DNA from: a virus | Virus record (IMG/VR): IMGVR_UViG_3300011113_000664 | Span: 106,057 to 170,056 of that record | DNA: 64,000 nt | Reading direction: 5' to 3' (one strand) | Part shown: piece after piece, positions 1-64,000 of the stretch | How positions within the stretch are numbered: the first letter of the stretch is position 1 | Layout: each line of letters starts with the position of its first letter | Position numbers and translations under genes: made by a program | The notes under the pieces: model-generated | Databases searched by the model: none | Seen by the model: the letters and a program-made list of their open reading frames with translations, nothing else | What the model was told of the DNA's origin: nothing

Positions 1-551
1 TCAAAAATTGCTTTCTGACTTAATTCAGGTAATGTTATTTTTACATTAGAATTTGGTTCATCATAATTGATTTTAATAGGTACTGGGCCAATTGCTACAT
101 TCACATCAATATTTGGTTGTGGTAAAACATCATCGACCATTTTTTTAAAAAATGGATTGGACATCATTTTAGATGCACTTGAACCTGAAATATTAACTTT
201 TCTAAGACTATCACCAACATCAAAACTTTTAATTGACATTGTTATACCACTTTGTAATGATGGTGGTAATATACTATTTTCAGATAAGTTTTCACTTATT
301 GAATCGTAAATTGAATTACTAAATTTATCTAGTGTTTCTTGTTTTAGAATTGAAGAAAGTGCTGTTTGAACAAGTGTTTCTAATATGTTTTCACCTACTG
401 TTGATTTAATTAAATCAAATATAAACTCTATTGGGTCATTACTGTCAGATATTAAATCATCAAATGAAATAGTATCCATTTGACTATTAGCTAAACTAAC
501 ATACAATTTTATTTTTTCAATAACTTCTGATTTATCCTTAGATAATCCCAT
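1..551 (-). CDS. Unknown structural-region protein, C-terminus cut by window edge
   Basis: A reading frame opens with ATG at 551 on the minus strand and stays open to base 1, so about 183 N-terminal residues are seen and the end is missing. It begins MGLSKDKSEVIEKIKLYV and is mostly helical with acidic and hydrophobic stretches; a later segment reads NVAIGPVPIKINYD. I recognise no domain. It lies 6 nt downstream of the gp6-like gene in the same orientation, so it is probably a virion or baseplate gene of the same late operon. That role is inferred from position only. Confidence 0.7.
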   Translation of the reverse strand, partial: MGLSKDKSEVIEKIKLYVSLANSQMDTISFDDLISDSNDPIEFIFDLIKSTVGENILETLVQTALSSILKQETLDKFSNSIYDSISENLSENSILPPSLQSGITMSIKSFDVGDSLRKVNISGSSASKMMSNPFFKKMVDDVLPQPNIDVNVAIGPVPIKINYDEPNSNVKITLPELSQKAIF

Positions 552-557
552 AATATA

Positions 558-2378
558 TTAACCTAATTTTGATATTGTTACTTTTACATCCGTATTATAT
601 TTTATTTCAAAAATTCCATCATAAGAATTGTAAAGTGTTCCATCTGTTAAATCGATTTCTCTTAAAGTTCTATCGTTATTAACAAAACTAGTTTGCATTT
701 CATTATTAGAATAGTTCTCACCTACTTTATTAAAACATCTAATTGAGTTTATATTTATTACATTTGGTACATTATTGATTGCTTCAATTAATCTACCAAT
801 ATAAATATTTTGCCCAATAATGGCTTTATTTATTGAATGAAAATCTAATACTTCTTTAATTGTTCTTGCAATAATTTCATAATCATTATTTGTATTTCTT
901 TCAACTAATACATTTATTTGATATGCAATATTGTAAATTTGTCCATCTTCAACTTCAATATAATCATTTACCATTCTATAGTGAGTTAAAAATTCGGCAA
1001 TATTTTCCTTTAATAAATCTGTTGATGTATTTGTTAAATAACCATCAGCACCTAAACCAATTATATTGAAAATAACTTTATTATTTCTTAATGAAGTAAT
1101 AAACTTGAATGGTACACCATATCTACCATCCATTCTAAATAAAATAGCATAATAATCTTCTAATGTAACTGCTCTATTTTGCGCTCCATAATTATAAGAA
1201 ATCATATTCCTAATTTCTTCAATTGTTAATGGGTCTTTTCCACCCAATGCAGGAATAGGATTATTACAAACCAAAGAATTTATAACAGATTGATTTACAT
1301 TTGAATTTGGTCCATTAACAAGCATGTTTTTATTTGTTACAATTGTTACTGTGTTTGGACCTAAATTTGTATTTAATCCACCACCAACTCTATACTTTAT
1401 GAAAATACTTGAATTTGCAGGTATTTTTTCACCTAGCGATGTATTATATAAATAAGCTTCAATTTTTGAAAATTCAGATAAATTTTGTAAAGCATTATTA
1501 AAATTATTTAAATTGCTATCACCACCTCCAAATGTTATCCTACAATTACCATTTTCATTAAATTCTTTAATAAATTTCTTTTTAACTTTTTTCCAATAAC
1601 CTTTTCTTACACCATTTTCAGAAATAACAGGTGATGTTTCAACAAAAACATCCGTTTCGGCTAAAAAATCAACTTGAAAATATTGTAAATCTTGGTCGTT
1701 GAATTCATCATCAGTTGGTGTTGTGGAAATATTACCTGATTTGACAACAATTGATGTAATATCAATAACATCATCTTCAGGAAGAATGATTTGATAAAAT
1801 GGTATTGCTTCTTCTGTTGTTACGAATCTTTTTGCAATTCTTGTTGCACCATTATAAACAATTTCTCTTTTTGAAATTCTATAAGATGTGACTTCACTAA
1901 AATTATTTAATATAGGTATGATTGTTCTATTTGGTAAACCTTCAATTGAAACGCTTGATGAAAAATCAATATCATATAAAAGTTCAAAGGCAACACTACC
2001 ATTTGTAAATTGTGTTCCTGCTTTTACAATTGGTAGATAATTACTATTATATGAATCGTTTAGTGCAGGAACAATAACATCCATATCAATTAATGTAACA
2101 GCAGGTTTTTTATTTGGTAATTTTACACCAAGATTTTTAGCAATGTTAAATAAAGATTTTTTTAATTGAGCATTTTCAAGTTGTGTTTCTTGAAATGTAC
2201 GGTCAAGATTGAAATAATTTGATTCTGATGTACCTGCTAAAATGTCAATAAAAACAGAACCAACAGAATTATCCTCTAAATTTTGGAAAACATCGGGATA
2301 ATTTTGTTTTATGTATGATTTAATCTCTTCCCTTAACTCATAAAAATTTCTTTTATTATAGTTTAAAACTGTTGCCAT
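558..2378 (-). CDS. Baseplate wedge protein, gp6 / baseplate J-like
   Basis: 606 residues, close to T4 gp6 (660). The N-terminus (NFYELREEIKSYIKQNYPDVF, then a segment with D, N, S and FIDILAG) is the typical start of T4-type gp6 proteins. The middle holds a beta-rich baseplate-J-like core, including the run PANSSIFIKYRVGGGLNTN and the helix-rich segment GAQNRAVTLEDYYAILFRMD that is characteristic of baseplate J proteins. In T4, gp6 dimers form the inner ring of the baseplate and drive the change to the star shape on adsorption. The gene leads a minus-strand operon and is followed by an unrecognised gene. Upstream are copies of an ACTATTTA-type motif shared with other tail genes. Confidence 0.88.
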   Translation of the reverse strand: MATVLNYNKRNFYELREEIKSYIKQNYPDVFQNLEDNSVGSVFIDILAGTSESNYFNLDRTFQETQLENAQLKKSLFNIAKNLGVKLPNKKPAVTLIDMDVIVPALNDSYNSNYLPIVKAGTQFTNGSVAFELLYDIDFSSSVSIEGLPNRTIIPILNNFSEVTSYRISKREIVYNGATRIAKRFVTTEEAIPFYQIILPEDDVIDITSIVVKSGNISTTPTDDEFNDQDLQYFQVDFLAETDVFVETSPVISENGVRKGYWKKVKKKFIKEFNENGNCRITFGGGDSNLNNFNNALQNLSEFSKIEAYLYNTSLGEKIPANSSIFIKYRVGGGLNTNLGPNTVTIVTNKNMLVNGPNSNVNQSVINSLVCNNPIPALGGKDPLTIEEIRNMISYNYGAQNRAVTLEDYYAILFRMDGRYGVPFKFITSLRNNKVIFNIIGLGADGYLTNTSTDLLKENIAEFLTHYRMVNDYIEVEDGQIYNIAYQINVLVERNTNNDYEIIARTIKEVLDFHSINKAIIGQNIYIGRLIEAINNVPNVININSIRCFNKVGENYSNNEMQTSFVNNDRTLREIDLTDGTLYNSYDGIFEIKYNTDVKVTISKLG

Positions 2379-2414
2379 TTAAATAGTTATTTTCCTTAAA
2401 TAGTGAAATTTTAA

Positions 2415-2423
2415 CTATTTATA
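2415..2423 (+). promoter_or_regulatory. Candidate late promoter motif CTATTTATA, divergent region
   Basis: CTATTTATAATAAA ends shortly before the ATG at 2433. Read on the minus strand the same bases give TATAAATAG, 37 nt before the gp6-like start. A further ACTATTTAAGG copy (2394-2404, minus strand) lies closer to gp6. The same motif precedes several other structural genes in this window. Confidence 0.5.
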
Positions 2424-2432
2424 ATAAAGTAT

Positions 2433-2855
2433 ATGCCAAGACCTAAACGCTCCAAATTATCTCTAACACAGGAAAGTATCGAAAAACATATGAATGAAGT
2501 TTATGGTATTTTAGAACACTATAAACAAATGGGTGTTAGACATTATAACTTTGTACTTAGAATCATCGAAGAATTGGGTTCAGATAGCATCGAAGACCCT
2601 GTAAGGCTTCAGTTGATGGCTCAACTTGAGCAATCAAGAAACAACTCCCTAAATGCTTTTAAAGAGTATTTAAGAATGAAGACTGATTTAATCACCAAAC
2701 ACCTTAATAGTGTTAAAATTTTTGGTGATTTGGATATTAAAACCAATAAAAGTAAAGCTACATCAGGCGATAATAATTCTTTAAGTAAAGAAGACCAAGA
2801 TGAGGTTCAAAAAATGATTCAAGAATTAATGGATATGAAACAAACTAAGTTTTAA
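2433..2855 (+). CDS. Small helical protein of unknown function
   Basis: 140 residues, basic at the start (MPRPKRSKLSLTQ) and predicted almost entirely helical, with an acidic, lysine-rich tail (SKEDQDEVQKMIQELMDM). It is a lone plus-strand gene facing the minus-strand block and has its own CTATTTATA-type promoter 9 nt upstream. A small helical protein with a basic N-terminus in a T4-like genome could be a terminase small subunit, but I see no diagnostic motif and no large subunit in the window. Its stop codon overlaps the convergent neighbour through a shared TTAA at 2852-2855. Confidence 0.75.
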   Translation: MPRPKRSKLSLTQESIEKHMNEVYGILEHYKQMGVRHYNFVLRIIEELGSDSIEDPVRLQLMAQLEQSRNNSLNAFKEYLRMKTDLITKHLNSVKIFGDLDIKTNKSKATSGDNNSLSKEDQDEVQKMIQELMDMKQTKF

Positions 2856-3424
2856 TTTTCAAAAATTATTGAATTTAGTTTGTCTAAATTTAAACTTGGG
2901 TTTGGAGAATAGGAAAAAACATCAATATCCTTTAAAAATATTATTGAGTTGTCTTCTCTATTTTTAATGTTTATTTGTTTTAGATTTAAATTATATTTAT
3001 TACCTAAATAAATAATTAATTGACCAAGTGATTTGATTTGGTCAATTTTGTATTTTTCATAATATGAAAATTCTTTGTTTGAAATTATTTCATCAACATT
3101 TTTTACATCAATAATTTCATCACACCAATTTAAAAAATTATCATTTTCTTTTGTTAGTTTACCTGAGTTTTCAAGGGCAATAAATATTGAGTTTTTATTT
3201 ATTTTGTTAATATTTGTTAAATTAGTATAATATGAGTCATCATAAAATTTATGAATTGACCCATCTTTCTTTATAACATATGCAGGAGCATATTCTTTTT
3301 TAGCTAATGAAAGAATATATTTATCAAAATCGTTTCTTAATGTATCAAGAAGTATAATGTATTTTTTATTACATTTATCCTTAACACAATTTTCAATCGG
3401 ATTTATTAATATTTCTTTAAGCAT
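2852..3424 (-). CDS. Amidase-2-like protein without visible zinc ligands
   Basis: 190 residues. The central pattern PAYVIKKDGSIHKFYDD followed about 30 residues later by NSIFIALENSGKL resembles the amidase-2 / peptidoglycan-recognition fold, where the strand 'yvidrdGsi' is followed by 'igIEl' strands. The histidine zinc ligands expected near residue 30 and near the C-terminus are not evident, so it may be an inactive glycan-binding relative or an unrelated protein. It overlaps the exonuclease gene upstream by 8 nt and so is translated with it. Confidence in the gene is high; the fold call is weak. Confidence 0.4.
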   Translation of the reverse strand: MLKEILINPIENCVKDKCNKKYIILLDTLRNDFDKYILSLAKKEYAPAYVIKKDGSIHKFYDDSYYTNLTNINKINKNSIFIALENSGKLTKENDNFLNWCDEIIDVKNVDEIISNKEFSYYEKYKIDQIKSLGQLIIYLGNKYNLNLKQINIKNREDNSIIFLKDIDVFSYSPNPSLNLDKLNSIIFEN

Positions 3425-4136
3425 TTAAACAAAGTCTTTTCATTACTTTCCCTGTTAATACAACATCCATTTCGCAATAATCAATAATCTTTTGTAGATT
3501 TTTTTCTTTATGAAATGTTGAACCAACCATTGAACCTTCCATTGCATTTTTATGTGTTTCAAGTCCTAAACAACTTGCAACAGCATCTAAAGAAACAAAG
3601 TTTCTTGTATTTAGTTGCCAAAGAAGAAATATATCTTTAAATTTTGCAGATAATTCCCAAGGTTTTTTATCAAAAATCTTAAAAATTGTTGGGATTTGTA
3701 AAATATTGTTAACAAATGCTCTTTTAATTATAAAAGGAACATCAAAAGTGTTAATATTATACCCAACAATACATGTTATAGGATTTTTTGATATCTTTTT
3801 GTTAATAAATGTAAAAAAATTGTTAATAATTTCTTGTTCATTATCTTCAGATGAGAATGAAACAGTTGCAATTTCATCATCTTTAAATCCACCACAAGTA
3901 ATAACAACGATTTTACCATATTCCGAATATAGTGGTGACTTTTCAAAGTAAATTTTACTTAAAAGTTCATCAGTTAAATCAGAACGATATTCATTATCCG
4001 CATACCATTTTGCTCTTTTTAAAAAACTTGCTGCTAAAGCAGGTTTTTTTTCTTTACATTCTTCAAAAGATGCAAATTCGGGAACGGTTTCAATGTCGAT
4101 AATGATACCATTATCAATATCAAATTTTGTAATCAT
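3417..4136 (-). CDS. PolB-type 3'-5' exonuclease (DEDDy)
   Basis: 239 residues with all three exonuclease motifs: Exo I IIDIETVP (D14, E16), Exo II GYNINTFDVPFI at about residue 130, and Exo III YCEMD (Y220, D224). This is the stand-alone proofreading-like domain called 'predicted 3'-5' exonuclease, PolB-like'. It would remove nucleotides from DNA 3' ends using two metal ions. No polymerase domain is attached. It sits in a block of nucleic-acid enzymes with the metallophosphoesterase at 4143 and the RuvC-like nuclease at 6228, so a role in replication or recombination is likely. Confidence 0.85.
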   Translation of the reverse strand: MITKFDIDNGIIIDIETVPEFASFEECKEKKPALAASFLKRAKWYADNEYRSDLTDELLSKIYFEKSPLYSEYGKIVVITCGGFKDDEIATVSFSSEDNEQEIINNFFTFINKKISKNPITCIVGYNINTFDVPFIIKRAFVNNILQIPTIFKIFDKKPWELSAKFKDIFLLWQLNTRNFVSLDAVASCLGLETHKNAMEGSMVGSTFHKEKNLQKIIDYCEMDVVLTGKVMKRLCLNA

Positions 4137-4142
4137 AAAATA

Positions 4143-5717
4143 TTAATATAAAACTTCGTTTGAAAAACTAAAACCTGAATTTTCACAAACACCAAGTAAA
4201 AATCCGGGCAATTGATTATTACCTAATCTATCTAAGATAAACTCATCAACTGAACAAACTGATGGTAATGAAATTTCCATATAATTTGTTCCTGCATTAA
4301 ATGAGATATCAGTTGAATGCCAATGACCGTTTACAACTAAATGATATCCTGATGTACCAATACCATAAAGATTAACAAGTTCATGACCTTTCTTTTTAAT
4401 TATTTCAGCATCACCATGATGTGCAATAATACATAAATCATTCATTTCATGATTTTGAACCTTTTCAACATAAACAGGTTTTCTAGGTATATTTACTTGT
4501 AAAAATCTATCTTCTTTAAATTCTCTATCAATCATATGATAAGCAATCAATGAACCTGTTCTCTCTGAATCATCATCTCTATCTTTACCTATGCGGTCAT
4601 GATTACCACCAATGTATGTAATTACAATAGGAAATTCTTTTCCAAGATTATTTCTTAATGTATCTAAAAATTCTATTTGAGAATCAACACCATAAAGTAT
4701 TTGGTCAATACCAACTAAATCCATTCCTCTAAGGTGTTCACTACGCATACCACTTGTCATCACGGATTCAAATAAATCACCACCAAAAAGAATATAAAGA
4801 CTATTAAGATTTTTAAATTTAATATAATCAACAGTCTTTTTAGCGATTTGCATCATTCTTTCATGAGCAATATCTTTATTATAACCTCTACCAAATACAG
4901 GATTTTCATATTTTTTACCATAATGTATATCTGAATACATAAGATAACAAATATCTGAATATTTACCTAATATGTCAGGTGTTTTAAGTTCTTGCTCTTG
5001 TTCGGTTCTATTATAGAACCTTTCAATAGTTTCTTCAATGAACTTTTGAATATTTTCAAGGTCATGAATCTTTTCTTGACTTTCAAAATATTTTTTTTCA
5101 ATAAATGATGCTCTTTTTTCAACAATTTTATTAAGACTTGCTGATGCTTTATTTTTCAAAGCGAATTCAGCAATCTCTTCCTCTGTATGTTCTTCAAGAA
5201 TATGCAAAGGAAACAATGTATCTTTTGTAATATTAAAACATCTTAAAATCCTTTTAAACTGTTGAAATGTTAAATAAGGAAAATAAGAAGAAACATTCAT
5301 CATTGTAACATGTGGATAATGTTGATGAATTGTTTCAAGTTGCTGTCTTGTTAATTTACCTATAAAAGGTTTTTCACCATGAATATAAATTGTAAATGAA
5401 TAATCTATGATTTTATTATTTTCATCACGATTTGTTGTCCATGTACTTCTACTATCATATTTATCTTCTTTATCAACATTAGTTTTAAATGTAACATTTT
5501 TTACATTCTTTTTAGATGCTAAATATTGATTATAAATTTCTAATAAATCTTTATAATTTTTAGTTGCTTTTGTTGCTTTACCAACCAAAACTTTTCTGAC
5601 AAACCCTTCGTATTGTTCAGTTTGATTTATTGATGTATTATTTTTAATGCAATTTTTGATAACATCAATTGCTGTGTCAACTCTGTTTTCGGCTGACAAA
5701 TAATTTTTTCTAATCAT
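4143..5717 (-). CDS. Calcineurin-type metallophosphoesterase with helical N-terminal region
   Basis: 524 residues. From about residue 255 the phosphoesterase motifs follow in order: SDIHYG, GGDLFES, GGNHDR, AHHGD and NGHWHS, giving the Asp, His and Asn ligands of a two-metal centre. The first ~240 residues are helical and hold a segment (TFQQFKRILRCFNITKD) that looks like a DNA-binding helix-turn-helix, followed by a coiled-coil region. Substrate is unknown; DNA or nucleotide phosphoesters are likely given the neighbouring exonuclease. It is separate from the SbcD-like phosphoesterase at 55444 and lacks an attached SbcC region. Confidence 0.82.
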   Translation of the reverse strand: MIRKNYLSAENRVDTAIDVIKNCIKNNTSINQTEQYEGFVRKVLVGKATKATKNYKDLLEIYNQYLASKKNVKNVTFKTNVDKEDKYDSRSTWTTNRDENNKIIDYSFTIYIHGEKPFIGKLTRQQLETIHQHYPHVTMMNVSSYFPYLTFQQFKRILRCFNITKDTLFPLHILEEHTEEEIAEFALKNKASASLNKIVEKRASFIEKKYFESQEKIHDLENIQKFIEETIERFYNRTEQEQELKTPDILGKYSDICYLMYSDIHYGKKYENPVFGRGYNKDIAHERMMQIAKKTVDYIKFKNLNSLYILFGGDLFESVMTSGMRSEHLRGMDLVGIDQILYGVDSQIEFLDTLRNNLGKEFPIVITYIGGNHDRIGKDRDDDSERTGSLIAYHMIDREFKEDRFLQVNIPRKPVYVEKVQNHEMNDLCIIAHHGDAEIIKKKGHELVNLYGIGTSGYHLVVNGHWHSTDISFNAGTNYMEISLPSVCSVDEFILDRLGNNQLPGFLLGVCENSGFSFSNEVLY

Positions 5718-5731
5718 AAAGTAAATATAGA

Positions 5732-6244
5732 TTATTTTTTAATCTTTTTAATTTTTTCTCTGATTTTAACAGCTAATTCATAATTTTCTGTTTTCAGAGC
5801 ATCATCTAATTCAGATTGAAGTTCAATTTCTGTTTTTCTTCTTCTTTTTGTTTTTATCTTAAAAAGGTCAATAACATATAAAGTTGTGAATTGCTCACCA
5901 CCGCTATAATGAACTGTAACAGGAATTAATAAATCAATAAAATCCTTTTTAATATGTTCTTTTTTATCTTCAAGTGGAATCTGTTCCCAAGTGTTAATAA
6001 AATCAATAAATTCACTATCAACAAGAGTTCCTGTTAAGTACATTACTCTTTGAGATTGTTCTAATATTGGGTCTAGTGCTTCAAAGAATACTTCAGGATT
6101 TTCATAATCTTTTGAATATTCATCAAAAAACTCCTCCACATCTTCAGGAAGAATCATTTCACATGAAAAATATGAAAATCTGTTAATAGTTGTTAGTAAA
6201 TCTACATAAATCTGTGGTTTATCTTTTTTAGTATTCTTTTTCAT
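5732..6244 (-). CDS. Unknown protein with C-terminal UVR motif
   Basis: About 170 residues if translation starts at the MKKNTKK methionine at 6244; an upstream ATG at 6277 is in frame but would overlap the RuvC-like gene by 50 nt instead of 17. The C-terminus, LQSELDDALKTENYELAVKI, is a UVR-motif-like helical hairpin as found in UvrB/UvrC and in ClpC adaptors such as McsA. The rest has no recognised fold. The motif usually mediates protein-protein contacts, so it may be an adaptor for a host or phage nuclease or protease; partner unknown. Confidence 0.6.
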   Translation of the reverse strand: MKKNTKKDKPQIYVDLLTTINRFSYFSCEMILPEDVEEFFDEYSKDYENPEVFFEALDPILEQSQRVMYLTGTLVDSEFIDFINTWEQIPLEDKKEHIKKDFIDLLIPVTVHYSGGEQFTTLYVIDLFKIKTKRRRKTEIELQSELDDALKTENYELAVKIREKIKKIKK

Positions 6245-6848
6245 AATGTTTCTTAAAAGATGCTTTTGCAAGAGCAATTGAATCGGTTATATCATAGTTT
6301 TCAGTCTTAAAATTTCCATTCCTATCCAAAATCCATGAAATATTTTCATACTCCTTTGCTATCTTTTCAAATATATAGCTTTTTGGGTCAATTTTTCTTG
6401 ATTTAAACTTTAAAATTGTCTTATCTTTTTTTGCATCATACTCTGTCATTTCAGGACAGAATAATCTTCTGACCTCATCCACGCTCATAAACTTTGGAAT
6501 GATACCCAAAACATCCCTCAAGATATAAGAACAGATTCCATTGAATTTTAACAGTTTATTAACAGTATAAACATTATTAGATTTAACCAAAGGCTCTTCG
6601 ACAAATATATCAATTATTTCATAAATTTTTAATTCTTCAACAAATTTTTTAAACCCATCACCTTTTACAATTTCAGGGTCTTCTTGACAATCTTTTGTTT
6701 TTGTCATTTTAAGTGCTTTGACAGAGGTAAGTTTAAAATTTTCATTAAAAATAGAAACACCAATACAACTTGTTGATATATCAAAAGATAGAAACACTCT
6801 ATCTTTGGGTATCATTATACCCAAATCTTTAAAATCAATAATTTCCAT
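6228..6848 (-). CDS. RuvC-like Holliday-junction resolvase
   Basis: 206 residues with the RNase-H-like layout of RuvC-family nucleases: FLSFDISTSCIGVS (catalytic D23), then DIFVEEPLV at about residue 90 (catalytic Glu), and YDITDSIALA near the C-terminus (D186, D189). It would cut branched DNA intermediates during recombination-driven replication or before packaging. It sits first in an operon with the UVR-motif protein and the metallophosphoesterase. Upstream on the minus strand is TCGTATTATAA (6853-6863), a motif also seen before two glycosyltransferase genes. Confidence 0.8.
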   Translation of the reverse strand: MEIIDFKDLGIMIPKDRVFLSFDISTSCIGVSIFNENFKLTSVKALKMTKTKDCQEDPEIVKGDGFKKFVEELKIYEIIDIFVEEPLVKSNNVYTVNKLLKFNGICSYILRDVLGIIPKFMSVDEVRRLFCPEMTEYDAKKDKTILKFKSRKIDPKSYIFEKIAKEYENISWILDRNGNFKTENYDITDSIALAKASFKKHYEKEY

Positions 6849-6852
6849 AATA

Positions 6853-6863
6853 TTATAATACGA
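6853..6863 (-). promoter_or_regulatory. Shared upstream motif TCGTATTwTAA, copy 1
   Basis: TCGTATTATAA on the minus strand, a few bases before the ATG at 6848. It matches at 10 of 11 positions the TCGTATTTTAA found before the genes starting at 17625 and 61107. CG dinucleotides are rare in this AT-rich genome, so the match is less likely to be chance. Function as a promoter is inferred. Confidence 0.3.
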
Positions 6864-6865
6864 TA

Positions 6866-8266
6866 TTATACCACCAATCTAATATTAAATGGTATTACTG
6901 TAGAAGGTAATTTTTTAACAGGTTCACTTAATTTTCCTATTCCTATTAATTCACCTGCTGCATTATAAAGTCCTATTGATGTAATAAATGTTGGTGCTTC
7001 TTCACCAGCTAAATATGCACCTTCGTATGTTGAATTTGTTGTTGATGCAAATTCATTTGGTCCGGCAAGACAAATAATATTTTGAACAAATTCTGTTGTA
7101 ATTGAATCAAATTGAGAATTTGAAATTGATGTATTTGTAAAATATATTTTAGCAAAATTTTTATCACCCGAATATGTAAGTCCTGAGTTAATTCCATTAA
7201 ATCCTGAACTTGTTCCTGCTGTATATCTAAAATTTGCTACTAATGTTGGGTCAGTAATAACAGCAAATCCTTTATCTTGATATAAAATACCAACAGGTTT
7301 ATCAAAAGCAGGATATGCTGTTGCACCATCGGTAACACCATCATATGAAGCATATATTTTTTTACTTTCATCCCCTAAAACACTTGGGAACTGATTAGTT
7401 TTAGACCAAACATCCCATAATAAATTATTTGAAAGTTGTCTAACTTTAACCACTATAGTAAATGTTTTACTATCATTAGATACAGGATTATCTAAATGTG
7501 CTTTTAGTGTTAAAGAAGTAATTCCGGGTGTATTTATTGGAAACCAAGAATTTTTATTTATAACAGCTTCACCAACTGTAAATTTTACATTGTCAACACC
7601 TGTTGGAGGTGTATATTCAATATATACTTCATCATCTGTATTAAGTATTACAGTAGAAAAGTCATATTTGTTACTAGCATCACCTGTTACTGTAACAGTT
7701 GTTGATGTCAAAATAGTAATTTCAGTTCCTTTATCTTTTGGTACAGCAATATCATTTGAGTATAAAAATGTTACATTGGTATTAAAATCATTATCAGCAG
7801 TTGGTTCAAAACCAAAATAATTTTTTCTTTTTTCTGAATACCTACTGTTTAATTTATTTCCAATAAAAGTACTAGTAGAAGGTGTACCATCAAAACCAAA
7901 ATATGTACCATAAACAGTTGTTGCTGTTTCAACGCTGTTTAAAGTAACCGGAAGAGTTAATTTAAAAGTTTTACCATCAATTAGTTCACCATATTCACCT
8001 TTTGGTATTTCAATAACAATTATGCTGTCAACATTTAAATCTTTTAAGGCAGTACTATTATAAGTGTTATAATACTCATTTAATTCTGCTGAAGTAATTG
8101 GAAAATTAAAAGATTTAAATAAATTTGCATAAGGTGTTGAAGTATTAAGTTTTTCTGCATAAGTATACAAAAGTTTATTCCCACTTAAACTTGAACTATT
8201 TCTATATGGTACTTTTTGAAAACCACCTGAAGATACAATTTCTTTTAATCCATCTTGTGCTGCCAT
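6866..8266 (-). CDS. Tail-fibre or baseplate appendage protein
   Basis: 466 residues rich in Thr, Ser, Asn and beta-strand patterns, as in phage appendage proteins. The last ~40 residues (TSIGLYNAAGELIGIGKL, then EPVKKLPS) match in pattern the end of the 684-residue protein at 13335 (EAAIYDQNNSLVAIGKL, then NPIKK). The two therefore share a C-terminal domain while their N-termini differ. This points to a common attachment or trimerisation module. The gene closes the appendage array and has a CTATTTATAATAAA motif upstream, so it is probably a late gene. Confidence 0.7.
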   Translation of the reverse strand: MAAQDGLKEIVSSGGFQKVPYRNSSSLSGNKLLYTYAEKLNTSTPYANLFKSFNFPITSAELNEYYNTYNSTALKDLNVDSIIVIEIPKGEYGELIDGKTFKLTLPVTLNSVETATTVYGTYFGFDGTPSTSTFIGNKLNSRYSEKRKNYFGFEPTADNDFNTNVTFLYSNDIAVPKDKGTEITILTSTTVTVTGDASNKYDFSTVILNTDDEVYIEYTPPTGVDNVKFTVGEAVINKNSWFPINTPGITSLTLKAHLDNPVSNDSKTFTIVVKVRQLSNNLLWDVWSKTNQFPSVLGDESKKIYASYDGVTDGATAYPAFDKPVGILYQDKGFAVITDPTLVANFRYTAGTSSGFNGINSGLTYSGDKNFAKIYFTNTSISNSQFDSITTEFVQNIICLAGPNEFASTTNSTYEGAYLAGEEAPTFITSIGLYNAAGELIGIGKLSEPVKKLPSTVIPFNIRLVV

Positions 8267-8282
8267 GATATATAAATTTTAT

Positions 8283-8291
8283 TATAAATAG
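8283..8291 (-). promoter_or_regulatory. Candidate late promoter CTATTTATA before appendage gene
   Basis: On the minus strand the sequence reads ACTATTTATAATAAAATTTA, with the nine-base core ending 16 nt before the ATG at 8266. Spacing and sequence match the copies before 15423 and 18985. Confidence 0.5.
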
Positions 8292-8301
8292 TGTTAAACA
8301 T

Positions 8302-9921
8302 TTATAAATTGCAGTAAAGACCATATGGTGTATAATCTATATTTGAATTTATTAATACACCCCAAGGATAACAATATTCAAATGTTACATTTAGAGAATC
8401 GTAAATAATTGAACCATATATATATTTTTGACCATCAGAAAGATAGCTATAATATGCATTTGGTTTAGGGTAATCAGTATTTAATGTTGAATTATATGTT
8501 AGATTATCCATATTTTTTAAAATTCTTCTAAGTCTTAAAGTTCCACCAGCTGGATTTTGAGTAGCATAATTTATAGTTGAATATATTTCTGTTGTTACTT
8601 CAACATATCTTATTTGAAAACCTGTACTTCCATTTTTCCAATTTTCAAATAAACGAACTGTTAGATGAAATGGGGAAAGTCGTTCAGTAAAAGTACTTGA
8701 ATTATATGATTGAGGTAAATTATTTGAATAAACAGAATCACTTTGTGTCACATCAGGTGCATAATCAGCAAAACTAGTTCCGGTTATTAATGGTGTTGGT
8801 ATAAATGTTGGTACTGTTTGTTTCACATAGAAAGGATTGAATCCTTGATTACTATATATGTATGTATCTTCTAAATTTCTTCCATCAAAATCAATAGGAA
8901 TCGAACCTGCGTTATAATCTGGAAAGGTGGCTACATCAGGGGTTTTAGAGTTAGCTTCGTTAGTACCATCATAATATAAATCTAAAGCAAATGAATTTTC
9001 AAGCACTTTATTATTATCTATGTTATAAAAATAATCTATGTCAGCTTGAGTCATATTTAAATCACTTCTTCTATTACCATTATCAACTTTAATAATTGCG
9101 TAACCAGCTTTTAAACTTTCAAGTTCAGCCATTGGTGAAGTATATGCATTGTATGGTACATCAGCAGGTAGGTTGTTAGAATCAAGTCTAGTTACCATAT
9201 ATAATTTTCTTGAACAATTAATATTATCAAATCTTTTGGTAAAACCTACTTGTCCTGAACTATCTTTAACTTCAACTATAAAATTAAATGCATCAGCCTT
9301 TCTTGGTAAAAAATCATCATCTAATAAACAATAAATAGGATTTGCTCCGGTATTATCTTTTATTATGCGTTTACAAGTCGCATTTAAAGTAATTTTTTTA
9401 TAAGCAACAGTTGTATTACCAACAGTAACAGGGTCAAAACTATATGATTCTGATGTTTCTGTTTTTAAAACTTGTGCTTGTTCAATTGTTGAGTTTGAAT
9501 TTGGAAAAGTTATTGTTTCTGTAATAATATTAAATGTGTATCCTTCAAATACACCATTTTTTGATACAGTAATTTCAAATTGTTCTTTATTTGGGTCTGT
9601 TGAACAAGTACCATTAACAAGGTATTCACCCTGAAATGGTGGAAAGTAAATTAAATTATTTTTTAATAATGCGCTTTCTGAAATATTTGGTGAACAAAAA
9701 TCATTATTACCTGTTATATCAGATATAAACCCACTTTTAAGAGTATTATATGTTGATGCAGAAATTAATTGAGATGCAATTTTATAATTTACATCTTCAT
9801 CATGTAAACTAAAATATGCCACTTGAAAATCTACAGTATCACCTGTAATAAATTTTTCTTTACCTTTTTGCGTTAGGTAAGCATGTATTTTTTTGATATC
9901 TGATTGTTGTATATATCCCAT
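8302..9921 (-). CDS. Tail-fibre-like paralogue A (shared N-terminal domain)
   Basis: 539 residues. The first ~100 residues form a domain shared with the next three genes: MGYIQQSDIKKIHAYLTQKG, then FSLHDEDVNYKIASQ, then KSGFISDITGNNDFC. The remainder is beta-rich, Thr/Asn-rich and unlike its neighbours, with pairs of cysteines around residues 105 and 180-200. The layout of a conserved N-terminus that docks to the virion plus a divergent distal part fits an adhesin or fibre family. No enzymatic motif is visible. Spaced 12 nt from the next paralogue, so one transcript is likely. Confidence 0.65.
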   Translation of the reverse strand: MGYIQQSDIKKIHAYLTQKGKEKFITGDTVDFQVAYFSLHDEDVNYKIASQLISASTYNTLKSGFISDITGNNDFCSPNISESALLKNNLIYFPPFQGEYLVNGTCSTDPNKEQFEITVSKNGVFEGYTFNIITETITFPNSNSTIEQAQVLKTETSESYSFDPVTVGNTTVAYKKITLNATCKRIIKDNTGANPIYCLLDDDFLPRKADAFNFIVEVKDSSGQVGFTKRFDNINCSRKLYMVTRLDSNNLPADVPYNAYTSPMAELESLKAGYAIIKVDNGNRRSDLNMTQADIDYFYNIDNNKVLENSFALDLYYDGTNEANSKTPDVATFPDYNAGSIPIDFDGRNLEDTYIYSNQGFNPFYVKQTVPTFIPTPLITGTSFADYAPDVTQSDSVYSNNLPQSYNSSTFTERLSPFHLTVRLFENWKNGSTGFQIRYVEVTTEIYSTINYATQNPAGGTLRLRRILKNMDNLTYNSTLNTDYPKPNAYYSYLSDGQKYIYGSIIYDSLNVTFEYCYPWGVLINSNIDYTPYGLYCNL

Positions 9922-9933
9922 ATTAATAATTTA

Positions 9934-11121
9934 TTATGTCCAATAATGGAATCTGTATTCTAAAGTTATATCGCTTGAATATGATGGGTTGATAAAATCG
10001 CTATAGACTCTAAATAGAATATTTCCTTGTGCAGAATTTGGTATTGTACTTGTAGAGCCTGGTGGTTTTGTTCTTGCTACATCTTTTCTTATTACTTTTA
10101 TTGGTACTGATTTTTTATATATTGTATTATTAGCCGTTGGAGTTACAGTACCATTTGTATTGTTATTAAATTCAAATCTTAAATTTGATGTAATTACTGT
10201 TTCTGAATACGGTGGGTTATCCACTCCAATAACTAAATCAATATAATTCCAAGCAGAATCGGTAAGATTACTTTTTTCTATTTTAAAAAATGCTGTATTT
10301 AATGTATTTTGTGTTATTTGTGAATTATCTGAATTTCTTATTGATACATCTATATAATTATAATAACTTGGGTCTAATGTAATTGTCTGTTTATTTCCAC
10401 CAACAACAGCTACACTAGCAGGATTAGTAGGAATAGTATTGTCAAAAGTATTTGTTTGACTAAATATTAAATTATTTTGTGGTTGATTTGGTAAACAGTC
10501 TAAATTAGTTTGCCCAATCAATTTTTCAGTTCCTTGACCATCTTTTACATAAACTTGATAATAAATTGGTATTACTTGTTGTGCATCTCTTGTAGAAAAT
10601 TCAAATGATTGACCTATTTGTTTTGGTGTAAAATAGTTATCAGGACCAAAATCTGTATAAAATTGATTTATTGTTACTTGTGGTGTACCATTTGGAAATA
10701 CAGGTGCAACTCTCCATGTATAAGGTCCACCTGAACCTCCTACAGGGTTTGTAACATTTATTATTACAACATAATCAAAAGTGGAACAGTTTTGAGAAAA
10801 ATTAGCACTCATTGGTGAATTACCTTCACCTTTAAGCATATTTTTACCAAATACAACCATTCCTTTATTACTTTTAATACAAACATCATTATCACCTGTT
10901 ATATCAGGTATAAAACCACTTTTTGGTGTGTTATATAATGTGTTTCCTGAAGAGTCAACCCCAATAATTTGTTTACTAATTTGATAATTTATATCCTCAT
11001 CATGTAAACTAAAATTTTTAATTTGAAAATCAATAACATCGCCATTAAAAATTCTTTCTCTTGCATATTCTGTAAAATATGCATAAAGTTGTACTGTTGA
11101 TGAACTTACTATAAATCCCAT
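9934..11121 (-). CDS. Tail-fibre-like paralogue B
   Basis: 395 residues. The N-terminal domain again reads LYAYFTEYARERIFNGD, FSLHDEDINYQISKQ and KSGFIPDITGDNDVC. The C-terminal two thirds is beta-rich and shows repeated patterns of the type seen in immunoglobulin-like or carbohydrate-binding modules, for example YNYIDVSIRNSDNSQITQN, but I cannot name the fold. It lacks the glycine-rich linker of paralogues C and D. Likely a receptor-binding or decoration protein; this is inferred from the family layout. Confidence 0.62.
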   Translation of the reverse strand: MGFIVSSSTVQLYAYFTEYARERIFNGDVIDFQIKNFSLHDEDINYQISKQIIGVDSSGNTLYNTPKSGFIPDITGDNDVCIKSNKGMVVFGKNMLKGEGNSPMSANFSQNCSTFDYVVIINVTNPVGGSGGPYTWRVAPVFPNGTPQVTINQFYTDFGPDNYFTPKQIGQSFEFSTRDAQQVIPIYYQVYVKDGQGTEKLIGQTNLDCLPNQPQNNLIFSQTNTFDNTIPTNPASVAVVGGNKQTITLDPSYYNYIDVSIRNSDNSQITQNTLNTAFFKIEKSNLTDSAWNYIDLVIGVDNPPYSETVITSNLRFEFNNNTNGTVTPTANNTIYKKSVPIKVIRKDVARTKPPGSTSTIPNSAQGNILFRVYSDFINPSYSSDITLEYRFHYWT

Positions 11122-11130
11122 TGTTTTATA

Positions 11131-12141
11131 TTAATTAGATATTGTCTTTTCAAGTTGCGCTCTATATGTATATGTATTTTTTTGAGTGTTTACTTGTATA
11201 TTTGAATTAGTTGAATTTAAAGTAAACGTAAACTCAAAATGTCTATTAATAGTGGTTTGGTCTAAATAACTTGGTTCAATATAAAGTACCATTTCTGTTA
11301 ATTTATTTATAACATCATTAGTTGTTACACTAGCAAAACTATAATTAGATATATAATTTGAAATATTACCAAGATTACTAGTTGGATTATAATCTTTAAA
11401 ACTAATTTTTATAAAATCTTCAAAAACTTTGTTTGGTTTTGTTCCGGTAAAAGTATATCCAATGGTACTTGGTGTTGAAATAGATAAATTGAATTTTACA
11501 GCATCTCTCTCTGCTTGAGTAATTGGTGTTGTATCACCGGGAGATGTTTTTAATACAATTGCAAATCTTGAATCTTGGTCACCAAGTGGTATTTGTGTGC
11601 CTGGGGTTGGACTATCACCATTTATTATGATGGTACAATTTTGACCTAACTTTAATTTATTTGTTGTGCTATCGATAGGGTCTACTTTTCTTCTATGTAT
11701 CCAATAATCATTGCGATTATCATAATTTGTTGCATATTCAAATTCCAATATTAATGGTTGAGTTCTTGGTGTTACAGACCCACCACCTGTTCCTCCTCCT
11801 GTTCCACCACCTGTTCCTGTTGATGAGGTTATAGAAGATAAAACAACAAGTGGTCCACCATAAATTAAATGACTATCATCATCTACGATATAGGCTTGTG
11901 ATACACTTTTAATACAAATGTCATTATCACCTGTTGCATCAGGTAAAAATCCATTTTTTAAATAATTATAATTTAAATTTTGGTCAATAATTGATGAAAT
12001 TTTATAATTTACATCATTATCATGTAGACTAAAAAATTTTATTTCAGAATGTGTTGCTGATGAATATAATAATTTTTTTCTACCATCTTGTGTAAGATAG
12101 CATTTTATTACTTGTGGTGTTGTATCTGTTATAAATCCCAT
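11131..12141 (-). CDS. Tail-fibre-like paralogue C with glycine-rich linker
   Basis: 336 residues. It carries the shared domain (IKCYLTQDGRKKLL, FFSLHDNDVNYKISS, LKNGFLPDATGDNDIC), followed by QAYIVDDDSHLIYGG, which it shares only with paralogue D. A flexible linker of repeated TGGG units (about residues 113-122) then joins it to a beta-rich C-terminal domain. The DNA for the linker is a short CCACCTGTTCCTCCTCCTG-type repeat near 11780-11820, a place where length variation by slippage or recombination would be expected. Confidence 0.62.
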   Translation of the reverse strand: MGFITDTTPQVIKCYLTQDGRKKLLYSSATHSEIKFFSLHDNDVNYKISSIIDQNLNYNYLKNGFLPDATGDNDICIKSVSQAYIVDDDSHLIYGGPLVVLSSITSSTGTGGGTGGGTGGGSVTPRTQPLILEFEYATNYDNRNDYWIHRRKVDPIDSTTNKLKLGQNCTIIINGDSPTPGTQIPLGDQDSRFAIVLKTSPGDTTPITQAERDAVKFNLSISTPSTIGYTFTGTKPNKVFEDFIKISFKDYNPTSNLGNISNYISNYSFASVTTNDVINKLTEMVLYIEPSYLDQTTINRHFEFTFTLNSTNSNIQVNTQKNTYTYRAQLEKTISN

Positions 12142-12154
12142 TTTATTTTATAAT

Positions 12155-13333
12155 TTATGCTGACTTTTTTCCTTCTACCCTACCTTTATAATCATATGTA
12201 TCTTTTCCTGTTACTACTGATAAATTAGGTGAATCAGATATTAATTTTATTTTAAATTGAAACTCTTTAATTAAATTAGTATATAAACCAGTTGTTATAG
12301 TACTGTTAAAATAGCTTTGTTTAATACCAAAAGTTAAATCTGTTATTGGGTTATAAGGATTTCCCGGTGGTCCAAAATTTAAAATAGATGTAGTACCAAC
12401 AGTATTTAATATACCGTTAAAATTTCCAACATCTATACTTGGTTTAATATAAAAAATCCAATTGGTATCAACAATTGATTCTAATAGAATTTTAAATTTA
12501 ATTGAATTTATTTCATCTTGTGTTATATTAGTTTGAGTTGGGTCAACAAAACTATATCTAATCTTTAATGTATTATTAGTTTTTAAACTAAAATCTGTTC
12601 TAGCCTGAGTAGGGGTATTAACATTTTGTGTATGTAAAAATTCAGGTGAATCTTTAGTTAAAGGTGCAAGTACATTAGTTGGATTAACAAATTCTATTTG
12701 AAATTGTCTAAGTGGTGGGTCTGAAACAGTAATATATGAAGTTCTTGTTTTACTATCTGAACCAAATTGATTAGTTGCTCTTAGTTTTACAGCATAAACA
12801 CCTGATGTTGTGTATGTATGACTTGGGTTTTGTAATGTACTATCATTAGTACCATCATTTTCAAAATCCCATTCCCATGCAAGAGATGTTAATGGTGCAG
12901 ACATATTTGTAGAATTATCAGTAAACTGAACGGTTAACGGTTTATATCCTGAAAGTGTCGAAGCCGTAAAATCGGCAACAGGTATAAATGTCGTAGGTCC
13001 ACCACCGCCACCACTAGTACCACCTCCACCATCAGGTGGTTGAGGTGTTCCACCATAAATTAAATAACTATTATCATCCACAATGTATGCTTGAGCGATA
13101 CTTCTAATACAATTATCATTATCACCTGTTACATCGGGTACAAATCCCCTTTTTAACTTATTATACTCAAAATTTATAATTTTGGATGCTACATCATAAT
13201 TTATATCATTATCATGTAATGTAAAATGCGTTGCTGTACATGCGGTAGCATCGCCAAAAAGTAAATTACTTCTACCCTTTTGTGTTAAGTAAGCATAAAG
13301 TGTTTGAGTGGTTGAACTTGGTACATAACCCAT
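12155..13333 (-). CDS. Tail-fibre-like paralogue D with PKD domain
   Basis: 392 residues. The shared N-terminal domain is followed by AYIVDDNSYLIYGG, a glycine-rich linker (GGGGTSGGGGG) and then a PKD domain of about 85 residues. The PKD is recognised from PLTVQFTDNST, the WEWDFENDGT core and the NPSHTYTTSGVYAVKLRATN segment. PKD domains are Ig-like folds that bind glycans or act as spacers in surface proteins, and are common in Bacteroidota secreted proteins. The last ~190 residues resemble the C-terminal part of paralogue C. The domain may have been acquired from a host gene. Confidence 0.7.
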   Translation of the reverse strand: MGYVPSSTTQTLYAYLTQKGRSNLLFGDATACTATHFTLHDNDINYDVASKIINFEYNKLKRGFVPDVTGDNDNCIRSIAQAYIVDDNSYLIYGGTPQPPDGGGGTSGGGGGPTTFIPVADFTASTLSGYKPLTVQFTDNSTNMSAPLTSLAWEWDFENDGTNDSTLQNPSHTYTTSGVYAVKLRATNQFGSDSKTRTSYITVSDPPLRQFQIEFVNPTNVLAPLTKDSPEFLHTQNVNTPTQARTDFSLKTNNTLKIRYSFVDPTQTNITQDEINSIKFKILLESIVDTNWIFYIKPSIDVGNFNGILNTVGTTSILNFGPPGNPYNPITDLTFGIKQSYFNSTITTGLYTNLIKEFQFKIKLISDSPNLSVVTGKDTYDYKGRVEGKKSA

Positions 13334-13334
13334 A

Positions 13335-15389
13335 TTAAAAATCCATATCTAATTCTACTGTAAATAATTTATTGGTACTCTTTTTAATAGGATTATTTAA
13401 TTTACCAATAGCGACTAATGAATTATTTTGGTCATAAATAGCAGCTTCGGTTATATACACACTATCATTACTATCCCATGTTGGATTATTAGAAGTGTTA
13501 TATTCATTAAATCCTAAAATATGTGACATTTTTGTTCTATAAACTGTTGCCTTAATTTCTGTGTTTATATTGCCAAGTAATATACTTTCCTCACCAAAAC
13601 CTAATTTTGTTGTTGTTGAATAATCTCCTGTTGTTGGTAATGTTCCTATCCAATTTTCAATATTATATGTTGTACCACCTGTATAATCATCATTATTTAA
13701 TGTATAATTTTGGGTAAGTGCTGTTACAGGTATTGAATATACACCCCATAAACCATAATCTCGTAATTTTGATGTATAATCAATTAATTTCCAAGTTGCA
13801 GGATTTGGTGTTAGATTTGTATTAACTTTTTGAGCCAAAATATAAAATTTGTTTGCGTTAAACCCTGTTCCATCTGATGAAGATACATCAGATACCATGA
13901 ATTTTAAATCAGATGATTTAAAACTAAATAATACATTTTGGTCTGATGTAGTAGATGGATATATGTATGTTGTATAACCACAATGAATACCACCTCTTAA
14001 ACCTAAACTAGTATTAGTATTGTAACCATCATTATATGCGTTTTCATTAGTAAATAAATATGTTAAAGCAACATATTGTGTTGAATTTTTAGGTAATAGT
14101 GAATTTGTACTTGGAGAAGTTGCAATAGAACCTTGCCAATTTGGTAATGGTAAAGTATGTGACCTGTCACTTTTAAGTGCTAAAACATTTACTAATTCTT
14201 CATCCTCAATAACTGCAATTCTTAAATCATTAAATACTTTCCCCACAATATTTTGAGAAGTTGATTCAACAAGATTATAATATTCAGTTGTAAATCCTGT
14301 TAATGTTGTTAGTTCTGTTTTCTTTTGTGTATCTGCCGATAAAACAATACCCATTGTTCGGTTTTCTTTACCATGATACATAACTGTCGGTAAATCAATT
14401 CTAAATGTATTATTATAAAATCCTTCACCGTAATAATTTGATATTGATTTATTAGTATAATGAATTATTGCAAATTTAGATGTAGAATTATCAAGCGATA
14501 AACCTTGAATGTATTCTTTAAAACCTGAAAATATTGCACTATCATAATATTGCGGTACATAACTATTTGTTATACCTGCTAAAGTATCTTTATAAACAAT
14601 ATTTAAATTCCAAACAGGTACATCATCGTTTGCACCAATATTACAAGTTGAATCAAACGATAGAGTGTTATAATTCCAATAACCAACAGTTGTTCCTGTA
14701 CTATAGTAATTATCAACTGCATTATTTGGAGGATAAATATAAATTAAACATTTATATGTTCCACCATTTCCATTAAAACGTGGTAAAGTCCTATCAAGTG
14801 TTATACCCGTACCATTTACAGCTTGAACTTTATACCAAAGAAATTGTCTTGGATAGTTTTCACCAATAACACCTGTTGTACTCGTAAATACTGTTAATTT
14901 TGGATTTCTAAAATCAATTAAAAGTGTAGTACCTGTTATAATATTTGTTGCTGATGCTACATTAATTACACTACCACCTGTAAAACCTGTAATAAAAGCA
15001 GTTGTCATGCCTTTAATATATGTTGATGATGTTAATGCTGTAAAACCTGCTGAAGTAGAACCTGTAAAAAATCCTCTTTGTTTAGCGGTATTTTTAACTT
15101 GTGTAGTGACAGGTAGAATATTATCAATAGTTTTTTTTGTTACTGTTGAGTCACTTGATGAAATTGGAACACCATATTTAATATTAGGATTTGCATCTTT
15201 TGGTCGCATTATTGAAAGGTCAGAACCATCAATTACACTTTCAAAATTTCTTAAAAAATTATAATCAACTTCTGAATCACCAAATTCAATTCTTGTAAAG
15301 TTTAAATTACCTGAAGCAAGTAGTAGTCTACCTATATTTGTCAGTTTTGTGTTAATTACAACTGCATCTGTTTTTTGTATAAAACTCAT
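13335..15389 (-). CDS. Large tail-fibre-like protein with appendage C-terminal domain
   Basis: 684 residues, first gene of the appendage operon. Its N-terminus (INTKLTNIGRLLLASGNL, then FGDSEVDYNFL) is a divergent version of the YLTxxGR...FSLHDxDxNY pattern of paralogues A-D, so it probably anchors the same way. The long middle is beta-rich with many Thr/Gly/Tyr repeats. The end shares the YDQNNSLVAIGKL...PIKK pattern with the protein at 6866. It lies directly behind a near-palindromic CTATTTAT promoter region. The whole set looks like the adsorption apparatus. Confidence 0.68.
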   Translation of the reverse strand: MSFIQKTDAVVINTKLTNIGRLLLASGNLNFTRIEFGDSEVDYNFLRNFESVIDGSDLSIMRPKDANPNIKYGVPISSSDSTVTKKTIDNILPVTTQVKNTAKQRGFFTGSTSAGFTALTSSTYIKGMTTAFITGFTGGSVINVASATNIITGTTLLIDFRNPKLTVFTSTTGVIGENYPRQFLWYKVQAVNGTGITLDRTLPRFNGNGGTYKCLIYIYPPNNAVDNYYSTGTTVGYWNYNTLSFDSTCNIGANDDVPVWNLNIVYKDTLAGITNSYVPQYYDSAIFSGFKEYIQGLSLDNSTSKFAIIHYTNKSISNYYGEGFYNNTFRIDLPTVMYHGKENRTMGIVLSADTQKKTELTTLTGFTTEYYNLVESTSQNIVGKVFNDLRIAVIEDEELVNVLALKSDRSHTLPLPNWQGSIATSPSTNSLLPKNSTQYVALTYLFTNENAYNDGYNTNTSLGLRGGIHCGYTTYIYPSTTSDQNVLFSFKSSDLKFMVSDVSSSDGTGFNANKFYILAQKVNTNLTPNPATWKLIDYTSKLRDYGLWGVYSIPVTALTQNYTLNNDDYTGGTTYNIENWIGTLPTTGDYSTTTKLGFGEESILLGNINTEIKATVYRTKMSHILGFNEYNTSNNPTWDSNDSVYITEAAIYDQNNSLVAIGKLNNPIKKSTNKLFTVELDMDF

Positions 15390-15396
15390 TGGAAAT

Positions 15397-15415
15397 ACTA
15401 TTTATAATAAATAGT
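15397..15415. promoter_or_regulatory. Divergent candidate late promoter, near-perfect palindrome
   Basis: ACTATTTATAATAAATAGT reads the same on both strands apart from the central base. It places the CTATTTAT motif in sense orientation for both the appendage operon (minus, ATG at 15389) and the holin-like gene (plus, ATG at 15423). This is the clearest copy of the candidate late motif. Confidence 0.55.
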
Positions 15416-15422
15416 TAGTATT

Positions 15423-15683
15423 ATGTTTGGTTTATTTTCAAAATTTATAAATGATTTACTTAGGGATAGTAATTCTAAAAAAACTTCACTAACAAGAATA
15501 CTAGCTATTATGTTATTTTTTATTGTTATATGGTTTCATATTGAAGCAATTTCAATAATGGTTTCTAAACAAGAGATTGACCACGCATTAATATTTGAAG
15601 ATTTTGCTTTTATTAGTGCATTGATTATGCATAAAAATTATATTAATAGAAATAGCAAAGAAGAGCAAGTTGAACCTTCTTAA
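15423..15683 (+). CDS. Small membrane protein, holin candidate
   Basis: 86 residues with a charged N-terminus, a strong membrane segment at about residues 25-48 (RILAIMLFFIVIWFHIEAIS) and a weaker one around 56-72, then a charged tail (NSKEEQVEPS). Size and layout fit a class II-like holin, the protein that opens the inner membrane for lysis at the end of infection. It has its own late-type promoter, also as expected. No endolysin gene is adjacent, so the call rests on topology and timing only. It ends in a shared TTAA with the convergent epimerase gene. Confidence 0.45.
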   Translation: MFGLFSKFINDLLRDSNSKKTSLTRILAIMLFFIVIWFHIEAISIMVSKQEIDHALIFEDFAFISALIMHKNYINRNSKEEQVEPS

Positions 15684-16219
15684 AATGGTGTTAAAAAGTT
15701 TAAAAAGGGTAATCCAATAATATCTTTTTCAGATAATATGGGATTATCAATAACCCAATTAATATTTAAATCTTTATCTAAAGGGTTTATTGATATTTCA
15801 GATTCTTTATTATATATATTTGAACATTTATAACTAAAAATCGAATCTTCTAAAGCAACAAAACCATGTGCAAATCCTTTTGGTATATAAAGACTGTTGT
15901 TTTTTTCACTAGAAAGTTCAATAGATATATATTTTCCATATGTTTTTGACCCATTTCTAATATCAACAGCAACATCTAAAACTTTACCATTTACTACTCT
16001 CACTAATTTTGCTTGTTCAAATGGTGGTTTTTGTAGATGTAGACCTCTTACAACATTTTTTTTTGAAAAAGATTGATTATCTTGTATAAAATCATCGGTA
16101 ATCCCTATTTTTTCAAATGTATTTTGGTTATATGATTCAAAAAAATAACCTCTATTATCTTCAAATTTTTTGGGTATAATTTCTATTATGCCCTCTATAT
16201 CAAAATAATTTATTTCCAT
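15680..16219 (-). CDS. rfbC: dTDP-4-dehydrorhamnose 3,5-epimerase
   Basis: 179 residues, full family length. It shows the RmlC cupin signature: FEDNRGYFFESYN, NVVRGLHLQ (catalytic His), AKLVRVVNGKVLDVAVDIR, and IPKGFAHGF (metal-fold His). The enzyme epimerises C3 and C5 of dTDP-4-keto-6-deoxyglucose on the way to dTDP-rhamnose. No other rhamnose gene (rmlA, B, D) is in the window, so it probably acts on host intermediates or on a related NDP-sugar. It lies 2 nt from the glycosyltransferase upstream and forms a small glycan unit within the tail gene region. Confidence 0.9.
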   Translation of the reverse strand: MEINYFDIEGIIEIIPKKFEDNRGYFFESYNQNTFEKIGITDDFIQDNQSFSKKNVVRGLHLQKPPFEQAKLVRVVNGKVLDVAVDIRNGSKTYGKYISIELSSEKNNSLYIPKGFAHGFVALEDSIFSYKCSNIYNKESEISINPLDKDLNINWVIDNPILSEKDIIGLPFLNFLTPF

Positions 16220-16221
16220 AA

Positions 16222-17625
16222 TTAAGCAACTAATTCAAATTTTTCTTTCATCAATCCTCTATAAAAGTCTGCCCTGATATGACTTAATACATCAATGTCA
16301 TATCTTTTACATGCAAGTTCATATGCTGTTTCACCCATATCTTTAACATGATTTGGATTATTGATACAATATTTAATCTTTTTATACCAATCTTTATATT
16401 GTCTATCAGGATTTACATATAAAATATTTTTACCATCTACCCAATCTTTGTCATGGTTGTAAATTGGAACATCTGAAGCAATTACAGGAACTTTGTGAAA
16501 TGCAGCTTCAATTACTTTAAGATTTGATTTTGCAAATTGATAGCGATTATCTGAATTATCATCCATAACACCTTTACCATATACTTTAATAGGTGCAAGT
16601 GCTACATCACCATGTTTATAATTTGCAGCAAACTTGTAAAGACCTTGAGTTTTGTGTCTAAAATAATTTTGTTCTGCTTGTTTTTCATAAACAGCATCCA
16701 AATCAAACTTCATTAGAAAATCATAATAGTCTTTATCTTTAATAAGTTTATAATTTGATGTGAAAATCTCTTCATATCTTGTCCAAACAGTTTCTTGTGG
16801 TTTAATTGGTCTAGTTTGTTCTTGAAGAACATTTCCATTATATTTTTCAACAAGTTGTCTTGGAATTTCAGGTGTATCGGAAATATTAAAATTATTTGCC
16901 ACAAGTTTATTATAAAGCTGTTGAGTAAATAAACCCATAGCTTGCACTTCTTTAATAAACTCTTCATTAACAATATAATTTGTTGTTGTTCCTCTCAAAT
17001 CAAAACCCGAAAGATGAACTTGAAATTTATTTTCAATTGATGTATCAGCAATAAGTCTTTCAAAACTATCTTTTAATAAAGAGACATCTTGTAAGTGTGA
17101 TGAACCAGCAAGATAAAGAATTCTTAATTTATCATAAGAACATTTATCGTTTGCAGGAATCCATTCTTTAAGATTTCTATTTACTCCATTTGGGATAATT
17201 AAAATATTTTTATTATAAGGTTTAATATAATTTTCATAAACAGGAGTTGTTGTTGAAACAGCATCCACGATTTTAAGATTACCAACAATTTTTTCTTTTA
17301 AACCATCTTTTTTAACTGCATGATATAGAGGATGTTCTCTTGATACTTCCCAATAATCATCAATATCAAGTATTACCTTAATACCAAATGAATGAAGTTT
17401 ATCTACTAAATATGGCATTTGAGCAAAATCACAAAGAGTTCTATGTCCATGAATAATATCATATTGTTTTAAAAATTCATCATTATTCCAATCAATATTT
17501 TTAAGATAATCAATTTCAAATTCATCATCATAAAGTTTTGATAAAGAGATAGCAGGTTGTTCAGAACGATAAAAGTTTACACCATGAACATCCATGTTTG
17601 TAATCAAAATTCTTGGTTTTCTCAT
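16222..17625 (-). CDS. GT-B glycosyltransferase
   Basis: 467 residues. The N-terminus (RILITNMDVHGVNFYRSEQPAI) is a GT-B acceptor-side start. DIIHGHRTLCDFAQ and KVILDIDDYWEVSREHPLYH follow. The C-terminal domain includes KVIEAAFHKVPVIASDVPIY, the usual family-4-type donor-binding segment with its Glu. A sugar is probably transferred to a surface glycan or to a virion protein; donor unknown. Just upstream are a perfect 20-bp palindrome (17628-17647) and a TCGTATTTTAA motif, suggesting regulated expression separate from the gp25-like gene. Confidence 0.8.
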   Translation of the reverse strand: MRKPRILITNMDVHGVNFYRSEQPAISLSKLYDDEFEIDYLKNIDWNNDEFLKQYDIIHGHRTLCDFAQMPYLVDKLHSFGIKVILDIDDYWEVSREHPLYHAVKKDGLKEKIVGNLKIVDAVSTTTPVYENYIKPYNKNILIIPNGVNRNLKEWIPANDKCSYDKLRILYLAGSSHLQDVSLLKDSFERLIADTSIENKFQVHLSGFDLRGTTTNYIVNEEFIKEVQAMGLFTQQLYNKLVANNFNISDTPEIPRQLVEKYNGNVLQEQTRPIKPQETVWTRYEEIFTSNYKLIKDKDYYDFLMKFDLDAVYEKQAEQNYFRHKTQGLYKFAANYKHGDVALAPIKVYGKGVMDDNSDNRYQFAKSNLKVIEAAFHKVPVIASDVPIYNHDKDWVDGKNILYVNPDRQYKDWYKKIKYCINNPNHVKDMGETAYELACKRYDIDVLSHIRADFYRGLMKEKFELVA

Positions 17626-17627
17626 AA

Positions 17628-17647
17628 TTTAAGTAATATTACTTAAA
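17628..17647. promoter_or_regulatory. Perfect 20-bp palindrome before glycosyltransferase
   Basis: TTTAAGTAATATTACTTAAA equals its own reverse complement. It lies between the TCGTATTTTAA motif and the ATG at 17625, where a dimeric repressor could bind. It could also form a hairpin in the leader RNA. No copy was noticed elsewhere in the window. Confidence 0.45.
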
Positions 17648-17658
17648 ATACGACAAAA
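17643..17658 (-). promoter_or_regulatory. Shared upstream motif TTTTGTCGTATTTTAA, copy 2
   Basis: The 16 bases are identical to 61125-61140, which precede another minus-strand glycosyltransferase. Both copies read in sense with the gene, about 17-20 nt before the start codon, and they contain CG, which is scarce here. Confidence 0.4.
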
Positions 17659-17659
17659 A

Positions 17660-18052
17660 TTATGCACTTATTGAAAGTGATATATTATCAGCAACTGTTG
17701 TATATAAGTTGGTGTATAAAAAATCAATATTAATACTTAATGTATTTGTGTTTTGGGATTGGTCAATTTGAATATCTTCAATCAAAAGATTTTTAAAATA
17801 TTTTTCAATATCTTTTTTTAAAGATGCTTTTATTTCTGAAGCAACGATTTGGTCATTTTTCTCAAATAAAAATTCATACAGTTTTGTTCCAAAATCAGGG
17901 TCATACCATCTTTCACCTTTTTTTGTTGTAACAAAAAAATATAAAGAAGAACGAATATCCTCAATACTAGTGGTATTCATTTTTAAAAGTTTACCATTAG
18001 TTTCATCATCCCTAAATGGGAATGCTATTGATATTGTTCTATTATTTGCCAT
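17660..18052 (-). CDS. Baseplate wedge protein gp25-like
   Basis: 130 residues, matching T4 gp25 (132). The family signature is present: SIAFPFRDDETNGKL, then DIRSSLYFFVTTKKGERWYDPDFGTKLYEFLFE, including the conserved 'G-E-R-x-x-x-P-x-F-G' core. Gp25 (lysozyme-like fold, GPW/gp25 family) links the tube-sheath starter to the wedge and nucleates sheath contraction. It sits with the ParB-like gene (1-nt overlap) and opposite the gp26-like hub gene. Confidence 0.92.
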   Translation of the reverse strand: MANNRTISIAFPFRDDETNGKLLKMNTTSIEDIRSSLYFFVTTKKGERWYDPDFGTKLYEFLFEKNDQIVASEIKASLKKDIEKYFKNLLIEDIQIDQSQNTNTLSINIDFLYTNLYTTVADNISLSISA

Positions 18053-18933
18053 TAAGTAATTATTAGCATTAATTTATCACCAAAGTTGATTCCATCATAT
18101 CCTGCTCTTTTTGCAAAACCATTTAATCTGTTTTTAATAAAATGTGCATAAACCTGATTTACATCGGATGCCATCTTTTTAATCATAGTTGGGTCTTTTT
18201 CAAAGTTAGGGTCAAGAATATACATACCTGCTAAATAGAATGGGTCATGAAGTTCCATTTCCTCATTAGGAACATATAAAACTTTATCAAAAAGAATTTC
18301 ATATTCTTTATCATAACCTTTATCTTTTGTAAAGGACATAATAAAACCTGAAGTATTTCCTTTATCAAATGGTCTTACTGAATATAATGTAACAACTTTA
18401 TTTGTAACATCATTAAAATCTAAATTTTCTTTCTGTTTTTCTATTTCTTGCTCTTTATCAGGACCAAGATATTGTGCTTGCTGTTTTGGTTGATATAGAT
18501 TACTTAATTCATTTTGAATAGTATCCATCATGTTAAATGTTGATGGACTTTTAATTCCATATTCTTTTTTAAAATCAAGTCTATCTTGGATTTTATTTAA
18601 AATCCTACAAGCATCTTTAGAATTTAAAAAGATTTTATAACATTCTACTTTATCAATATCAGGTCTTGATTGATAAGCATAAACTCTGTGATGACCATCC
18701 AAAATATTATTATTTGCATCTACCCATGTCCTTGGTAAATAACCATCATCATCAATAACACTATTAATATCATCAATTTTAGTTTTAGAAACCTTTTTTT
18801 GTAATGGTTTTAAATAGCTAGGTTCAACCATAACAGATTTAACAATAATTCCACTATCCTTTAGTTCTTGAAGGATTTCATTTACATTTTCTTCTTTTAC
18901 TTGCGGTAGCCAAATTTCAGAAACAGTATGCAT
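18052..18933 (-). CDS. ParB-like N-terminal domain with possible ADP-ribosyltransferase-like C-terminus
   Basis: 293 residues. Residues ~60-110 contain YLPRTWVDANNNILDGHHRV, matching the ParB/Srx-type nucleotide-binding pattern 'dGnHRl'. The C-terminal half starts VVTLYSVRPFDKGNTSGFIM and ends NGFAKRAGYDGINFGDKLML, which resembles phage-borne ADP-ribosyltransferase-like domains ('..R..., GYDGi..'), though I cannot place every catalytic residue. T4-like phages use such enzymes to modify host RNA polymerase or to act as virion-injected effectors. The place between gp25 and the hub genes hints at a virion-associated protein. The ParB part is better supported than the C-terminal call. Confidence 0.5.
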   Translation of the reverse strand: MHTVSEIWLPQVKEENVNEILQELKDSGIIVKSVMVEPSYLKPLQKKVSKTKIDDINSVIDDDGYLPRTWVDANNNILDGHHRVYAYQSRPDIDKVECYKIFLNSKDACRILNKIQDRLDFKKEYGIKSPSTFNMMDTIQNELSNLYQPKQQAQYLGPDKEQEIEKQKENLDFNDVTNKVVTLYSVRPFDKGNTSGFIMSFTKDKGYDKEYEILFDKVLYVPNEEMELHDPFYLAGMYILDPNFEKDPTMIKKMASDVNQVYAHFIKNRLNGFAKRAGYDGINFGDKLMLIIT

Positions 18934-18959
18934 GTATCTATTTTTCTATTAAATAGTGA

Positions 18960-18968
18960 CTATTTATA
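18960..18968 (+). promoter_or_regulatory. Candidate late promoter CTATTTATA before hub gene
   Basis: GACTATTTATATAAAAA ends the core 16 nt before the ATG at 18985. On the minus strand the same region reads TATAAATAG and is followed by an ACTATTTAATAG copy before the gene starting at 18933, so the region may serve both directions. Confidence 0.5.
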
Positions 18969-18984
18969 TAAAAATTTTTATCTT

Positions 18985-19770
18985 ATGGAAAATATGTCAA
19001 ATGTAAAAAGTAAGCTAGATAGCTTATTACCAAAAGTCGTATCAGATTATGTTGATTTCCCATCTCAAGGTTTATTTTATGAAAGTAAAATTGACAAAGT
19101 AATGGTTGAATACATGACCGCTGCTGATGAACAATATCTATTATCTGAAAACTATATCAAGAATGGTACAGGTCTTGAACTTTTAGTTAAAAATAAAATT
19201 AAAGACCCTGAATTTAATTCACTTATGCGTGTTGAAGATTTATTGACAGGTGATTTAGATGCTGTATTGTTATTTTTAAGAAGATTTGCTTATGGTGATG
19301 AATATCCTGTTCAGGTTCGTGATACAGATAATAGGTCATATGAAACAACTATTGATTTATCAAAAATTAAATATAAAGAAATTATTCAACCAACAGATGA
19401 GTTAAATTATTCATTTCATTTACCTCTTTGTAAAACAGATGTTACATTTAAATTGCTAACATATGGTGATAAAAAGAAATTAGACCAAAGAATTGAAAAG
19501 ATTTCAAAATATAAGAACGATTCACCAATTTTTGAAACACAAGAAAGAATTATTGCTCAAATAGAAACAATTGCAGGTGAAAATGATAGAGTTTTTATTG
19601 AAAAGTTTGTAAAACTAATGCCACCAAAAGATGCATTGTCTTTGAGAAAATATATTTTAGAAGTTGAGCCGGGTATTGATTATAATTATGAATTTGAAGG
19701 AAAATTCACAGGTGACTTTTTTCGTCAGACCGTTACCTTCGGTATCGACTTTTTTTATCCAAGACAATAA
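18985..19770 (+). CDS. Baseplate hub subunit, gp26-like
   Basis: 261 residues from the ATG at 18985 (MENMSNVKSKLDSLLPKVV). A further upstream ATG at 18928 would run through the promoter motif and is unlikely. The segment DFPSQGLFY followed by MTAADEQYLLSENYIKNG and DLDAVLLFLRRFAYGDEYPV is the usual pattern of T4-type gp26-like hub proteins, and the end (TFGIDFFYP) fits their hydrophobic terminus. Gp26 belongs to the central hub on which the tail tube is built. The last 83 nt overlap a second frame that may be translated by frameshifting or re-initiation. Confidence 0.72.
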   Translation: MENMSNVKSKLDSLLPKVVSDYVDFPSQGLFYESKIDKVMVEYMTAADEQYLLSENYIKNGTGLELLVKNKIKDPEFNSLMRVEDLLTGDLDAVLLFLRRFAYGDEYPVQVRDTDNRSYETTIDLSKIKYKEIIQPTDELNYSFHLPLCKTDVTFKLLTYGDKKKLDQRIEKISKYKNDSPIFETQERIIAQIETIAGENDRVFIEKFVKLMPPKDALSLRKYILEVEPGIDYNYEFEGKFTGDFFRQTVTFGIDFFYPRQ

Positions 19771-19948
19771 TTACGAAGAATTAATAGCGCAAGAAGTTAA
19801 TTTTCTTGTTGAAAGTAATTATTCATATCATGATGTCATGTATATGATGCCTGTGTATATGCGTAAAAAAATAATAGGTATAATCTTTGAAAAGAATCAA
19901 AAACTTCTAAAAGAAAAACAAAAAGCAGCAGGTTATAAAGATGTTTAA
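19688..19948 (+). CDS. Small chaperone-like ORF overlapping the hub gene in +1 frame
   Basis: The frame is open from 19664; the nearest ATG that keeps the conserved end is at 19688, giving 86 residues. The C-terminal part (EELIAQEVNFLVESNYSYHD, then MMPVYMRKKIIGI) has the look of a tail-assembly chaperone or gp51-like protein, with the short 'MPV-x-x-R' helix pattern seen next to gp26-type genes. It could start on its own or be made by a +1 (or -2) frameshift near the T run at 19750-19756, which would fuse it to the hub protein. Which route is used cannot be decided from sequence. Confidence 0.5.
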   Translation: MNLKENSQVTFFVRPLPSVSTFFIQDNNYEELIAQEVNFLVESNYSYHDVMYMMPVYMRKKIIGIIFEKNQKLLKEKQKAAGYKDV

Positions 19949-19951
19949 TAT

Positions 19952-19960
19952 CTATTTATA
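19952..19960 (+). promoter_or_regulatory. Candidate late promoter CTATTTATA
   Basis: TCTATTTATATTAAAATATA lies directly between the chaperone-like ORF and the ATG at 19973, with 12 nt between core and ATG. Both neighbours point the same way, so this copy fixes the motif orientation as CTATTTATA in sense. Confidence 0.5.
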
Positions 19961-19972
19961 TTAAAATATAAT

Positions 19973-20944
19973 ATGAAGATATTATCTTATAAGATATTAA
20001 ATGAAGCTACTGTAAATCTTTTTAATAAAAATGCAAGTGCTTTAGGAGGTGGTATTAGCCGTAACTTATTAAAAACAACACAAATCTCTAAAAGAAGAGG
20101 TATTGAAGGTGCTAGTGATACCTTAAAATATATGACTCGTTTTATTCAGTTGTTGTTTAATTTTTATGATGCACAAGGGAATGTTCAACTTTCTAGTGAT
20201 ATAAATGTTGCTTTTGGTATATATTTTAGTGAGGGTGGAACTAAAGCACATATATTACCCTATTATTCAGAATCAATACAAAACTTAATGGAAGAAAATC
20301 TTCAATATGCAACTTTGGAGTTATTTAACCCAAATGATTTAAGTGAAAAAATAAATATTGAAGATTATTTTAATAATTTTGAAATAGCAAGATATCCATT
20401 TAAATTAGAAATATCAAATCTAAATACATTTAAAAATATTAATGATGAATATAAATTTAGTTTTTTAAATGTTTTAACAAATTTTGCAAATAAAACCCCA
20501 ACAAATAATATTACAATTGGTTTTAATGCTTCTAGTGGATTAAGAAGATTAAGTTTAGATAGAGGTCAACAAGGTCAAAGTAGTCAACAAAATTATTCTT
20601 TTATTCAATTTGAGGTTTCTATTCCACAAAGTCCACAAACTCAAACTATAATTACTACAGCAGAGGTAGCACAAATAAACAATTTATTCAAAAATAATGG
20701 ACAACAAAATTGTATTATTGAATTTAATAATGCTACTAGACAAAGAGGTGTAAATTTACCTAATTTAAGATATACTACTAAAATAACTTACCAAACAAAT
20801 AAAGTATTATACATTTATAGTACTAATCAAATAAATACAAGAGTTCAACCACAAAATATGATGAATAATGCAGGTAGAATTTTTATACAATTAGGTACTG
20901 CTATTCCAAAAGAATGCAATTTAAAAATAATTCAATTAACTTAA
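19973..20944 (+). CDS. Unknown tail protein upstream of tape measure
   Basis: 323 residues, Asn/Gln-rich, starting MKILSYKILNEATVNLF. A Gln/Ser-rich stretch (DRGQQGQSSQQNYSF) lies near residue 200 and another beta-rich segment follows. I do not recognise a family. The place between the hub gene and the tape-measure gene, 7 nt before the latter, suggests a hub, tube-initiator or tape-measure-associated protein. Confidence 0.65.
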   Translation: MKILSYKILNEATVNLFNKNASALGGGISRNLLKTTQISKRRGIEGASDTLKYMTRFIQLLFNFYDAQGNVQLSSDINVAFGIYFSEGGTKAHILPYYSESIQNLMEENLQYATLELFNPNDLSEKINIEDYFNNFEIARYPFKLEISNLNTFKNINDEYKFSFLNVLTNFANKTPTNNITIGFNASSGLRRLSLDRGQQGQSSQQNYSFIQFEVSIPQSPQTQTIITTAEVAQINNLFKNNGQQNCIIEFNNATRQRGVNLPNLRYTTKITYQTNKVLYIYSTNQINTRVQPQNMMNNAGRIFIQLGTAIPKECNLKIIQLT

Positions 20945-20951
20945 TTAAACG

Positions 20952-23363
20952 ATGACACCTGAAGAAAGATTAAAATTATTAGCTGAACAGGTAAACTCAG
21001 CAAATGAACTTAATGAGGTATATTCAAGAATAAGTTATACAATTGAACAACAAAATAAATCATTAAGTGGATTTTATAATGCTCAAAAAGAAGTTTTAAG
21101 ATTATCAAGAGAAGAAAGTTTAATTAAAAAAACTCAAAAACAAATATTAAAGGAAATTGAAGCTGTTCAAGAAGGAATTAATGATGGTTCAATAATAGAA
21201 ACAGCCGAAATTAAAAAACAAAAAGCATTATTAGAGGGTAAGTTAGCTACTTTAGAAAAAACCAAAAAAGAAATTCAAGATGAAAAGGCTTTACTTGAAG
21301 ATAATTCTAGTTTAATTAAAGCAAGTTTAAATACTCTTAAAGACCAATCTATTGCTTGGGCAAGTCAAGAATTTTCAGTTAGTAATATATGGGGTTATTT
21401 ACAACAGATTGATGGTGCAATAAGAACAACACAATTAAATCTTGGTGTATCAGGTAGTAAAGCCCAAATGATGAGGGAACAGTTTGAAGGTGCTGTTAAT
21501 GCTGCTCAAAGGTTTGGTGCTAGTGCAAAAGACATTTCAGAACTACAAGAAGGAATAGCTGATGCAACAGGTAGAGCAGCAGCCTTTACAAGCAATGAAT
21601 TAGTTTCATTAGTGCAAATTGCTAAAGGAACAGGTCTTCAAAATACTGAAACAGCAAAGTTAGTTGGTACAATGCAAAACTTTGGTTTAAGTGTTGAAAC
21701 ATCAAAAGATTTAATTGAAGATAGTATTAATTCAACAGCAAAGTTAGGACTAAGTTCAAATGGAGTTTTAAAAAAATTAATTCAAAATATTGATAAACTC
21801 AATAATTATAGATTTGATAAGGGTGTAAAGGGTATTGAGGAAATGGCTAAAGCATCTGAAAAGTTTAGATTTTCAATGGAAGGTGTGTTTTCTGCTGCTG
21901 AAAAGTTTAGAACACTTGAAGGATTACTTGAAGCAGGTGCAACATTAAGAGTATTAGGTGGTGAGTTTGCTAAAATGGATGAGTTTAAACTTTCATTTCT
22001 TGCAAGAAATAAACCACAAGAATTCGCTGTTGAAATGGCTAAACTTACAAAGGGTATGGCAACATTTAATAAAACAACAGGTGAATTTGATGTTACAGAT
22101 GTTGATTATGATAGGTTAAGGGCTGTAGCAGAAGCAACAGGTAGAGAAGTTGGTGATTTAGTTCAACAAGCAAAAACATTTAATCAAATAAACTTTGCTA
22201 AAAGTCAAATATTTGCCAATATCAAAGATTCTGATAAAGAAATGATTGCTAGTTTAGCAAAGTTCAAACCTGGTAGTACAATAGGTACAATACAAATAGG
22301 TGATAAAAATGTTAAACTAACTGAACTAACTAAAGACCAAATTAATTTATTAACACAAGAACAAAAAACATTAAAAGAAAGAGCAGAAGCATCACAAAAT
22401 TTTGATGAATCATTTAAAAATACTATCATGCAAGTTAAATCAAGTCTATTACCTTTATTAGAATATGTTAATAAAGGATTAGATAAGTTTAATGGTTTAA
22501 TTGACATGTTTAGAGATTCAACAGGTAAATTATCTGCATGGTCTTTGACAGTACCTGCTCTTGGTTTATTACTAGGTACAGCAGGTGGTGCAATTATATT
22601 AAACTTAATAAAAGCAATATTTAGTCTTGCTGGTAGTGGTATTGGTAAATTATTTGGTGGTTTAGGTGGTGCTTTAGGTGGAGGTGGTGGTGGAGGTGGT
22701 ATTGGTTTGATGGGTGCAAGCATAAAAACATTAACAGGTATTGGTATTGCTGCTGTAGGTGTTGGTGCAGGTTTATATTTTGCTGCAAAAGGTGCAGCAT
22801 CTCTTGCTTCAGCATTTAAAGGTATGAGTGGTGGTCAGATAAGTGCTGTTGCCTTGGCTTTAGGTGTTTTAGGTGCATCAATCGTAGGTATTGTTGCTTT
22901 AGCACCTGCAATGGGTATGGCAGCACCTGAATTACTTGCATTTGGTGCAGGAATTGCTGCTATTGGTGCAGGGGTTGGTGCAATGTACGCAGGTTTAGGT
23001 TATGGTATTGGTCAAGCAACACAAGGTATTAGTTCAATCATTAAAGCAGTTAAGGGTGATATTGATTTTTCTGGAATGAATTTTGAAAATTTAGAAAATT
23101 TAAAAATTTTAAAATCTTTTACAGAAACTGATATTAATAGAATGAATGAAATGTTTGATATATTAAATCAGATTAATTCAATTGATACATCTAAACTTGA
23201 TGCGTTACAAAAATTATTTACAAACGCTACTTTAAAGGTTCAACTTGAGGGTAACCCAACGATTAACAACAACATAACAGTTGAGGTTGATGGAGAGAAA
23301 TTCTATAAAAGGGTAGAAAAAATGATACCAATTGTGGTCAAAAAAGGAGTAATGCCAAAATAA
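20952..23363 (+). CDS. Tape-measure-like tail protein
   Basis: 803 residues. Residues 1-120 are a long coiled coil (Lys/Glu/Gln-rich). The centre is helical and holds a segment with KAQMMREQFEGAVNAAQRFG and repeats of 'G-L-S' turns. Residues ~525-690 are strongly hydrophobic and Gly/Ala-rich, with several membrane-like helices around a run of glycines (near base 22680). Such coiled-coil plus transmembrane layout is typical of tape-measure proteins, which set tail length and help DNA cross the inner membrane (T4 gp29 counterpart). Its place between hub genes agrees. Confidence 0.7.
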   Translation: MTPEERLKLLAEQVNSANELNEVYSRISYTIEQQNKSLSGFYNAQKEVLRLSREESLIKKTQKQILKEIEAVQEGINDGSIIETAEIKKQKALLEGKLATLEKTKKEIQDEKALLEDNSSLIKASLNTLKDQSIAWASQEFSVSNIWGYLQQIDGAIRTTQLNLGVSGSKAQMMREQFEGAVNAAQRFGASAKDISELQEGIADATGRAAAFTSNELVSLVQIAKGTGLQNTETAKLVGTMQNFGLSVETSKDLIEDSINSTAKLGLSSNGVLKKLIQNIDKLNNYRFDKGVKGIEEMAKASEKFRFSMEGVFSAAEKFRTLEGLLEAGATLRVLGGEFAKMDEFKLSFLARNKPQEFAVEMAKLTKGMATFNKTTGEFDVTDVDYDRLRAVAEATGREVGDLVQQAKTFNQINFAKSQIFANIKDSDKEMIASLAKFKPGSTIGTIQIGDKNVKLTELTKDQINLLTQEQKTLKERAEASQNFDESFKNTIMQVKSSLLPLLEYVNKGLDKFNGLIDMFRDSTGKLSAWSLTVPALGLLLGTAGGAIILNLIKAIFSLAGSGIGKLFGGLGGALGGGGGGGGIGLMGASIKTLTGIGIAAVGVGAGLYFAAKGAASLASAFKGMSGGQISAVALALGVLGASIVGIVALAPAMGMAAPELLAFGAGIAAIGAGVGAMYAGLGYGIGQATQGISSIIKAVKGDIDFSGMNFENLENLKILKSFTETDINRMNEMFDILNQINSIDTSKLDALQKLFTNATLKVQLEGNPTINNNITVEVDGEKFYKRVEKMIPIVVKKGVMPK

Positions 23364-23367
23364 GGCT

Positions 23368-23375
23368 TATATTTG
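23368..23375 (+). promoter_or_regulatory. TAnnTTTG promoter box before HTH gene
   Basis: TATATTTG, an exact match to the Bacteroidota -7 consensus, lies just after the tape-measure stop and 52 nt before the ATG at 23428. It suggests that this HTH gene is expressed separately from the late tail genes around it. Confidence 0.4.
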
Positions 23376-23427
23376 ATTTCAACGGATTTTAATTTTGAGT
23401 TTAAAAGGGAGAAATATTAAAACGCAT

Positions 23428-24303
23428 ATGCATTTGCCATTGGAAATGGTGAACCGCATTATGTCTTCCTCCACTTACAACTTTAATGAATTCAAAACAT
23501 ATTTAGCTTTTGCGTTCCATACATCAGGAAACTGTAAGTTAAATAATGAAATTAAAAATGAAATTTCAAACCATTTAGGTATATCTCAAAGAACATTAAT
23601 TAAACATATTAAAACTTTAATTGATAAGAAATACTTTGGTTATAATTATAAAACAAATACTTTGTTTATAAATGGTTTAAAAAAGATTAAACGATTAGTA
23701 TATTTTAACGAAGATTTTGATAAACGTGTATTAACTAAAACATCATTTGTATTAAACATATCTGATTTTGACAAATTAAAATTTTTAACATTTACCGCTA
23801 CCGAAAAATTTATCTTAACTTATCAATCCGAATATAAAGAGGAACTGAAGTTAAAAGAATTTTTAGTTAGTATAGATTCATTGGAACGGTATGAAAAAGG
23901 GAACAAATCTGAAAAAAGACGTTTAAAAAGGATATATAACATCGAAAATAACAAGGGAGATTCAATGAAAAAGCAAAATCCAAACCGCCTTGTTATTGAA
24001 GATGAATATTTAGGAGTTTCAAACTCTTTTATATCTAATAGATTTAATAGAACTAAATCATGGGGTTCTAAGATGAAAAAGAAATCAAGTAATCTAAATC
24101 TATTACAATACAATAAAAAGTCTAGATTTATTCAGTCATTCCCTCTTTCGTTTAATGTAAGGAAGTATTTATCAATTAATTATCCCGAAAAGTATAATAG
24201 ATTTTTTATAAAAAGGGTTAATGATAAGATAAATGTTTATGAAACTCTCTATGATGAGATTATTCCTAATATCTCTTTAACTACAAGAAGGAAGAAAAAC
24301 TAA
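23428..24303 (+). CDS. Helix-turn-helix DNA-binding protein
   Basis: About 292 residues from the first ATG (MHLPLEMVNRIMSS); an in-frame TTG at 23395 is the only earlier start. Residues ~45-80 read NEISNHLGISQRTLIKHIKT, a winged or classic helix-turn-helix. The rest is basic (many Lys/Arg, e.g. KSEKRRLKRIYN), as expected of a nucleic-acid-binding protein. It sits as an isolated regulator-type gene inside the tail cluster and has its own TATATTTG box. It could be a transcription regulator or a replication-initiator-like protein. Confidence 0.6.
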   Translation: MHLPLEMVNRIMSSSTYNFNEFKTYLAFAFHTSGNCKLNNEIKNEISNHLGISQRTLIKHIKTLIDKKYFGYNYKTNTLFINGLKKIKRLVYFNEDFDKRVLTKTSFVLNISDFDKLKFLTFTATEKFILTYQSEYKEELKLKEFLVSIDSLERYEKGNKSEKRRLKRIYNIENNKGDSMKKQNPNRLVIEDEYLGVSNSFISNRFNRTKSWGSKMKKKSSNLNLLQYNKKSRFIQSFPLSFNVRKYLSINYPEKYNRFFIKRVNDKINVYETLYDEIIPNISLTTRRKKN

Positions 24304-24395
24304 AGATTAGTATATTTTGGAAAATTTGGAAACCATAAGGAAAGCAATACAATAAAAGAAAAAAAGAAACCTCCTTTTTTTAAAATCTTATACAT

Positions 24396-24404
24396 CTATT
24401 TATA
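24396..24404 (+). promoter_or_regulatory. Candidate late promoter CTATTTATA before hub-lysozyme
   Basis: CATCTATTTATATGAAAC lies 34 nt before the ATG at 24439, in the 135-nt gap after the HTH gene. The leader is longer than for the other copies. The rest of the gap is AT-rich without a recognisable terminator. Confidence 0.45.
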
Positions 24405-24438
24405 TGAAACATTATTTAGTAAATATTTCTATTTTTCT

Positions 24439-27400
24439 ATGAGTTTAAATTTTGACCCAATAGACCCTAATAAAGAAATTTTAGGTGATAACCACCCATT
24501 TAAAGGTGATAATGGTATTGCTGCATTTGAAGATATCAGGTCTTATGTTCAATTAAGTATGAAACCTAAAAATTCTAATTTTATTGAATTAACTAATAAT
24601 AGCGTAACTAATGTATCAAAAGTATCAGATAGTTCAATTATTACACTAGGTGGGTTTTATAAAAGAGGTAAAGAAAATTATTATTCTACAAATTATACTG
24701 ATGAGATAATGGGGGGTAATCAAGACCAAAATAAATATTATGAAGGTTTTGGAATTAAAAATATTGATATAACTTTTGATGCAAATAAAATACCACAAGT
24801 AACAATAGTTTTTTATGACTCAAGAGGTAATGTAATTAATAATTTTAATAGCCCATATGCTAAAATGTTTCAAATACCATATCCAATATTTGAGTTAACT
24901 ATTAAAGGAGGTTTTGGACCAAAAATTACATATAGAATTTTAAAAATTAAAGATGATATATCAATTGATGAATTTGGTAACTATATTATAACAAGTAAAT
25001 TTATTGGTGATAGATTTGCCCCACTTAGCGACTTGCCATTATTATATTTAATGGCAGTTCCTTTTTTAGATGGAAAAAATGTCAATCCTTTTAATGATAC
25101 AACAATCGATAGCTTCCATGAATTAATAGCAATATCAAAAAAACTATATGAAAGAATTAATCAAGACCAAGAAAGTGACCAAGAATTAAGAAACCAACAA
25201 ATAATATCTGATTTAGCTGAACAAAGAACCAATTATAATGAAATTTTAAATACCATAAGAGACCCAAAAAAACTTGAAGAGCATGTTAAAAATTCTGCTG
25301 AAAAACAAAAATATGGTGATGAAATTGAAAATAAAATATTAAATTATATTAAGAGTGGAACTTTTAAATTAGATGAAAATAAAATAGAATTTGATATATC
25401 AGAAACCATTCCACTTGCTCCACAAGTATGGGAATCAATTGCTACAATTTTAATAGAATATGTTGATAACTTAAACGGAGGTGAAAATAATATTAAACCA
25501 ATATATGGATTTTCAACAAGAATCAGAGGTCAACAACAACAAAATAATACTAGAGTTGTTAGTGAAATAAATTTTACCGATTTAGTAAAAGCAATTAAAG
25601 ATTTAGATGATAAAATAACTGAAAAAGGTTATCAATTTCATGATGATAAAGTTATAAGATTAGTTAATACAGAAAAACAAATTCTAGGAGATACTAGACT
25701 TACAATTTTTAATGTTTTTAATGTAATAATTAATGATTATAATACATTAATGACTAAAATTCGTGATGCAGGTGATAAAGGTTATAAAGCTAAAATAAAT
25801 GGAAATAGAAAAGATTTAAAGGAATCTGTAGATAGAATGGGTTTTCCAACAGTTATTGATGTTAATACAAATACTATTATATATCCGGGAGAAAATAGTT
25901 TATTTAAAGATTGGGATGAAGTTAAATTAATTGAAGATTTTATTAATGCTTATCAAAAAGCATTAAAACAAAATGTTTTACTTGATGCTTTGTTAAATAA
26001 AGATGAAGATGGTAGAAATAAATATATACCAATCAATCCAAGAGAAGTTTACGAAATTGATGATAGTTTAAATTTAATAGCATCACCTGTATACCAAAAT
26101 GTTTATTTTAAAAATAAAACACCTCAGTCAATATATAAATTAATGTACCAAAGATTTTTATGTTTTGCAAATGTAAATGCAAATATAAACGCAACTAAAG
26201 ATTCTTTTTCTAAATGGAATACAAATCCAAAAAAAGAAGAAGAGTCTTGGCTTGATTTTATAAAGTTTTTTAATAATAATGATATTGAAAATGTAGATTC
26301 ACAGAAAGCATTATTTTATTCTTTTATTGATATTGAAGCAAGAAACATTGCTTATTCAATATCATTTGATGATGCAATGAAAAAAGATATGAATGTATTG
26401 GCAAAAAACTTTAGTGAAGTTTTTTTTAAAAATAATTCAACCCATCCATTAACAAAAAGTATACAACCAATTGCTTTTAATACTTTAGAAATACCAAATA
26501 CTATACAACCATTTAATGATGATTATGTTACAGTTTCTGAAGCTGCACCAACAGCAATAGATGGTAAATCAATAAGTAATGATATTATTACCAATTATAT
26601 GTTAAACTTAAATAATATAAGTGGTAATATATATAAAATAACTAATGATAATATTTTATATGTTGAAGATAAAAAATTAAATAGCGGAAATAAAGAAAGT
26701 GATTATGATAATGGTGATGATACCTTGGTTAGTCAAATAGAAAATAATGAACCCATATTACAGTTAATAAATGCAAAAGAAAATTTAATTACATTTGATT
26801 TAGAAAAATTATATAAAAATTCTAGATATCCTGCATTAGTACAAGTTCCAAGAGGAATATTAATTTTATTAGGTTCTATTGTAAGGTCAATATATACTCA
26901 ATTTCAAGATTCAGCTTATTTTAAAATACCAACTAATAAAGGATTCATTATTATAAAAAATCAAAGTAAATTTTATAAATTAATATTTAAAGAATCGGTA
27001 GATTTTGATAAAAATTATGGATTTAAATCAGTATATCAATATGACCCTAATACTAAAAAATTTACTAATTTTACTTGCTTTAGGGATAATAGTTCATTAA
27101 AAACAGATGAACAAATATTAGAATACATATATACAAAAAGATATATAAGTGTTAATGATTTTTCGTTTACTATAAAAAGAATAAATTCAATACAATCAAG
27201 TTTACTAGTATTATTATTAGGAAATAATGAAGAATTATTTCAATCAACATCAACAACATTAGCACAAAATATAGGAGTTTTAAAAAATGGTATTACAAAC
27301 CCAAATGCAATAGAATCAACTTTATATACACAATATTTAAAAGTTTTATTACCCAAAATTGCACAACTTATAAAAGAGGATGATAAAAAATTAAATGATA

Positions 27401-29157
27401 AATTAAAAAATTTCGATTCATACATACAAGATAATAATGTAAAGTTATCAATCTATAAATCTTTTCAAGTGATTTATGAAAATTATCTTCATGGAGTTAA
27501 TGATTTTAAATTAGAAATATCACAAAACAAAGAAACTAGTTCTTTTTTATTTGTAGACAGAGCATATAGAGATATTTCAAATGAATGTGTTTTGGATTTA
27601 AAAACATTATTAAATGATACTAATGATTATGAAGTTAGTTTACTTAGTTCAATATCTAGATTATTAGCGGATAATAATTTTTGGTTTTATCCATCATCAA
27701 CATTTGCATCAACAGCAAAAGATTATAAAAATTTATTTAAAATTGATTATTATCAAACATTGGAAGTAAAACCAAAATTCCTTGCAATTTATGTTGGTGG
27801 TTTATCAAGTAATCCAAGAAATACATCAAGTGATTATTTACTCGCTGATGATGGTATTAAAAGAAATATTATCCCAAGTGATTTAGGTAATGGTAATAAT
27901 GCTATTTTTGATGGAACAGGATTAAATGCATTTTTAGTAAACTATACAGGTATACAGAATCAAACAGTATTTTCAAATCTTCAAGTTTCAACTGAATCGT
28001 TAAAAAATACAGATGAGGGATTAAGAATTCAATCAGAAATTATCAATAATAATAGTAATTCTTATTCAATACCAAAAGGTCAATCATTATTAAATGTTTA
28101 TCAAAAACAAAGTTATTCATCAACAGTAAAAATTCCTTTTGGTAATATGGGTATTCAACCAAGCCAATACTATTATCAAGAATGCATTCCATTATTTGAT
28201 GGTCTTTACATCATTTTCAATGTTTCACATACAATCGATGCTGATACACAAAGACTTGAAACAACATTTAAAGGTTATAGACTTAAAAAAGATAAAAATC
28301 CAATTGTAACAAACCCATTTGTAGATTATTATACAAATGATGTTTATACAAGAACATTAAATGATTTAGGTGTTGCTACAAATGTAATAAATACACCAGC
28401 TTATGACCCTAATCTTGATTTTTGGACAAACGCAAGAAACTTTGTACTTGGTAATGAAGGTTTTGTTGGTCATTGCTATTGGGATATTAATAATTGGAGA
28501 ATCGGTTATGGTAGTCAAGTTTTAGCGTTAAATGGTGCATTAAAAGCAGTAGGTGATGATAGATTTAATAAAAAATATTTTATTACTTTACCAAATGACC
28601 CAATACAATGGCCTGTCAATGTTGATTTAGATACAGGAAAAATTGGATATCAAAAACTTCCTAATGGTTATGTAAAAGAATATAAATATTTTACATTAAA
28701 AGCTGAAGACCCAAAAGATGATAAATATCAATGGGATGCTGCAAGAAATATTAAAAATGACCAATATGCAGGTTATGTAAAAGATTTTTATACAAGAGCA
28801 TTGGCTGATAAAGCATTTGATTATACATTCAATCTTTTACTTAAAGGTGTAAAAAAAATAAATCCGGAAGGTTTTGAAAAACTTACACCTAGAGGACAAA
28901 TAGGTGCTACATATGTTGCTTATGGATTTGGTAGTATAAGTAATGAAAAAGTGAATATGTCAAATATAAAAGCTGCAATCACAGCAGGTAATGATGAACA
29001 ATTAGCAAGAGCAATTATAACAGATATTGCAGCTAAAAAAGCAAGAGTTCCGCATCAATCATATTATAATACCGCTAAATATATTGACCAAAATATTTTA
29101 TTTAAACTTACAGATGAAGAAAAGGAAAAATTAAAGCAATTAAAAGTTCTTTTTTAA
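24439..29157 (+). CDS. Giant baseplate hub protein with C-terminal lysozyme domain
   Basis: 1572 residues, the longest gene here. The first ~1300 residues are an Asn-rich, alternating helix/strand protein; the part around FKISETIPLAPQVW and the segment near residue 1230 (QSLLNVYQKQSYSSTVKIPF, then FDGLYIIFNVSHTID) suit a gp27/hub-type scaffold. From about residue 1320 a T4-lysozyme-like (GH24) domain appears: FVLGNEGFVGHCYWDINNWRIGYG, with E1340 and D1349 at the catalytic spacing of T4 E11 and D20. The Thr of the T4 catalytic set is replaced by Arg in this alignment. The protein would combine the gp27 hub and gp5 puncturing lysozyme in one chain. Confidence 0.7.
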   Translation: MSLNFDPIDPNKEILGDNHPFKGDNGIAAFEDIRSYVQLSMKPKNSNFIELTNNSVTNVSKVSDSSIITLGGFYKRGKENYYSTNYTDEIMGGNQDQNKYYEGFGIKNIDITFDANKIPQVTIVFYDSRGNVINNFNSPYAKMFQIPYPIFELTIKGGFGPKITYRILKIKDDISIDEFGNYIITSKFIGDRFAPLSDLPLLYLMAVPFLDGKNVNPFNDTTIDSFHELIAISKKLYERINQDQESDQELRNQQIISDLAEQRTNYNEILNTIRDPKKLEEHVKNSAEKQKYGDEIENKILNYIKSGTFKLDENKIEFDISETIPLAPQVWESIATILIEYVDNLNGGENNIKPIYGFSTRIRGQQQQNNTRVVSEINFTDLVKAIKDLDDKITEKGYQFHDDKVIRLVNTEKQILGDTRLTIFNVFNVIINDYNTLMTKIRDAGDKGYKAKINGNRKDLKESVDRMGFPTVIDVNTNTIIYPGENSLFKDWDEVKLIEDFINAYQKALKQNVLLDALLNKDEDGRNKYIPINPREVYEIDDSLNLIASPVYQNVYFKNKTPQSIYKLMYQRFLCFANVNANINATKDSFSKWNTNPKKEEESWLDFIKFFNNNDIENVDSQKALFYSFIDIEARNIAYSISFDDAMKKDMNVLAKNFSEVFFKNNSTHPLTKSIQPIAFNTLEIPNTIQPFNDDYVTVSEAAPTAIDGKSISNDIITNYMLNLNNISGNIYKITNDNILYVEDKKLNSGNKESDYDNGDDTLVSQIENNEPILQLINAKENLITFDLEKLYKNSRYPALVQVPRGILILLGSIVRSIYTQFQDSAYFKIPTNKGFIIIKNQSKFYKLIFKESVDFDKNYGFKSVYQYDPNTKKFTNFTCFRDNSSLKTDEQILEYIYTKRYISVNDFSFTIKRINSIQSSLLVLLLGNNEELFQSTSTTLAQNIGVLKNGITNPNAIESTLYTQYLKVLLPKIAQLIKEDDKKLNDKLKNFDSYIQDNNVKLSIYKSFQVIYENYLHGVNDFKLEISQNKETSSFLFVDRAYRDISNECVLDLKTLLNDTNDYEVSLLSSISRLLADNNFWFYPSSTFASTAKDYKNLFKIDYYQTLEVKPKFLAIYVGGLSSNPRNTSSDYLLADDGIKRNIIPSDLGNGNNAIFDGTGLNAFLVNYTGIQNQTVFSNLQVSTESLKNTDEGLRIQSEIINNNSNSYSIPKGQSLLNVYQKQSYSSTVKIPFGNMGIQPSQYYYQECIPLFDGLYIIFNVSHTIDADTQRLETTFKGYRLKKDKNPIVTNPFVDYYTNDVYTRTLNDLGVATNVINTPAYDPNLDFWTNARNFVLGNEGFVGHCYWDINNWRIGYGSQVLALNGALKAVGDDRFNKKYFITLPNDPIQWPVNVDLDTGKIGYQKLPNGYVKEYKYFTLKAEDPKDDKYQWDAARNIKNDQYAGYVKDFYTRALADKAFDYTFNLLLKGVKKINPEGFEKLTPRGQIGATYVAYGFGSISNEKVNMSNIKAAITAGNDEQLARAIITDIAAKKARVPHQSYYNTAKYIDQNILFKLTDEEKEKLKQLKVLF

Positions 29158-29180
29158 TTTTTTTAATAAAAAATTTTCTT

Positions 29181-29188
29181 TAGATTTG
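29181..29188 (+). promoter_or_regulatory. TAnnTTTG box 5 nt before start codon
   Basis: TAGATTTG, then five bases, then the ATG at 29194. At this spacing transcription would begin at or within a few bases of the start codon. No clear -33 element is visible. Confidence 0.4.
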
Positions 29189-29193
29189 CCAAC

Positions 29194-29838
29194 ATGAAAT
29201 TGGCCTATCTATATGGTATTGAGGAGGTAAACCCTTACCTGTCAACCTATTCCCATTATCCTGTTACAAAAAATATTTCATTTGTAACTGAAATAGAAAA
29301 TGATAAACCATTATTGATAGTTGGAATTAAAAAAGCAAGAGAGATATATCCAAATCAAATTGATTTAGAAAATAATCATATTGAAAAAAACATCTATTGG
29401 TGTTATTCACCTGAAGAATACTTATCAGAGTTTTTAAAAAAATATGAGGAATTTATTTTAAATATTCACAATATTTATTTGAATCTTATTGATTTTGAAA
29501 TAGTTGATATTTTTTTCTCAAAACTTTTTAATAAAAATGATTTATTAAAATTTTTAACACAGACAAGTTTTGATGTCTTATATCAGTTAAATAAAACACT
29601 TTATTGTTATTCTAAAAATAACAATAAAATTTATATTATTAATTTGAATGAGTTTTTTTGGTTTAACTTAATTAAAATAGATGATTATACTGAATTTGTA
29701 AAAGATTTAAATTTTTATTATGATTCGGATAATAAGATAATTAATTATTTTACTAATTTATTTTTAGGGCAAGATAATTTCTTTATAGAAAAGACAATTC
29801 CTTATTTTATTTATTTAAAGAATAAAAATAAACACTAA
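29194..29838 (+). CDS. Unknown protein, possible early gene
   Basis: 214 residues, rich in Asn, Ile, Phe and Tyr, starting MKLAYLYGIEEVNPYLST. No recognised domain, signal peptide or membrane segment. It has its own TAnnTTTG box and so may be transcribed earlier than the hub gene upstream. Its later neighbours are small acidic proteins before the replication block. Confidence 0.6.
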   Translation: MKLAYLYGIEEVNPYLSTYSHYPVTKNISFVTEIENDKPLLIVGIKKAREIYPNQIDLENNHIEKNIYWCYSPEEYLSEFLKKYEEFILNIHNIYLNLIDFEIVDIFFSKLFNKNDLLKFLTQTSFDVLYQLNKTLYCYSKNNNKIYIINLNEFFWFNLIKIDDYTEFVKDLNFYYDSDNKIINYFTNLFLGQDNFFIEKTIPYFIYLKNKNKH

Positions 29839-29857
29839 TTATAAGAAAATAATAGCT

Positions 29858-30049
29858 ATGGAAAATAAGGATTTAAACAAAAAACTTTCTGAAATTATTT
29901 CTTCAAATGAAGAAGAAAATCAGAATCAAGAATCTGAGGTTGTTGTAAAAGTTAGAGATGGTTTATTTGAACATACTGAAGTAGTTAACAAAAAGTATGT
30001 AACTAGTGATGGTAGACAATTATTAAAAGAAGTAACATTTGAGCAATAA
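29858..30049 (+). CDS. Small acidic protein of unknown function
   Basis: 63 residues. The first half is highly acidic with Asn (EIISSNEEENQNQESE); the second half forms a short beta-rich unit (VRDGLFEHTEVVNKKYVTSD). No family recognised. It sits 19 nt after the previous gene and overlaps nothing, so it looks like a genuine member of the operon. Confidence 0.5.
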   Translation: MENKDLNKKLSEIISSNEEENQNQESEVVVKVRDGLFEHTEVVNKKYVTSDGRQLLKEVTFEQ

Positions 30050-30050
30050 T

Positions 30051-30728
30051 ATGAGGATTAGAAATAAAAAAACCCAAACATATGACCGCTTTAGGTATTT
30101 GCTTGAATATAATATAATAAAAAGCGGTGAGATTAAAGAACAAGAAGAAACACCTTCTGAAGATGAAATTGGTGGTGATGTTTTTGGTGAATTAGGTGAT
30201 GTACTTGATGGTAATAAACCTGAAGAAAATATTGTCGAACCTGAAACGCAACAACCAATTGAAAATAAAACCAATATTGATGTTGATGTAGCTGATAATC
30301 AAGGGTTTGAGGATACAGCAACTGATTTATTAAAAATTCATTCATCAAAAATTGATAACTTAACACAATATATTAATGATTCTGTTAAAATACTTCAGGT
30401 ATTAAATCAAAAAACAGATGAAATCACAAATAATTTTGATGAAATGAATGCTAAAGTTGGTGAACTTAATCAAAGAGTTGAAAAATTAACACCTCCAACA
30501 CCACTTGAATCTTTAAATCAAATGGTTAAAACCACAACAGGAGCGCAATCAATTGAAGATTATTGGAATGAATATTTTGCAAAGCATGGTAGAACTGATT
30601 TAGTAAATGGTTCATTGTATTATGGTGATAAACAATATAGTGAAAACGAAAAGGGTATGACTTCAGGTGTTTATAGAAGTCCTGAAATTAGTGATACTCA
30701 AATTAAAGACATAATCAAAAATACCTAA
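30051..30728 (+). CDS. Acidic coiled-coil protein
   Basis: 225 residues from the ATG at 30051 (MRIRNKKTQTYDRFRYLL); a TTG at 30039 would overlap the previous gene. An acidic, Gly/Asp-rich linker (residues ~30-75) is followed by a coiled coil of about 45 residues (QYINDSVKILQVLNQKTDEI and on) and a C-terminal region with DYWNEYFAKHGRTD. This could be a scaffold, neck or chaperone protein; function unknown. Its stop overlaps the next start (TAATG). Confidence 0.6.
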   Translation: MRIRNKKTQTYDRFRYLLEYNIIKSGEIKEQEETPSEDEIGGDVFGELGDVLDGNKPEENIVEPETQQPIENKTNIDVDVADNQGFEDTATDLLKIHSSKIDNLTQYINDSVKILQVLNQKTDEITNNFDEMNAKVGELNQRVEKLTPPTPLESLNQMVKTTTGAQSIEDYWNEYFAKHGRTDLVNGSLYYGDKQYSENEKGMTSGVYRSPEISDTQIKDIIKNT

Positions 30729-32110
30729 TGATATTCAGGTCTTACTTTAAAAAACAAGCGATTTTAATAAAGAATTCGTTTACAAACAATTCTAGAAATC
30801 CTATTATTGAACTATCATATGGTGGTAGCGAAACTTCATCTACTACTGTGTATAGTCGATATGTTTTTAATGTAGACTTAGATAAATTAAAACATAAAGT
30901 AACAAGCAATACAATAAATCAATCTACAATACAATCTCATATTTTAAAAATAAAAAATTGTATTGCATTAAATGATGGATATATTGGTATTGATTTTATT
31001 TCATCAAAAAGAGCAAGTGGTTTTGATTTAACATTTATTAAACTAGATGAAGCATTTGATGAAGGAACAGGTTATGATTATATTTACAATGATAATCTTT
31101 TTAGAGAGGTTGAATTAAATAAATCGGCAGCCAATTGGTATAATAGAAGAAACCCACAAATTACTTGGTCACAATCAGGTGTATTTACAGGAAATACAAA
31201 TAATTTACCCTTATCAGGTATTTTAACAACACAAAGATTTGAAATTGGTAATGAGGACATTGAAGTAGATGTTACCGATTATGTAAATGGTATTTTATTT
31301 TCAGGTAATCCAAATAATGGTATTTGCATAGCTTATTCAGCAAATACAGAATCATTAACATCAACAACTAAAAATGTTGTTACATTCTTTTCAAAATATA
31401 CACAAACATTTTTTGAACCATTTTTAGAGACAACATATAATGATAGAGTAAATGATGAATTATGTTGTATGAACTTTGATGTTGAAAATGATTTTTTCTT
31501 TATTTCTCAGTCACCAATTACTGAAGTATATCAATTTGAAATCGTTGATTCAAATGATACAGTAATTACAGCAATTACAACAGGATTTACTCAATTAAAT
31601 AACTATAATTATAAAGTAAGTTATACAATTGATTCAGAAGATTATCAAGATAAAGAAATATTTACATATAGATGGTATTATACACAAAATGGAAAATATA
31701 AACTTTTAGAAAAAGAATTTAATATAAGTAAAATAGACCTAAACGATGGTACAACTTTGACTTATGGTAATGAAGTATTTATTAATGTATTGGGTATTAA
31801 ACAAAACGAAAATATCTCCAAAAAAGTTGGTTTAAAAAGATTAATTTTTAAAGCCAAAAGATTAATGGAAACAAAAATATTAAAAAATATTATTGGAGAT
31901 ATTGAATTTAGAATTTATGTAAATCAGGGAAAAAATCAAATTGATGTAATTCCATTTACAAAAGCATCAAAAGTTAATGATGAATATTTTACAGAAATAG
32001 ATTTTTCATGGTTTATTTCTCACGATTATACCATAGAATTGAGAGCCTTAGACAAAAACGGAGTTCAATATCCGAACTCTAACTATGTGAAGTTCAGGGT
32101 AACTAACTAA
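30728..32110 (+). CDS. Putative beta-rich structural protein
   Basis: 460 residues, almost all beta-strand and Asn/Thr-rich. A segment near residue 180 (EDIEVDVTDYVNGILFSGN, then NNGICIAYS) resembles the 'DVT..v..w..g...Gi.l' pattern of jelly-roll modules found in surface and fibre proteins. The end (YTIELRALDKNGVQYPNSNY) looks Ig-like. It is the last tail-region gene before the replication block, and may be a neck, collar or fibre protein. No enzymatic motif seen. Confidence 0.55.
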   Translation: MIFRSYFKKQAILIKNSFTNNSRNPIIELSYGGSETSSTTVYSRYVFNVDLDKLKHKVTSNTINQSTIQSHILKIKNCIALNDGYIGIDFISSKRASGFDLTFIKLDEAFDEGTGYDYIYNDNLFREVELNKSAANWYNRRNPQITWSQSGVFTGNTNNLPLSGILTTQRFEIGNEDIEVDVTDYVNGILFSGNPNNGICIAYSANTESLTSTTKNVVTFFSKYTQTFFEPFLETTYNDRVNDELCCMNFDVENDFFFISQSPITEVYQFEIVDSNDTVITAITTGFTQLNNYNYKVSYTIDSEDYQDKEIFTYRWYYTQNGKYKLLEKEFNISKIDLNDGTTLTYGNEVFINVLGIKQNENISKKVGLKRLIFKAKRLMETKILKNIIGDIEFRIYVNQGKNQIDVIPFTKASKVNDEYFTEIDFSWFISHDYTIELRALDKNGVQYPNSNYVKFRVTN

Positions 32111-32139
32111 AATTTTATTTTTTTTCCGCTAAAAACGGA

Positions 32140-32148
32140 CTATTTATA
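32140..32148 (+). promoter_or_regulatory. CTATTTATA motif upstream of ssDNA-binding gene
   Basis: GGACTATTTATAAAAAAAC lies 60 nt before the ATG at 32209. It is followed by a TATATTTG box at 32159-32166, so this gene may have both late-type and early-type promoters. Confidence 0.35.
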
Positions 32149-32158
32149 AAAAAACATA

Positions 32159-32166
32159 TATATTTG
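32159..32166 (+). promoter_or_regulatory. TAnnTTTG box with a 42-nt leader
   Basis: TATATTTG, exact consensus, with a normal untranslated leader before the ATG at 32209. This contrasts with the near-leaderless copies at 29181, 38677, 55432 and 61146. Confidence 0.42.
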
Positions 32167-32208
32167 TTTAAACAATAATTATTTTTAACAATTTAAATTT
32201 TTAACATT

Positions 32209-33093
32209 ATGGGTTTTGAAACGACAGAAAGAAAAAACCGAACCTACATGTCATTGGGTTCAACAAAGTCAAATGACAACAAAATCACAGCGAAATTCTT
32301 CGTTGTAAACAGAAAAAACAATGATGGTCAGTATGAAAGGATTCCGATGGTTGATTCAAACAACTATCCGAAACCTTTTTATGGATATTTGACCAAAGTT
32401 ACACCTATTCTTGATAATGTAATTACAAGAACAGATGGAACAAAAGTACCAAATCCAAAGGTAAACTTTGAATTTACGGATGATAGTGGAGAAATCTTTA
32501 TTTTAGATTTACCTTTTACATCACCCGATAAAAGAGTAAGTACATACATTTTTGGTTTTGTAAATTCACTTGCATGGTTAGCTGCAAACGATAGACTTGG
32601 ATATATTAAACTTTATATCTCACAAACTGTTGATAAGACAGAAACCAAAAGATTTAATCTTGCACTAAGATGTACAAAAACTTGGTACGCAGGTAGTAAG
32701 AATTTCCCTATCTTTAATGAAGATACATCAAAAGTTGATTGGAAATATAATGCAAAAGATATTCCTTCTTTTGAAGTAGTTAAAGAAATTGATGGTGAAA
32801 AAGTAACCATTGATAACAGGAAAAAACAACAAGATTTTTTCTTGAAAGAAATCGAACTTATCAATGAAGCAATTAAAAGTGCTACATATGATATTGGCGA
32901 TAACAAGTCCGCATCTATGAATAAAACATTAACATCTTCTCAAATTTTTGATGAAGATGGTGATGAGGGTGCTGATTTTGAAATGTCACCAAATCCTCCT
33001 GTTGAAGAACAAAAACCAACAGCAAAGGCAACTACTAAGACACCTGTAGTTGCTAGTTTTGATGAGGATGATGATGATGAACTTCCCTTCTAG
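32209..33093 (+). CDS. Single-stranded DNA-binding protein (gp32-like)
   Basis: 294 residues. An N-terminal OB-fold-type region (about 1-190) with basic and aromatic residues is followed by a linker rich in Pro, Lys and Thr. The C-terminus is strongly acidic and ends DEDDDDELPF, the kind of tip by which SSB proteins (bacterial '...DDIPF') and T4 gp32 recruit partner proteins. It heads the replication block directly before UvsX/RecA. The gene has two candidate promoters and is closed by a strong terminator. Confidence 0.8.
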   Translation: MGFETTERKNRTYMSLGSTKSNDNKITAKFFVVNRKNNDGQYERIPMVDSNNYPKPFYGYLTKVTPILDNVITRTDGTKVPNPKVNFEFTDDSGEIFILDLPFTSPDKRVSTYIFGFVNSLAWLAANDRLGYIKLYISQTVDKTETKRFNLALRCTKTWYAGSKNFPIFNEDTSKVDWKYNAKDIPSFEVVKEIDGEKVTIDNRKKQQDFFLKEIELINEAIKSATYDIGDNKSASMNKTLTSSQIFDEDGDEGADFEMSPNPPVEEQKPTAKATTKTPVVASFDEDDDDELPF

Positions 33094-33105
33094 TTAGGGG
33101 TCTTT

Positions 33106-33166
33106 AGGGTACGGCACAGTATTTACAATTCTCCCCTCTGTATCACTGATGCTGTACCCTTTTTTT
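33106..33166 (+). terminator. Rho-independent terminator after ssDNA-binding gene
   Basis: AGGGTACGGCACAG (33106-33119) pairs with CTGATGCTGTACCCT (33146-33160), one bulge and one mismatch, around a 26-nt loop, and is followed by a T run (33160-33166). It starts 12 nt after the SSB stop codon. It would set SSB apart as a high-level transcript from the downstream recA-like gene. Confidence 0.75.
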
Positions 33167-33198
33167 ATAATTAAATTTTTAAAATAATTAAATATTAT

Positions 33199-34263
33199 AT
33201 GGCTAGAACATTATCAGATAACCCCGAAGAAAAAAAACCGATAAAGAAAAAAAGTTTTTCTCTTTCTGATTTTAAAGAAAAATTTAAAATTAGTGATGAA
33301 GAACAGAAACCTTTGCAATGGCTTCCACTTAGCAAAGCATATCAAGAAGTTACAGGTTTGGAAGGTATTCCATTGTGTGAACTTACACTTGTTAGAGGAT
33401 ATTCCGATACAGGTAAGTCTACTGTTGTTTATGAAGCAGCAGTATCAGCACAGCAAAATGGTTTCTTACCTATAATTATTGATACAGAAAATGCCATGAA
33501 AAAAGACCATTTAACAAAAATGGGTTTTGATTTTGATGGTGATTTTATTTATGTTGATTCTGATTATTTAGTTCAGAATTATGGTAAGAAATATGATAAA
33601 AACTTTTCAACACCTTCAATTGAAGATATTGCAGAGTTTATGAATAATATTCTTGATGCACAAGAGAAAGATGAACTTCAAATGGATGTAATCTTTTGTA
33701 TTGATAGTTTTGGTTCTGTTGATTCTCGTAAAACTCTTACTGCTAAAGAGAAAGACAAAGAAGCAAATAATATGTGGAATGCAGGTGCAATGGAACAAGC
33801 ATTCAAAGGTATTTTTCACCACAGAATTCCATCTACAAGGAAAGTAAGTAAGAAATATGTTGCTGCTGCTGTTGCTGTTCAAAAAGTTTGGTTTGATTCA
33901 CAAGCAGGTGGACAAGGTGTACTGCGACATAAAGGAGGTGAAGCTGTTTATTCAATGAGTAGGCTTATTCTTCATATGGGTGGTACTAAAGCAAGAGGTG
34001 TTGAAAAGATTAATATTACTAAGAACAAGAAAACAACTGCACTTGGCATTCTTTCACCAATTAAAGTTGCTAAAAACCATGTTTCAAATATTTCATTTGA
34101 AGGTAAGATTCTTTCAACAAGTTATGGTCTTGTATTAGAATCAGAACTTGAAGAATTTAAAAAGAATCATTTACCTGAATTATTATCAGAGATTGGTGAA
34201 GAAGGAAGTGATGATGTTCAAGTTGTTCGTGTTCAAGATAACACGAAAGATAATGATGAATAA
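33199..34263 (+). CDS. UvsX/RecA-like recombinase
   Basis: 354 residues. Walker A GYSDTGKS lies at residues 67-74 and a Walker B-like FCIDSFGSVD at about 176-185. The segment GVLRHKGGEAVYSMSRLIL and the motif KVAKNHVS fit RecA-family loops. The C-terminus is acidic. Like T4 UvsX it would form the presynaptic filament for strand invasion and recombination-dependent replication, displacing the SSB encoded just upstream. It overlaps the exonuclease gene by 1 nt (TAATG). Confidence 0.88.
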   Translation: MARTLSDNPEEKKPIKKKSFSLSDFKEKFKISDEEQKPLQWLPLSKAYQEVTGLEGIPLCELTLVRGYSDTGKSTVVYEAAVSAQQNGFLPIIIDTENAMKKDHLTKMGFDFDGDFIYVDSDYLVQNYGKKYDKNFSTPSIEDIAEFMNNILDAQEKDELQMDVIFCIDSFGSVDSRKTLTAKEKDKEANNMWNAGAMEQAFKGIFHHRIPSTRKVSKKYVAAAVAVQKVWFDSQAGGQGVLRHKGGEAVYSMSRLILHMGGTKARGVEKINITKNKKTTALGILSPIKVAKNHVSNISFEGKILSTSYGLVLESELEEFKKNHLPELLSEIGEEGSDDVQVVRVQDNTKDNDE

Positions 34264-35342
34264 TGGTTTATAAATTCTCTGTAAATACTTTATTAATTGA
34301 TGGTAATTACTTAATGAAGCGTTCATTTAATGGTGCAAAGCATACATTTAATGGAAGCAGACATATAGGTGGTTTATATCAATTTATAATGCAAACTAGA
34401 AGTCTCATCCGTTCCCAAAACATTAACAAAGTTGTTGTGTTTTGGGATGGAGAGAATTCAGGTAAATTACGATATGATATTTATAGAGAATATAAAGCAA
34501 ATCGTGAAGGAAAAGAATGGTATAAAAAGATTGATTTAACTCCTGCTGAATTAAAAAAACAACAACAGGAAAAAGATTCATATCTGTGGCAGATGGTTAG
34601 GGTTAAAAATTATCTTGAGGAATTATTTATTCGACAAGTTCAAGTTGACCAAATCGAATCAGATGATATGATTTCATATTATTGTCAAAAATATCATGAC
34701 AAGGAAAACATAACTATTTACACCAACGATAGAGATATTTGTCAACTTTTAGAATATGATAATGTTTCTGTTTACTTAGCTAATTTAAAACAGAATGTTA
34801 CTAAAAAAAATTATTACTTACTTTTTAAACATCATTATTCTAATCTTACAGTTATTAAAACTATGTGTGGTGATGATTCTGATAATATTAGTGGGATTGA
34901 TGGTTTGGGTGAAAGTACTCTTATTAAACATTTTCCAAAAATTCAAACTGAAAAAGTTAAAGCAGCAACAATCATTAAAGAAGCAAGACAAATAAATGAG
35001 GAAAGGATTGCAAATAAAAAGAAACCTCTTAAAGTTCTTGAAAATATTAGTGAAGGTGTTTTCAAAACATTTGGTAAAGCCGGATTAGAACATTATAAAT
35101 TAAATTATAAAATAATTAATTTGCTTGAACCCTTTTTAACAAAAGAAGCAATGGCAGAATTATCACTTGTAGCCGAAGAACCTTTAGACCCAAATGGAAG
35201 AGGCGAAGAAAATTTATTAAAGATGTTGACAGAAGATGGATATCTTGAAAATTTTAATTCAGACTTTATAAGATTTCATGAACCTTTTTATCCTGTTATT
35301 ATTAGAGAAAAAGATTTTTACAAAAAAAACACGCATATTTGA
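34263..35342 (+). CDS. 5'-3' exonuclease / flap endonuclease (T4 RNase H-like)
   Basis: 359 residues. The FEN family layout is clear: LLIDGNYLMKRSFNG at the start, VVFWDGENSGKLRYDIYREYKANR, QIESDDMISYYCQ, IYTNDRDICQL and then CGDDSDNISGIDGLGEST, which is the metal-binding Asp cluster plus helix-hairpin-helix. It removes RNA primers and 5' flaps on the lagging strand. In the replication operon with the recombinase and helicase. Confidence 0.88.
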   Translation: MVYKFSVNTLLIDGNYLMKRSFNGAKHTFNGSRHIGGLYQFIMQTRSLIRSQNINKVVVFWDGENSGKLRYDIYREYKANREGKEWYKKIDLTPAELKKQQQEKDSYLWQMVRVKNYLEELFIRQVQVDQIESDDMISYYCQKYHDKENITIYTNDRDICQLLEYDNVSVYLANLKQNVTKKNYYLLFKHHYSNLTVIKTMCGDDSDNISGIDGLGESTLIKHFPKIQTEKVKAATIIKEARQINEERIANKKKPLKVLENISEGVFKTFGKAGLEHYKLNYKIINLLEPFLTKEAMAELSLVAEEPLDPNGRGEENLLKMLTEDGYLENFNSDFIRFHEPFYPVIIREKDFYKKNTHI

Positions 35343-35357
35343 TTAAATAAAAGTACA

Positions 35358-36134
35358 ATGACTAAGAATTATTTTAAGTTTTCAATCTCTTACAGAGGTA
35401 ATATTATTTCGGAAAGGGTTTTCGATGCAGATTGTTACAATCCAATTGTTAGACAAATGGTAAATATTAAGGATATAGTTCCTGAAATTCGTAAAGTATT
35501 ACAAAAGATACTTTCTTTACCAAATCAAAGACTTACAAAGGAAATGTATGTTGGTGTTAATCATGAAAACGAAGAAACATATGTAAATATTTTTCCTAAA
35601 AGTTTTCCGATGAAAGAAACATACTTTTCTAATAACTTTTATTTGAAAGATAAAAATATTAGTAAAGAAGGTTTAGATAAAGCTTTAAAAAGTATTACAG
35701 ACAAATACATGATTGTAGTATCTTTGAAAGATAATTCAAATGAACTTTTCTATAAAAAGAATATTTCAATTGGTGAGGATGGTATTTTAGATATTCAAGC
35801 AAAATCAAAAATACTTTTTGAAAATATTAAACAAATTGAATTTGTAGAAGAACTCTTGTTTGACTTTTCATTATATCTGAATGAGAATTATATTATTCAA
35901 AGAAAGTTTACTGTATTTAACTTTAATCCAAATACAATCTTTTCAGAAGAATTCATTAAATCTACAAATGAAATCTGTAATGGTATTAAAAATCATATTA
36001 AAAAGTCTGATATTGATATGCAATATCTTGATTTTGAGATAATGAGTAGGCATGAGATGCCGTATAATGACTTAAAATCATTATCACAAGAGGAAAAGAA
36101 AAAACTCTTGAAAATGGAATATTCATACAATTAA
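35358..36134 (+). CDS. Unknown protein of the replication operon
   Basis: 258 residues, starting MTKNYFKFSISYRGNIISER. The N-terminal half is beta-rich, the C-terminal ~90 residues helical and charged (IMSRHEMPYNDLKSLSQEEK). I recognise no family. The place between flap endonuclease and replicative helicase suggests a replication accessory protein. A near-consensus CATATTTG lies 17 nt upstream but is not counted as a promoter. Confidence 0.6.
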   Translation: MTKNYFKFSISYRGNIISERVFDADCYNPIVRQMVNIKDIVPEIRKVLQKILSLPNQRLTKEMYVGVNHENEETYVNIFPKSFPMKETYFSNNFYLKDKNISKEGLDKALKSITDKYMIVVSLKDNSNELFYKKNISIGEDGILDIQAKSKILFENIKQIEFVEELLFDFSLYLNENYIIQRKFTVFNFNPNTIFSEEFIKSTNEICNGIKNHIKKSDIDMQYLDFEIMSRHEMPYNDLKSLSQEEKKKLLKMEYSYN

Positions 36135-36147
36135 TTTTTAACAATAA

Positions 36148-37602
36148 ATGCGTAATACATTATCATTAGGTTCTGATAAACATCAGAGAAGAATTCTATT
36201 TCATATTTTTCATAGTGACTTTCCAAAGGACACAATCCTAAAGTTGGAATCACAGCATTTTTCAGAAGAAAAACATAAAATAATTTTTTCTCTTATAAAA
36301 CAATATGTTCAAGAGTTTAATACACTACCAGCAGAGAAAAATATTGCTGAAATTCTAAGAGCAAATAATAATCATACAGTAGAACAAAAAGATGCATGGA
36401 TTAATGAACTTGGAGTAATTTATAAAGATTATAAAAATCTTTTAGAAGGAAAAGAAAGAAATGATTTTGAGTTTGTTAAAAAGACAACAAATTCATTTAT
36501 TCAAGTACAAGAATTAAAAAATCTTTCAGAAAGTGATATTAAGAATATTGTTGAAAACAATAGCTTAGAATCACTTGACAAGGTTTTAGAAAAGATTCGT
36601 AAAATCATCAATATTGGTACAGAAGATGAAGACCCTGATGATGTTGAAGACTTTGATGAAACCCTCTTTACACAGCGTTATAGAGACTTTATACCCACAG
36701 GACTATCAGAACTTGATAAAATCATTACAGGTCTTCCAAAGGGCAAATTAGGTATGGTTTTGGCAGGTCAAGGTGTTGGTAAATCCACAATTCTTACTAA
36801 CTTTTCTGTAAATGCTTTTAAACAAGGTAAAAAAGTTTTACATGTAATCTTTGGTGAAAACGAAATTAGAGATGTTAAGCTTTTAGTATCAACTGCACTT
36901 ACAGGAATGAGTTTCAAAGATGCCCAAAAAGAACCTGAAACCGCAACAACTAAAACAAAAGAAGCAATCTCAAAAATTAAATCAAAACATCTTGGTTTAA
37001 TTAAGATTATGCGCTTTCCATCCAATGAAATGACTGTACCAAAGTTGAAGAATTGGATTATCAAGTATCAACAAAAAGTTGGTTATAAATTTGATATGAT
37101 TAATATTGACTATGTTGATGAAATGATATCACATTTATCAAATCAAAATAATCCATATCAAGGTGAGAAAGAAGTTGTTGCAGCTATTCTTGATATGTTT
37201 GTTGAATTTGATATTTGCGGATGGACTGCAACACAGGCAAAGAAAGAATCAAACAATAAGAAAACTCTTGATTTAAATGATTCAGGTGGTTCTGTTGCAA
37301 AAGTAAAGAAAGCACAAGTTGTTTTAACTATTGGTCGTGATAGTGATGATAGGAATAATAATCGTGCAACATTCCACTTGGCTAAATCAAATATTTCACC
37401 ATCAGGTCATTTGTTTGAAGATTCAACATTTGATACCGCACATATGAGATTTGAATTATCACAACCAACGGGTTCAGTTATTGAACAGTTTGATGATGAT
37501 GAAATAATTGATAGTGACTATGAAGAAGTAAAAGACACAAGACAATTACTTGTTGAAAATAAGTCACCAAAATCAGAAATAGACCTGTTAAAATCATTAT
37601 GA
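36148..37602 (+). CDS. DnaB/gp41-like replicative helicase
   Basis: 484 residues. The N-terminal ~165 residues are helical, as in DnaB. The RecA-like core has Walker A LAGQGVGKST at about residues 205-214, Walker B MINIDYVDEM, and TATQAKKESNNKKTLDLND with the Gln used for sensing. The loop PTGLSELDKIITGLPKGKL before Walker A is the usual DnaB/gp41 pattern. As a hexamer it unwinds DNA 5'-3' at the fork. Next gene starts inside its stop (ATGA). No helicase loader is recognised, unless one of the next two genes acts as such. Confidence 0.88.
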   Translation: MRNTLSLGSDKHQRRILFHIFHSDFPKDTILKLESQHFSEEKHKIIFSLIKQYVQEFNTLPAEKNIAEILRANNNHTVEQKDAWINELGVIYKDYKNLLEGKERNDFEFVKKTTNSFIQVQELKNLSESDIKNIVENNSLESLDKVLEKIRKIINIGTEDEDPDDVEDFDETLFTQRYRDFIPTGLSELDKIITGLPKGKLGMVLAGQGVGKSTILTNFSVNAFKQGKKVLHVIFGENEIRDVKLLVSTALTGMSFKDAQKEPETATTKTKEAISKIKSKHLGLIKIMRFPSNEMTVPKLKNWIIKYQQKVGYKFDMINIDYVDEMISHLSNQNNPYQGEKEVVAAILDMFVEFDICGWTATQAKKESNNKKTLDLNDSGGSVAKVKKAQVVLTIGRDSDDRNNNRATFHLAKSNISPSGHLFEDSTFDTAHMRFELSQPTGSVIEQFDDDEIIDSDYEEVKDTRQLLVENKSPKSEIDLLKSL

Positions 37603-37970
37603 TTAATAACAATCTATACTTCTATAGAGCAAAGACACCCTCAACAGCAGAGGGTGTTCTTGCTTTACAAAAATGGAAGGAAGATTTACTTTTAGATTTA
37701 CCAAATCAACATGTCGCATTGAAATTAGAATCAATGCACAATTTTATTTATAATAACTTCTATAATAGAAGAGAACTTAGAAATTCAAAAAGAATTATAA
37801 ACTTTATTTATGATTTATTTTTTGAAATTTATGGAAGAAATAATTATATAAATGAGATTTATTTAGTTAAATCTTTTGATAGATTTATATCTGACCATAA
37901 ACATGTTTTTTTTGGTCTTGATGAAGAAAAAATTATTCTCTATTTAAACATTTTTATTGAAACTTACTAA
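37599..37970 (+). CDS. Unknown protein coupled to helicase gene
   Basis: 123 residues, helical, aromatic-rich (YNNFYNRRELRNSKRIINF), starting inside the helicase stop codon (ATGA). Coupled translation and position make a helicase loader or primase-accessory role possible (T4 gp59-like in placement), but no sequence motif supports it. Confidence 0.6.
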   Translation: MINNNLYFYRAKTPSTAEGVLALQKWKEDLLLDLPNQHVALKLESMHNFIYNNFYNRRELRNSKRIINFIYDLFFEIYGRNNYINEIYLVKSFDRFISDHKHVFFGLDEEKIILYLNIFIETY

Positions 37971-37988
37971 TTACATGAAAGAATTAGT

Positions 37989-38666
37989 ATGAGAACCATT
38001 CTTCCTAAAAATGCTAAAATAGACCCAATTTTTGATGAAAAATCAAATGTAGAATTAATTGAAGATATTCATAACGAAGTTTATTCAGCACATGATTTAC
38101 TTTTAAAAGAAGCTAATGCTGTGTTGGAAACTCCCATTGATGAATCAAAAGTTGAAGATTATCAGAATTTAATCAAATTGGGTTTTAATAATGAAAAAAA
38201 CATATCTTCCTTTAAGGAGGAAATGAGAAAAATTGAAGAATCAAAGAAAATAAAATCAACAATTGAATACTACTCATTCAAATATCCATTTAATAAATTT
38301 ATTAACGAAGATTCAGTAGTTAGAATTTGTGATAAATATAGTTTACTATTAACAAATGTTGATAGATTTATTGGAGGAATTCCTGAAAAAAATCAAAAAG
38401 AAATTATTAATTTTAAAGTTGATAAAATTGACCTTCCTCATTCATATACCAAAGAATCTGAATATGTAGTAGGTACAACTCTTTTAATCGTTGCAACAAA
38501 AGACCAATTAAATATGAAAAATGCAAGGGTTCAAGGTCATAAATTGGTTGATATTGTAAAAGAAGACCCAATCGTGCTACAACCTGTTAAAAACGGTTAT
38601 TTAATCGTTAGCGCATGGGGGATTGAAGCATCTGATAAAGAAGTACAAAATCCAAAATTTAATTAA
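37989..38666 (+). CDS. Unknown protein, last gene of replication block
   Basis: 225 residues. The N-terminal ~100 residues are helical and acidic; the rest has mixed strands (VVGTTLLIVATKDQLNMKNA, then QPVKNGYLIVSAWG). No family recognised. It is followed by the regulated promoter of the glycan cluster, so it ends the replication transcription unit. Confidence 0.55.
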   Translation: MRTILPKNAKIDPIFDEKSNVELIEDIHNEVYSAHDLLLKEANAVLETPIDESKVEDYQNLIKLGFNNEKNISSFKEEMRKIEESKKIKSTIEYYSFKYPFNKFINEDSVVRICDKYSLLLTNVDRFIGGIPEKNQKEIINFKVDKIDLPHSYTKESEYVVGTTLLIVATKDQLNMKNARVQGHKLVDIVKEDPIVLQPVKNGYLIVSAWGIEASDKEVQNPKFN

Positions 38667-38669
38667 AAT

Positions 38670-38689
38670 ATTGTCATATATTTGACAAT
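38670..38689. promoter_or_regulatory. Inverted repeat over promoter at the head of the glycan cluster
   Basis: ATTGTCA (38670-38676), six bases, then TGACAAT (38683-38689): a perfect 7-bp inverted repeat directly abutting the ATG at 38690. The TATATTTG box (38677-38684) lies inside it, so a dimeric repressor bound here would block RNA polymerase. As RNA it could instead fold into a hairpin beside the start codon. Confidence 0.5.
38677..38684 (+). promoter_or_regulatory. TAnnTTTG box 5 nt before glycan cluster
   Basis: TATATTTG, exact match to the Bacteroidota -7 box, inside the inverted repeat. Transcription would start about at the ATG at 38690. Confidence 0.42.
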
Positions 38690-39643
38690 ATGAAAGTTTT
38701 TTATTATTGCCCCAATCTTAACCATCCTTCAGGTGGTATGGGTGTTTTATTTAAACAAGCTAAAATTCTTGCTGATAATGGTTATGATGTTACACTTCTT
38801 TATGAAGGAGATGCTGAATTTAACCCTACTTGGATGGAGTTTAGTATCTCACACATCCCCAAAGTCAAAATAAATGGTCTAGGAAGCCTCAGAATCGATT
38901 CAAATGACCTCTTGGTAATACCCGAAGGTTTTGGTAATTTGATTGATTCTACGAAGAATATGAAGTGCAAAAGGACAGTTCTTGCACAGAGTTGGATTTA
39001 CATTTACACCTCAATGCCACAGCCAAAATCTTGGAAAGAATCGGGTATTGAGAAAGTAATTAGTGTATCTCAAGGTATTTCAGAATACATACAAAAACAT
39101 ATGCCTGGGATTGAGATTCATCAATATAAACAATCTATAAGTCCAATATTTAAATCAAATTTGGATAAAGCATTTAGAGTTTGTTTTTCATCCTCAAGGT
39201 CAAATACGCAACAGATGAATACACACAATCTTATTAGTATTGTTAAATCATCAGATAAAAGATTAAGAAATACACAATTTATTGAATTAAAAGGTATGTC
39301 AAAACAACAATTTGCAAATGAACTTGCTGATTGTGCTTTTTGTCTTTATACAGATGAAATTGCAGGGTTTGGTACTCTTCCGTTAGAAGCAATGGCATGT
39401 AATACCCATGTAGTTGGATTCTCAAACATTGGTAATAAAGAATATGTAAGAGATAATAATGGATTTTGGTGTCAAAATGCGGATTATCATACACTTACTG
39501 ATAAACTTATTGAACAATTAAATACTTTTCTTGATGGTTATGAATATGATGGTTTATGTTTAAATGAAATTAATACTTCATCTGAATATAACGAAGAACA
39601 AGAAAAAAATCGTATTTTAGATATATTTGAAACTTATAAATAA
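38690..39643 (+). CDS. GT-B glycosyltransferase, first gene of glycan cluster
   Basis: 317 residues with a GT4-type layout: FYYCPNLNHPSGGMGVLFKQ at the N-terminus (Gly-rich acceptor loop) and FGTLPLEAMACNTHVVGFSN in the C-terminal donor domain, with the conserved Glu. It is a paralogue of the protein at 60034, which has AGFGTLPLEAMKSGAVIIGM at the same place. It probably attaches a sugar during synthesis of a glycan on host envelope or virion. It leads a run of tightly packed genes, with the inverted-repeat promoter just before it. Confidence 0.8.
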   Translation: MKVFYYCPNLNHPSGGMGVLFKQAKILADNGYDVTLLYEGDAEFNPTWMEFSISHIPKVKINGLGSLRIDSNDLLVIPEGFGNLIDSTKNMKCKRTVLAQSWIYIYTSMPQPKSWKESGIEKVISVSQGISEYIQKHMPGIEIHQYKQSISPIFKSNLDKAFRVCFSSSRSNTQQMNTHNLISIVKSSDKRLRNTQFIELKGMSKQQFANELADCAFCLYTDEIAGFGTLPLEAMACNTHVVGFSNIGNKEYVRDNNGFWCQNADYHTLTDKLIEQLNTFLDGYEYDGLCLNEINTSSEYNEEQEKNRILDIFETYK

Positions 39644-39644
39644 T

Positions 39645-40484
39645 ATGCTTTTAAACGCAATAGTTTTTTCAAAAGATAGACCAATGCAACTTCATTTGTT
39701 GCTTGAGTCTATTTTAAAAAATTTTAATGTCGAAGATTATAAATTAAATATTCTCTACAAAGCATCTAATGATGAATATAATAGGGGATATAATATGGTT
39801 AGGGATTTATTTCCTCAATTTACATATAAAAAGGAAGAATCTTTCAAAGAAGATTTATTATCTCTTTTTAATGAATCTCAATACACAGTATTTTTTACAG
39901 ATGATGATATTATATACAATCCATTAAGAACAACAAATGAGGATTTATTTAATATTTTTCAATTTAGTAATTGTTTTTGTTTTTCATTAAGATTGGGTTT
40001 AAATACCACTGAATGTTATACAATGCAAAAATTAAATAAATTAGAAAATTATAAAACTCATAGTTTTTACCATGATATTAATCTAATTGAACCAATTATT
40101 TCATGGAAGGTTAAAGATGGTACAAATGATTATGCATATCCAATGTCAGTAGATGGCCATATTTTTAAAACTGAACTTATTAAATATTTATGTGAAGTAT
40201 TGGAATACACTAATCCAAATTTATTTGAAGGTTTTTTATCAAAAGCAGCAAAAAATGATATGATAATTGCATCATACGAACATAGTAAACTTGTTAATTC
40301 GCCAATTAATAGAGTTCAAGAAACATTTCAGAATTTATCAGGACTTAAATATAAATACACATCTGAAGATTTAAATGAAATGTATTTAGATGGTGTAACA
40401 CTTGATTTTAAAAAAATGAATTTTGAAGAAATTAATGGTTGTCATCAAGAAATAAGACCAATCTTTAAAGTAAATGCAAAATAA
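39645..40484 (+). CDS. GT-A-type glycosyltransferase
   Basis: 279 residues from the ATG at 39645; an in-frame TTG at 39627 is unlikely because it overlaps the previous gene. NAIVFSKDRPMQLHLLLESI and TVFFTDDDIIYN give the start and metal-binding 'DDD' centre of GT2-like enzymes. The rest is helical and divergent, so donor and acceptor are unknown. It overlaps the next gene by 11 nt. Confidence 0.65.
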   Translation: MLLNAIVFSKDRPMQLHLLLESILKNFNVEDYKLNILYKASNDEYNRGYNMVRDLFPQFTYKKEESFKEDLLSLFNESQYTVFFTDDDIIYNPLRTTNEDLFNIFQFSNCFCFSLRLGLNTTECYTMQKLNKLENYKTHSFYHDINLIEPIISWKVKDGTNDYAYPMSVDGHIFKTELIKYLCEVLEYTNPNLFEGFLSKAAKNDMIIASYEHSKLVNSPINRVQETFQNLSGLKYKYTSEDLNEMYLDGVTLDFKKMNFEEINGCHQEIRPIFKVNAK

Positions 40485-41202
40485 TTTTTTAATAGTAAGT
40501 GCATTTTACAATGCAGCACCTTTTATAGAAAGATGCGTTGGGTCAATTATATCTCAAAATTATGGTAATTATCGTGTTCTTTTTATTGATGATGCATCAA
40601 CTGATGGTACTTTTGAATTGATTGATGAACATGATAAATTTATAAAGGTTAGAAACGATGAAAATAAGGGTTTATTATATAATTATTCACATTACCTTCC
40701 ATTATATGCTAATGATGATGATATAATCGTTGTTGTCGATGGTGATGATGCTTTGCATGGAAATAAATCACTTAGTTATCTAAATGATTTTTACAATGAG
40801 CATGGTTGTATGGTTACATATGGTCAATCCATTTGGACAGATGGTAGAAAAGGGTTTGCAAGACCATACACAGAACAAGAATTTAAAAATTTGAGAAAAA
40901 CACAATTTATTGCATCACATTTAAGAACATTTAAATATATATGCTTTAAAGAAATCATTAATCAAGACCCTGAATTGAATTCTTTTAAAGATGATAATGG
41001 TGAATTCTTAAAAGCTGCACCCGATGTCGCAATAATGTTTCCTGTAATGGAAATTGCAGGATTTGATAGGGTAAAATATATTGATAAAATTTTACATTTG
41101 TATAATTTTCATAATCCATTATCAGAACATAATGTTCACCAACAATTACAATGGGATTGCCATACAATTGTATCAAATAAAAAACCATTAAAAACACTAT
41201 GA
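40474..41202 (+). CDS. GT2 family glycosyltransferase
   Basis: 242 residues with a textbook GT2 core: LIVSAFYNAAPFIERCVGSI, VLFIDDASTDGTFELI and IIVVVDGDDALHGN (the DxD-type metal site). These enzymes transfer sugars from nucleotide donors with inversion. The acceptor side is short. Overlaps the next gene by 4 nt (ATGA). Confidence 0.88.
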   Translation: MQNNFLIVSAFYNAAPFIERCVGSIISQNYGNYRVLFIDDASTDGTFELIDEHDKFIKVRNDENKGLLYNYSHYLPLYANDDDIIVVVDGDDALHGNKSLSYLNDFYNEHGCMVTYGQSIWTDGRKGFARPYTEQEFKNLRKTQFIASHLRTFKYICFKEIINQDPELNSFKDDNGEFLKAAPDVAIMFPVMEIAGFDRVKYIDKILHLYNFHNPLSEHNVHQQLQWDCHTIVSNKKPLKTL

Positions 41203-41954
41203 TTAATCTTATTGTTAATACAAATCACGGATTATTTTCAAATGTATTATGTGCAATGTCAGCACTACATTATGCAGATGATAATAATCTAAATTTAAAT
41301 ATAAATATCACAAATAATAGATATACTGATAATAATGAAAATATTTGGGATTTATTATTTAATCAACCAAAATTAATAAATCCTGAAAGTGAAAATACAC
41401 TTATTGATAATTGGACACCATATGGGTGTACTTTTTGTTCAACTCTAAATGAGACTAATGCTATATTATATCAAAATTTATTAAAAAAATATGATATTAT
41501 AAGACAAAAAGATATAGATATATGTAAAAATTTCTTTCAAGGTGAAGATTTAACAAAAGTTATTGGTATTCATAAAAGAGGAACAGACCATTATCTTCAT
41601 GGTAGTTTTATACCATTGGATAGATATTTTAATAGTATTGATGAAGAAATTGAAAAGAATAAATATGAGAAAGTTTTTTTAATAACTGATGAAGAAGAAA
41701 CTGTTAATCTTTTTATACAAAAATATGGAAGAAATTTAATATATACCGATAGTTTTAGAAGTACTGATAGTAGACCTATTCATGATTATTCTTTTAAAAA
41801 TATAGGTAATAGACTTTTTGATGTTTATCATGATGCATTAAAATTATCACTATGTGATAAAATTATTGTTACATCAAGTAATGTTTCTGCATTTTCAATT
41901 ATTGCCAATAATAATAAATTTAAATATATTGATACTGACATTGTATACAGATGA
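41199..41954 (+). CDS. O-fucosyltransferase / GT11-like protein
   Basis: 251 residues. KVIGIHKRGTDHYLHGS contains the 'H-x-R-x-x-D' GDP-fucose-binding pattern shared by GT11, GT23 and O-fucosyltransferases. The C-terminal SSNVSAFSIIAN matches the family's Ser/Asn-rich motif III. The N-terminal NTNHGLFSNVLCAMSALHYA fits the 'gGlgNql' loop. It would use GDP-fucose, whose precursor pathway starts with the GDP-mannose dehydratase at 54457. It overlaps both neighbours by 4 nt. Confidence 0.7.
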   Translation: MINLIVNTNHGLFSNVLCAMSALHYADDNNLNLNINITNNRYTDNNENIWDLLFNQPKLINPESENTLIDNWTPYGCTFCSTLNETNAILYQNLLKKYDIIRQKDIDICKNFFQGEDLTKVIGIHKRGTDHYLHGSFIPLDRYFNSIDEEIEKNKYEKVFLITDEEETVNLFIQKYGRNLIYTDSFRSTDSRPIHDYSFKNIGNRLFDVYHDALKLSLCDKIIVTSSNVSAFSIIANNNKFKYIDTDIVYR

Positions 41955-42772
41955 TGAATAAACTACCAATTATAGACCATTTATTTTCACATGCTTCAAG
42001 TAGTAGTTTTGATAACCCAATGAATTTTATTTGGGATAGAGAAAATATTTTGAATTATGATTTTGTTATATTGACAGATGATACTTTACATCATGTAGAT
42101 TTTATTAAATCACAAAATAAAAAAGTTTATGCGTGGCTTTTAGAATCACCACATGTAAAACCACATGCAATTGATTTTATAAAAAAAAATTATGATAAAT
42201 TTGATAAAATTTTTACACATAATAAAGAATTATTAGATTTATCTGATAAATTTGTATTACAAACATATGGTGGATGTTGGATTCCAAAAGAAGAAAGAAA
42301 AATTCACGAAAAGACAAAAAGTATTTCATTTATTTCAAGTAGAAAAAGAAGTACTGAAGGACATGTTTTAAGAAATAAAATTCTTGATTACTATAATGTA
42401 AATGAAAAAGATATTGATATATTTGGAAGAGAAATTAACCCAATAGATAATAAAATTGAAGGTCTTAAAGACTATAGATTTTCAATAACTATTGAAAATT
42501 GTAGAGAAGATTTTTATTTTTCCGAAAAATTAATTGATTGTCTACAAACAGGCACTGTACCAATTTATTGGGGTTTACCATCAATAGATAAATTTTTTGA
42601 TAAAAATGGTATAATAACATTTAATAATGTTACAGAACTTTTTTTTATTATTGAAAAAATAAATAATAATGAAATCAAATATGAAGATTATTTAGAAAGT
42701 ATTTTTAATAACTTTCAATTAAGTAAAAAATATTTGTTAGCAGACGATGATATATATAACCTATTAAAATAA
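41951..42772 (+). CDS. GT10-like fucosyltransferase
   Basis: 273 residues. YRFSITIENCREDFYFSEKL followed by DCLQTGTVPIYWGLPSI is the GDP-fucose-binding signature of family 10 alpha-1,3/4-fucosyltransferases. The N-terminal half is acceptor-specific and unrecognised. A second member of this family lies at 46144. It would add fucose, or a similar sugar, to a glycan. Confidence 0.82.
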   Translation: MMNKLPIIDHLFSHASSSSFDNPMNFIWDRENILNYDFVILTDDTLHHVDFIKSQNKKVYAWLLESPHVKPHAIDFIKKNYDKFDKIFTHNKELLDLSDKFVLQTYGGCWIPKEERKIHEKTKSISFISSRKRSTEGHVLRNKILDYYNVNEKDIDIFGREINPIDNKIEGLKDYRFSITIENCREDFYFSEKLIDCLQTGTVPIYWGLPSIDKFFDKNGIITFNNVTELFFIIEKINNNEIKYEDYLESIFNNFQLSKKYLLADDDIYNLLK

Positions 42773-42773
42773 C

Positions 42774-43457
42774 ATGGATTTTACTTTTGGAATTTGCAAA
42801 TCAATTGAATCAGTTCATTTAGAGAATATTATTGACTCAATAAGAAATCAAAATATACCAAATTATGAAATTATAATTGTAGGTTCAAATCATCAAATAC
42901 TTGGTGATGATATTAAAAATATTAATTTTGATGAAACAGAAAAAAGAGGTTGGATAACTAGAAAAAAAAATTTAATCACAAAAAATGCAAAATATGAAAA
43001 TATAGTTTATTTGCATGATTACATTTTTTTTACATATAAATGGTATGAAGGTCAATTAAAAAGTGGTAATGATTTTCATATTAGAATGGATAAAATTATA
43101 AATCTTGATGGTTCAAGATTTAGAGATTGGTGTATATGGCCACATAATAATAATGAAATGGATGAAATAATAAAAAGAGATATTATGATTCCATATAATA
43201 TTACACATTTATCAAAGTATATGTACATATCAGGTGCATATTGGATTGGTAAAAAAAATATAATGAAAGAATATCCACTTGATGAAAATTTATTATGGGG
43301 AGAAAGTGAAGATGTTATTTGGTCAAAACAAATAAGGGAAAAATATCATTTTAATATGAATATTAACTCAACTGTTAAATTATTAAAACAACAGAACAAT
43401 CATGGTTTTGGGCAACCAACACAACAAATTATAAATATTTTAAAAAATTATGAATAA
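42774..43457 (+). CDS. GT-A-type glycosyltransferase-like protein
   Basis: 227 residues. FGICKSIESVHLENIIDSIR and NYEIIIVGSNHQI give a GT2-like nucleotide-binding start, and NIVYLHDYIFFTYKWYEG stands where the DxD motif is expected, with HD in place of DD. The region SGAYWIGKKNIMKEYPLDE and LLWGESEDVIWS (an ED acidic pair) is like the 'GE-D' catalytic loop of GT2 and GT27 enzymes. Donor unknown. Confidence 0.65.
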   Translation: MDFTFGICKSIESVHLENIIDSIRNQNIPNYEIIIVGSNHQILGDDIKNINFDETEKRGWITRKKNLITKNAKYENIVYLHDYIFFTYKWYEGQLKSGNDFHIRMDKIINLDGSRFRDWCIWPHNNNEMDEIIKRDIMIPYNITHLSKYMYISGAYWIGKKNIMKEYPLDENLLWGESEDVIWSKQIREKYHFNMNINSTVKLLKQQNNHGFGQPTQQIINILKNYE

Positions 43458-44163
43458 AGTAGAATTTATTAAACAAAACTTTAAAGATTTCTATATTGAT
43501 AGAGGTCCTGAAAATGGTATCCTTCAAGGAACAAAATACGCAGGATGTGCAACACATTGTAGAGCATGTTTGAATACAATTGTCAGAATGATTAAACCAA
43601 AATCAATTCTAGAAATTGGTTCTTGGCATTATGATAGTACTAAAATTATGTCAGAAGGTATGAGTACATATTTAAACGATGATGAAGGTACTATCGTAAC
43701 ATTTGATATAAAATATGGTGGATACGATGGTTTTGGTAGTTCAGTAGGATTACACAAAAGAATTAAACCATTGTATTGGTATCCTTATAAAACAGGTTAT
43801 GATACTTGGAAATTTACCGACCCAGGAATTGTTTATAAAGATTTTGTAAATTATGAAAATGAAGAGTTATTTGATATGAATCAAAAAATTCTTGAGGATG
43901 TAACACCTGATGGTGGTTTTGATTTGATTTTTGTTGATGGTGACCACTCTTATGAAGGTGCTAAAAAAGATTGGGAACATGCATTAAAAGTTTCACACAA
44001 AGAAACACTTATTGTAATTGACAATGTTTGGGATATCAGATTAAATGAGGTTAGGAAATTTTATGATGATTTGAAAACAATTAAATGGGATTTTGAAGAA
44101 TGGAATGATGAACATAAAAATGTTAACATGGTTCAAGATACCGCAATCAGTTTAACTTACTAA
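43450..44163 (+). CDS. Class I SAM methyltransferase (Methyltransf_24-like)
   Basis: 237 residues. KPKSILEIGSWHYDSTKIM holds the SAM-binding 'E-I-G-x' motif I, VTFDIKYGGY the motif II acid, and FDLIFVDGDHSYEGAKKDW the 'DGDHsYe' signature of the macrocin-O-methyltransferase / Methyltransf_24 group. Probably it O-methylates a sugar. Overlaps the gene before it by 8 nt and the next by 1 nt. Confidence 0.8.
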   Translation: MNKVEFIKQNFKDFYIDRGPENGILQGTKYAGCATHCRACLNTIVRMIKPKSILEIGSWHYDSTKIMSEGMSTYLNDDEGTIVTFDIKYGGYDGFGSSVGLHKRIKPLYWYPYKTGYDTWKFTDPGIVYKDFVNYENEELFDMNQKILEDVTPDGGFDLIFVDGDHSYEGAKKDWEHALKVSHKETLIVIDNVWDIRLNEVRKFYDDLKTIKWDFEEWNDEHKNVNMVQDTAISLTY

Positions 44164-45524
44164 TGATTAAATTAATAATTTTTGATTTAGATGGTGTATT
44201 AGTGGAAGCTAAAAATATTCATTTTGAAGCACTCAATAAAGCATTAAAAGAATATAAAATTAGTTGGGATGAACATTTATCATTTTATGATGGTTTAAAA
44301 ACCAATGAAAAATTAGAAATGCTCCACCAAAAAAAGGGTTTACCAAAAGAATATTTCAAAAATATTTGGAAGGAAAAACAAAAATACACACTTGAAGCTT
44401 TAAAAAATCTAAATCAATCAAATATTTTAATTAATTGTATAGATTCACTTGCTAAAGATGGATATAAACTAGCCGTATGCTCAAATAGCATTCGTAAAAC
44501 AGTATTAACTGTTCTTAGCAGGTTAGGTATAATTGAGTATTTTGATTTGATTTTATCAAACGAAGATGTTAATAATAGCAAACCACATCCTGAAATTTAT
44601 TGGTCTGCAATTTCAAAATTAAATGTACTTCCCGAAGAAACATTAATTGTTGAAGATTCCCCATATGGATTATTAGCAGCTAACAGAAGTAATTCACATA
44701 TTTTAAGGGTTAAATCACCTCATGACGTATTTTATGGTGGTATTAAACAAAAAATATACGAAATTAACACAAGTAGTAAAAATATGAAACCTAAATGGAC
44801 TGATAAAAAACTTAATGTACTAATACCAATGGCAGGTTCAGGTACAAGATTTAGGGAGGCAGGTTATACATTCCCAAAACCATTAATTGATGTCAATAAT
44901 AAACCCATGATTCAGGTTGTTGTTGATAATCTAAATGTAGATGCTAATTTTATATTCGTTGTTCAAAAAGAACATAGAGAAAAATATAATTTAGATACTT
45001 TATTAAATTTGATTTCACCAAATTGCACTGTCATTGAAACGGATGGTGTAACAGAAGGTGCAGCTTGTACTGCATTACTAGCAAAAGAATTTATTGATAA
45101 TGATTCACCATTATTTTTTGCTAATTCAGACCAATTTGTTGAATGGGATTCAACAGAATTTATGTATAAAATGAATGAAACTAATGCCGATGGAGGTATT
45201 GTAACATTTCAATCAACACATCCAAAATGGTCATTTGTTAAATTAGATGAAAATGGTTATGCAACTGAAGTTGCTGAAAAAAAACCAATTTCAAACATAG
45301 CAACTGTTGGTTATTATTATTGGAAACATGGTTCTGATTTTGTTAAATATGCAGAACAAATGATTTTAAAAAATATTAGAGTCAATAATGAATTTTATGT
45401 TTGCCCTGTTTTTAATCAAGCTATTGAAGATGGTAAAAAAATTAGAACATTTGATATTCAAAAAATGTGGGGATTAGGAACACCCGAAGACTTACAAAAT
45501 TTTTTAAATAATTTTAACTCATGA
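44163..45524 (+). CDS. HAD phosphatase-nucleotidyltransferase fusion
   Basis: 453 residues in two parts. Residues 1-~205 are a HAD-IA phosphatase: IIFDLDGVLVEAKNIHFEAL (nucleophile Asp), NSKPHPEIY, VEDSPYGLLAA. Residues ~215-453 are a sugar-phosphate nucleotidyltransferase: NVLIPMAGSGTRFREAGYTF with FPKPLIDV after it, EGAACTALLAKEFI and FFANSDQFVEW. Such a pair would dephosphorylate and then activate a sugar, as in heptose or hexose activation pathways (GmhB + HddC-like logic), in one chain. Product sugar unknown. It is a metabolic gene rarely seen in phages. Confidence 0.8.
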   Translation: MIKLIIFDLDGVLVEAKNIHFEALNKALKEYKISWDEHLSFYDGLKTNEKLEMLHQKKGLPKEYFKNIWKEKQKYTLEALKNLNQSNILINCIDSLAKDGYKLAVCSNSIRKTVLTVLSRLGIIEYFDLILSNEDVNNSKPHPEIYWSAISKLNVLPEETLIVEDSPYGLLAANRSNSHILRVKSPHDVFYGGIKQKIYEINTSSKNMKPKWTDKKLNVLIPMAGSGTRFREAGYTFPKPLIDVNNKPMIQVVVDNLNVDANFIFVVQKEHREKYNLDTLLNLISPNCTVIETDGVTEGAACTALLAKEFIDNDSPLFFANSDQFVEWDSTEFMYKMNETNADGGIVTFQSTHPKWSFVKLDENGYATEVAEKKPISNIATVGYYYWKHGSDFVKYAEQMILKNIRVNNEFYVCPVFNQAIEDGKKIRTFDIQKMWGLGTPEDLQNFLNNFNS

Positions 45525-46147
45525 TTTTTGTTTTTGGAAATAGTCATGCACATGTGTTTACAAACACACATCCTGCAACACTTGGATTAGGAGGTCAAAA
45601 TGATAATTTTACATCAGTTTCATTAGGTCCAACTATTGCCTATAATTTTTATGAACATCATTATTTAACAATGTTAAATTGGGTTAATCGTTTAAATATT
45701 AATAAGGAAAAAGATTATATTGTTTTAGCGATTGGTGAAGTTGATTGTAGATGGCATTTACCATATCAAGCATCAATACAAAATAAAACAAATGAAGAAA
45801 TCGTAACTGAATGTATTGATAGATATTTTAGAGTTTATCTAGATTTAAAAAATAAAGGTTATAAAATTATTGGTTGGGGAGGCCATCCCTCAACAATAAG
45901 TGGACACAATAATGACCCAAATAATCCTGTTTTTGGTGATTGTTTAACTAGGAATAAGATAAGTTTATATTGGAATAATCTCTTAGAAAAGAAATGTTTA
46001 GACAATGAAATCACATTTATTTCAATTATAAACGATTTAATTGATGAAAATGGTTTAACAAAAATGGAATATTTTGATGATTATTGTCATTTAAATTATA
46101 ATAATATAAAAGATAAATTAAATTATTTATTTAAAAAATTTATATGA
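45521..46147 (+). CDS. SGNH-type hydrolase-like protein
   Basis: 208 residues. IFVFGNSHAHVFTN provides the GDSx-like block I with the Ser nucleophile, VLAIGEVDCRWH the block III-like acid region, and YFDDYCHLNYNN the 'D-x-x-H' block V. This suits an SGNH/GDSL-like esterase or sugar O-acetyltransferase/deacetylase acting on a glycan. No signal peptide, so it would act in the cytoplasm. Between two 4-nt overlaps. Confidence 0.65.
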   Translation: MIFVFGNSHAHVFTNTHPATLGLGGQNDNFTSVSLGPTIAYNFYEHHYLTMLNWVNRLNINKEKDYIVLAIGEVDCRWHLPYQASIQNKTNEEIVTECIDRYFRVYLDLKNKGYKIIGWGGHPSTISGHNNDPNNPVFGDCLTRNKISLYWNNLLEKKCLDNEITFISIINDLIDENGLTKMEYFDDYCHLNYNNIKDKLNYLFKKFI

Positions 46148-47103
46148 AAAAATTGAAAGTTCATTTTTTAAGATGTGATACGAATCCGAATCTACCAAAT
46201 TATTATGAAAATAATATTTTCTTATATTTGTTAAGAAAAAGATATGATATTGAAATAGTAAATGAAAATCCTGATTTATTGATTTATACTTTATCACATA
46301 ATGGTCATGAATCTTTCAAAGATTGTGTAAAAATATTTCATACAGAAGAACCAGGTTTTTGGGATAAAAATACATATTATAACTATTACAGACCTAGCGA
46401 TGGTGGTTATAAAGAAAGGTTTAGACGTTCAATAGAAGATGCTGATATTATAATGTCATCATATCATATTGAACATGAAAGTCATGTAAGATTTCCATCT
46501 TATTTACTATATTATTATCAAATGTTTATCGATAATAGAATACCAAGTTTTGATTATTTTTTTAATCATAGACATATAGTAAATGATAATTTATTCAATA
46601 GAAAGTTTTGTGCATATATACATCGCCATAATAGAGAAGATTTATTTAGAATTAAATTTTTAAAAAAATTAAATAAATATAAAAATGTCGATATTATTAG
46701 CATACCTGGTGCTTCATATGAAAAAACTGAACATGTAAAAGCAAATTATAAGTTTTGTTTTGGTATGGAAAATACAAATGGTGATTTGTGTTTTGGTGAA
46801 CCTGAAGATGTTAAATATCCAAATATTGGTTATACAACAGAAAAAATTATCGAACCATTTTGCTCAAATACAATTCCCCTTTATTGGGGAAATCAATTAA
46901 TAAATAATGAATTTAATAATAACATGTTTATTAATTGGTATGATTACAATAATGATGAATATATGATAGAAAAAATTATTGAATTAGATAATAATAAAGA
47001 AAAATACATGGAATATTTAAATGGTATTGTGTTTAAACCCGATTATATTAATTCCATGTTTGAAAGATTTTATCAAGTTTTAGAAACAAAATTACATTTT
47101 TAA
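46144..47103 (+). CDS. Second GT10-like fucosyltransferase
   Basis: 319 residues. ANYKFCFGMENTNGDLCFGE then GYTTEKIIEPFCSNTIPLYW is the family 10 GDP-fucose site with an insertion compared with the protein at 41951. The N-terminal PDLLIYTLSHNGHESF and the His/Tyr-rich centre are acceptor-specific. Two GT10 enzymes plus one O-fucosyltransferase-like protein in one cluster point to a glycan with several fucose-like residues. Confidence 0.82.
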   Translation: MKKLKVHFLRCDTNPNLPNYYENNIFLYLLRKRYDIEIVNENPDLLIYTLSHNGHESFKDCVKIFHTEEPGFWDKNTYYNYYRPSDGGYKERFRRSIEDADIIMSSYHIEHESHVRFPSYLLYYYQMFIDNRIPSFDYFFNHRHIVNDNLFNRKFCAYIHRHNREDLFRIKFLKKLNKYKNVDIISIPGASYEKTEHVKANYKFCFGMENTNGDLCFGEPEDVKYPNIGYTTEKIIEPFCSNTIPLYWGNQLINNEFNNNMFINWYDYNNDEYMIEKIIELDNNKEKYMEYLNGIVFKPDYINSMFERFYQVLETKLHF

Positions 47104-47957
47104 TGAAAATTACATTATTCAACGATAATCACAGAGGTGATTTGTTTTTAAGTAGAATGTTTATCCAACCACTACTAAATTTAAATGCTGAAATAACATT
47201 TTATCACAATCAAAATAAATATTTTTTTAAAGATATTGAAAAGAAATATTCAAATTTTAAAGAAGTTTGTGGTATACCAAAAGAGATTGATACTAAAGGT
47301 GATGATATACTTGAAAAAAATATAATAAATTGTTGGGTAGCAAAAGGTGGTGGTAAATATGTTAAAAATGAAGGTTGTTCATTTTTTGCATATAAAAACA
47401 TGGTTGATGTAATTTATAAACATTATAACTTAGACATTTATGAGAATAATGAAGAACTTTTACCAATTATAAATTTTGATTATTTAGATTCAAAATCTTT
47501 ACTTAAAGATTTTATGACTAATCTTAAAGATAGATACAAAAAAATCATATTAATATCTAATGGAAATGTTGAGTCAGGTCAAGCAATTAACTTTGATTTT
47601 AACTCAACAATTAATTTTTTAGCAAATAAAAATAAAGATTGTTTATTTTTATTAACACAAAGTACCAATATAAATTTACAAAATGTATTATACACAAGTG
47701 ATATAACAAAATTAAATCCAGATTTATTAGAAATTTCTTATATATCAACTTTTTGTGATATTATTGTTGGAAGAACTTCAGGTCCATATACATTTTGTAC
47801 ACATAAAGATAATATAATGGACAATAATAAAACATTTATATGTTTTTCTTTTAATAAAAAAGAAGGTGCTTGGTTTGAAGATGGTAATGCCAAATGGATA
47901 TGGTCTGATAATCAAAGTGTTACTAATGTTATGTCTTTATTGGACAAAAATATATGA
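47103..47957 (+). CDS. Glycan-cluster paralogue pair, member 1
   Basis: 284 residues. It is clearly related to the protein at 50671: both begin with 'N-x-x-H-x-G-D-L' (NDNHRGDLFLSRMFIQPL here), share ILISNGNVESGQAINFDF, IVGRTSGPYTF, and end at the same distance with a W-S-D-N motif. The R-T/S-S-G-P segment resembles the nucleotide-sugar donor site of GT9-like or other GT-B enzymes, but the family is not certain. Probably a glycosyltransferase. Confidence 0.55.
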   Translation: MKITLFNDNHRGDLFLSRMFIQPLLNLNAEITFYHNQNKYFFKDIEKKYSNFKEVCGIPKEIDTKGDDILEKNIINCWVAKGGGKYVKNEGCSFFAYKNMVDVIYKHYNLDIYENNEELLPIINFDYLDSKSLLKDFMTNLKDRYKKIILISNGNVESGQAINFDFNSTINFLANKNKDCLFLLTQSTNINLQNVLYTSDITKLNPDLLEISYISTFCDIIVGRTSGPYTFCTHKDNIMDNNKTFICFSFNKKEGAWFEDGNAKWIWSDNQSVTNVMSLLDKNI

Positions 47958-48361
47958 TTATATATAACCCAACAATTGAAGAACTAAAAGATTTTTTCAT
48001 AAAAAATCAAAAAAATCAAGCAAGTTTTAGATATTTTAAAACTAGAGATTTTGGTATAATAAAAAACCATATTAAAACTATACTTTTAAAATATAAAGAC
48101 AATATAGTTGGGTACGGTCATTTAGATAAAGATGAGAACAACCAAATATGGTTGGGTATTATGGTCTGCGATGAATGTGTTGGTCTTGGTTATGGTAAAA
48201 TCATAATGAATGAACTTTTAAAAAATCAAGATTACAATATAAATCTATCAGTTGATATTGAAAACAATATTGCAAAAAAATTATATGAGAAGAATGGGTT
48301 TATTGTTGTAAAAACAACACCAACATTATATATAATGGAGAAAAATAATCGTATTTTATAA
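47954..48361 (+). CDS. GNAT-family acetyltransferase
   Basis: 135 residues, normal GNAT size. IWLGIMVCDECVGLGYGKII holds the acetyl-CoA loop 'Gx-GyG' and NINLSVDIENNIAKKLYEKN then GFIVV is the classic GNAT end. In a sugar cluster it most likely N-acetylates an amino sugar made by the aminotransferase at 48681. Overlaps its neighbour by 4 nt. Confidence 0.85.
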   Translation: MIIYNPTIEELKDFFIKNQKNQASFRYFKTRDFGIIKNHIKTILLKYKDNIVGYGHLDKDENNQIWLGIMVCDECVGLGYGKIIMNELLKNQDYNINLSVDIENNIAKKLYEKNGFIVVKTTPTLYIMEKNNRIL

Positions 48362-48372
48362 TAAAAAAAATT

Positions 48373-48681
48373 ATGGCAGATACATTAGGAAATATTGTTG
48401 ACAAATTAATAACTGTTGACATGAAAATGTGGAACAATCAAGAACTTCTTTATGAAATCAGGAGAATGACATTTGAAGAATATCTTGAAAAATATTTTAA
48501 ATCCGAAGATGGTGCAGAAAAACTGTGGCAAATCCTAAAAAAAGCATGTGATTTGAATGTTCAAAGAAATCAATTAATAAATGAAGTTGATGAGAGAATA
48601 ATTGAATTAGTAAATGCAAAAATAAATGGTGAAGATTTAGATAACGGTAAATTCTTACAAAGAACACATAAAACATATTAA
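48373..48681 (+). CDS. Small helical protein, DUF4254-like
   Basis: 102 residues. DTLGNIVDKLITVDMKMWNN and LNVQRNQLINEVDERI match, in pattern and spacing, the protein at 53425 (ETIGNLIDKLSVVNIRIWMA, SQRNDLIQEIDEKL). The pattern 'ldkLs.vn.k.W...d...l...RN.li.eID' resembles small DUF4254-type proteins found beside LPS glycosyltransferase genes in Bacteroidota. Function is unknown; perhaps a chaperone or length-control partner of glycosyltransferases. Overlaps the aminotransferase by 1 nt. Confidence 0.5.
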   Translation: MADTLGNIVDKLITVDMKMWNNQELLYEIRRMTFEEYLEKYFKSEDGAEKLWQILKKACDLNVQRNQLINEVDERIIELVNAKINGEDLDNGKFLQRTHKTY

Positions 48682-49772
48682 TGATACCAATTTATAAACC
48701 ATATCTTACAAAGGAGAATCTAAAATATGCACACGAAGCAATAGATTCGGGTTGGATTTCATCTCAAGGTGAATATTTAGATTTTTGTAAAAATGAAATT
48801 AAAAATATAATTGGCTCAAATAAAATTATTTTAACAAACAATGGTACTACTGCTACACATTTATTAGCAATAGCATTAAAATATAAATATCCACACATAA
48901 ATAAAATTATTGTACCAAATAATGTTTATGTAGCTGCATGGAATTCATTTTTATTTGATAAAAATTATGAGTTAATACCAATTGATGCTGATTTAGATAC
49001 TTGGAATTTTAATGTTAATGAAATAGAGGACAAAGTAGATGAGAATACAGCTATATTAGTTGTACACAATATTGGTAATGTAGTAAATGTTCCTGAACTT
49101 AAAAGACGTTTTCCAAATACGGTTATTATTGAAGATAATTGTGAAGGATTTTTCGGTAAATATGAGGATAAATATACAGGTACAGAGTCATTTGTATCTT
49201 CTGCATCATTTTTTGCTAATAAAACAATTACATCAGGAGAAGGTGGATTATTTATGACAAATGATGAAGAAGTATTTGATTACATTAACACTGTTAAAAA
49301 TCAAGGACAATCTCAAGAAAAGTTTGTACATAATATTCTTGGATATAATTATAGAATGACAAACATTCAAGCTGCTATTCTATATGGACAATTATTAAAT
49401 ACAAAAGAAATAGTTGAAAAAAAGAAAATTGTATTTAATGAATACAAGAAAAATCTTAAAGATGTTGAATGTATTTCTTTTCAAAAAGAAGAAGAGAATA
49501 CTAAACATTCAATGTGGATGTTTGGTATAAGAATTAATAATTTTAATATTAATAAAAAGAAAGATTTAGAATTACATCTTTATAAATCAGGTATTGAGAC
49601 AAGACCAATGTTTTATGATATAAAAAAACATGATTATTTAAAAAATATTAATACTGAAACTAAAAATGCTGAATTATTACAAACACAGTGTGTGATATTA
49701 CCATCATTTCCAAATCTAACAAAAAGTCAAATAAATTTTATTTGTGACAAAATAATAAAAATAGTAAAATGA
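48681..49772 (+). CDS. DegT/DnrJ/EryC1-type sugar aminotransferase
   Basis: 363 residues, full family length. PIYKPYLTKENLKYAHEAID with SGWISSQGEY is the family start. TNNGTTATHLLAIAL holds the PLP phosphate-binding turn, VIIEDNCEGFFGK the acid that contacts the pyridine N, and SFFANKTITSGEGGLF the Schiff-base Lys. It transfers an amino group to a keto-sugar nucleotide, such as the product of a dehydratase. With the acetyltransferase at 47954 it would give an N-acetylated amino sugar. Confidence 0.92.
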   Translation: MIPIYKPYLTKENLKYAHEAIDSGWISSQGEYLDFCKNEIKNIIGSNKIILTNNGTTATHLLAIALKYKYPHINKIIVPNNVYVAAWNSFLFDKNYELIPIDADLDTWNFNVNEIEDKVDENTAILVVHNIGNVVNVPELKRRFPNTVIIEDNCEGFFGKYEDKYTGTESFVSSASFFANKTITSGEGGLFMTNDEEVFDYINTVKNQGQSQEKFVHNILGYNYRMTNIQAAILYGQLLNTKEIVEKKKIVFNEYKKNLKDVECISFQKEEENTKHSMWMFGIRINNFNINKKKDLELHLYKSGIETRPMFYDIKKHDYLKNINTETKNAELLQTQCVILPSFPNLTKSQINFICDKIIKIVK

Positions 49773-50674
49773 AGAAAATATTATTTGTTAATCATACACA
49801 ACAAAGATGTGGTGTGTATCAATATGGTAATAGATTATTTAATATTTTAAAAAAATCTAAAAATTATGAATTTATACTAATTGAATCAGACAATGCTTCT
49901 GATTTTTTTAAAATTTACAATGATATTAAACCTGATGGTGTTGTTTTTAATTATCATGGTATAACTTTAAAATGGGTAGACAATGAAGTTTTAAGTAATA
50001 TTACTGTGAAAAAATATAAAGTTGACCATGAATCACCAGGAAATTTACCATTTGATTATATTATTGAGCATGAAATTATATCAAATAAACTTGGTATTGA
50101 AAGACCAATATTTGAAGATGTTCAATTGGAATATAAAAAAAATGATATACTTACATTTGGAAGTTTTGGTTTTGGTTTTAAATATAAAGGATTTGAAAAT
50201 GTATGTGCTACAATAAATAATTTGTACGATGAGGCAATTATTCGTTTAAATATAACATTCCCATTTTATAGTGACCCAAATGGACATATTTCATATGAAA
50301 TTTCACAAAGTTGTCGTTCTGTTATTACAAAACCAAATATAAATTTAATAATAACACATGATTTTTTAAGTGAATTAGATATTTTAAATTTTATGTCGAA
50401 TAATGATATGAATTTATTTTTTTATGAAAATGCAAATGGTAGAGGTCTTTCATCCGTAATGGATTACGCTCTTAGTATTGATAGACCTGTTGCAATAACT
50501 AAGTCTCACATGTTTAGACATGTTTTTGATGCATCACCATCTATTTTTGTTGAAGACTTAGATATTGACACCATTTTAAAAAATGGTACTGAACCAATAA
50601 AAAAATTAAGAGAAAAATTTTCAAATAAAAAATTAATAAATACATTTGAAAATATATTAAATAATACTTTATGA
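49769..50674 (+). CDS. GT-B-like glycosyltransferase
   Basis: 301 residues. KILFVNHTQQRCGVYQYGNR is a GT-B acceptor-domain start, and YENANGRGLSSVMDYALSID with RPVAITKS stands where the donor-binding 'E-A-x-a-x-g-x-P-V-I' region is expected. DILTFGSFGFGFKYKGFENV fits the inter-domain strand before the donor domain. Divergent, so donor unknown. Overlaps both neighbours by 4 nt. Confidence 0.6.
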   Translation: MKKILFVNHTQQRCGVYQYGNRLFNILKKSKNYEFILIESDNASDFFKIYNDIKPDGVVFNYHGITLKWVDNEVLSNITVKKYKVDHESPGNLPFDYIIEHEIISNKLGIERPIFEDVQLEYKKNDILTFGSFGFGFKYKGFENVCATINNLYDEAIIRLNITFPFYSDPNGHISYEISQSCRSVITKPNINLIITHDFLSELDILNFMSNNDMNLFFYENANGRGLSSVMDYALSIDRPVAITKSHMFRHVFDASPSIFVEDLDIDTILKNGTEPIKKLREKFSNKKLINTFENILNNTL

Positions 50675-51525
50675 ATATTGTTAATTTTTTTAATTGCGCT
50701 CATAATGGTGATTTACATATTTCTAGAGAATATGTTAAAGATTTAATTAATATATTAAATCCTGATAAGGTATATTATCATCATTTTAATAATCCTTCAT
50801 TAATGAAAGACTTAAATTGTGAATTTCTTCAATTTGTTCGTCATCCTAATAATATATTCATACCAATTATGAATTCAGATACAGAATTGTACATAGATAC
50901 TTGGATTGGTCAAAATAGAGAAGCATTAAATTTATATTCAGGATGTAATTTCCCATCACTTTACAAAGTGATGAGACATATTTATGAAAAATTTAATATT
51001 ACCCATTTAATGAAGGATATTGAATACTATATACCTTCTATTAATTATGAAATATTTGAAATCGAAAAAGCAAAAAATTATTTTGAAAATAATAAAGATA
51101 AAAAATTTATTTTAGTATGTAATAACGATGTAAGGTCTGGTCAAGCTTCTAATTTCAATATGAATAATCTTATTGAAATGATTTGTGATAAATACACAGA
51201 TTATATTATTATAGCGACAAATAATATGGGAGGTACTATTGATAGAGAAAATTTTATTTTTGCTGATGATATTATTGGTGATACATCAAGCAGTTCAAAT
51301 TTAAATGAAATATCATATATAAGCACTAAAACTTCTCTAATAATTGGTAGGTCATCAGGACCATATAGTTTTACTTTAGTAAAAGAAAATTATAAAAATA
51401 ATAAATTTATTTGCTTGTGTGGTTCTTATGAATATGCTTGGTATTCAAATACAGGTGAAGATATTACATGGAGTGATAATTATGATGAAAACAATATTAT
51501 GGATTTAATTTCTAAAAAAATATGA
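50671..51525 (+). CDS. Glycan-cluster paralogue pair, member 2
   Basis: 284 residues, equal in length to the related protein at 47103. NCAHNGDLHISREYVKDLIN, FILVCNNDVRSGQASNFN, SLIIGRSSGPYSF and the closing W-S-D-N match it. An old duplication within the cluster is the simplest explanation. Probably a GT-B type enzyme with a different acceptor. Overlaps both neighbours by 4 nt. Confidence 0.55.
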   Translation: MNIVNFFNCAHNGDLHISREYVKDLINILNPDKVYYHHFNNPSLMKDLNCEFLQFVRHPNNIFIPIMNSDTELYIDTWIGQNREALNLYSGCNFPSLYKVMRHIYEKFNITHLMKDIEYYIPSINYEIFEIEKAKNYFENNKDKKFILVCNNDVRSGQASNFNMNNLIEMICDKYTDYIIIATNNMGGTIDRENFIFADDIIGDTSSSSNLNEISYISTKTSLIIGRSSGPYSFTLVKENYKNNKFICLCGSYEYAWYSNTGEDITWSDNYDENNIMDLISKKI

Positions 51526-52742
51526 AAGAATTATTTACACTAGGAGAACTATATGTTTCCGATTTTTTAAAAGATGGTGAATCTCCAAGAGGAGATAAAA
51601 CAGAAATGAAAATGATGTTAGAAGAAAATGGTGCTGTAAGACTTGAAAAAATAGCACCTCTTGATACCATGTATGGAAAATATTGGTATAGGTCTGGCAT
51701 TAATAATACAATGAAGGTAGAATTAAAAAATATTGTTGATTCTATAATGAGTGTTATTAAATTAAAAGAAAATGACCTTTGGATTGATATTGCATGTAAT
51801 GATGGTACAATGCTTAGTCAAATACCAAATTATTTAATAAAAGTCGGTATTGACCCTGTAGATGATACATATAAAGTAGAATCTGAAAAACACGCAAATC
51901 TAATCATACAAGATTATTTTAGTTCTGATGTTTTTAAAAAATCAAAGTTTGGTAAATTAAAAGCAAAAGTTGTAACATCAATTGCAATGTTTTATGATTT
52001 AGAAGAACCAAAAAAATTCATAAATGATATTAAAGAAGTATTAGATGATAATGGTATTTGGGTTTTACAATTATCATACACACCACTAATGATTAAACAA
52101 ATGGCATTCGATAATATATGCCATGAACATGTTTATTACTATTCACTTTTTAATATTAAAAATATATTTAAAGAATGTGGTATTGATATTGTTGATGTAC
52201 AATTAAATGATATAAATGGAGGTTCTTTCAGGATTTATTGTATGAAAGAAATAGCCGATAAAACAAAATTTAGTACACAACCATACAGAGATGTATGTAA
52301 TTTTAGAATAAATTCACTATTAGAATATGAAAAAACTCTAAATTTAGATAAAGAAAAAACATGGGTTGATTTTTATAATAATATAAATCAACTAAAAGAA
52401 AAAACAGTTTCTTTTATAAAAGAAGAGAAGGCTAAAGGTAAAAAAATATGGGGGTATGGTGCATCAACAAAAGGAAATACATTACTCCAATATTTTGGTC
52501 TTGACAATACATTAATTGATGGTATTGCTGAAAGAAGCATCTATAAATTTGGATTAAAAACCGTAGGTACTGAAATACCAATTTGTTCTGAGGATGAAAT
52601 GCGTAAAGCAAATCCCGATTATTTATTAGTATTACCTTGGCATTTTATTAATGAATTTATAGAAAGAGAAAATGAGTTTTTAGATAATGGCGGTAAATTT
52701 ATAGTACCATGTCCAAAATTTGAAATAATTGGAAAAAAATAA
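51522..52742 (+). CDS. NDP-sugar C-methyltransferase-type SAM enzyme
   Basis: 406 residues, right for the TcaB9/C-methyltransferase family. N-terminal region FTLGELYVSDFLKDGE corresponds to the family's zinc-binding domain but shows no cysteine cluster. The SAM core has DLWIDIACNDGTMLSQI; AFDNICHEHVYYYSLFNI then IDIVDVQLNDINGGSFRIY is the family's 'EH..yys' and 'NGGS' motif pair. The C-terminal domain has KIWGYGASTKGNTLLQYFG. It would methylate a keto-sugar nucleotide at carbon. Confidence 0.88.
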   Translation: MKELFTLGELYVSDFLKDGESPRGDKTEMKMMLEENGAVRLEKIAPLDTMYGKYWYRSGINNTMKVELKNIVDSIMSVIKLKENDLWIDIACNDGTMLSQIPNYLIKVGIDPVDDTYKVESEKHANLIIQDYFSSDVFKKSKFGKLKAKVVTSIAMFYDLEEPKKFINDIKEVLDDNGIWVLQLSYTPLMIKQMAFDNICHEHVYYYSLFNIKNIFKECGIDIVDVQLNDINGGSFRIYCMKEIADKTKFSTQPYRDVCNFRINSLLEYEKTLNLDKEKTWVDFYNNINQLKEKTVSFIKEEKAKGKKIWGYGASTKGNTLLQYFGLDNTLIDGIAERSIYKFGLKTVGTEIPICSEDEMRKANPDYLLVLPWHFINEFIERENEFLDNGGKFIVPCPKFEIIGKK

Positions 52743-52756
52743 ATATATTTATTGAT

Positions 52757-53425
52757 ATGGTATTTTATTCACAGGCTAATCAAGATAAATGGGTTTATAA
52801 TGTACTATCACATAAAAAAAATGGATTCTATGTTGATATAGGTGCGTATGATGGTATACAGACAAGTAATACATATATTTTTGAAAAAGATTTAAATTGG
52901 AAAGGTATTTGCATTGAACCAAATGCAGATGCGTATCAAAATTTAATTAAAAATAGAACTTCAAAAAATATTATGTGCGCTTTATCTGATTATGATGGGT
53001 TTTGTAATTTTTTAGGTGATAAAATAATTGATAAAAACAATTCAAATACACCATGCTATACACTAGAAACACTTTTGACACAAAATTCAGCTCCAAAAGA
53101 AATTGATTATATATCAGTAGATGTTGAAGGGCATGAATATGATATACTTAAAGATTTTGATTTTAATAAATGGAATGTAAAACTTATGACAATTGAACAT
53201 AATTTTTACATTGAGGGTTCAATCTATAAAGATAAAATATATGATTTAATGACAAAAAATAATTTTCTTAGAATAGTTGAGGATGCGGTTTGTTTAGATA
53301 GTAATCCTGCTTATTTTAATAAAATTTACGAGGATTGGTATATAAATAAAGAATTTTATGATTCTTTGAATAATGAAATTAAATTTAAAATATCAACTCA
53401 ACCAAAAGACAAAACTTTATATTAA
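52757..53425 (+). CDS. FkbM-type SAM methyltransferase
   Basis: 222 residues. SQANQDKWVYNVLSHKKNGF, YVDIGAYDGIQTSNTYIFEK, CIEPNADAYQNLIKNR and IDYISVDVEGHEYDILKDFD are the successive motifs of FkbM-type methyltransferases, with 'VDVEGhE' as the closing signature. Probably O-methylation of a sugar hydroxyl. Third methyltransferase in the cluster; the final glycan is likely heavily methylated. Confidence 0.9.
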   Translation: MVFYSQANQDKWVYNVLSHKKNGFYVDIGAYDGIQTSNTYIFEKDLNWKGICIEPNADAYQNLIKNRTSKNIMCALSDYDGFCNFLGDKIIDKNNSNTPCYTLETLLTQNSAPKEIDYISVDVEGHEYDILKDFDFNKWNVKLMTIEHNFYIEGSIYKDKIYDLMTKNNFLRIVEDAVCLDSNPAYFNKIYEDWYINKEFYDSLNNEIKFKISTQPKDKTLY

Positions 53426-53676
53426 TGGAAACAATAGGTAATTTAATTGATAAACTTTCAGTAGTCAATATTAGAATATGGATGGCTGAAGATATTAAAA
53501 GAAATAAAGAAGCATCTGATAAAGAAATTGCAGATGCAACTAGAATTACAAATGTTGCTAATTCACAAAGAAATGATTTAATACAGGAAATAGATGAAAA
53601 ATTAAATCATATGGCAAAGACAGGTGAATTACAAAAATTATATAAACAAGGCTCAAATAAAATGTATGGAAAATAA
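53425..53676 (+). CDS. Second small DUF4254-like protein
   Basis: 83 residues, paralogue of the protein at 48373. It keeps 'GNLIDKLSVVN.R.W' and 'QRNDLIQEIDEKL' but lacks the central insertion. It shares 1 nt with the FkbM gene and overlaps the next gene by 11 nt. Two copies in one cluster suggest a defined partner for two different glycan enzymes. Confidence 0.5.
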   Translation: METIGNLIDKLSVVNIRIWMAEDIKRNKEASDKEIADATRITNVANSQRNDLIQEIDEKLNHMAKTGELQKLYKQGSNKMYGK

Positions 53677-54460
53677 TTTAGTAATAGGCAACACATCACA
53701 ACTATCATACTATTTTCCACAAAATTATACAAAAATTTCATCAAGAAGTATTGATGAAAATATTTTCAATAAAAATTGGGATTCGATATATATAACATTT
53801 GCTAAACAAAATGTTTTTGATACTACGGATTCAAATTTTGTTGATATTAATACATATTATACACTAGATTTAATTAATAAACTCCTAGATTTATCTAATA
53901 AAATAGTTGTTTATACGAGTTGTGAAATGTTTAATAATCATTATGGACCAATTAGTATTGATACATTACCATCTTTTATACCTAAGAGTAATATAAACTA
54001 CACAAATTATATTCTTTCTAAATTTTTATTGACACAGTATATAAAAGAAAATAGAAAGAAGGATAAAAGATGGGAAAAAGTAATTATCATTCATCCATTC
54101 AATTTTGAATCAATTTATAAAAATAAATATTTTTTATTTGGTAAAATAACTAATTCAATAGTTAATAAAGAGATTATTGAAGTTGGTAATGTAAATTTTT
54201 ATAGAGATATTCTTCACGCATCAAGAATGGTTGAAGAATCAATAAAATCAGAAACTGATTTGGTAATTGGTTCTGGAAAATTATTAAATTTAAAATTTAT
54301 AATAAAAGAAATATATTCGTATTTTAATATGGATTATAATTATTTTGTTAAAGAATCCATAGGTAATAATAATAAAGTAAATTTTTATTATTCTTCTAAA
54401 GTATTAGAATATAATTTTATAGAAGATATGATTTTAGATATAAAAAAATTAATTAAATGA
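53666..54460 (+). CDS. Degenerate SDR-type sugar epimerase/reductase
   Basis: 264 residues from the ATG at 53666 (MENNLVIGNTSQLSYYF). It has the outline of extended SDR sugar enzymes: VVYTSCEMFNNHYGP (catalytic Ser/Thr region), NYTNYILSKFLLTQYI (Y-x-x-x-K variant) and FYRDILHASRMVEE ('RD..Ha.D.v'). The NAD-binding GxxGxxG loop is changed to IGNTSQLS. It stands beside gmd, where a GDP-fucose synthase would be expected, but it lacks enough features to say so. It may be a diverged or inactive relative. Confidence 0.5.
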   Translation: MENNLVIGNTSQLSYYFPQNYTKISSRSIDENIFNKNWDSIYITFAKQNVFDTTDSNFVDINTYYTLDLINKLLDLSNKIVVYTSCEMFNNHYGPISIDTLPSFIPKSNINYTNYILSKFLLTQYIKENRKKDKRWEKVIIIHPFNFESIYKNKYFLFGKITNSIVNKEIIEVGNVNFYRDILHASRMVEESIKSETDLVIGSGKLLNLKFIIKEIYSYFNMDYNYFVKESIGNNNKVNFYYSSKVLEYNFIEDMILDIKKLIK

Positions 54461-55425
54461 AAAAAGCACTTATAACAGGTATTAATGGACAAGATGGGTC
54501 ATATTTAGCAGAATTTCTTTTAGAAAAGGGATATGAAGTTCATGGTACACTAAAAAGAAATTCCGTTTCTGAAAATCAGACATCAAGATTAAATTCTGTA
54601 TATGATAAATTAATTTTACATTATGCTGATATGACTGATTTAGCATCACTTATTACAGTAATTAATAAAATTAAACCTGATGAGGTTTATAATTTAGCAG
54701 CACAATCACATGTTAGAATTAGTTTTGACCAACCAATTTATACGGCAAATGTTACAGGTGTTGGTACATTAAATTTATTAGAAGCGGTTAAAAATATTAA
54801 TCCCGATATAAAAATTTATCAAGCATCCTCATCCGAAATGTTTGGAAATTCAATTGATGATGATGGGTTTCAAAGAGAAACCACTTGCATGAATCCAGTA
54901 TCGCCATATGGTTGTGCTAAAGTTTTTTCATATAATATTACTAGGAATTATAGAAATTCTTACGGAATGAAAATTTGGAATGGAATCCTTTTCAATCATG
55001 AATCACCAAGGAGAGGTACTAATTTTGTAACAAATAAAGTTGCAAAAGCAGCAGTTAGAATTAAACTAGGGCTTCAAGATAAACTTTATTTAGGTAATTT
55101 AGAAGCAACAAGAGATTGGGGTCATGCCAAAGATTATGTTGCAGCAATGTGGTTAATGCTTCAATCTGAAAAACCCGATGATTATGTTTGTGCAACAGGG
55201 ATATCACACTCTGTAAGAGAACTTTGTGAGTATGTTTTTTCAAAACTTGGTTTAGATTACAAAGATTTTGTTTTACAAGATTCAAAACATTTAAGACCGG
55301 AAGAATTAAATCAACTTAAGGGTGACCCAAGTAAACTTGTAAATAAATTAGGGTGGAAACATGAATATACTTTTGAATCCATGCTTGATGAAATGATTGA
55401 TTATTGGTTGAATTTTTATTCATAA
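54457..55425 (+). CDS. gmd: GDP-mannose 4,6-dehydratase
   Basis: 322 residues. ALITGINGQDGSYLAEFLLE is the Gmd-specific NAD loop. YQASSSEMFGN, then SPYGCAKVFSYN (catalytic Y-x-x-x-K), FNHESPRRGTNFVTNK, DWGHAKDYVAAMW and FRPEEL-like HLRPEELNQLKGD follow as in known Gmd enzymes. It converts GDP-mannose to GDP-4-keto-6-deoxymannose, precursor of GDP-fucose, GDP-rhamnose, GDP-perosamine and others. This fits the fucosyltransferase-like genes and the aminotransferase in the cluster. Last gene of the glycan run. Confidence 0.95.
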   Translation: MKKALITGINGQDGSYLAEFLLEKGYEVHGTLKRNSVSENQTSRLNSVYDKLILHYADMTDLASLITVINKIKPDEVYNLAAQSHVRISFDQPIYTANVTGVGTLNLLEAVKNINPDIKIYQASSSEMFGNSIDDDGFQRETTCMNPVSPYGCAKVFSYNITRNYRNSYGMKIWNGILFNHESPRRGTNFVTNKVAKAAVRIKLGLQDKLYLGNLEATRDWGHAKDYVAAMWLMLQSEKPDDYVCATGISHSVRELCEYVFSKLGLDYKDFVLQDSKHLRPEELNQLKGDPSKLVNKLGWKHEYTFESMLDEMIDYWLNFYS

Positions 55426-55431
55426 ATATTT

Positions 55432-55439
55432 TATATTTG
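55432..55439 (+). promoter_or_regulatory. TAnnTTTG box 4 nt before the split nuclease gene
   Basis: TATATTTG then AAGT then the ATG at 55444. A TTG lies 21 nt upstream (55408-55410), near the place of a -33 element. Identical in layout to the box at 61146, which lies upstream of the gene region carrying the second half of the split protein. Confidence 0.45.
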
Positions 55440-55443
55440 AAGT

Positions 55444-56781
55444 ATGATTGATAAAATTGCACATCTCGCTGATGTCCATTTCCAAAATAATTTGGATAGA
55501 TTAGCAGAACAAAAACATATTTCAAATCTGACAATTGAATCACTTAAAAAAGATAACCCTGATTTAATTGTAATTGCAGGAGACTTATTTCATAATTATG
55601 TAAAACCATTCAATGAAATCAATGTTATTGCAGGTGATTTCTTAAATTCTTGTGCTATGATAGCACCTGTTGTGATTATTGATGGTAATCACGATATAAT
55701 GAAATCAAATCTCAATAGAATGTCATCTATTAAGATGCTTGTTGAGATTATTAACAATCCTAATATACACTACTATGACTCAACAGGTTTTTTTGAACTT
55801 GATAATATTGTTTTCGCTACTTGGTATCACCCTGATAGAAAATCCCCTTGGCTTGAATTCAATGAAGAAGAGCGCAATAATAATAAGTATTATATTGACC
55901 TTTTCCATGACCCAATTAATGGATGCTATCTCCAAAATGGACAGCTTCATACCGATAGCAATCTTGTTTCTCTTGCTGATTTTAAAGGTGATATTGTAAT
56001 GGCAGGAGATATACATCTCCAACAATCATATCAAAAAAATGGAAAAGAGTTTTTTGCTTACCCATCGTCATTATATTGTACCAATTATGGCGAAGGTGAT
56101 AATGCTTTTCATGGTTATCTTTTATGGGATATTAAAACAAAGACTTTTGAAAAGAAAGAAATAATATCAGATTATAAATACTTTAATATTTATATAAATG
56201 AAGATTATGATTATGAAAATCTTAATATTGAACTTGAAAATGTTGGAAAATATAATCATCTTAAAATTCATTGGATGGACCAATACTCAACATTTACCAA
56301 TGAGAATAAACAAAAGATAAAAAAGTATTTAGAGTCTAACTATGGTGAATTTGTCACCATTAAATTTGACAAATCAAAGATTTTAAATAAATCTTTAAAG
56401 ATTAAAGAATTTGATGAAACCATTGATTTAAATAATGATGATAGTGTAAGACAAGAATTTATAAATTTTTTGAAAGCTAAAAATCATCAAGAAGATTTTA
56501 TAAAAGATGTTTTAGCACTTGATAATGAAATATCATCTTTAATTGAAAAGGATGTAGAGAATCAATTCTATGATTGGAAAGTAAAAAAGATTGTTCTTGA
56601 TAACTTTAAATCACATGGTGAAAGATATGAACTTGATTTAACAGATAAGAATGGAATTATTCAAATCTATGGAGAAAATCAAGTTGGAAAATGTGTTCAT
56701 CCTGAAACAAAAATCAACATTAGATTCAATAAAGAAGAAATAATTGCAAAACTTGGATATTTACCTGAATTTTTAAAATAA
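55444..56781 (+). CDS. SbcD/gp47-like nuclease fused to start of SbcC/gp46 ATPase, ending in N-intein
   Basis: 445 residues. Residues 1-~340 are an Mre11/SbcD-type phosphoesterase: HLADVHF (D10, H12), IAGDLFHNY, DGNHD at ~80 and MAGDIHLQQ at ~185. From ~378 the ATPase head of SbcC/Rad50/gp46 begins: KKIVLDNFKSHGERYELDL, then IIQIYGENQVGK ending at residue 416, the first seven residues of Walker A. Residue 417 is Cys, and the last 29 residues are an N-intein (CVHPETKINIRF block A). The stop overlaps the next start (TAATG). Splicing with the protein starting at 61705 would rebuild a gp47-gp46 fusion that resects DNA ends for recombination. Alone it lacks a working ATPase. Confidence 0.9.
   Translation: MIDKIAHLADVHFQNNLDRLAEQKHISNLTIESLKKDNPDLIVIAGDLFHNYVKPFNEINVIAGDFLNSCAMIAPVVIIDGNHDIMKSNLNRMSSIKMLVEIINNPNIHYYDSTGFFELDNIVFATWYHPDRKSPWLEFNEEERNNNKYYIDLFHDPINGCYLQNGQLHTDSNLVSLADFKGDIVMAGDIHLQQSYQKNGKEFFAYPSSLYCTNYGEGDNAFHGYLLWDIKTKTFEKKEIISDYKYFNIYINEDYDYENLNIELENVGKYNHLKIHWMDQYSTFTNENKQKIKKYLESNYGEFVTIKFDKSKILNKSLKIKEFDETIDLNNDDSVRQEFINFLKAKNHQEDFIKDVLALDNEISSLIEKDVENQFYDWKVKKIVLDNFKSHGERYELDLTDKNGIIQIYGENQVGKCVHPETKINIRFNKEEIIAKLGYLPEFLK
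56692..56778 (+). other. Split intein, N-terminal part (29 residues)
   Basis: Starts with Cys directly after the P-loop Lys: CVHPETKINIRFNKEEIIAK, then nine more residues and stop. C-x-x-P-x-T-K-I is intein block A. The N-part is far shorter than the ~100 residues of usual split inteins such as DnaE, and is like the atypical phage split inteins with ~25-residue N-parts. Splice junction: ...GENQVGK | C. Confidence 0.9.
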
Positions 56782-57887
56782 TGGACAAAACCGTATTACT
56801 TACAATCATTTTTGGTGGCGCATTAGTTTACTTCAAACAATTCTTTATTTTTGTTTTAACAACTTTAAGAGATAGTGTTATCTGTTCAATGAAAATTGAA
56901 GAAAGTTCTTTTTTCTTTTATTCCTTTCAAAACTTTATTTTAACCGAAAAACAGAACTCAGTTAAAAATCTTTATTATAGAACATTTTTCGATGGTTGGA
57001 TTGCAGGAGAAGATAATGCTAATGTAAATATGTTTTATAACTCAGGATTTGTTTACATCAAATTTAAAGGTAATAGATTCTTAGTTTTAAAAAATGCTGA
57101 AAACATTCAAAATAGTATCACACCCTATAAAAATAGTAAACATATGTTTATGATTTTTTGTAGAAATAAGTCTGTTTTAAAAGAATTATTAGATTATGTC
57201 GATGTAACATATGGTAATAAATACATAAAATACTTTTATAATTTTAATGGTGAAATAAAATGTGCAGGTAGAGTAATAAATAAAACTTTTGATAATATTT
57301 ATCTTGATAATAATATATCTGAGTTTCTTAAAAATGATTTAGATAGATTTAACTCAACAAAAGAAAAGTATGATAAGTATGGAATTAGATATAAACGAAC
57401 ATATCTTTTTTATGGTCCTCCAGGAACAGGTAAATCATCACTGTCTTTAGGTATATCTAATTATACTAAAAGAGATATATTATCAATTAACTTATCTAAA
57501 GATATGACAGATGCAAATCTTATTGCTTTGATTTCTGATAGACCAAAAAAATCAATTGTTTTATTTGAAGATATTGATTGTTTATTGGAGGATATTAATA
57601 GAAAAAAAGAAGAAAAGAAAGAATCTGAAATTAAAATTTCACTTTCTTGTATTTTAAACGTATTAGATGGTATATATACACCTAATGATGTTATATTCAT
57701 AATAACCACTAATGAACTTGATAAAATTGATGATGCTATTAAAAGAAAAGGTAGAACCGATGTTTTAATGGAGATTAAAAAACCAAGTGAAAATTTAATT
57801 GAAGACTTAAAAATAAAATTTAATATAGATAACAATAAAACTTTTGATAATATATCAGAACTCCACGAAGAATTACTAAATTTATGA
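56781..57887 (+). CDS. BCS1-like AAA ATPase
   Basis: 368 residues. An N-terminal membrane segment (LLTIIFGGALVYFKQFFIF) is followed by a BCS1-N-like beta region (residues ~35-180), then an AAA core with Walker A LFYGPPGTGKSSLSL at ~208-222, Walker B SIVLFEDIDCLLED at ~255 and TTNELDKIDDAIKRKGRTD (sensor and arginine finger region). In mitochondria BCS1 translocates folded proteins; bacterial and phage relatives have unknown roles. It starts inside the stop codon of the split nuclease gene, so the two are co-translated. First of seven genes between the intein halves. Confidence 0.8.
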   Translation: MDKTVLLTIIFGGALVYFKQFFIFVLTTLRDSVICSMKIEESSFFFYSFQNFILTEKQNSVKNLYYRTFFDGWIAGEDNANVNMFYNSGFVYIKFKGNRFLVLKNAENIQNSITPYKNSKHMFMIFCRNKSVLKELLDYVDVTYGNKYIKYFYNFNGEIKCAGRVINKTFDNIYLDNNISEFLKNDLDRFNSTKEKYDKYGIRYKRTYLFYGPPGTGKSSLSLGISNYTKRDILSINLSKDMTDANLIALISDRPKKSIVLFEDIDCLLEDINRKKEEKKESEIKISLSCILNVLDGIYTPNDVIFIITTNELDKIDDAIKRKGRTDVLMEIKKPSENLIEDLKIKFNIDNNKTFDNISELHEELLNL

Positions 57888-58126
57888 CAACAAACATAAC
57901 AAACGAAAACGGACTCATTAAAGCAACCTATGATTCATCCAACATTGCATCATCAACCTATGATACCACAAACTATACATTACATATTACATTTGTAAAA
58001 GGAAACTTAGTGTATAAGTATGATAATGTAAATCCTGAAGATTACAATCAACTACAAAGTGCTGAATCCACAGGAAAAGCATTCATTGACTCTATTAAAA
58101 ATAAATATACAGGAGAAAAAGTTTAA
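57884..58126 (+). CDS. KTSC-domain protein
   Basis: 80 residues. SSNIASSTYDTTNYTLHITF, GNLVYKYDNVNPEDYNQL and STGKAFIDSIKNKYTGEKV reproduce the KTSC pattern: a short Ser-x-x-Y-D start, an F-x-x-G strand, Y-x-Y, and a closing 'S-x-G-k-f...I-k-x-k-Y'. KTSC domains are small, found alone or beside lysyl-tRNA synthetase and phage genes, with possible nucleic-acid-binding function. It overlaps the AAA gene by 4 nt and shares its stop (TTAA) with the convergent gp53-like gene. Confidence 0.82.
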   Translation: MTTNITNENGLIKATYDSSNIASSTYDTTNYTLHITFVKGNLVYKYDNVNPEDYNQLQSAESTGKAFIDSIKNKYTGEKV

Positions 58127-58425
58127 AAACTTTTGCTCACCTCTATTCTATCTCTTATAGCATTTATAAGATATTGCTTTGGCATTGGTACTCTTATAAT
58201 ATTTCCAACCTCAATATCACCTTCAGACAAATATTGAGGATTTGCAAGCAATATAAATCTACCAAATGCAGCATTATTATAATAAGTGTATGCTAACCTA
58301 TCTAAGCGATTACCAACATTCCATTCAACATAAACATCATTTGGTGATTCTTGTATTTTAAAGAACGGTAATGGTGCAAACGTGTTATCTGTTATGAAAT
58401 CGGAGTAAATATTAAATTCATCCAT
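58123..58425 (-). CDS. Baseplate wedge gp53-like LysM protein
   Basis: 100 residues. YVEWNVGNRLDRLAYTYYNN, then FGRFILLANPQY and EVGNIIRVPMP form a LysM-type unit of the sort present in T4 gp53 and in tail 'protein X'. Gp53 joins neighbouring baseplate wedges. This structural gene has a late-type palindromic motif upstream and lies on the opposite strand from the two flanking plus-strand genes, so it was probably inserted here by rearrangement. Gp53 in T4 is larger (~196), so this is a minimal version. Confidence 0.7.
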   Translation of the reverse strand: MDEFNIYSDFITDNTFAPLPFFKIQESPNDVYVEWNVGNRLDRLAYTYYNNAAFGRFILLANPQYLSEGDIEVGNIIRVPMPKQYLINAIRDRIEVSKSF

Positions 58426-58431
58426 TATAAT

Positions 58432-58448
58432 CTATTTACTTTAAATAG
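58432..58448 (-). promoter_or_regulatory. Palindromic CTATTTA-type motif before gp53-like gene
   Basis: On the minus strand: CTATTTAAAGTAAATAG, two CTATTTA halves around three bases, nearly the form of the 15397 palindrome. It ends about 6 nt before the ATG at 58425 and overlaps the end of the sigma gene. This variant is less certain than the CTATTTATA copies. Confidence 0.35.
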
Positions 58449-59238
58449 ATAAATAATCATCCTTTAATTTTTTATAAACCAATTTAAAAGATTTAAGAGA
58501 TTTTTTAATATCCTGTTTTTTATATTTGTTATTTGTGATTTCACAAATCATATCAATAACCCTATTATTGATAAAGAATAAACTCATTTTTGATTCGGTT
58601 GGTTCATTAATGTATTTAAAATTTTCAATGATTGAAATTAATGAATAACCAACATTAACATCAATTTCTTTTAAAGTTTTGTCTGATTCTATTTTGTTTT
58701 TAATTTCAGTACATAGACCAAAAAATACGATTTTTATATAATTATTATCACTATCTTCATCAAGATTTTCATTTATCTGATAAGATAAGGATAAATCCCT
58801 TTCAAATAAATCTATATTTTCCACAACATCATCACTACTTTTATCTTGATTAAAGTTTCTTTCTGAAATATGTTTTGCTTCATTTTTACAAATTGTAGAG
58901 AAGTAGGAAAATGCCTTTGATTTAACACCCTTTTTATTAATCTTTTCAGGATTAAACATGTGAAGATTATTGAAGGCAAAAATCAAAAGGTCATTTTCCA
59001 TATCCTCTATTGTGTAACGCTTTGAAAAATAAAGAAAATAGGATTTAGCAGTAAAATAAGCAAGTTTTTTAAGAGCCTTATGGATTTCCTTTTCATAAAT
59101 TTGATTTTTTTCATCCAATGAGTAGTCAGGGCTATTATATCTAATAATAGCCTTTTCTGTTGCATCGGTAAAATATTCCTTTACAGACCCCGGCTTTGCT
59201 TTCCTGCCTCGCCTACCTTTTTTTACTTCCTCAGACAT
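58441..59238 (-). CDS. Late sigma factor, gp55-like
   Basis: 265 residues, a little longer than T4 gp55 (185). A basic start (KKGRRGRKAKPGSVKEYF) precedes a sigma region 2 of about residues 50-130: KLAYFTAKSYFLYFSKRYTI, EDMENDLLIFAFNNLHMFNP and KAFSYFSTICKNEAKHISER. There is no clear region 4, as in gp55. Gp55 directs host RNA polymerase to the T4 late promoter TATAAATA. The CTATTTATA motifs in this window are candidates for its target. The gene is on the minus strand between the two intein halves, next to a glycosyltransferase. Confidence 0.72.
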   Translation of the reverse strand: MSEEVKKGRRGRKAKPGSVKEYFTDATEKAIIRYNSPDYSLDEKNQIYEKEIHKALKKLAYFTAKSYFLYFSKRYTIEDMENDLLIFAFNNLHMFNPEKINKKGVKSKAFSYFSTICKNEAKHISERNFNQDKSSDDVVENIDLFERDLSLSYQINENLDEDSDNNYIKIVFFGLCTEIKNKIESDKTLKEIDVNVGYSLISIIENFKYINEPTESKMSLFFINNRVIDMICEITNNKYKKQDIKKSLKSFKLVYKKLKDDYLSI

Positions 59239-59240
59239 TA

Positions 59241-60044
59241 TTAAATAATCGGTGCTTCTTGCTTCTTTGCATATGCTTTATTTCTATCATGAGGCCAAAC
59301 ATATTCTTTTTTAGCAAGATTCCACCAAAAAGTAACCTCATCTGCTTCCATCTTTGTTTGTTCATTTAAGTAAGAATTTTCTCTACCGAATTTTCTTAAA
59401 TAACCAATTTTAGGAATGGTATAGGTAATACCATCAATATTGGTAAATCGCATCAAAAATTCATAAACAAAACTAAGTTTGATGGATGGTTTTAAAGCAC
59501 CCGATTCTTCAAATTTTTCTTTTCTAATTGCTGCACCGCTAATTGAAACAAGATTATAATTCATCAATGTTTCCATAGTCAAATAACCATGTCTATCATT
59601 TGTTAAATCCTTTGCCCAATTAACTTCATTGATATAACGATGAATCTTTTTATCTAATGTGGTATCCGCAATAATTGGAAGAAACATATCCACATTTGAC
59701 ATTTCTTCCATATGATTTGAAAGATTTTCAAAATAGAACGGAGTTAATTCATCATCAAAATCCAAAACCATAAAGAATGAAGTCTTAACTTCTTCTACAG
59801 CTTTATTAATTTGAGATTGGATATTATCAGATGATTCATCATTAATAACAAATCTTACCTTTCTTTCAGTTTTAATTTCTTTTTTAGTTTCTGTCGTTGT
59901 AACAATTACTACCTCTTTAGGTGCATAACCATTTTTTTGATTAAAGACAGATTCTAATGCTTCTGAAAATAATTGTGTTTCCGCTTCATTTTCAAATTTA
60001 TGAATTGGAATAATTACGGTTAAATCTAAAATATTATTTTTCAT
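59241..60044 (-). CDS. GT2-type glycosyltransferase
   Basis: 267 residues. LTVIIPIHKFENEAETQLFS, VVIVTTTETKKEI, RFVINDESSDNIQSQINKAV and FFMVLDFDDELTPFYFENLS give the GT-A fold with a 'D-F-D-D' metal site. It overlaps its partner at 60034 by 11 nt, so the two are made together as a separate glycan unit away from the main cluster. Donor unknown. Confidence 0.8.
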   Translation of the reverse strand: MKNNILDLTVIIPIHKFENEAETQLFSEALESVFNQKNGYAPKEVVIVTTTETKKEIKTERKVRFVINDESSDNIQSQINKAVEEVKTSFFMVLDFDDELTPFYFENLSNHMEEMSNVDMFLPIIADTTLDKKIHRYINEVNWAKDLTNDRHGYLTMETLMNYNLVSISGAAIRKEKFEESGALKPSIKLSFVYEFLMRFTNIDGITYTIPKIGYLRKFGRENSYLNEQTKMEADEVTFWWNLAKKEYVWPHDRNKAYAKKQEAPII

Positions 60045-61107
60045 TTTCTATTACTTGTTTAATTAAATTTTTTCTATTTTCAAAAATGTTTGAAAAAGCT
60101 TGAATTAGTGTTTTTTCATGATTTTCAACTGTATATTCAGATGAAATTTTTTCCATGTTTTGATAAACAACTTCAGGTACATTATCAACCATCCATTCTT
60201 TAACAACAACACCAAGCTGTTCAGCAAGGATTTCAAGTGAATTTGACCAAACTGCTGTGTTATCTACCTTTAAATAATCTTTTTCAAGTTCAGGAATCAT
60301 ACCAATAATTACAGCACCGCTTTTCATTGCTTCCAAAGGAAGTGTACCAAATCCTGCATCTTTATCAAGCCAAAGCAAAACAGGAATTTCACCCATTTTT
60401 TCAGCAAGTTGCTCTCTTGTAATAAAAGGTTCAGCACCTTGCATTCTTTCAAACAATACCCAAGAAAGTTCAGGATATTTCATAAAGAAAATTTTAGATA
60501 ATCTTTTAATATCAGACTCACTTCTTGAAAAATACATAATAATTGGCTTTTTAATTTTCTTTGGTTTAAAATAATCAGGAATACCAATTTTATATGTTTC
60601 AATATTGTAATTTACCCTTGAATTTCTTTGAATAAATTCTTTTAGTTGTTCAGAAGTTGTAAGAATGGTATTAAAACCCCATGCTGCCCAAGTATGATTC
60701 GGTGGAAGTGAATCAAGCATATATGTTTGTGATTGACAAAGAACAATTCTTTCGCATTGAATTTTAGCATCAAAAATCTGATGCATAACATTCACAAAGA
60801 ATTCAGGTACAATCAATACATCAGTTGGTGCTACATTAATGTTGTCTTTCTTCGGTGAAAGATGTGGAACATTTCTCAAATCTTCTGATAAATAAGAAGG
60901 AATTTTGAATTCAGCTTCTTTTTCATCCTCCCCTGTAATAAGGAAAGCATTGTAATTATTTTTTCTTAAAAAATAACAAATATTATATATCTCTTCTACA
61001 GCCATTGAATATACATTCTCAGGAATAGAAGGAACATATAAATAAATGTTGAAATTATTTGCTTCAACATTTGATAACAGTTCTTTTAATTTTTCTACTT
61101 TATCCAT
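60034..61107 (-). CDS. GT-B glycosyltransferase, paralogue of 38690 gene
   Basis: 357 residues. NIYLYVPSIPENVYSMAVEE and DVLIVPEFFVNVMHQIFDA resemble the protein at 38690 (DLLVIPEGFGN), and AGFGTLPLEAMKSGAVIIGM is the shared donor-domain motif. CQSQTYMLDSLPPN matches AQSWIYIYTSMPQP there. The gene is read from a TTTTGTCGTATTTTAA motif identical to that before the glycosyltransferase at 16222. It could modify the phage DNA, virion or host glycans; unknown. Confidence 0.75.
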   Translation of the reverse strand: MDKVEKLKELLSNVEANNFNIYLYVPSIPENVYSMAVEEIYNICYFLRKNNYNAFLITGEDEKEAEFKIPSYLSEDLRNVPHLSPKKDNINVAPTDVLIVPEFFVNVMHQIFDAKIQCERIVLCQSQTYMLDSLPPNHTWAAWGFNTILTTSEQLKEFIQRNSRVNYNIETYKIGIPDYFKPKKIKKPIIMYFSRSESDIKRLSKIFFMKYPELSWVLFERMQGAEPFITREQLAEKMGEIPVLLWLDKDAGFGTLPLEAMKSGAVIIGMIPELEKDYLKVDNTAVWSNSLEILAEQLGVVVKEWMVDNVPEVVYQNMEKISSEYTVENHEKTLIQAFSNIFENRKNLIKQVIENEK

Positions 61108-61124
61108 TTTTTATTGATTTTTAA

Positions 61125-61140
61125 TTAAAATACGACAAAA
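61125..61140 (-). promoter_or_regulatory. Shared upstream motif TTTTGTCGTATTTTAA, copy 3
   Basis: All 16 bases are identical to 17643-17658, in the same orientation relative to the gene starting at 61107 and at similar distance. The divergent plus-strand gene at 61158 has a TAnnTTTG box at 61146-61153, so this 50-nt gap probably holds two back-to-back promoters. Confidence 0.4.
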
Positions 61141-61145
61141 TATTT

Positions 61146-61153
61146 TATATTTG
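61146..61153 (+). promoter_or_regulatory. TAnnTTTG box 4 nt before start codon
   Basis: TATATTTG then GGTT then the ATG at 61158. Same layout as at 55432. It would drive the HAD-like gene and, by overlap, the C-intein/ATPase gene. Confidence 0.45.
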
Positions 61154-61157
61154 GGTT

Positions 61158-61724
61158 ATGAAAACTTTTGCAATAGAGGTAAACGGAATTTTAAGAGATT
61201 TTATAAAAAAATTTGAACAATATTATAAGATTGAGTTTGCAAACAGGGATATACAATACCCTATTGACCCTTTTAATCCTTTGCTTTCATTTCACTTTGA
61301 AGATAATGAATTAGAGGATTTCTTATTTCAATACTCATATGAGTTATTTGCAAAATCAACTCTACCATCAAAGGAAATCATTGCTCAAATAAATCAGATA
61401 TATCCTGAATTGTCTGATAATCAGTATAAAGTGATAATTATATCAAGAGAAGGTGTTAAATTCAGAAATTTAACTGCATTCTATATATCAAACTTTTCAG
61501 CAGGGTTTTATTTTGATGAGATGAGATTTTTTAATAAGTTTGATGAATATGTAAATCAAAATTTTGATTATATCTTAACAGCTAATCCAAACTTATCAAA
61601 ACTATCTTTTGATAATACAAAAGTTATTCTTTTTGACCCTGAAAAGAAATACGAAAATAAAACCACAGTAAGCAATATTATTGAAATTTTCCCTATTCTT
61701 GAAAATGACAGAGAAGAAAATTAA
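61158..61724 (+). CDS. Degenerate HAD-like protein
   Basis: 188 residues. FAIEVNGILRDF stands at the HAD motif I place but with Glu-x-Asn for the catalytic Asp-x-Asp. YKVIIISREGVKFRN fits motif II ('S-R-E') and KVILFDPEKKYENK fits the loop before motif IV. With the nucleophile changed it may have lost phosphatase activity. It ends 20 nt inside the next gene, so translation of the C-intein gene may depend on it. Confidence 0.5.
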   Translation: MKTFAIEVNGILRDFIKKFEQYYKIEFANRDIQYPIDPFNPLLSFHFEDNELEDFLFQYSYELFAKSTLPSKEIIAQINQIYPELSDNQYKVIIISREGVKFRNLTAFYISNFSAGFYFDEMRFFNKFDEYVNQNFDYILTANPNLSKLSFDNTKVILFDPEKKYENKTTVSNIIEIFPILENDREEN

Positions 61725-62091
61725 AATTGGTGATTTACAGTTTTTAAAAAATTTACTTGATAAATTAAATATTGAAGTTGAAACACCATATGGATATAAT
61801 AAAATATTAGCATATGATGTTACATCTAAAAATTGTAGATATTGGACATTAGAAACCGAAACAGGAAAAAGGATTACAACATCCATAGACCACTTATTTA
61901 AAAATCATTTAGGTCAATTCGTTCCATTAAAAAATATAATGGAAGATACAATCAATAATAAAATTTTGAGTATTGATAGATTAGAATCTATTAGATTTAT
62001 AGAAACAGACCCAAGACAAGTAATAGATTTAGTAGACATTCAAGTTGAGGGTTCAGGTCAATACTATGCAAATAACATACTTGTTCATAAT
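61705..62091 (+). other. Split intein, C-terminal part (129 residues)
   Basis: Block B is GKRITTSIDHLF with H63 and Ser in the usual Thr place; block F is DIQVEGSGQYYANNILVHN, ending in His128-Asn129. The next residue, Ser130, is the +1 nucleophile and restores GENQVGK-S. Total intein length with the N-part is 158 residues, with no room for a homing endonuclease. The C-part starts at its own ATG, 20 nt inside the HAD-like gene. Confidence 0.9.
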
Positions 62092-64000
62092 TCAAATATT
62101 TTAAATTCTATTACATATGGTCTTTATGGTACTACCTTTGATACTCTCAAAAAAGAGAAGAACAGAGATAATAAATTTATCAACAACAATAACAAAAAAG
62201 ATTATTCAGAAGTTCAGTTAATTATTGAAATTAATGGGGAAGATTATGTAGTAAGAAGAAGAACTGAAAGAAAATGGGATAAAACACATACAGAAATAAC
62301 CTCTTGTTCAACCAAAACTTACTTTAATAAGTTAGATTCAAATGGTGAAATAATTGATGAAAATAATCTTTCCGAACAAGATAAAGCAAAAACCCAAAAA
62401 CTTATTGAGCAATCAATTGGGGATTTTGATGAATTTATCACAAAATCCTTAATTAATGCTGATACTCTTAATGATATTCTTACAACCGACCATGCTAAAT
62501 TCTTAGACTCAATTCTTAGAGATACAGGTCTTGATATATTTGAAAAGAAACTTGAAGTATTTAAAGCATATAAGAAAAACGAATATAAAAAAGAAAGTCT
62601 TTTAAATATTTCTGTTGATAGATACAATCAATTAATTGAGGATGCAAAAAATTATATTGAAAACTATAAAACAGAAATAAAAGATAGAAAAGAAAAAATA
62701 AAAGTTTTAGATGAAAGAATTAAAAATGGTGAAACACATGTTGAAAATACAATTAAAACTTTAAAACCAATTGATTCTCAATTATCTAAACTTGATATTA
62801 ATCAAGTTAAAAATGATATAAATAAACTTATTAATGATAAGGATGAAAAGATTAGGTCACAAAAGGACCTTTTAAAACAAATTGAAGAACTCAATAAGTT
62901 TGTATTGGATGAGGATTTATATAATTCATTAAAAGAAAAATCAAGTTCATTTAATGGTTGGTTAATTTCTAAAAATGAACAAATAAAAGATTTAAATAAA
63001 GAAATCAACAATATTACAAATGATATTTCAGTAATAAACGGTTATATACATAAAGAAAATCTTGCAGTATCAAAAATAGATTCTCAAATTGATAACGATA
63101 GATTAGGACTAGAGAGGCAAATTGATTTAATCGAAAGAGATATTTCTTTATTAGAAGATAGCAAAGTTTGTCCAAGTTGCAATCGTTTAAAGGATGAAGA
63201 TGCGATTGCATCAATTAGAGTAAAGGTTGATAAATTAAAAGGAGATATTCAAAAAATTAAAGATGACATTAAAAAAGAAACCTTTAAGAAGAAATATGAA
63301 TTAGATATTAAATCAATTAATAAAAATATAAGTAAATATAAAGAAGATATTAAAGATAAAGAATTAATGATTGAAAGTAAAAAATCATTAATAAAAGCAT
63401 TTGATGATGATATTAAAAAAGAAAGTGTAACAATTACAAAGGTAAAAGAAAAGATTACAAAGATTGAATTAATCATTAAAGAGATTGAAAAAAGAAATAG
63501 ATTCAAACAGGAATATGATAATATTCCAATGTATATTGAAAATATTGAATTGAAAATCAATCAAAAGAATGATTTACTTTCAAAGTATGATATTAATATA
63601 GTTTACATCCAAGAAAATAATAAAATTCAATCAAAGATTGATACATATAAAGCAAAAGTTAATGAGTTTAAAAATGAAAAAGAAACATTAAAAACTCAAA
63701 CCAATGATTTTGAATATAAAATTGAATTTGCTAAGAATGAAATTCAAAATTATAAAGATACAATTACAAAGTATTTAGAGCAGCAAAGACAAGAATTAAT
63801 CAGAGAGGAATATCAAAATTGTATTCATAGAGAAGGTATTCCAAGTACTCTTCTAAAGAAACTAATCCCAAAAGTAAATATGTATCTTCAAGGATATACT
63901 GAAGATATTGACTTTAATGTTTTCTTTGATAATGAACTTTTCTTTCAAATGTCAAAGAAAGACACTCCTGAAATCATTCAGAATGTTATTTCAGGTTCAG
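61705..64000 (+). CDS. C-intein plus SbcC/gp46-like ATPase, cut by window end
   Basis: Opens with ATG at 61705, open to the window end (765 codons seen). Residues 1-129 are the C-part of an intein; residue 130 is Ser, then NILNSITYGLYGTTFDTLKK, the helix after the P-loop in SbcC/Rad50/gp46. A Gln-loop-like region (EFITKSLINADTLNDILTT) follows, then two long coiled coils around CPSC (C489, C492; bases 63169-63180), the zinc-hook place. The last residues (PEIIQNVISGS) lead into the ABC signature motif. The protein has no Walker A of its own: GENQVGK is supplied by the protein at 55444. This is the gene for the ATPase of DNA-end resection. Confidence 0.92.
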   Translation, partial: MTEKKIKIGDLQFLKNLLDKLNIEVETPYGYNKILAYDVTSKNCRYWTLETETGKRITTSIDHLFKNHLGQFVPLKNIMEDTINNKILSIDRLESIRFIETDPRQVIDLVDIQVEGSGQYYANNILVHNSNILNSITYGLYGTTFDTLKKEKNRDNKFINNNNKKDYSEVQLIIEINGEDYVVRRRTERKWDKTHTEITSCSTKTYFNKLDSNGEIIDENNLSEQDKAKTQKLIEQSIGDFDEFITKSLINADTLNDILTTDHAKFLDSILRDTGLDIFEKKLEVFKAYKKNEYKKESLLNISVDRYNQLIEDAKNYIENYKTEIKDRKEKIKVLDERIKNGETHVENTIKTLKPIDSQLSKLDINQVKNDINKLINDKDEKIRSQKDLLKQIEELNKFVLDEDLYNSLKEKSSSFNGWLISKNEQIKDLNKEINNITNDISVINGYIHKENLAVSKIDSQIDNDRLGLERQIDLIERDISLLEDSKVCPSCNRLKDEDAIASIRVKVDKLKGDIQKIKDDIKKETFKKKYELDIKSINKNISKYKEDIKDKELMIESKKSLIKAFDDDIKKESVTITKVKEKITKIELIIKEIEKRNRFKQEYDNIPMYIENIELKINQKNDLLSKYDINIVYIQENNKIQSKIDTYKAKVNEFKNEKETLKTQTNDFEYKIEFAKNEIQNYKDTITKYLEQQRQELIREEYQNCIHREGIPSTLLKKLIPKVNMYLQGYTEDIDFNVFFDNELFFQMSKKDTPEIIQNVISGS

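What the first reader, a model, noticed from the sequence alone, without database searches (positions are those of the whole stretch)
55444..64000. Atypically split intein inside the Walker A motif of a phage gp47-gp46 (SbcD-SbcC) nuclease
The protein at 55444 ends GENQVGK + 29-residue N-intein (Cys first, block A). The protein at 61705 begins with a 129-residue C-intein (block B His63, block F, His-Asn) followed by Ser and the rest of the ATPase. Joining the exteins gives GENQVGKS, an exact P-loop (GxxxxGKS). Neither product alone can bind ATP, so the recombination nuclease needs trans-splicing. A 29/129 split is unlike DnaE-type inteins and like the few atypical phage ones. P-loops are known intein insertion points, but I know of no split intein in an Mre11-Rad50-type fusion.
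Basis: partly seen in the sequence, partly recalled or inferred. Interest (0 to 1): 0.95.

Follow-up and report, generated by a model that had tools for sequence, protein, structure and literature searches.

The report
Split intein in phage Mre11-Rad50 fusion
A group of uncultured phages makes its DNA-end-processing nuclease as two separate proteins that should be stitched together by a two-part self-splicing element (a split intein) sitting in the middle of the ATP-binding loop; this is a new host protein for a known kind of element.

Summary
The gene at 55444 encodes the SbcD/Mre11 half plus the first strand of the Rad50 ATPase, up to GENQVGK, then a 29-residue N-intein. The gene at 61705 encodes a 129-residue C-intein, then Ser and the rest of the SbcC/Rad50 ATPase, cut off by the contig end. 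Among solved structures the C-intein matches only inteins (gp41-1, E 1.7e-7; its model matches VidaL and gp41-1 best). The 29/129 split and splice-site residues recur in related contigs from seven metagenomes, with purifying selection on both intein parts. Twenty-three more distant viral contigs encode one uninterrupted SbcD-SbcC fusion with an empty K|T or K|S site, so the fusion came first. No second copy exists in the 170-kb record. The split position resembles that of AceL/GOS TerL inteins, and the insertion site is the classic P-loop site. It is a new member of a known kind (atypically split class 1 intein) in a host protein not found in the papers searched; the halves lie 4.9 kb apart with no recognised homing endonuclease between them.

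The parts
55444..56691 (+). N-extein, 416 aa: SbcD/Mre11 (gp47-like) metallophosphoesterase plus the first part of the SbcC/Rad50 ATPase up to GENQVGK of Walker A
   Evidence: Pfam Metallophos E 3e-12, phrog_35725 E 1e-25; 37-38% identity over its length to the N-terminal part of the uninterrupted 1202-aa fusion in LR756501
56692..56781 (+). N-intein, 29 aa CVHPETKINIRFNKEEIIAKLGYLPEFLK (block A, Cys1) and its stop codon
   Evidence: conserved Cys1, sequence and stop position in eight contigs (32 aa in L001); aligns with block A of TerL and gp41-1 inteins; dN/dS 0.02-0.35
61705..62091 (+). C-intein, 129 aa (block B with His63, block F, terminal His-Asn)
   Evidence: only inteins matched in PDB sequences (gp41-1 6qaz E 1.7e-7); model matches VidaL 6vgv and gp41-1 first; invariant H63, D111, YYANNI, V127, H128, N129, S130 in relatives; dN/dS 0.14-0.34
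62092..64000 (+). C-extein: remainder of the SbcC/Rad50 ATPase from Ser(+1) of Walker A, coiled coil with CPSC zinc hook; truncated at the contig end
   Evidence: phrog_77 SbcC-like E 3e-18; complete 842-856 aa C-precursors with SGSGMER and ILLLDE in L009-L013
56781..57887 (+). intervening gene: BCS1-like AAA ATPase, directly after the N-half gene
   Evidence: Pfam AAA E 3.5e-19; present in most relatives, absent in L007/L010
57884..58126 (+). intervening gene: KTSC-domain protein
   Evidence: Pfam KTSC E 4e-15
58123..61107 (-). intervening genes on the opposite strand: baseplate wedge-like protein (58123-58425), ORF 58441-59238, family 2 glycosyltransferase (59241-60044), ORF 60034-61107
   Evidence: phrog_7145 baseplate wedge E 6e-8, Pfam Glycos_transf_2 E 5e-9; same order in relatives
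61158..61724 (+). intervening gene of unknown function (188 aa) whose end overlaps the start of the C-half gene by 20 bases (possible translational coupling)
   Evidence: the overlap is kept in relatives

Best explanation
This is a naturally and atypically split, Cys1/Ser+1, class 1 mini-intein inserted between Lys and Ser of the Walker A motif of a phage fused SbcD-SbcC (gp47-gp46, Mre11-Rad50) nuclease. Shown by sequence: the two half genes, the intein motifs, the matching extein ends, the empty sites in relatives and conservation under selection. Inferred: the two precursors are made from separate transcription units; the 29-residue N-intein docks onto the 129-residue C-intein and completes the HINT fold; Cys1 forms the thioester, Ser+1 of the C-extein takes over the N-extein, Asn129 cyclises, and a scarless GENQVGKS P-loop is made. 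Only the ligated protein (416 + 727 = 1143 aa in relatives with complete genes) has a whole ATPase head next to its nuclease. The present gene order probably arose when a contiguous or already split intein gene was pulled apart by insertion or rearrangement of ordinary phage genes; splicing in trans made this tolerable.
For: Exact motifs at the stated coordinates. Sequence matches only to inteins; C-intein model best matches VidaL 6vgv and gp41-1 6qaz, E 1.5e-4, with inteins filling the top 40 places. Same split and splice-site residues in eight contigs of seven metagenomes. Uninterrupted fusions in LR756501, Tenacibaculum phages PTm1 and pT24, Chryseobacterium phage MA9V-1, and 23 more IMG/VR contigs (some near-identical to each other) reading GK|T or GK|S across the site. 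Purifying selection on both intein parts. No replacement copy. Kuja TerL carries a contiguous intein at its GK|T site and PX29 gp17 a split TerL intein, both recognised by a profile of this intein.
Against: No biochemical evidence of splicing. The histidine found in block F of many inteins (gp41-1 'NHLFYAN') is E/Q here, and block B has Ser rather than Thr, so the rate could be modest. Profile scores for Pfam and NCBIfam are below their curated cut-offs, as is common for diverged phage inteins. The C-intein model is only of moderate confidence (pLDDT 67), and the N- and C-parts could not be folded together. The record may not be the whole genome.
Confidence: 0.92

Rival explanations
1. The intein halves no longer ligate; the two proteins work as a non-covalent pair (or one works alone), with intein association at most holding them together.
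For: Fragment complementation of ATPases is possible in principle, and T4-type gp47 and gp46 are naturally separate proteins. Block F lacks its usual His.
Against: The break is inside Walker A, not at the domain border. Cys1, His63, His128-Asn129 and Ser+1 are invariant while the C-intein as a whole differs by about 40%. dN/dS is well below 1 in both parts.
Confidence: 0.06
2. Decayed remnants of a gene replaced by another gp46/gp47 elsewhere in the genome.
For: The record is a linear, possibly incomplete fragment.
Against: No second copy in 170 kb. Both reading frames are intact and conserved in related contigs with dN/dS around 0.1 in the exteins.
Confidence: 0.02
3. Assembly artefact: two pieces of a contiguous gene placed apart.
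For: Metagenomic contigs can be chimaeric.
Against: The same layout, with sequence divergence and variable small insertions (FkbM methyltransferase in L002, no AAA gene in L007), occurs in contigs from several independent metagenomes.
Confidence: 0.005

Closest known systems
AceL-TerL, GOS-TerL and the consensus Cat (TerL) atypically split inteins
   Same: Naturally split phage-type inteins (Cat is an engineered consensus) with an N-intein of about 25-30 aa; AceL and GOS TerL are split after the first helix (S2) according to PMC13014065; the Cat structure 6dsl is among the fold matches of the C-part
   Different: Host is terminase; the TerL inteins were not compared residue by residue with a database record here. 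The C-intein here is 129 aa.
VidaL intein
   Same: Naturally atypically split, Cys-dependent, short N-intein; best structural match (6vgv, E 1.5e-4)
   Different: N-intein of 16 aa, split after beta-strand 2 (S1; PMC13014065), against 29 aa here
gp41-1 split intein (cyanophage-like helicase)
   Same: Best sequence match in the PDB (E 1.7e-7); Cys1; P-loop NTPase host; metagenomic phage source
   Different: Canonically split near the endonuclease insertion site; shorter intein; different host protein
Aeromonas phage PX29 gp17A/17B (TerL)
   Same: Short N-intein at the end of one gene and a C-intein in a second gene; recognised by the profile
   Different: The second gene carries a GIY-YIG endonuclease before the C-intein and the genes are adjacent; here there is no recognised endonuclease and 4.9 kb lie between
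Uninterrupted phage SbcD-SbcC fusions (LR756501, PTm1, pT24, MA9V-1, Mel-JY01)
   Same: Same fused nuclease-ATPase host protein
   Different: No intein at this site

Membership tests
Class 1 intein | Nucleophilic Cys/Ser/Thr at position 1 (block A) | tested here: met
   Cys1 in all eight related N-precursors and the window
Class 1 intein | Block B (TxxH) histidine | tested here: met
   His63 invariant, with Ser in place of Thr (SxxH)
Class 1 intein | Terminal His-Asn and nucleophile at +1 | tested here: met
   H128 N129 S130 invariant
Class 1 intein | Block F histidine (present in many, not all, so not strictly defining) | tested here: not met
   E/Q at the aligned position
Class 1 intein | HINT fold | tested here: met
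   Model of the C-part alone, moderate confidence: best PDB matches are inteins; N- and C-parts together not modelled
Class 1 intein | Self-excision with extein ligation | not testable with these tools
   needs co-expression and mass spectrometry
Naturally atypically split intein | Two separate genes; N-intein of 15-37 aa | tested here: met
   29 aa, and 32 aa in L001; separate genes in every relative where both halves are on the contig; range from PMC13014065
Fractured-gene split intein locus | Free-standing homing endonuclease between the halves | tested here: not met
   No endonuclease among intervening ORFs by Pfam/PHROGs; three of the ORFs have no family match
Fused SbcD-SbcC (Mre11-Rad50) nuclease | Metallophosphoesterase domain joined to an SMC-like ATPase in one chain | tested here: met
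   After joining the exteins, collinear with the 1202-aa single protein of LR756501
Fused SbcD-SbcC (Mre11-Rad50) nuclease | Nuclease and ATPase activity | not testable with these tools
   biochemistry

The most novel reading that the evidence does not exclude
The split is kept because it works as a two-key switch: two transcription units separated by opposite-strand genes must both be on before the DNA-end-processing ATPase is assembled, so trans-splicing times the recombination nuclease during infection.
Probability: 0.12. Interest if true: 0.75.

Novelty: new member of a known kind. Interest (0 to 1): 0.55.

Why it matters
It adds a new kind of host protein, a fused Mre11-Rad50-type nuclease, to the short list of naturally atypically split inteins, with a natural Cys1/Ser+1 nucleophile pair, a 29-aa N-intein in or near the range of chemical synthesis, and at least five distinct natural alleles of the C-intein. 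It shows a phage recombination gene lastingly carried as two half genes 4.9 kb apart. If it splices well it is a ready protein-ligation tool and a test case of whether split inteins in important ATPases have regulatory use.

Tried and rejected
Looking for other inteins in the same record with three intein models found only this one; two of the three models miss even this intein, so the negative is soft. T4-type late promoter TATAAATA is no more frequent than chance in the window (24 against 25 expected), so no transcription claim rests on it. Considered and rejected: assembly artefact, pseudogene, chance GK/S junction.

Full report
Observation. 55444-56781 encodes 445 aa: 416 aa of extein ending ...GIIQIYGENQVGK, then CVHPETKINIRFNKEEIIAKLGYLPEFLK and a stop. 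The ORF at 61705 opens with a 129-residue segment ending ...QYYANNILVHN, then SNILNSITYGLYGTTF... Joined, the exteins give GENQVGKSNILNSI. The window's end is the end of the viral record (G000, 170,056 bases), so the C gene is cut; complete relatives have 842-856 codons including SGSGMER and ILLLDE, the expected ABC signature and Walker B region.

What the exteins are. The N part is an SbcD/Mre11-type metallophosphoesterase, the C part SbcC-like. That they were one protein is shown directly: LR756501, a 735-kb uncultured phage, has a single 1202-aa ORF, 37% identical over residues 1-418, reading IQIGGENQQGKTTIIDAICFILYGTTIST across the junction. Single fused proteins of 1310-1326 aa occur in Tenacibaculum phages PTm1 and pT24 and Chryseobacterium phage MA9V-1. 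A scan of IMG/VR with the N-extein alignment found 24 further distant relatives, some near-identical to each other. Twenty-three read straight through the P-loop (for example GKNTFGKTTILKSISY, GKNTAGKSSIIQLLSY) with no intein, i.e. empty sites between K and T/S. The 24th (L049) has a break earlier, in the SbcD half, and an intact P-loop further on.

What the insert is. The joined 158 residues match PF14890 (E 0.0017), TIGR01445 (E 0.007) and the gp41-1 intein structure (E 2e-7). A profile of six C-inteins matches five PDB sequences, all intein-bearing. A model of the C-part alone (pLDDT 67) finds VidaL 6vgv and gp41-1 first, then DnaB, NrdJ-1 and DnaE inteins; the consensus atypically split intein 6dsl is in the list. 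A profile of the joined intein recognises the contiguous intein of Vibrio phage Kuja TerL, inserted at ARQSGK|TT, and the split intein of Aeromonas phage PX29 gp17A/17B, whose record notes 'putative N-intein' and 'GIY-YIG endonuclease and C-intein'. In the alignment the break falls in the variable stretch between block A and the next conserved strand. Natural atypical splits after the first helix (S2) are known from AceL-TerL and GOS-TerL, and natural atypical N-inteins have 15-37 residues (PMC13014065); that the break here is the S2 position is inferred from length and alignment.

Conservation. Eight IMG/VR contigs from seven metagenomes carry the N gene with the same ending (the stop is three codons later in L001); the C gene is seen in six of them, in one only its start. 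Cys1, SxxH with His63, DLVDIQVEG.G.YYANNI.VHN and Ser+1 are invariant although the window's C-intein is only 57-60% identical to the others. Nei-Gojobori dN/dS is 0.02-0.35 for the N-intein and 0.14-0.34 for the C-intein, against 0.06-0.10 for the N-extein and 0.10-0.17 for the C-extein where long enough to measure. The values for the 29-residue N-intein are noisy. Both parts are under purifying selection.

Surroundings. Between the halves lie, on the plus strand, a BCS1-like AAA ATPase and a KTSC protein; on the minus strand a baseplate wedge-like gene, an unknown ORF, a family 2 glycosyltransferase and another ORF; then on the plus strand a 188-aa ORF that overlaps the C gene by 20 bases. 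The order is conserved, with small differences: the AAA gene is missing in L007/L010, and an FkbM methyltransferase is added in L002/L003. No homing endonuclease was recognised. So the two half genes are probably in separate transcription units (inferred from strand), unlike PX29 and AceL-NrdHF (PMC7891396), where an endonuclease lies at the break.

Mechanism. Standard class 1 trans-splicing is by far the most likely: association, N-S shift at Cys1, transfer to Ser+1, Asn129 cyclisation, O-N shift (established intein chemistry). The product has nuclease and ATPase in one chain. Without it Walker A is divided between two proteins. Ligation and the need for it are inferred, not shown. The lack of the usual block F histidine may affect rate but does not exclude splicing.

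Known or new. P-loop insertion between Lys and Thr is described as 'classic' (PMC5050341), and atypically split phage inteins are known. Searches of the held library for intein with Rad50 and intein with SbcC gave nothing in the titles, abstracts or the passages read that describes an intein in this family; subscription papers are mostly not held, so the host-protein novelty is probable rather than proven. I file it as a new member of a known kind, with an unusual gene layout.

Open points. Whether the split has any use to the phage is unknown; I give the two-key timing idea 12%. dS in the C-intein is higher than in the flanking exteins in comparisons with the window and mostly with L006 (up to 1.2-1.9 against 0.3-0.6, near saturation), which hints at exchange of C-intein alleles between phages.

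Noticed in passing
L049:10603-11583: A distant fused SbcD-SbcC gene (IMGVR 3300044712_001937) is interrupted in its SbcD half by about 980 bases holding an ORF with treble-clef zinc motifs and a weak Vsr-like nuclease match, and the reading of the protein resumes at the next residue afterwards: probably an intron with a homing endonuclease, but no Rfam intron model matched.
   Followed up: partly
61705-62091: Synonymous divergence of the window's C-intein from its relatives is two to four times that of the exteins, while the N-intein is ordinary: possible allele exchange of the C-intein.
   Followed up: partly
L058:3485-5731: Vibrio phage Kuja terminase large subunit carries a contiguous intein in its Walker A (ARQSGK|TT), annotated only as terminase.
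   Followed up: no
L059:2109-5107: Aeromonas phage AsFcp_2 appears to share the PX29-type split terminase intein; its second half is listed as a misc_feature in an UNVERIFIED record rather than as a gene.
   Followed up: no
58441-59238: ORF conserved at about 87-90% in relatives without any Pfam or PHROG match; by eye it resembles a T4 gp55-like late sigma factor.
   Followed up: no

Follow-up and report, generated by a model that had tools for sequence, protein, structure and literature searches.

A predicted short-N split intein with seven genes between its halves in a phage Mre11-Rad50 gene

Introduction

Inteins are recognized by a block B motif [T/S]xxH, a block G ending in HN, and a nucleophile at position +1. 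The gp41-1 split intein of a phage helicase, which works with Cys1 and Ser+1 chemistry, is split late, into a long N part and a short C part. The split DnaE intein of cyanobacteria has its halves in separate, distant genes of a bacterial chromosome, and its split is of the canonical type. Phage genes broken through a split intein, the so-called fractured genes, were reportedly described by Dassa et al. in 2009. For MIJ3 PolB, a split intein with an HNH endonuclease in the gap has been reported (PMC6892783), and short N fragments are given for AceL-TerL (25 aa) and GOS-TerL (37 aa) (PMC11766414). Fusions of Mre11 and Rad50 (SbcD-SbcC) have been reported from Mimivirus, a Bacillus phage and elsewhere, in a paper whose main text mentions no intein (PMC3175470). 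Here we analyze such a fusion gene in a viral sequence of 64,000 nucleotides (the window), to which all coordinates refer and which belongs to a group of uncultured phages.

Results

The Mre11-Rad50 (gp47-gp46) fusion gene of the window is interrupted at the Rad50 Walker A lysine. Its N part (55444-56781, plus strand; 445 aa, TAA at 56779-56781) begins with an extein (55444..56691) comprising the whole Mre11/gp47 nuclease and the start of Rad50/gp46, ending with the Walker A lysine (GENQVGK); this extein matches Pfam Metallophos (3.4e-12), and residues 1-418 of the N part share 37% identity with megaphage LR756501. The C part, on the same strand, starts with an ATG at 61705 and encodes 129 intein residues, followed by the remaining Rad50/gp46 (62092..64000; PHROG SbcC-like, 2.7e-18), which resumes with a serine at 62092 and runs past the end of the record. 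Both domains of the fusion, contiguous in relatives, are present, and removal of the intein in silico yields GENQVGK-SN, which fits the GxNxxGK[ST] of the relatives. No second gp47 or gp46 was found in the window's own record. The halves lie 4,923 bp apart, and between them are seven complete ORFs, four on the minus strand. The seven-gene split of the fused gene is confirmed: the original prediction of two intein halves (boundaries at 56781 and 61705) around exactly these seven ORFs on both strands agrees with our analysis, except that the gene, which it called a core replication gene, is the recombination/repair Mre11-Rad50 pair.

The N part terminates at the identical place in all eight related viral contigs, which come from seven different metagenome prefixes and show about 76-92% nucleotide identity; a search for phage records with near DNA identity found none. 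Six of the eight reach the far junction, with identical gene order in every case, and represent five distinct sequences, because L003 and L004 are identical; the other two stop inside the AAA gene. In the 170-kb record to which the window belongs, the C part comes last, as it might if assembly had fused unrelated contigs. The possibility of mis-assembly had been raised together with the original prediction; since both junctions recur in related contigs, we reject it and give it practically no credence.

The intein itself is encoded in two pieces. Its N fragment (56692-56778, plus strand; 29 aa) starts with Cys1, i.e. C417 of the N part, within the motif CVHPxTKINI that is found in all seven rows of alignment A1, and the cysteine at intein position 1 is likewise present in 7/7. 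The C fragment (61705-62091, plus strand; 129 aa) contains a block-B-like SxxH and a terminal VHN followed by Ser+1; S59, H62, H127, N128 and S129 are invariant across its six aligned rows. With the C fragment alone, the best Foldseek matches of the predicted model (mean pLDDT of the intein model, 63.6) are inteins, namely gp41-1 (8.3e-6) and VidaL (1.3e-5), and the search against PDB profiles also retrieves gp41-1 (2.2e-7); we assign the Hint fold of inteins to the C fragment. The N fragment by itself is not long enough to match a family, and joining it to the C fragment brought no gain in the PDB match. Against the C fragment, Pfam Intein_splicing gives an E-value of 0.0011 and 19.3 bits, under its cut-off of 35.8, which none of the eight records examined exceeds. 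We see in this a limit of detection and not a criterion that defines split inteins, because the model spans a whole intein, here present in two pieces. Other weak intein-like matches also turned up in the Pfam search of the eight records. Median dN/dS amounts to 0.127 for the N fragment and 0.207 for the C fragment, compared with 0.083 and 0.152 for the exteins; both fragments are under purifying selection, with the C fragment changing more quickly than the exteins. The length of 29 aa places the N fragment within the range of roughly 25-40 aa of short-N ('atypical') split inteins. The element is very probably a naturally split intein of this type, inserted between K and S of the Walker A motif and predicted to splice.

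The first gene of the gap (56781-57887, plus strand), whose start codon overlaps the stop of the N half, encodes a BCS1-like AAA ATPase (Pfam AAA, 3.5e-19; PDB profile BCS1, 1.3e-26), and the BCS1 profile alignment extends through the N-terminal region of the protein. It is followed by a KTSC-domain protein (57884-58126, plus strand; Pfam, 3.8e-15) and by four minus-strand genes: a gp53-like baseplate wedge protein (58123-58425; PHROG 7145, 6.3e-8), a weakly sigma-factor-like protein (58441-59238), a family 2 glycosyltransferase (GT2; 59241-60044; Pfam, 5.1e-9) and, heading the minus-strand unit, a group-1-like (GT-B-like) glycosyltransferase (60034-61107; PDB glycosyltransferase 8xsg, 1.8e-6). 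The GT-B-like gene has a paralogue at 38690-39643. The last ORF (61158-61724, plus strand) overlaps the start of the C half and encodes a 188-aa protein of unknown family, kept in 6/6 sequences. The original assignments of the AAA, KTSC, gp53-like and both glycosyltransferase genes are supported by these matches. The original 'gp55-like sigma' is weakly supported: the NCBIfam sigma70-ECF match has an E-value of 0.011, under the cut-off, and Foldseek with the low-confidence model (mean pLDDT 56.6) lists many sigma factors, the best E-value being no lower than 0.29. A 'HAD-like' label for the 188-aa protein had to be dropped, as it matches no family in Pfam, PHROGs, NCBIfam or PDB. Homing endonucleases, which mark fractured genes when they lie between the halves, were not found, in line with the original prediction: none of the seven gap proteins matches a nuclease family in Pfam, PHROGs or NCBIfam, and the ORFs listed for the remaining gap sequences are the same genes and an FkbM gene only, besides small extra ORFs in L003. 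The order KTSC, gp53, sigma, GT2, GT-B, 188 aa is maintained in 6/6 sequences; one variant has gained an FkbM methyltransferase gene directly behind the N half, and another (L008) is without the AAA gene. Gap content is dynamic, with gene turnover at the N-half stop codon.

Each half is preceded by a promoter-like element, TATATTTG, on the plus strand: at 55432..55439, 4 nt ahead of the gp47 ATG (6/7 sequences; L003 has none there), and at 61146..61153, 4 nt ahead of the ATG at 61158 (5/6 sequences; L007 has TATATTTA in its place). The genes between the halves have no TATATTTG upstream, and this pattern sets the two halves apart from them. A CTATTTA motif lies upstream of the gp53-like gene and a TCGTATTTTA-like motif upstream of the GT-B-like gene, both in 6/6 sequences; the units are preceded by three motif classes. 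The enrichment of TATATTTG in the window is not significant (20 sites, 14.7 expected), and the T4-type late promoter TATAAATA is not enriched. The exact form TATATTTG-N4-ATG, noticed post hoc, occurs twice in the window, compared with a Markov-2 mean of 0.34 and a maximum of 2 in 100 simulations. The weight of the TATATTTG evidence lies in placement and conservation, which suggest that the two halves head separate transcription units with these motifs as putative promoters.

Unsplit gp47-gp46 fusions, proposed as a comparison for the original prediction, are widespread: of 70 other loci, among which some contigs are represented twice, 63 have the N extein joined directly to the C extein, with no intein, and the remaining seven comprise four single-CDS fusions in named phages, two genes interrupted elsewhere and one locus without match. 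The phylogenetic tree was built from 39 hand-picked rows; it omits the partial L009, L004 as a duplicate of L003, the interrupted loci L041 and L048, L086, which gave no match, and many additional unsplit loci. In this tree the split clade is monophyletic (100/100), and its sister is the unsplit, intein-less L047 (100/98). At the Walker A site, no examined relative carries an intein in contiguous form, and pattern-limited scans of viral contigs with the N-part, C-part and intein queries revealed none among the matches listed, the loci before L095 being inspected one by one. A likewise pattern-limited scan of genome contigs with the N-part query found no relative. According to the tree topology, gain and split of the intein both map to the stem of the split clade. 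In all five unsplit relatives that have sigma as well as gp53, 10.7-12.7 kb separate the two genes, and both are at least 104 kb away from the fusion along the record; we therefore prefer a rearrangement, by which late genes came to lie next to gp47/46, to local insertion as the source of the gap filling. The order of events, left undecided by the original prediction, is narrowed to this extent. In the distant relative L041, the fused gene is broken at a different site by a homing-endonuclease-like ORF, without an intein. A group I intron at the interruptions of L041 and L048 was considered and rejected, as no Rfam match was obtained.

Discussion

We strongly favour the view that a short-N split intein trans-splices the co-expressed halves, that the split tolerates ordinary gene traffic, and that the gap was filled through a rearrangement along the stem of the clade. 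According to this model, two mRNAs would be transcribed, each from its own TATATTTG promoter; the product of one would consist of Mre11, the start of Rad50 and 29 intein residues, that of the other of 129 intein residues and the remaining Rad50. The intein parts would associate and trans-splice via Cys1, the terminal His-Asn and Ser+1, so that Mre11-Rad50 would be continuous and its ATP site functional; a self-splicing element thus probably rejoins the protein halves after their synthesis. The stem rearrangement would have put late and glycosylation genes between the halves, and gene gain and loss at the N-half stop codon would have come later: adjacency of the halves being no longer needed, the intervening stretch would have become ordinary phage genome.

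A different start of the split, the only point in which it departs from this model, is that a homing endonuclease fractured the intein and was lost before the gap was refilled. Fracture by an endonuclease is a known route for phage split inteins, as in MIJ3 PolB with its HNH gene (PMC6892783), and the homing-endonuclease-like ORF in L041 indicates that the Mre11-Rad50 gene is a target. Yet L041 has no intein, and neither the seven gap proteins nor the ORFs identified in the remaining gap sequences, small extra ones in L003 aside, reveal a nuclease; we take this course of events seriously while doubting it. That the intein is dead and the halves act as two non-covalent subunits would agree with the faster evolution of the C fragment, and splicing is here a prediction; but none of Cys1, SxxH, the terminal VHN and Ser+1 varies among the aligned rows, purifying selection acts on both fragments, and the cut passes through the Walker A motif, which makes two such subunits very unlikely.

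The unchanged order from KTSC to the 188-aa protein in 6/6 sequences might suggest a functional module held together with gp47/46, e.g. to couple late transcription to recombination. Such a module is improbable in view of one loss of the AAA gene and one gain of FkbM, the three motif classes ahead of the units, and the distance of sigma and gp53 from the fusion in unsplit relatives. The split could also be a control point: the N half holds the whole Mre11 nuclease, and therefore Mre11 could run first, independently of ATP, with the Rad50 ATPase switched on after expression of the second unit, once trans-splicing completes Walker A. This, too, we regard as unlikely.

Under the preferred model of a trans-splicing split intein, a short-N element occupies the ATP site of a machine for DNA repair. 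The model suggests that matching, putative promoters keep a gene with a split intein co-regulated although unrelated, even antisense, genes lie in its middle. Because one small clade shows the split, the turnover of the gap and an unsplit, intein-free sister, the origin of a split intein is open to comparative study; furthermore, the intein pair is a candidate tool for peptide tagging.

A split intein in a phage gene is of a known kind; the Mre11-Rad50 host and the short-N split with a seven-gene gap would be a variant of it, for which splicing is predicted. By profile and by fold, gp41-1 is the nearest solved intein and shares the Cys1 and Ser+1 chemistry, but the present intein is divided into 29 + 129 residues and resides in a different host gene. 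The short N fragment is shared with the atypical inteins AceL-TerL, GOS-TerL and VidaL, the last being the second-best fold match; AceL-TerL and GOS-TerL are located in terminase genes, whereas the present intein occurs in Mre11-Rad50 with a gap of about 5 kb. Unlike MIJ3 PolB, the gap holds seven non-nuclease genes, four on the opposite strand. The present phages have the fused architecture of the Mre11-Rad50 of Mimivirus and the Bacillus phage, but with an intein. As in cyanobacterial DnaE, the halves are found in separate genes; DnaE, however, is chromosomal and its split canonical.

The split gene and its intein

The viral record is 170,056 bp long; the window, its final 64 kb, carries a fused gp47-gp46 (Mre11-Rad50) gene that is broken at the Walker A lysine. 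The last 29 residues of the N part (55444-56781) are intein. Of the C part, which begins at 61705, the first 129 residues are intein, and SNILNS... follows from 62092. The seven ORFs between the halves are confirmed in the order and on the strands originally predicted. Five of their seven labels (BCS1-like AAA, KTSC, gp53-like and two glycosyltransferases) are supported; the sigma label is weak, and no support was found for the HAD label of the 188-aa ORF (61158-61724). The match of the phage AAA ATPase (56781-57887) to mitochondrial BCS1 includes the N-terminal region.

A model of the C fragment built from six sequences has a mean pLDDT of 63.6; in a Foldseek search against the PDB, its top ranks are inteins throughout, with gp41-1 first (8.3e-6) and VidaL second (1.3e-5). 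The C-fragment profile also matches gp41-1 (2.2e-7), and the match is still confined to the C part when the N fragment is added; the score of the Pfam intein model is under its cut-off. The catalytic positions of the intein do not vary among the aligned sequences. The intein N fragment has a median dN/dS of 0.127 (maximum 0.513) and the C fragment one of 0.207; the medians are 0.083 and 0.152 for the exteins and 0.08-0.22 for the gap genes. Hence, all parts are under purifying selection, which is somewhat weaker on the intein C fragment than on the exteins.

Distribution and ancestry of the split

Searching viral contigs with the N part as query yielded eight with 89-95% protein identity, and the same intein fragment closes the N part in all of them. 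Six (five distinct sequences) reach the C junction; in each, the KTSC, gp53-like, sigma-like, GT2, GT-B-like and 188-aa genes are identical in order and strand. Variation is found next to the N half: two contigs (L003 and L004) possess an extra FkbM methyltransferase immediately 3' of its stop (Pfam 2.6e-19), and in L008 the AAA gene is missing, so that KTSC comes directly next. Across the split sequences, the gap measures 3,999-5,754 bp from N stop to C start. Downstream of gp46, the split clade encodes a 2,163-aa protein (contig L044:12238-18729).

The extein halves were compared by tblastn with 86 loci (L002-L087), 16 of the split group and 70 others. The N and C exteins are directly contiguous in 63 of these 70 (several contigs counted twice). 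Four more, from Tenacibaculum, Chryseobacterium and Microcystis phage records, encode the fusion as a single CDS, with a C-part match too weak for exact placement; two (L041 and L048) are broken at another site, and one (L086) gave no match. In a tree of 39 N-extein rows, the split rows group together (100/100), and their sister is the unsplit, intein-less locus L047 (100/98). Since the split rows thus form one clade with such a sister, the ancestral gene would most simply have been in one piece and free of inteins, with both intein gain and split falling on the stem of this clade.

In L041, a distant relative (9953-14303), the fused gene is broken at the GHIH motif of Mre11; the intervening ORF, of 305 aa, is homing-endonuclease-like (10667-11584; PHROG homing endonuclease 2.5e-13, Pfam Vsr match weak). 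This interruption contains no intein, and an Rfam search gave no intron match. At nearly the same Mre11 site, L048 carries an interruption of about 320 bp (8990-9308), for which Rfam returned no match; it may be an intron or else an insertion that has decayed.

Origin of the gap genes

Among 21 unsplit records, the sigma-like profile matched five, the gp53-like profile ten and the 188-aa protein two, the last weakly. In the five records with both, the sigma-like and gp53-like genes are 10.7-12.7 kb apart and are separated from the fusion by 104-256 kb when measured along the record; on circular records, the distance would shrink to about 77 kb in the closest case (hand arithmetic). Given this distance, the late-type genes would have come to adjoin gp47/46 within the split lineage. 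The simplest account is a rearrangement whose breakpoint lay within or beside the intein and which placed them in the gap; an earlier fracture driven by an endonuclease, preceding the filling of the gap, is a conceivable alternative.

Just 5' of gp47 lies a long plus-strand run (33199-55425) that varies among relatives and includes glycosyltransferase, FkbM-like and sugar-epimerase-like genes. A paralogue of the GT-B gene of the gap is found at 38690-39643.

Promoter-like motifs and host

The motif TATATTTG fits the Bacteroidota -7 element; among the papers listed by a literature search, none gave this string. It stands 4 nt 5' of the gp47 ATG in six of seven sequences (missing in L003) and before the 188-aa gene, which overlaps the C half, in five of six, with a spacing to the ATG of 4 nt in three and 15-16 nt in two; L007, the sixth, has TATATTTA instead. 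It was not found upstream of seven other starts tested. The exact arrangement TATATTTG-N4-ATG occurs twice in the window, once per half. The plain 8-mer is not enriched there, so the case for it rests on placement and conservation. The short spacing suggests that the messages of the two halves may be leaderless. For gp47 the named relatives are phages of Tenacibaculum and Chryseobacterium, and for the sigma-like protein they are Flavobacterium phages; because of these and the TATATTTG element, we infer a Bacteroidota host.

Elsewhere in the gap, CTATTTA is present upstream of gp53 and a TCGTATTTTA-like motif upstream of the GT-B gene, the first of the minus-strand unit, each in 6/6 sequences. 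TCGTATTTTA itself occurs five times in the window (17653 (-), 39610, 48349, 54317 and 61135 (-); 0.2 expected under a second-order Markov model), always with an ATG at most 25 nt downstream, which at 54317 falls within a gene; it is a candidate phage promoter class. CTATTTATAATAAA occurs at 2415, 8291 (-) and 15398 (3 vs 0.02 expected), each time immediately 5' of a gene start, and is a candidate late promoter.

Comparison with known split inteins

Among the titles listed by searches of the open-licence literature, none describes Rad50, SbcC or gp46 as host of a split intein; PMC13402864 and PMC11276520 contain both 'intein' and 'Rad50'. Passages of PMC7412058, PMC10448857 and PMC3653736 place phage inteins in terminases and in ribonucleotide reductases, and none in gp46. 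Phage split inteins with an endonuclease gene between their halves are already known (PMC6892783), as are short-N split inteins (PMC11766414) and Mre11-Rad50 fusions (PMC3175470). The split described here is real and conserved, and its host gene, the way the intein is divided and the size of the gap make it unusual; its mechanism is likely that of known split inteins.
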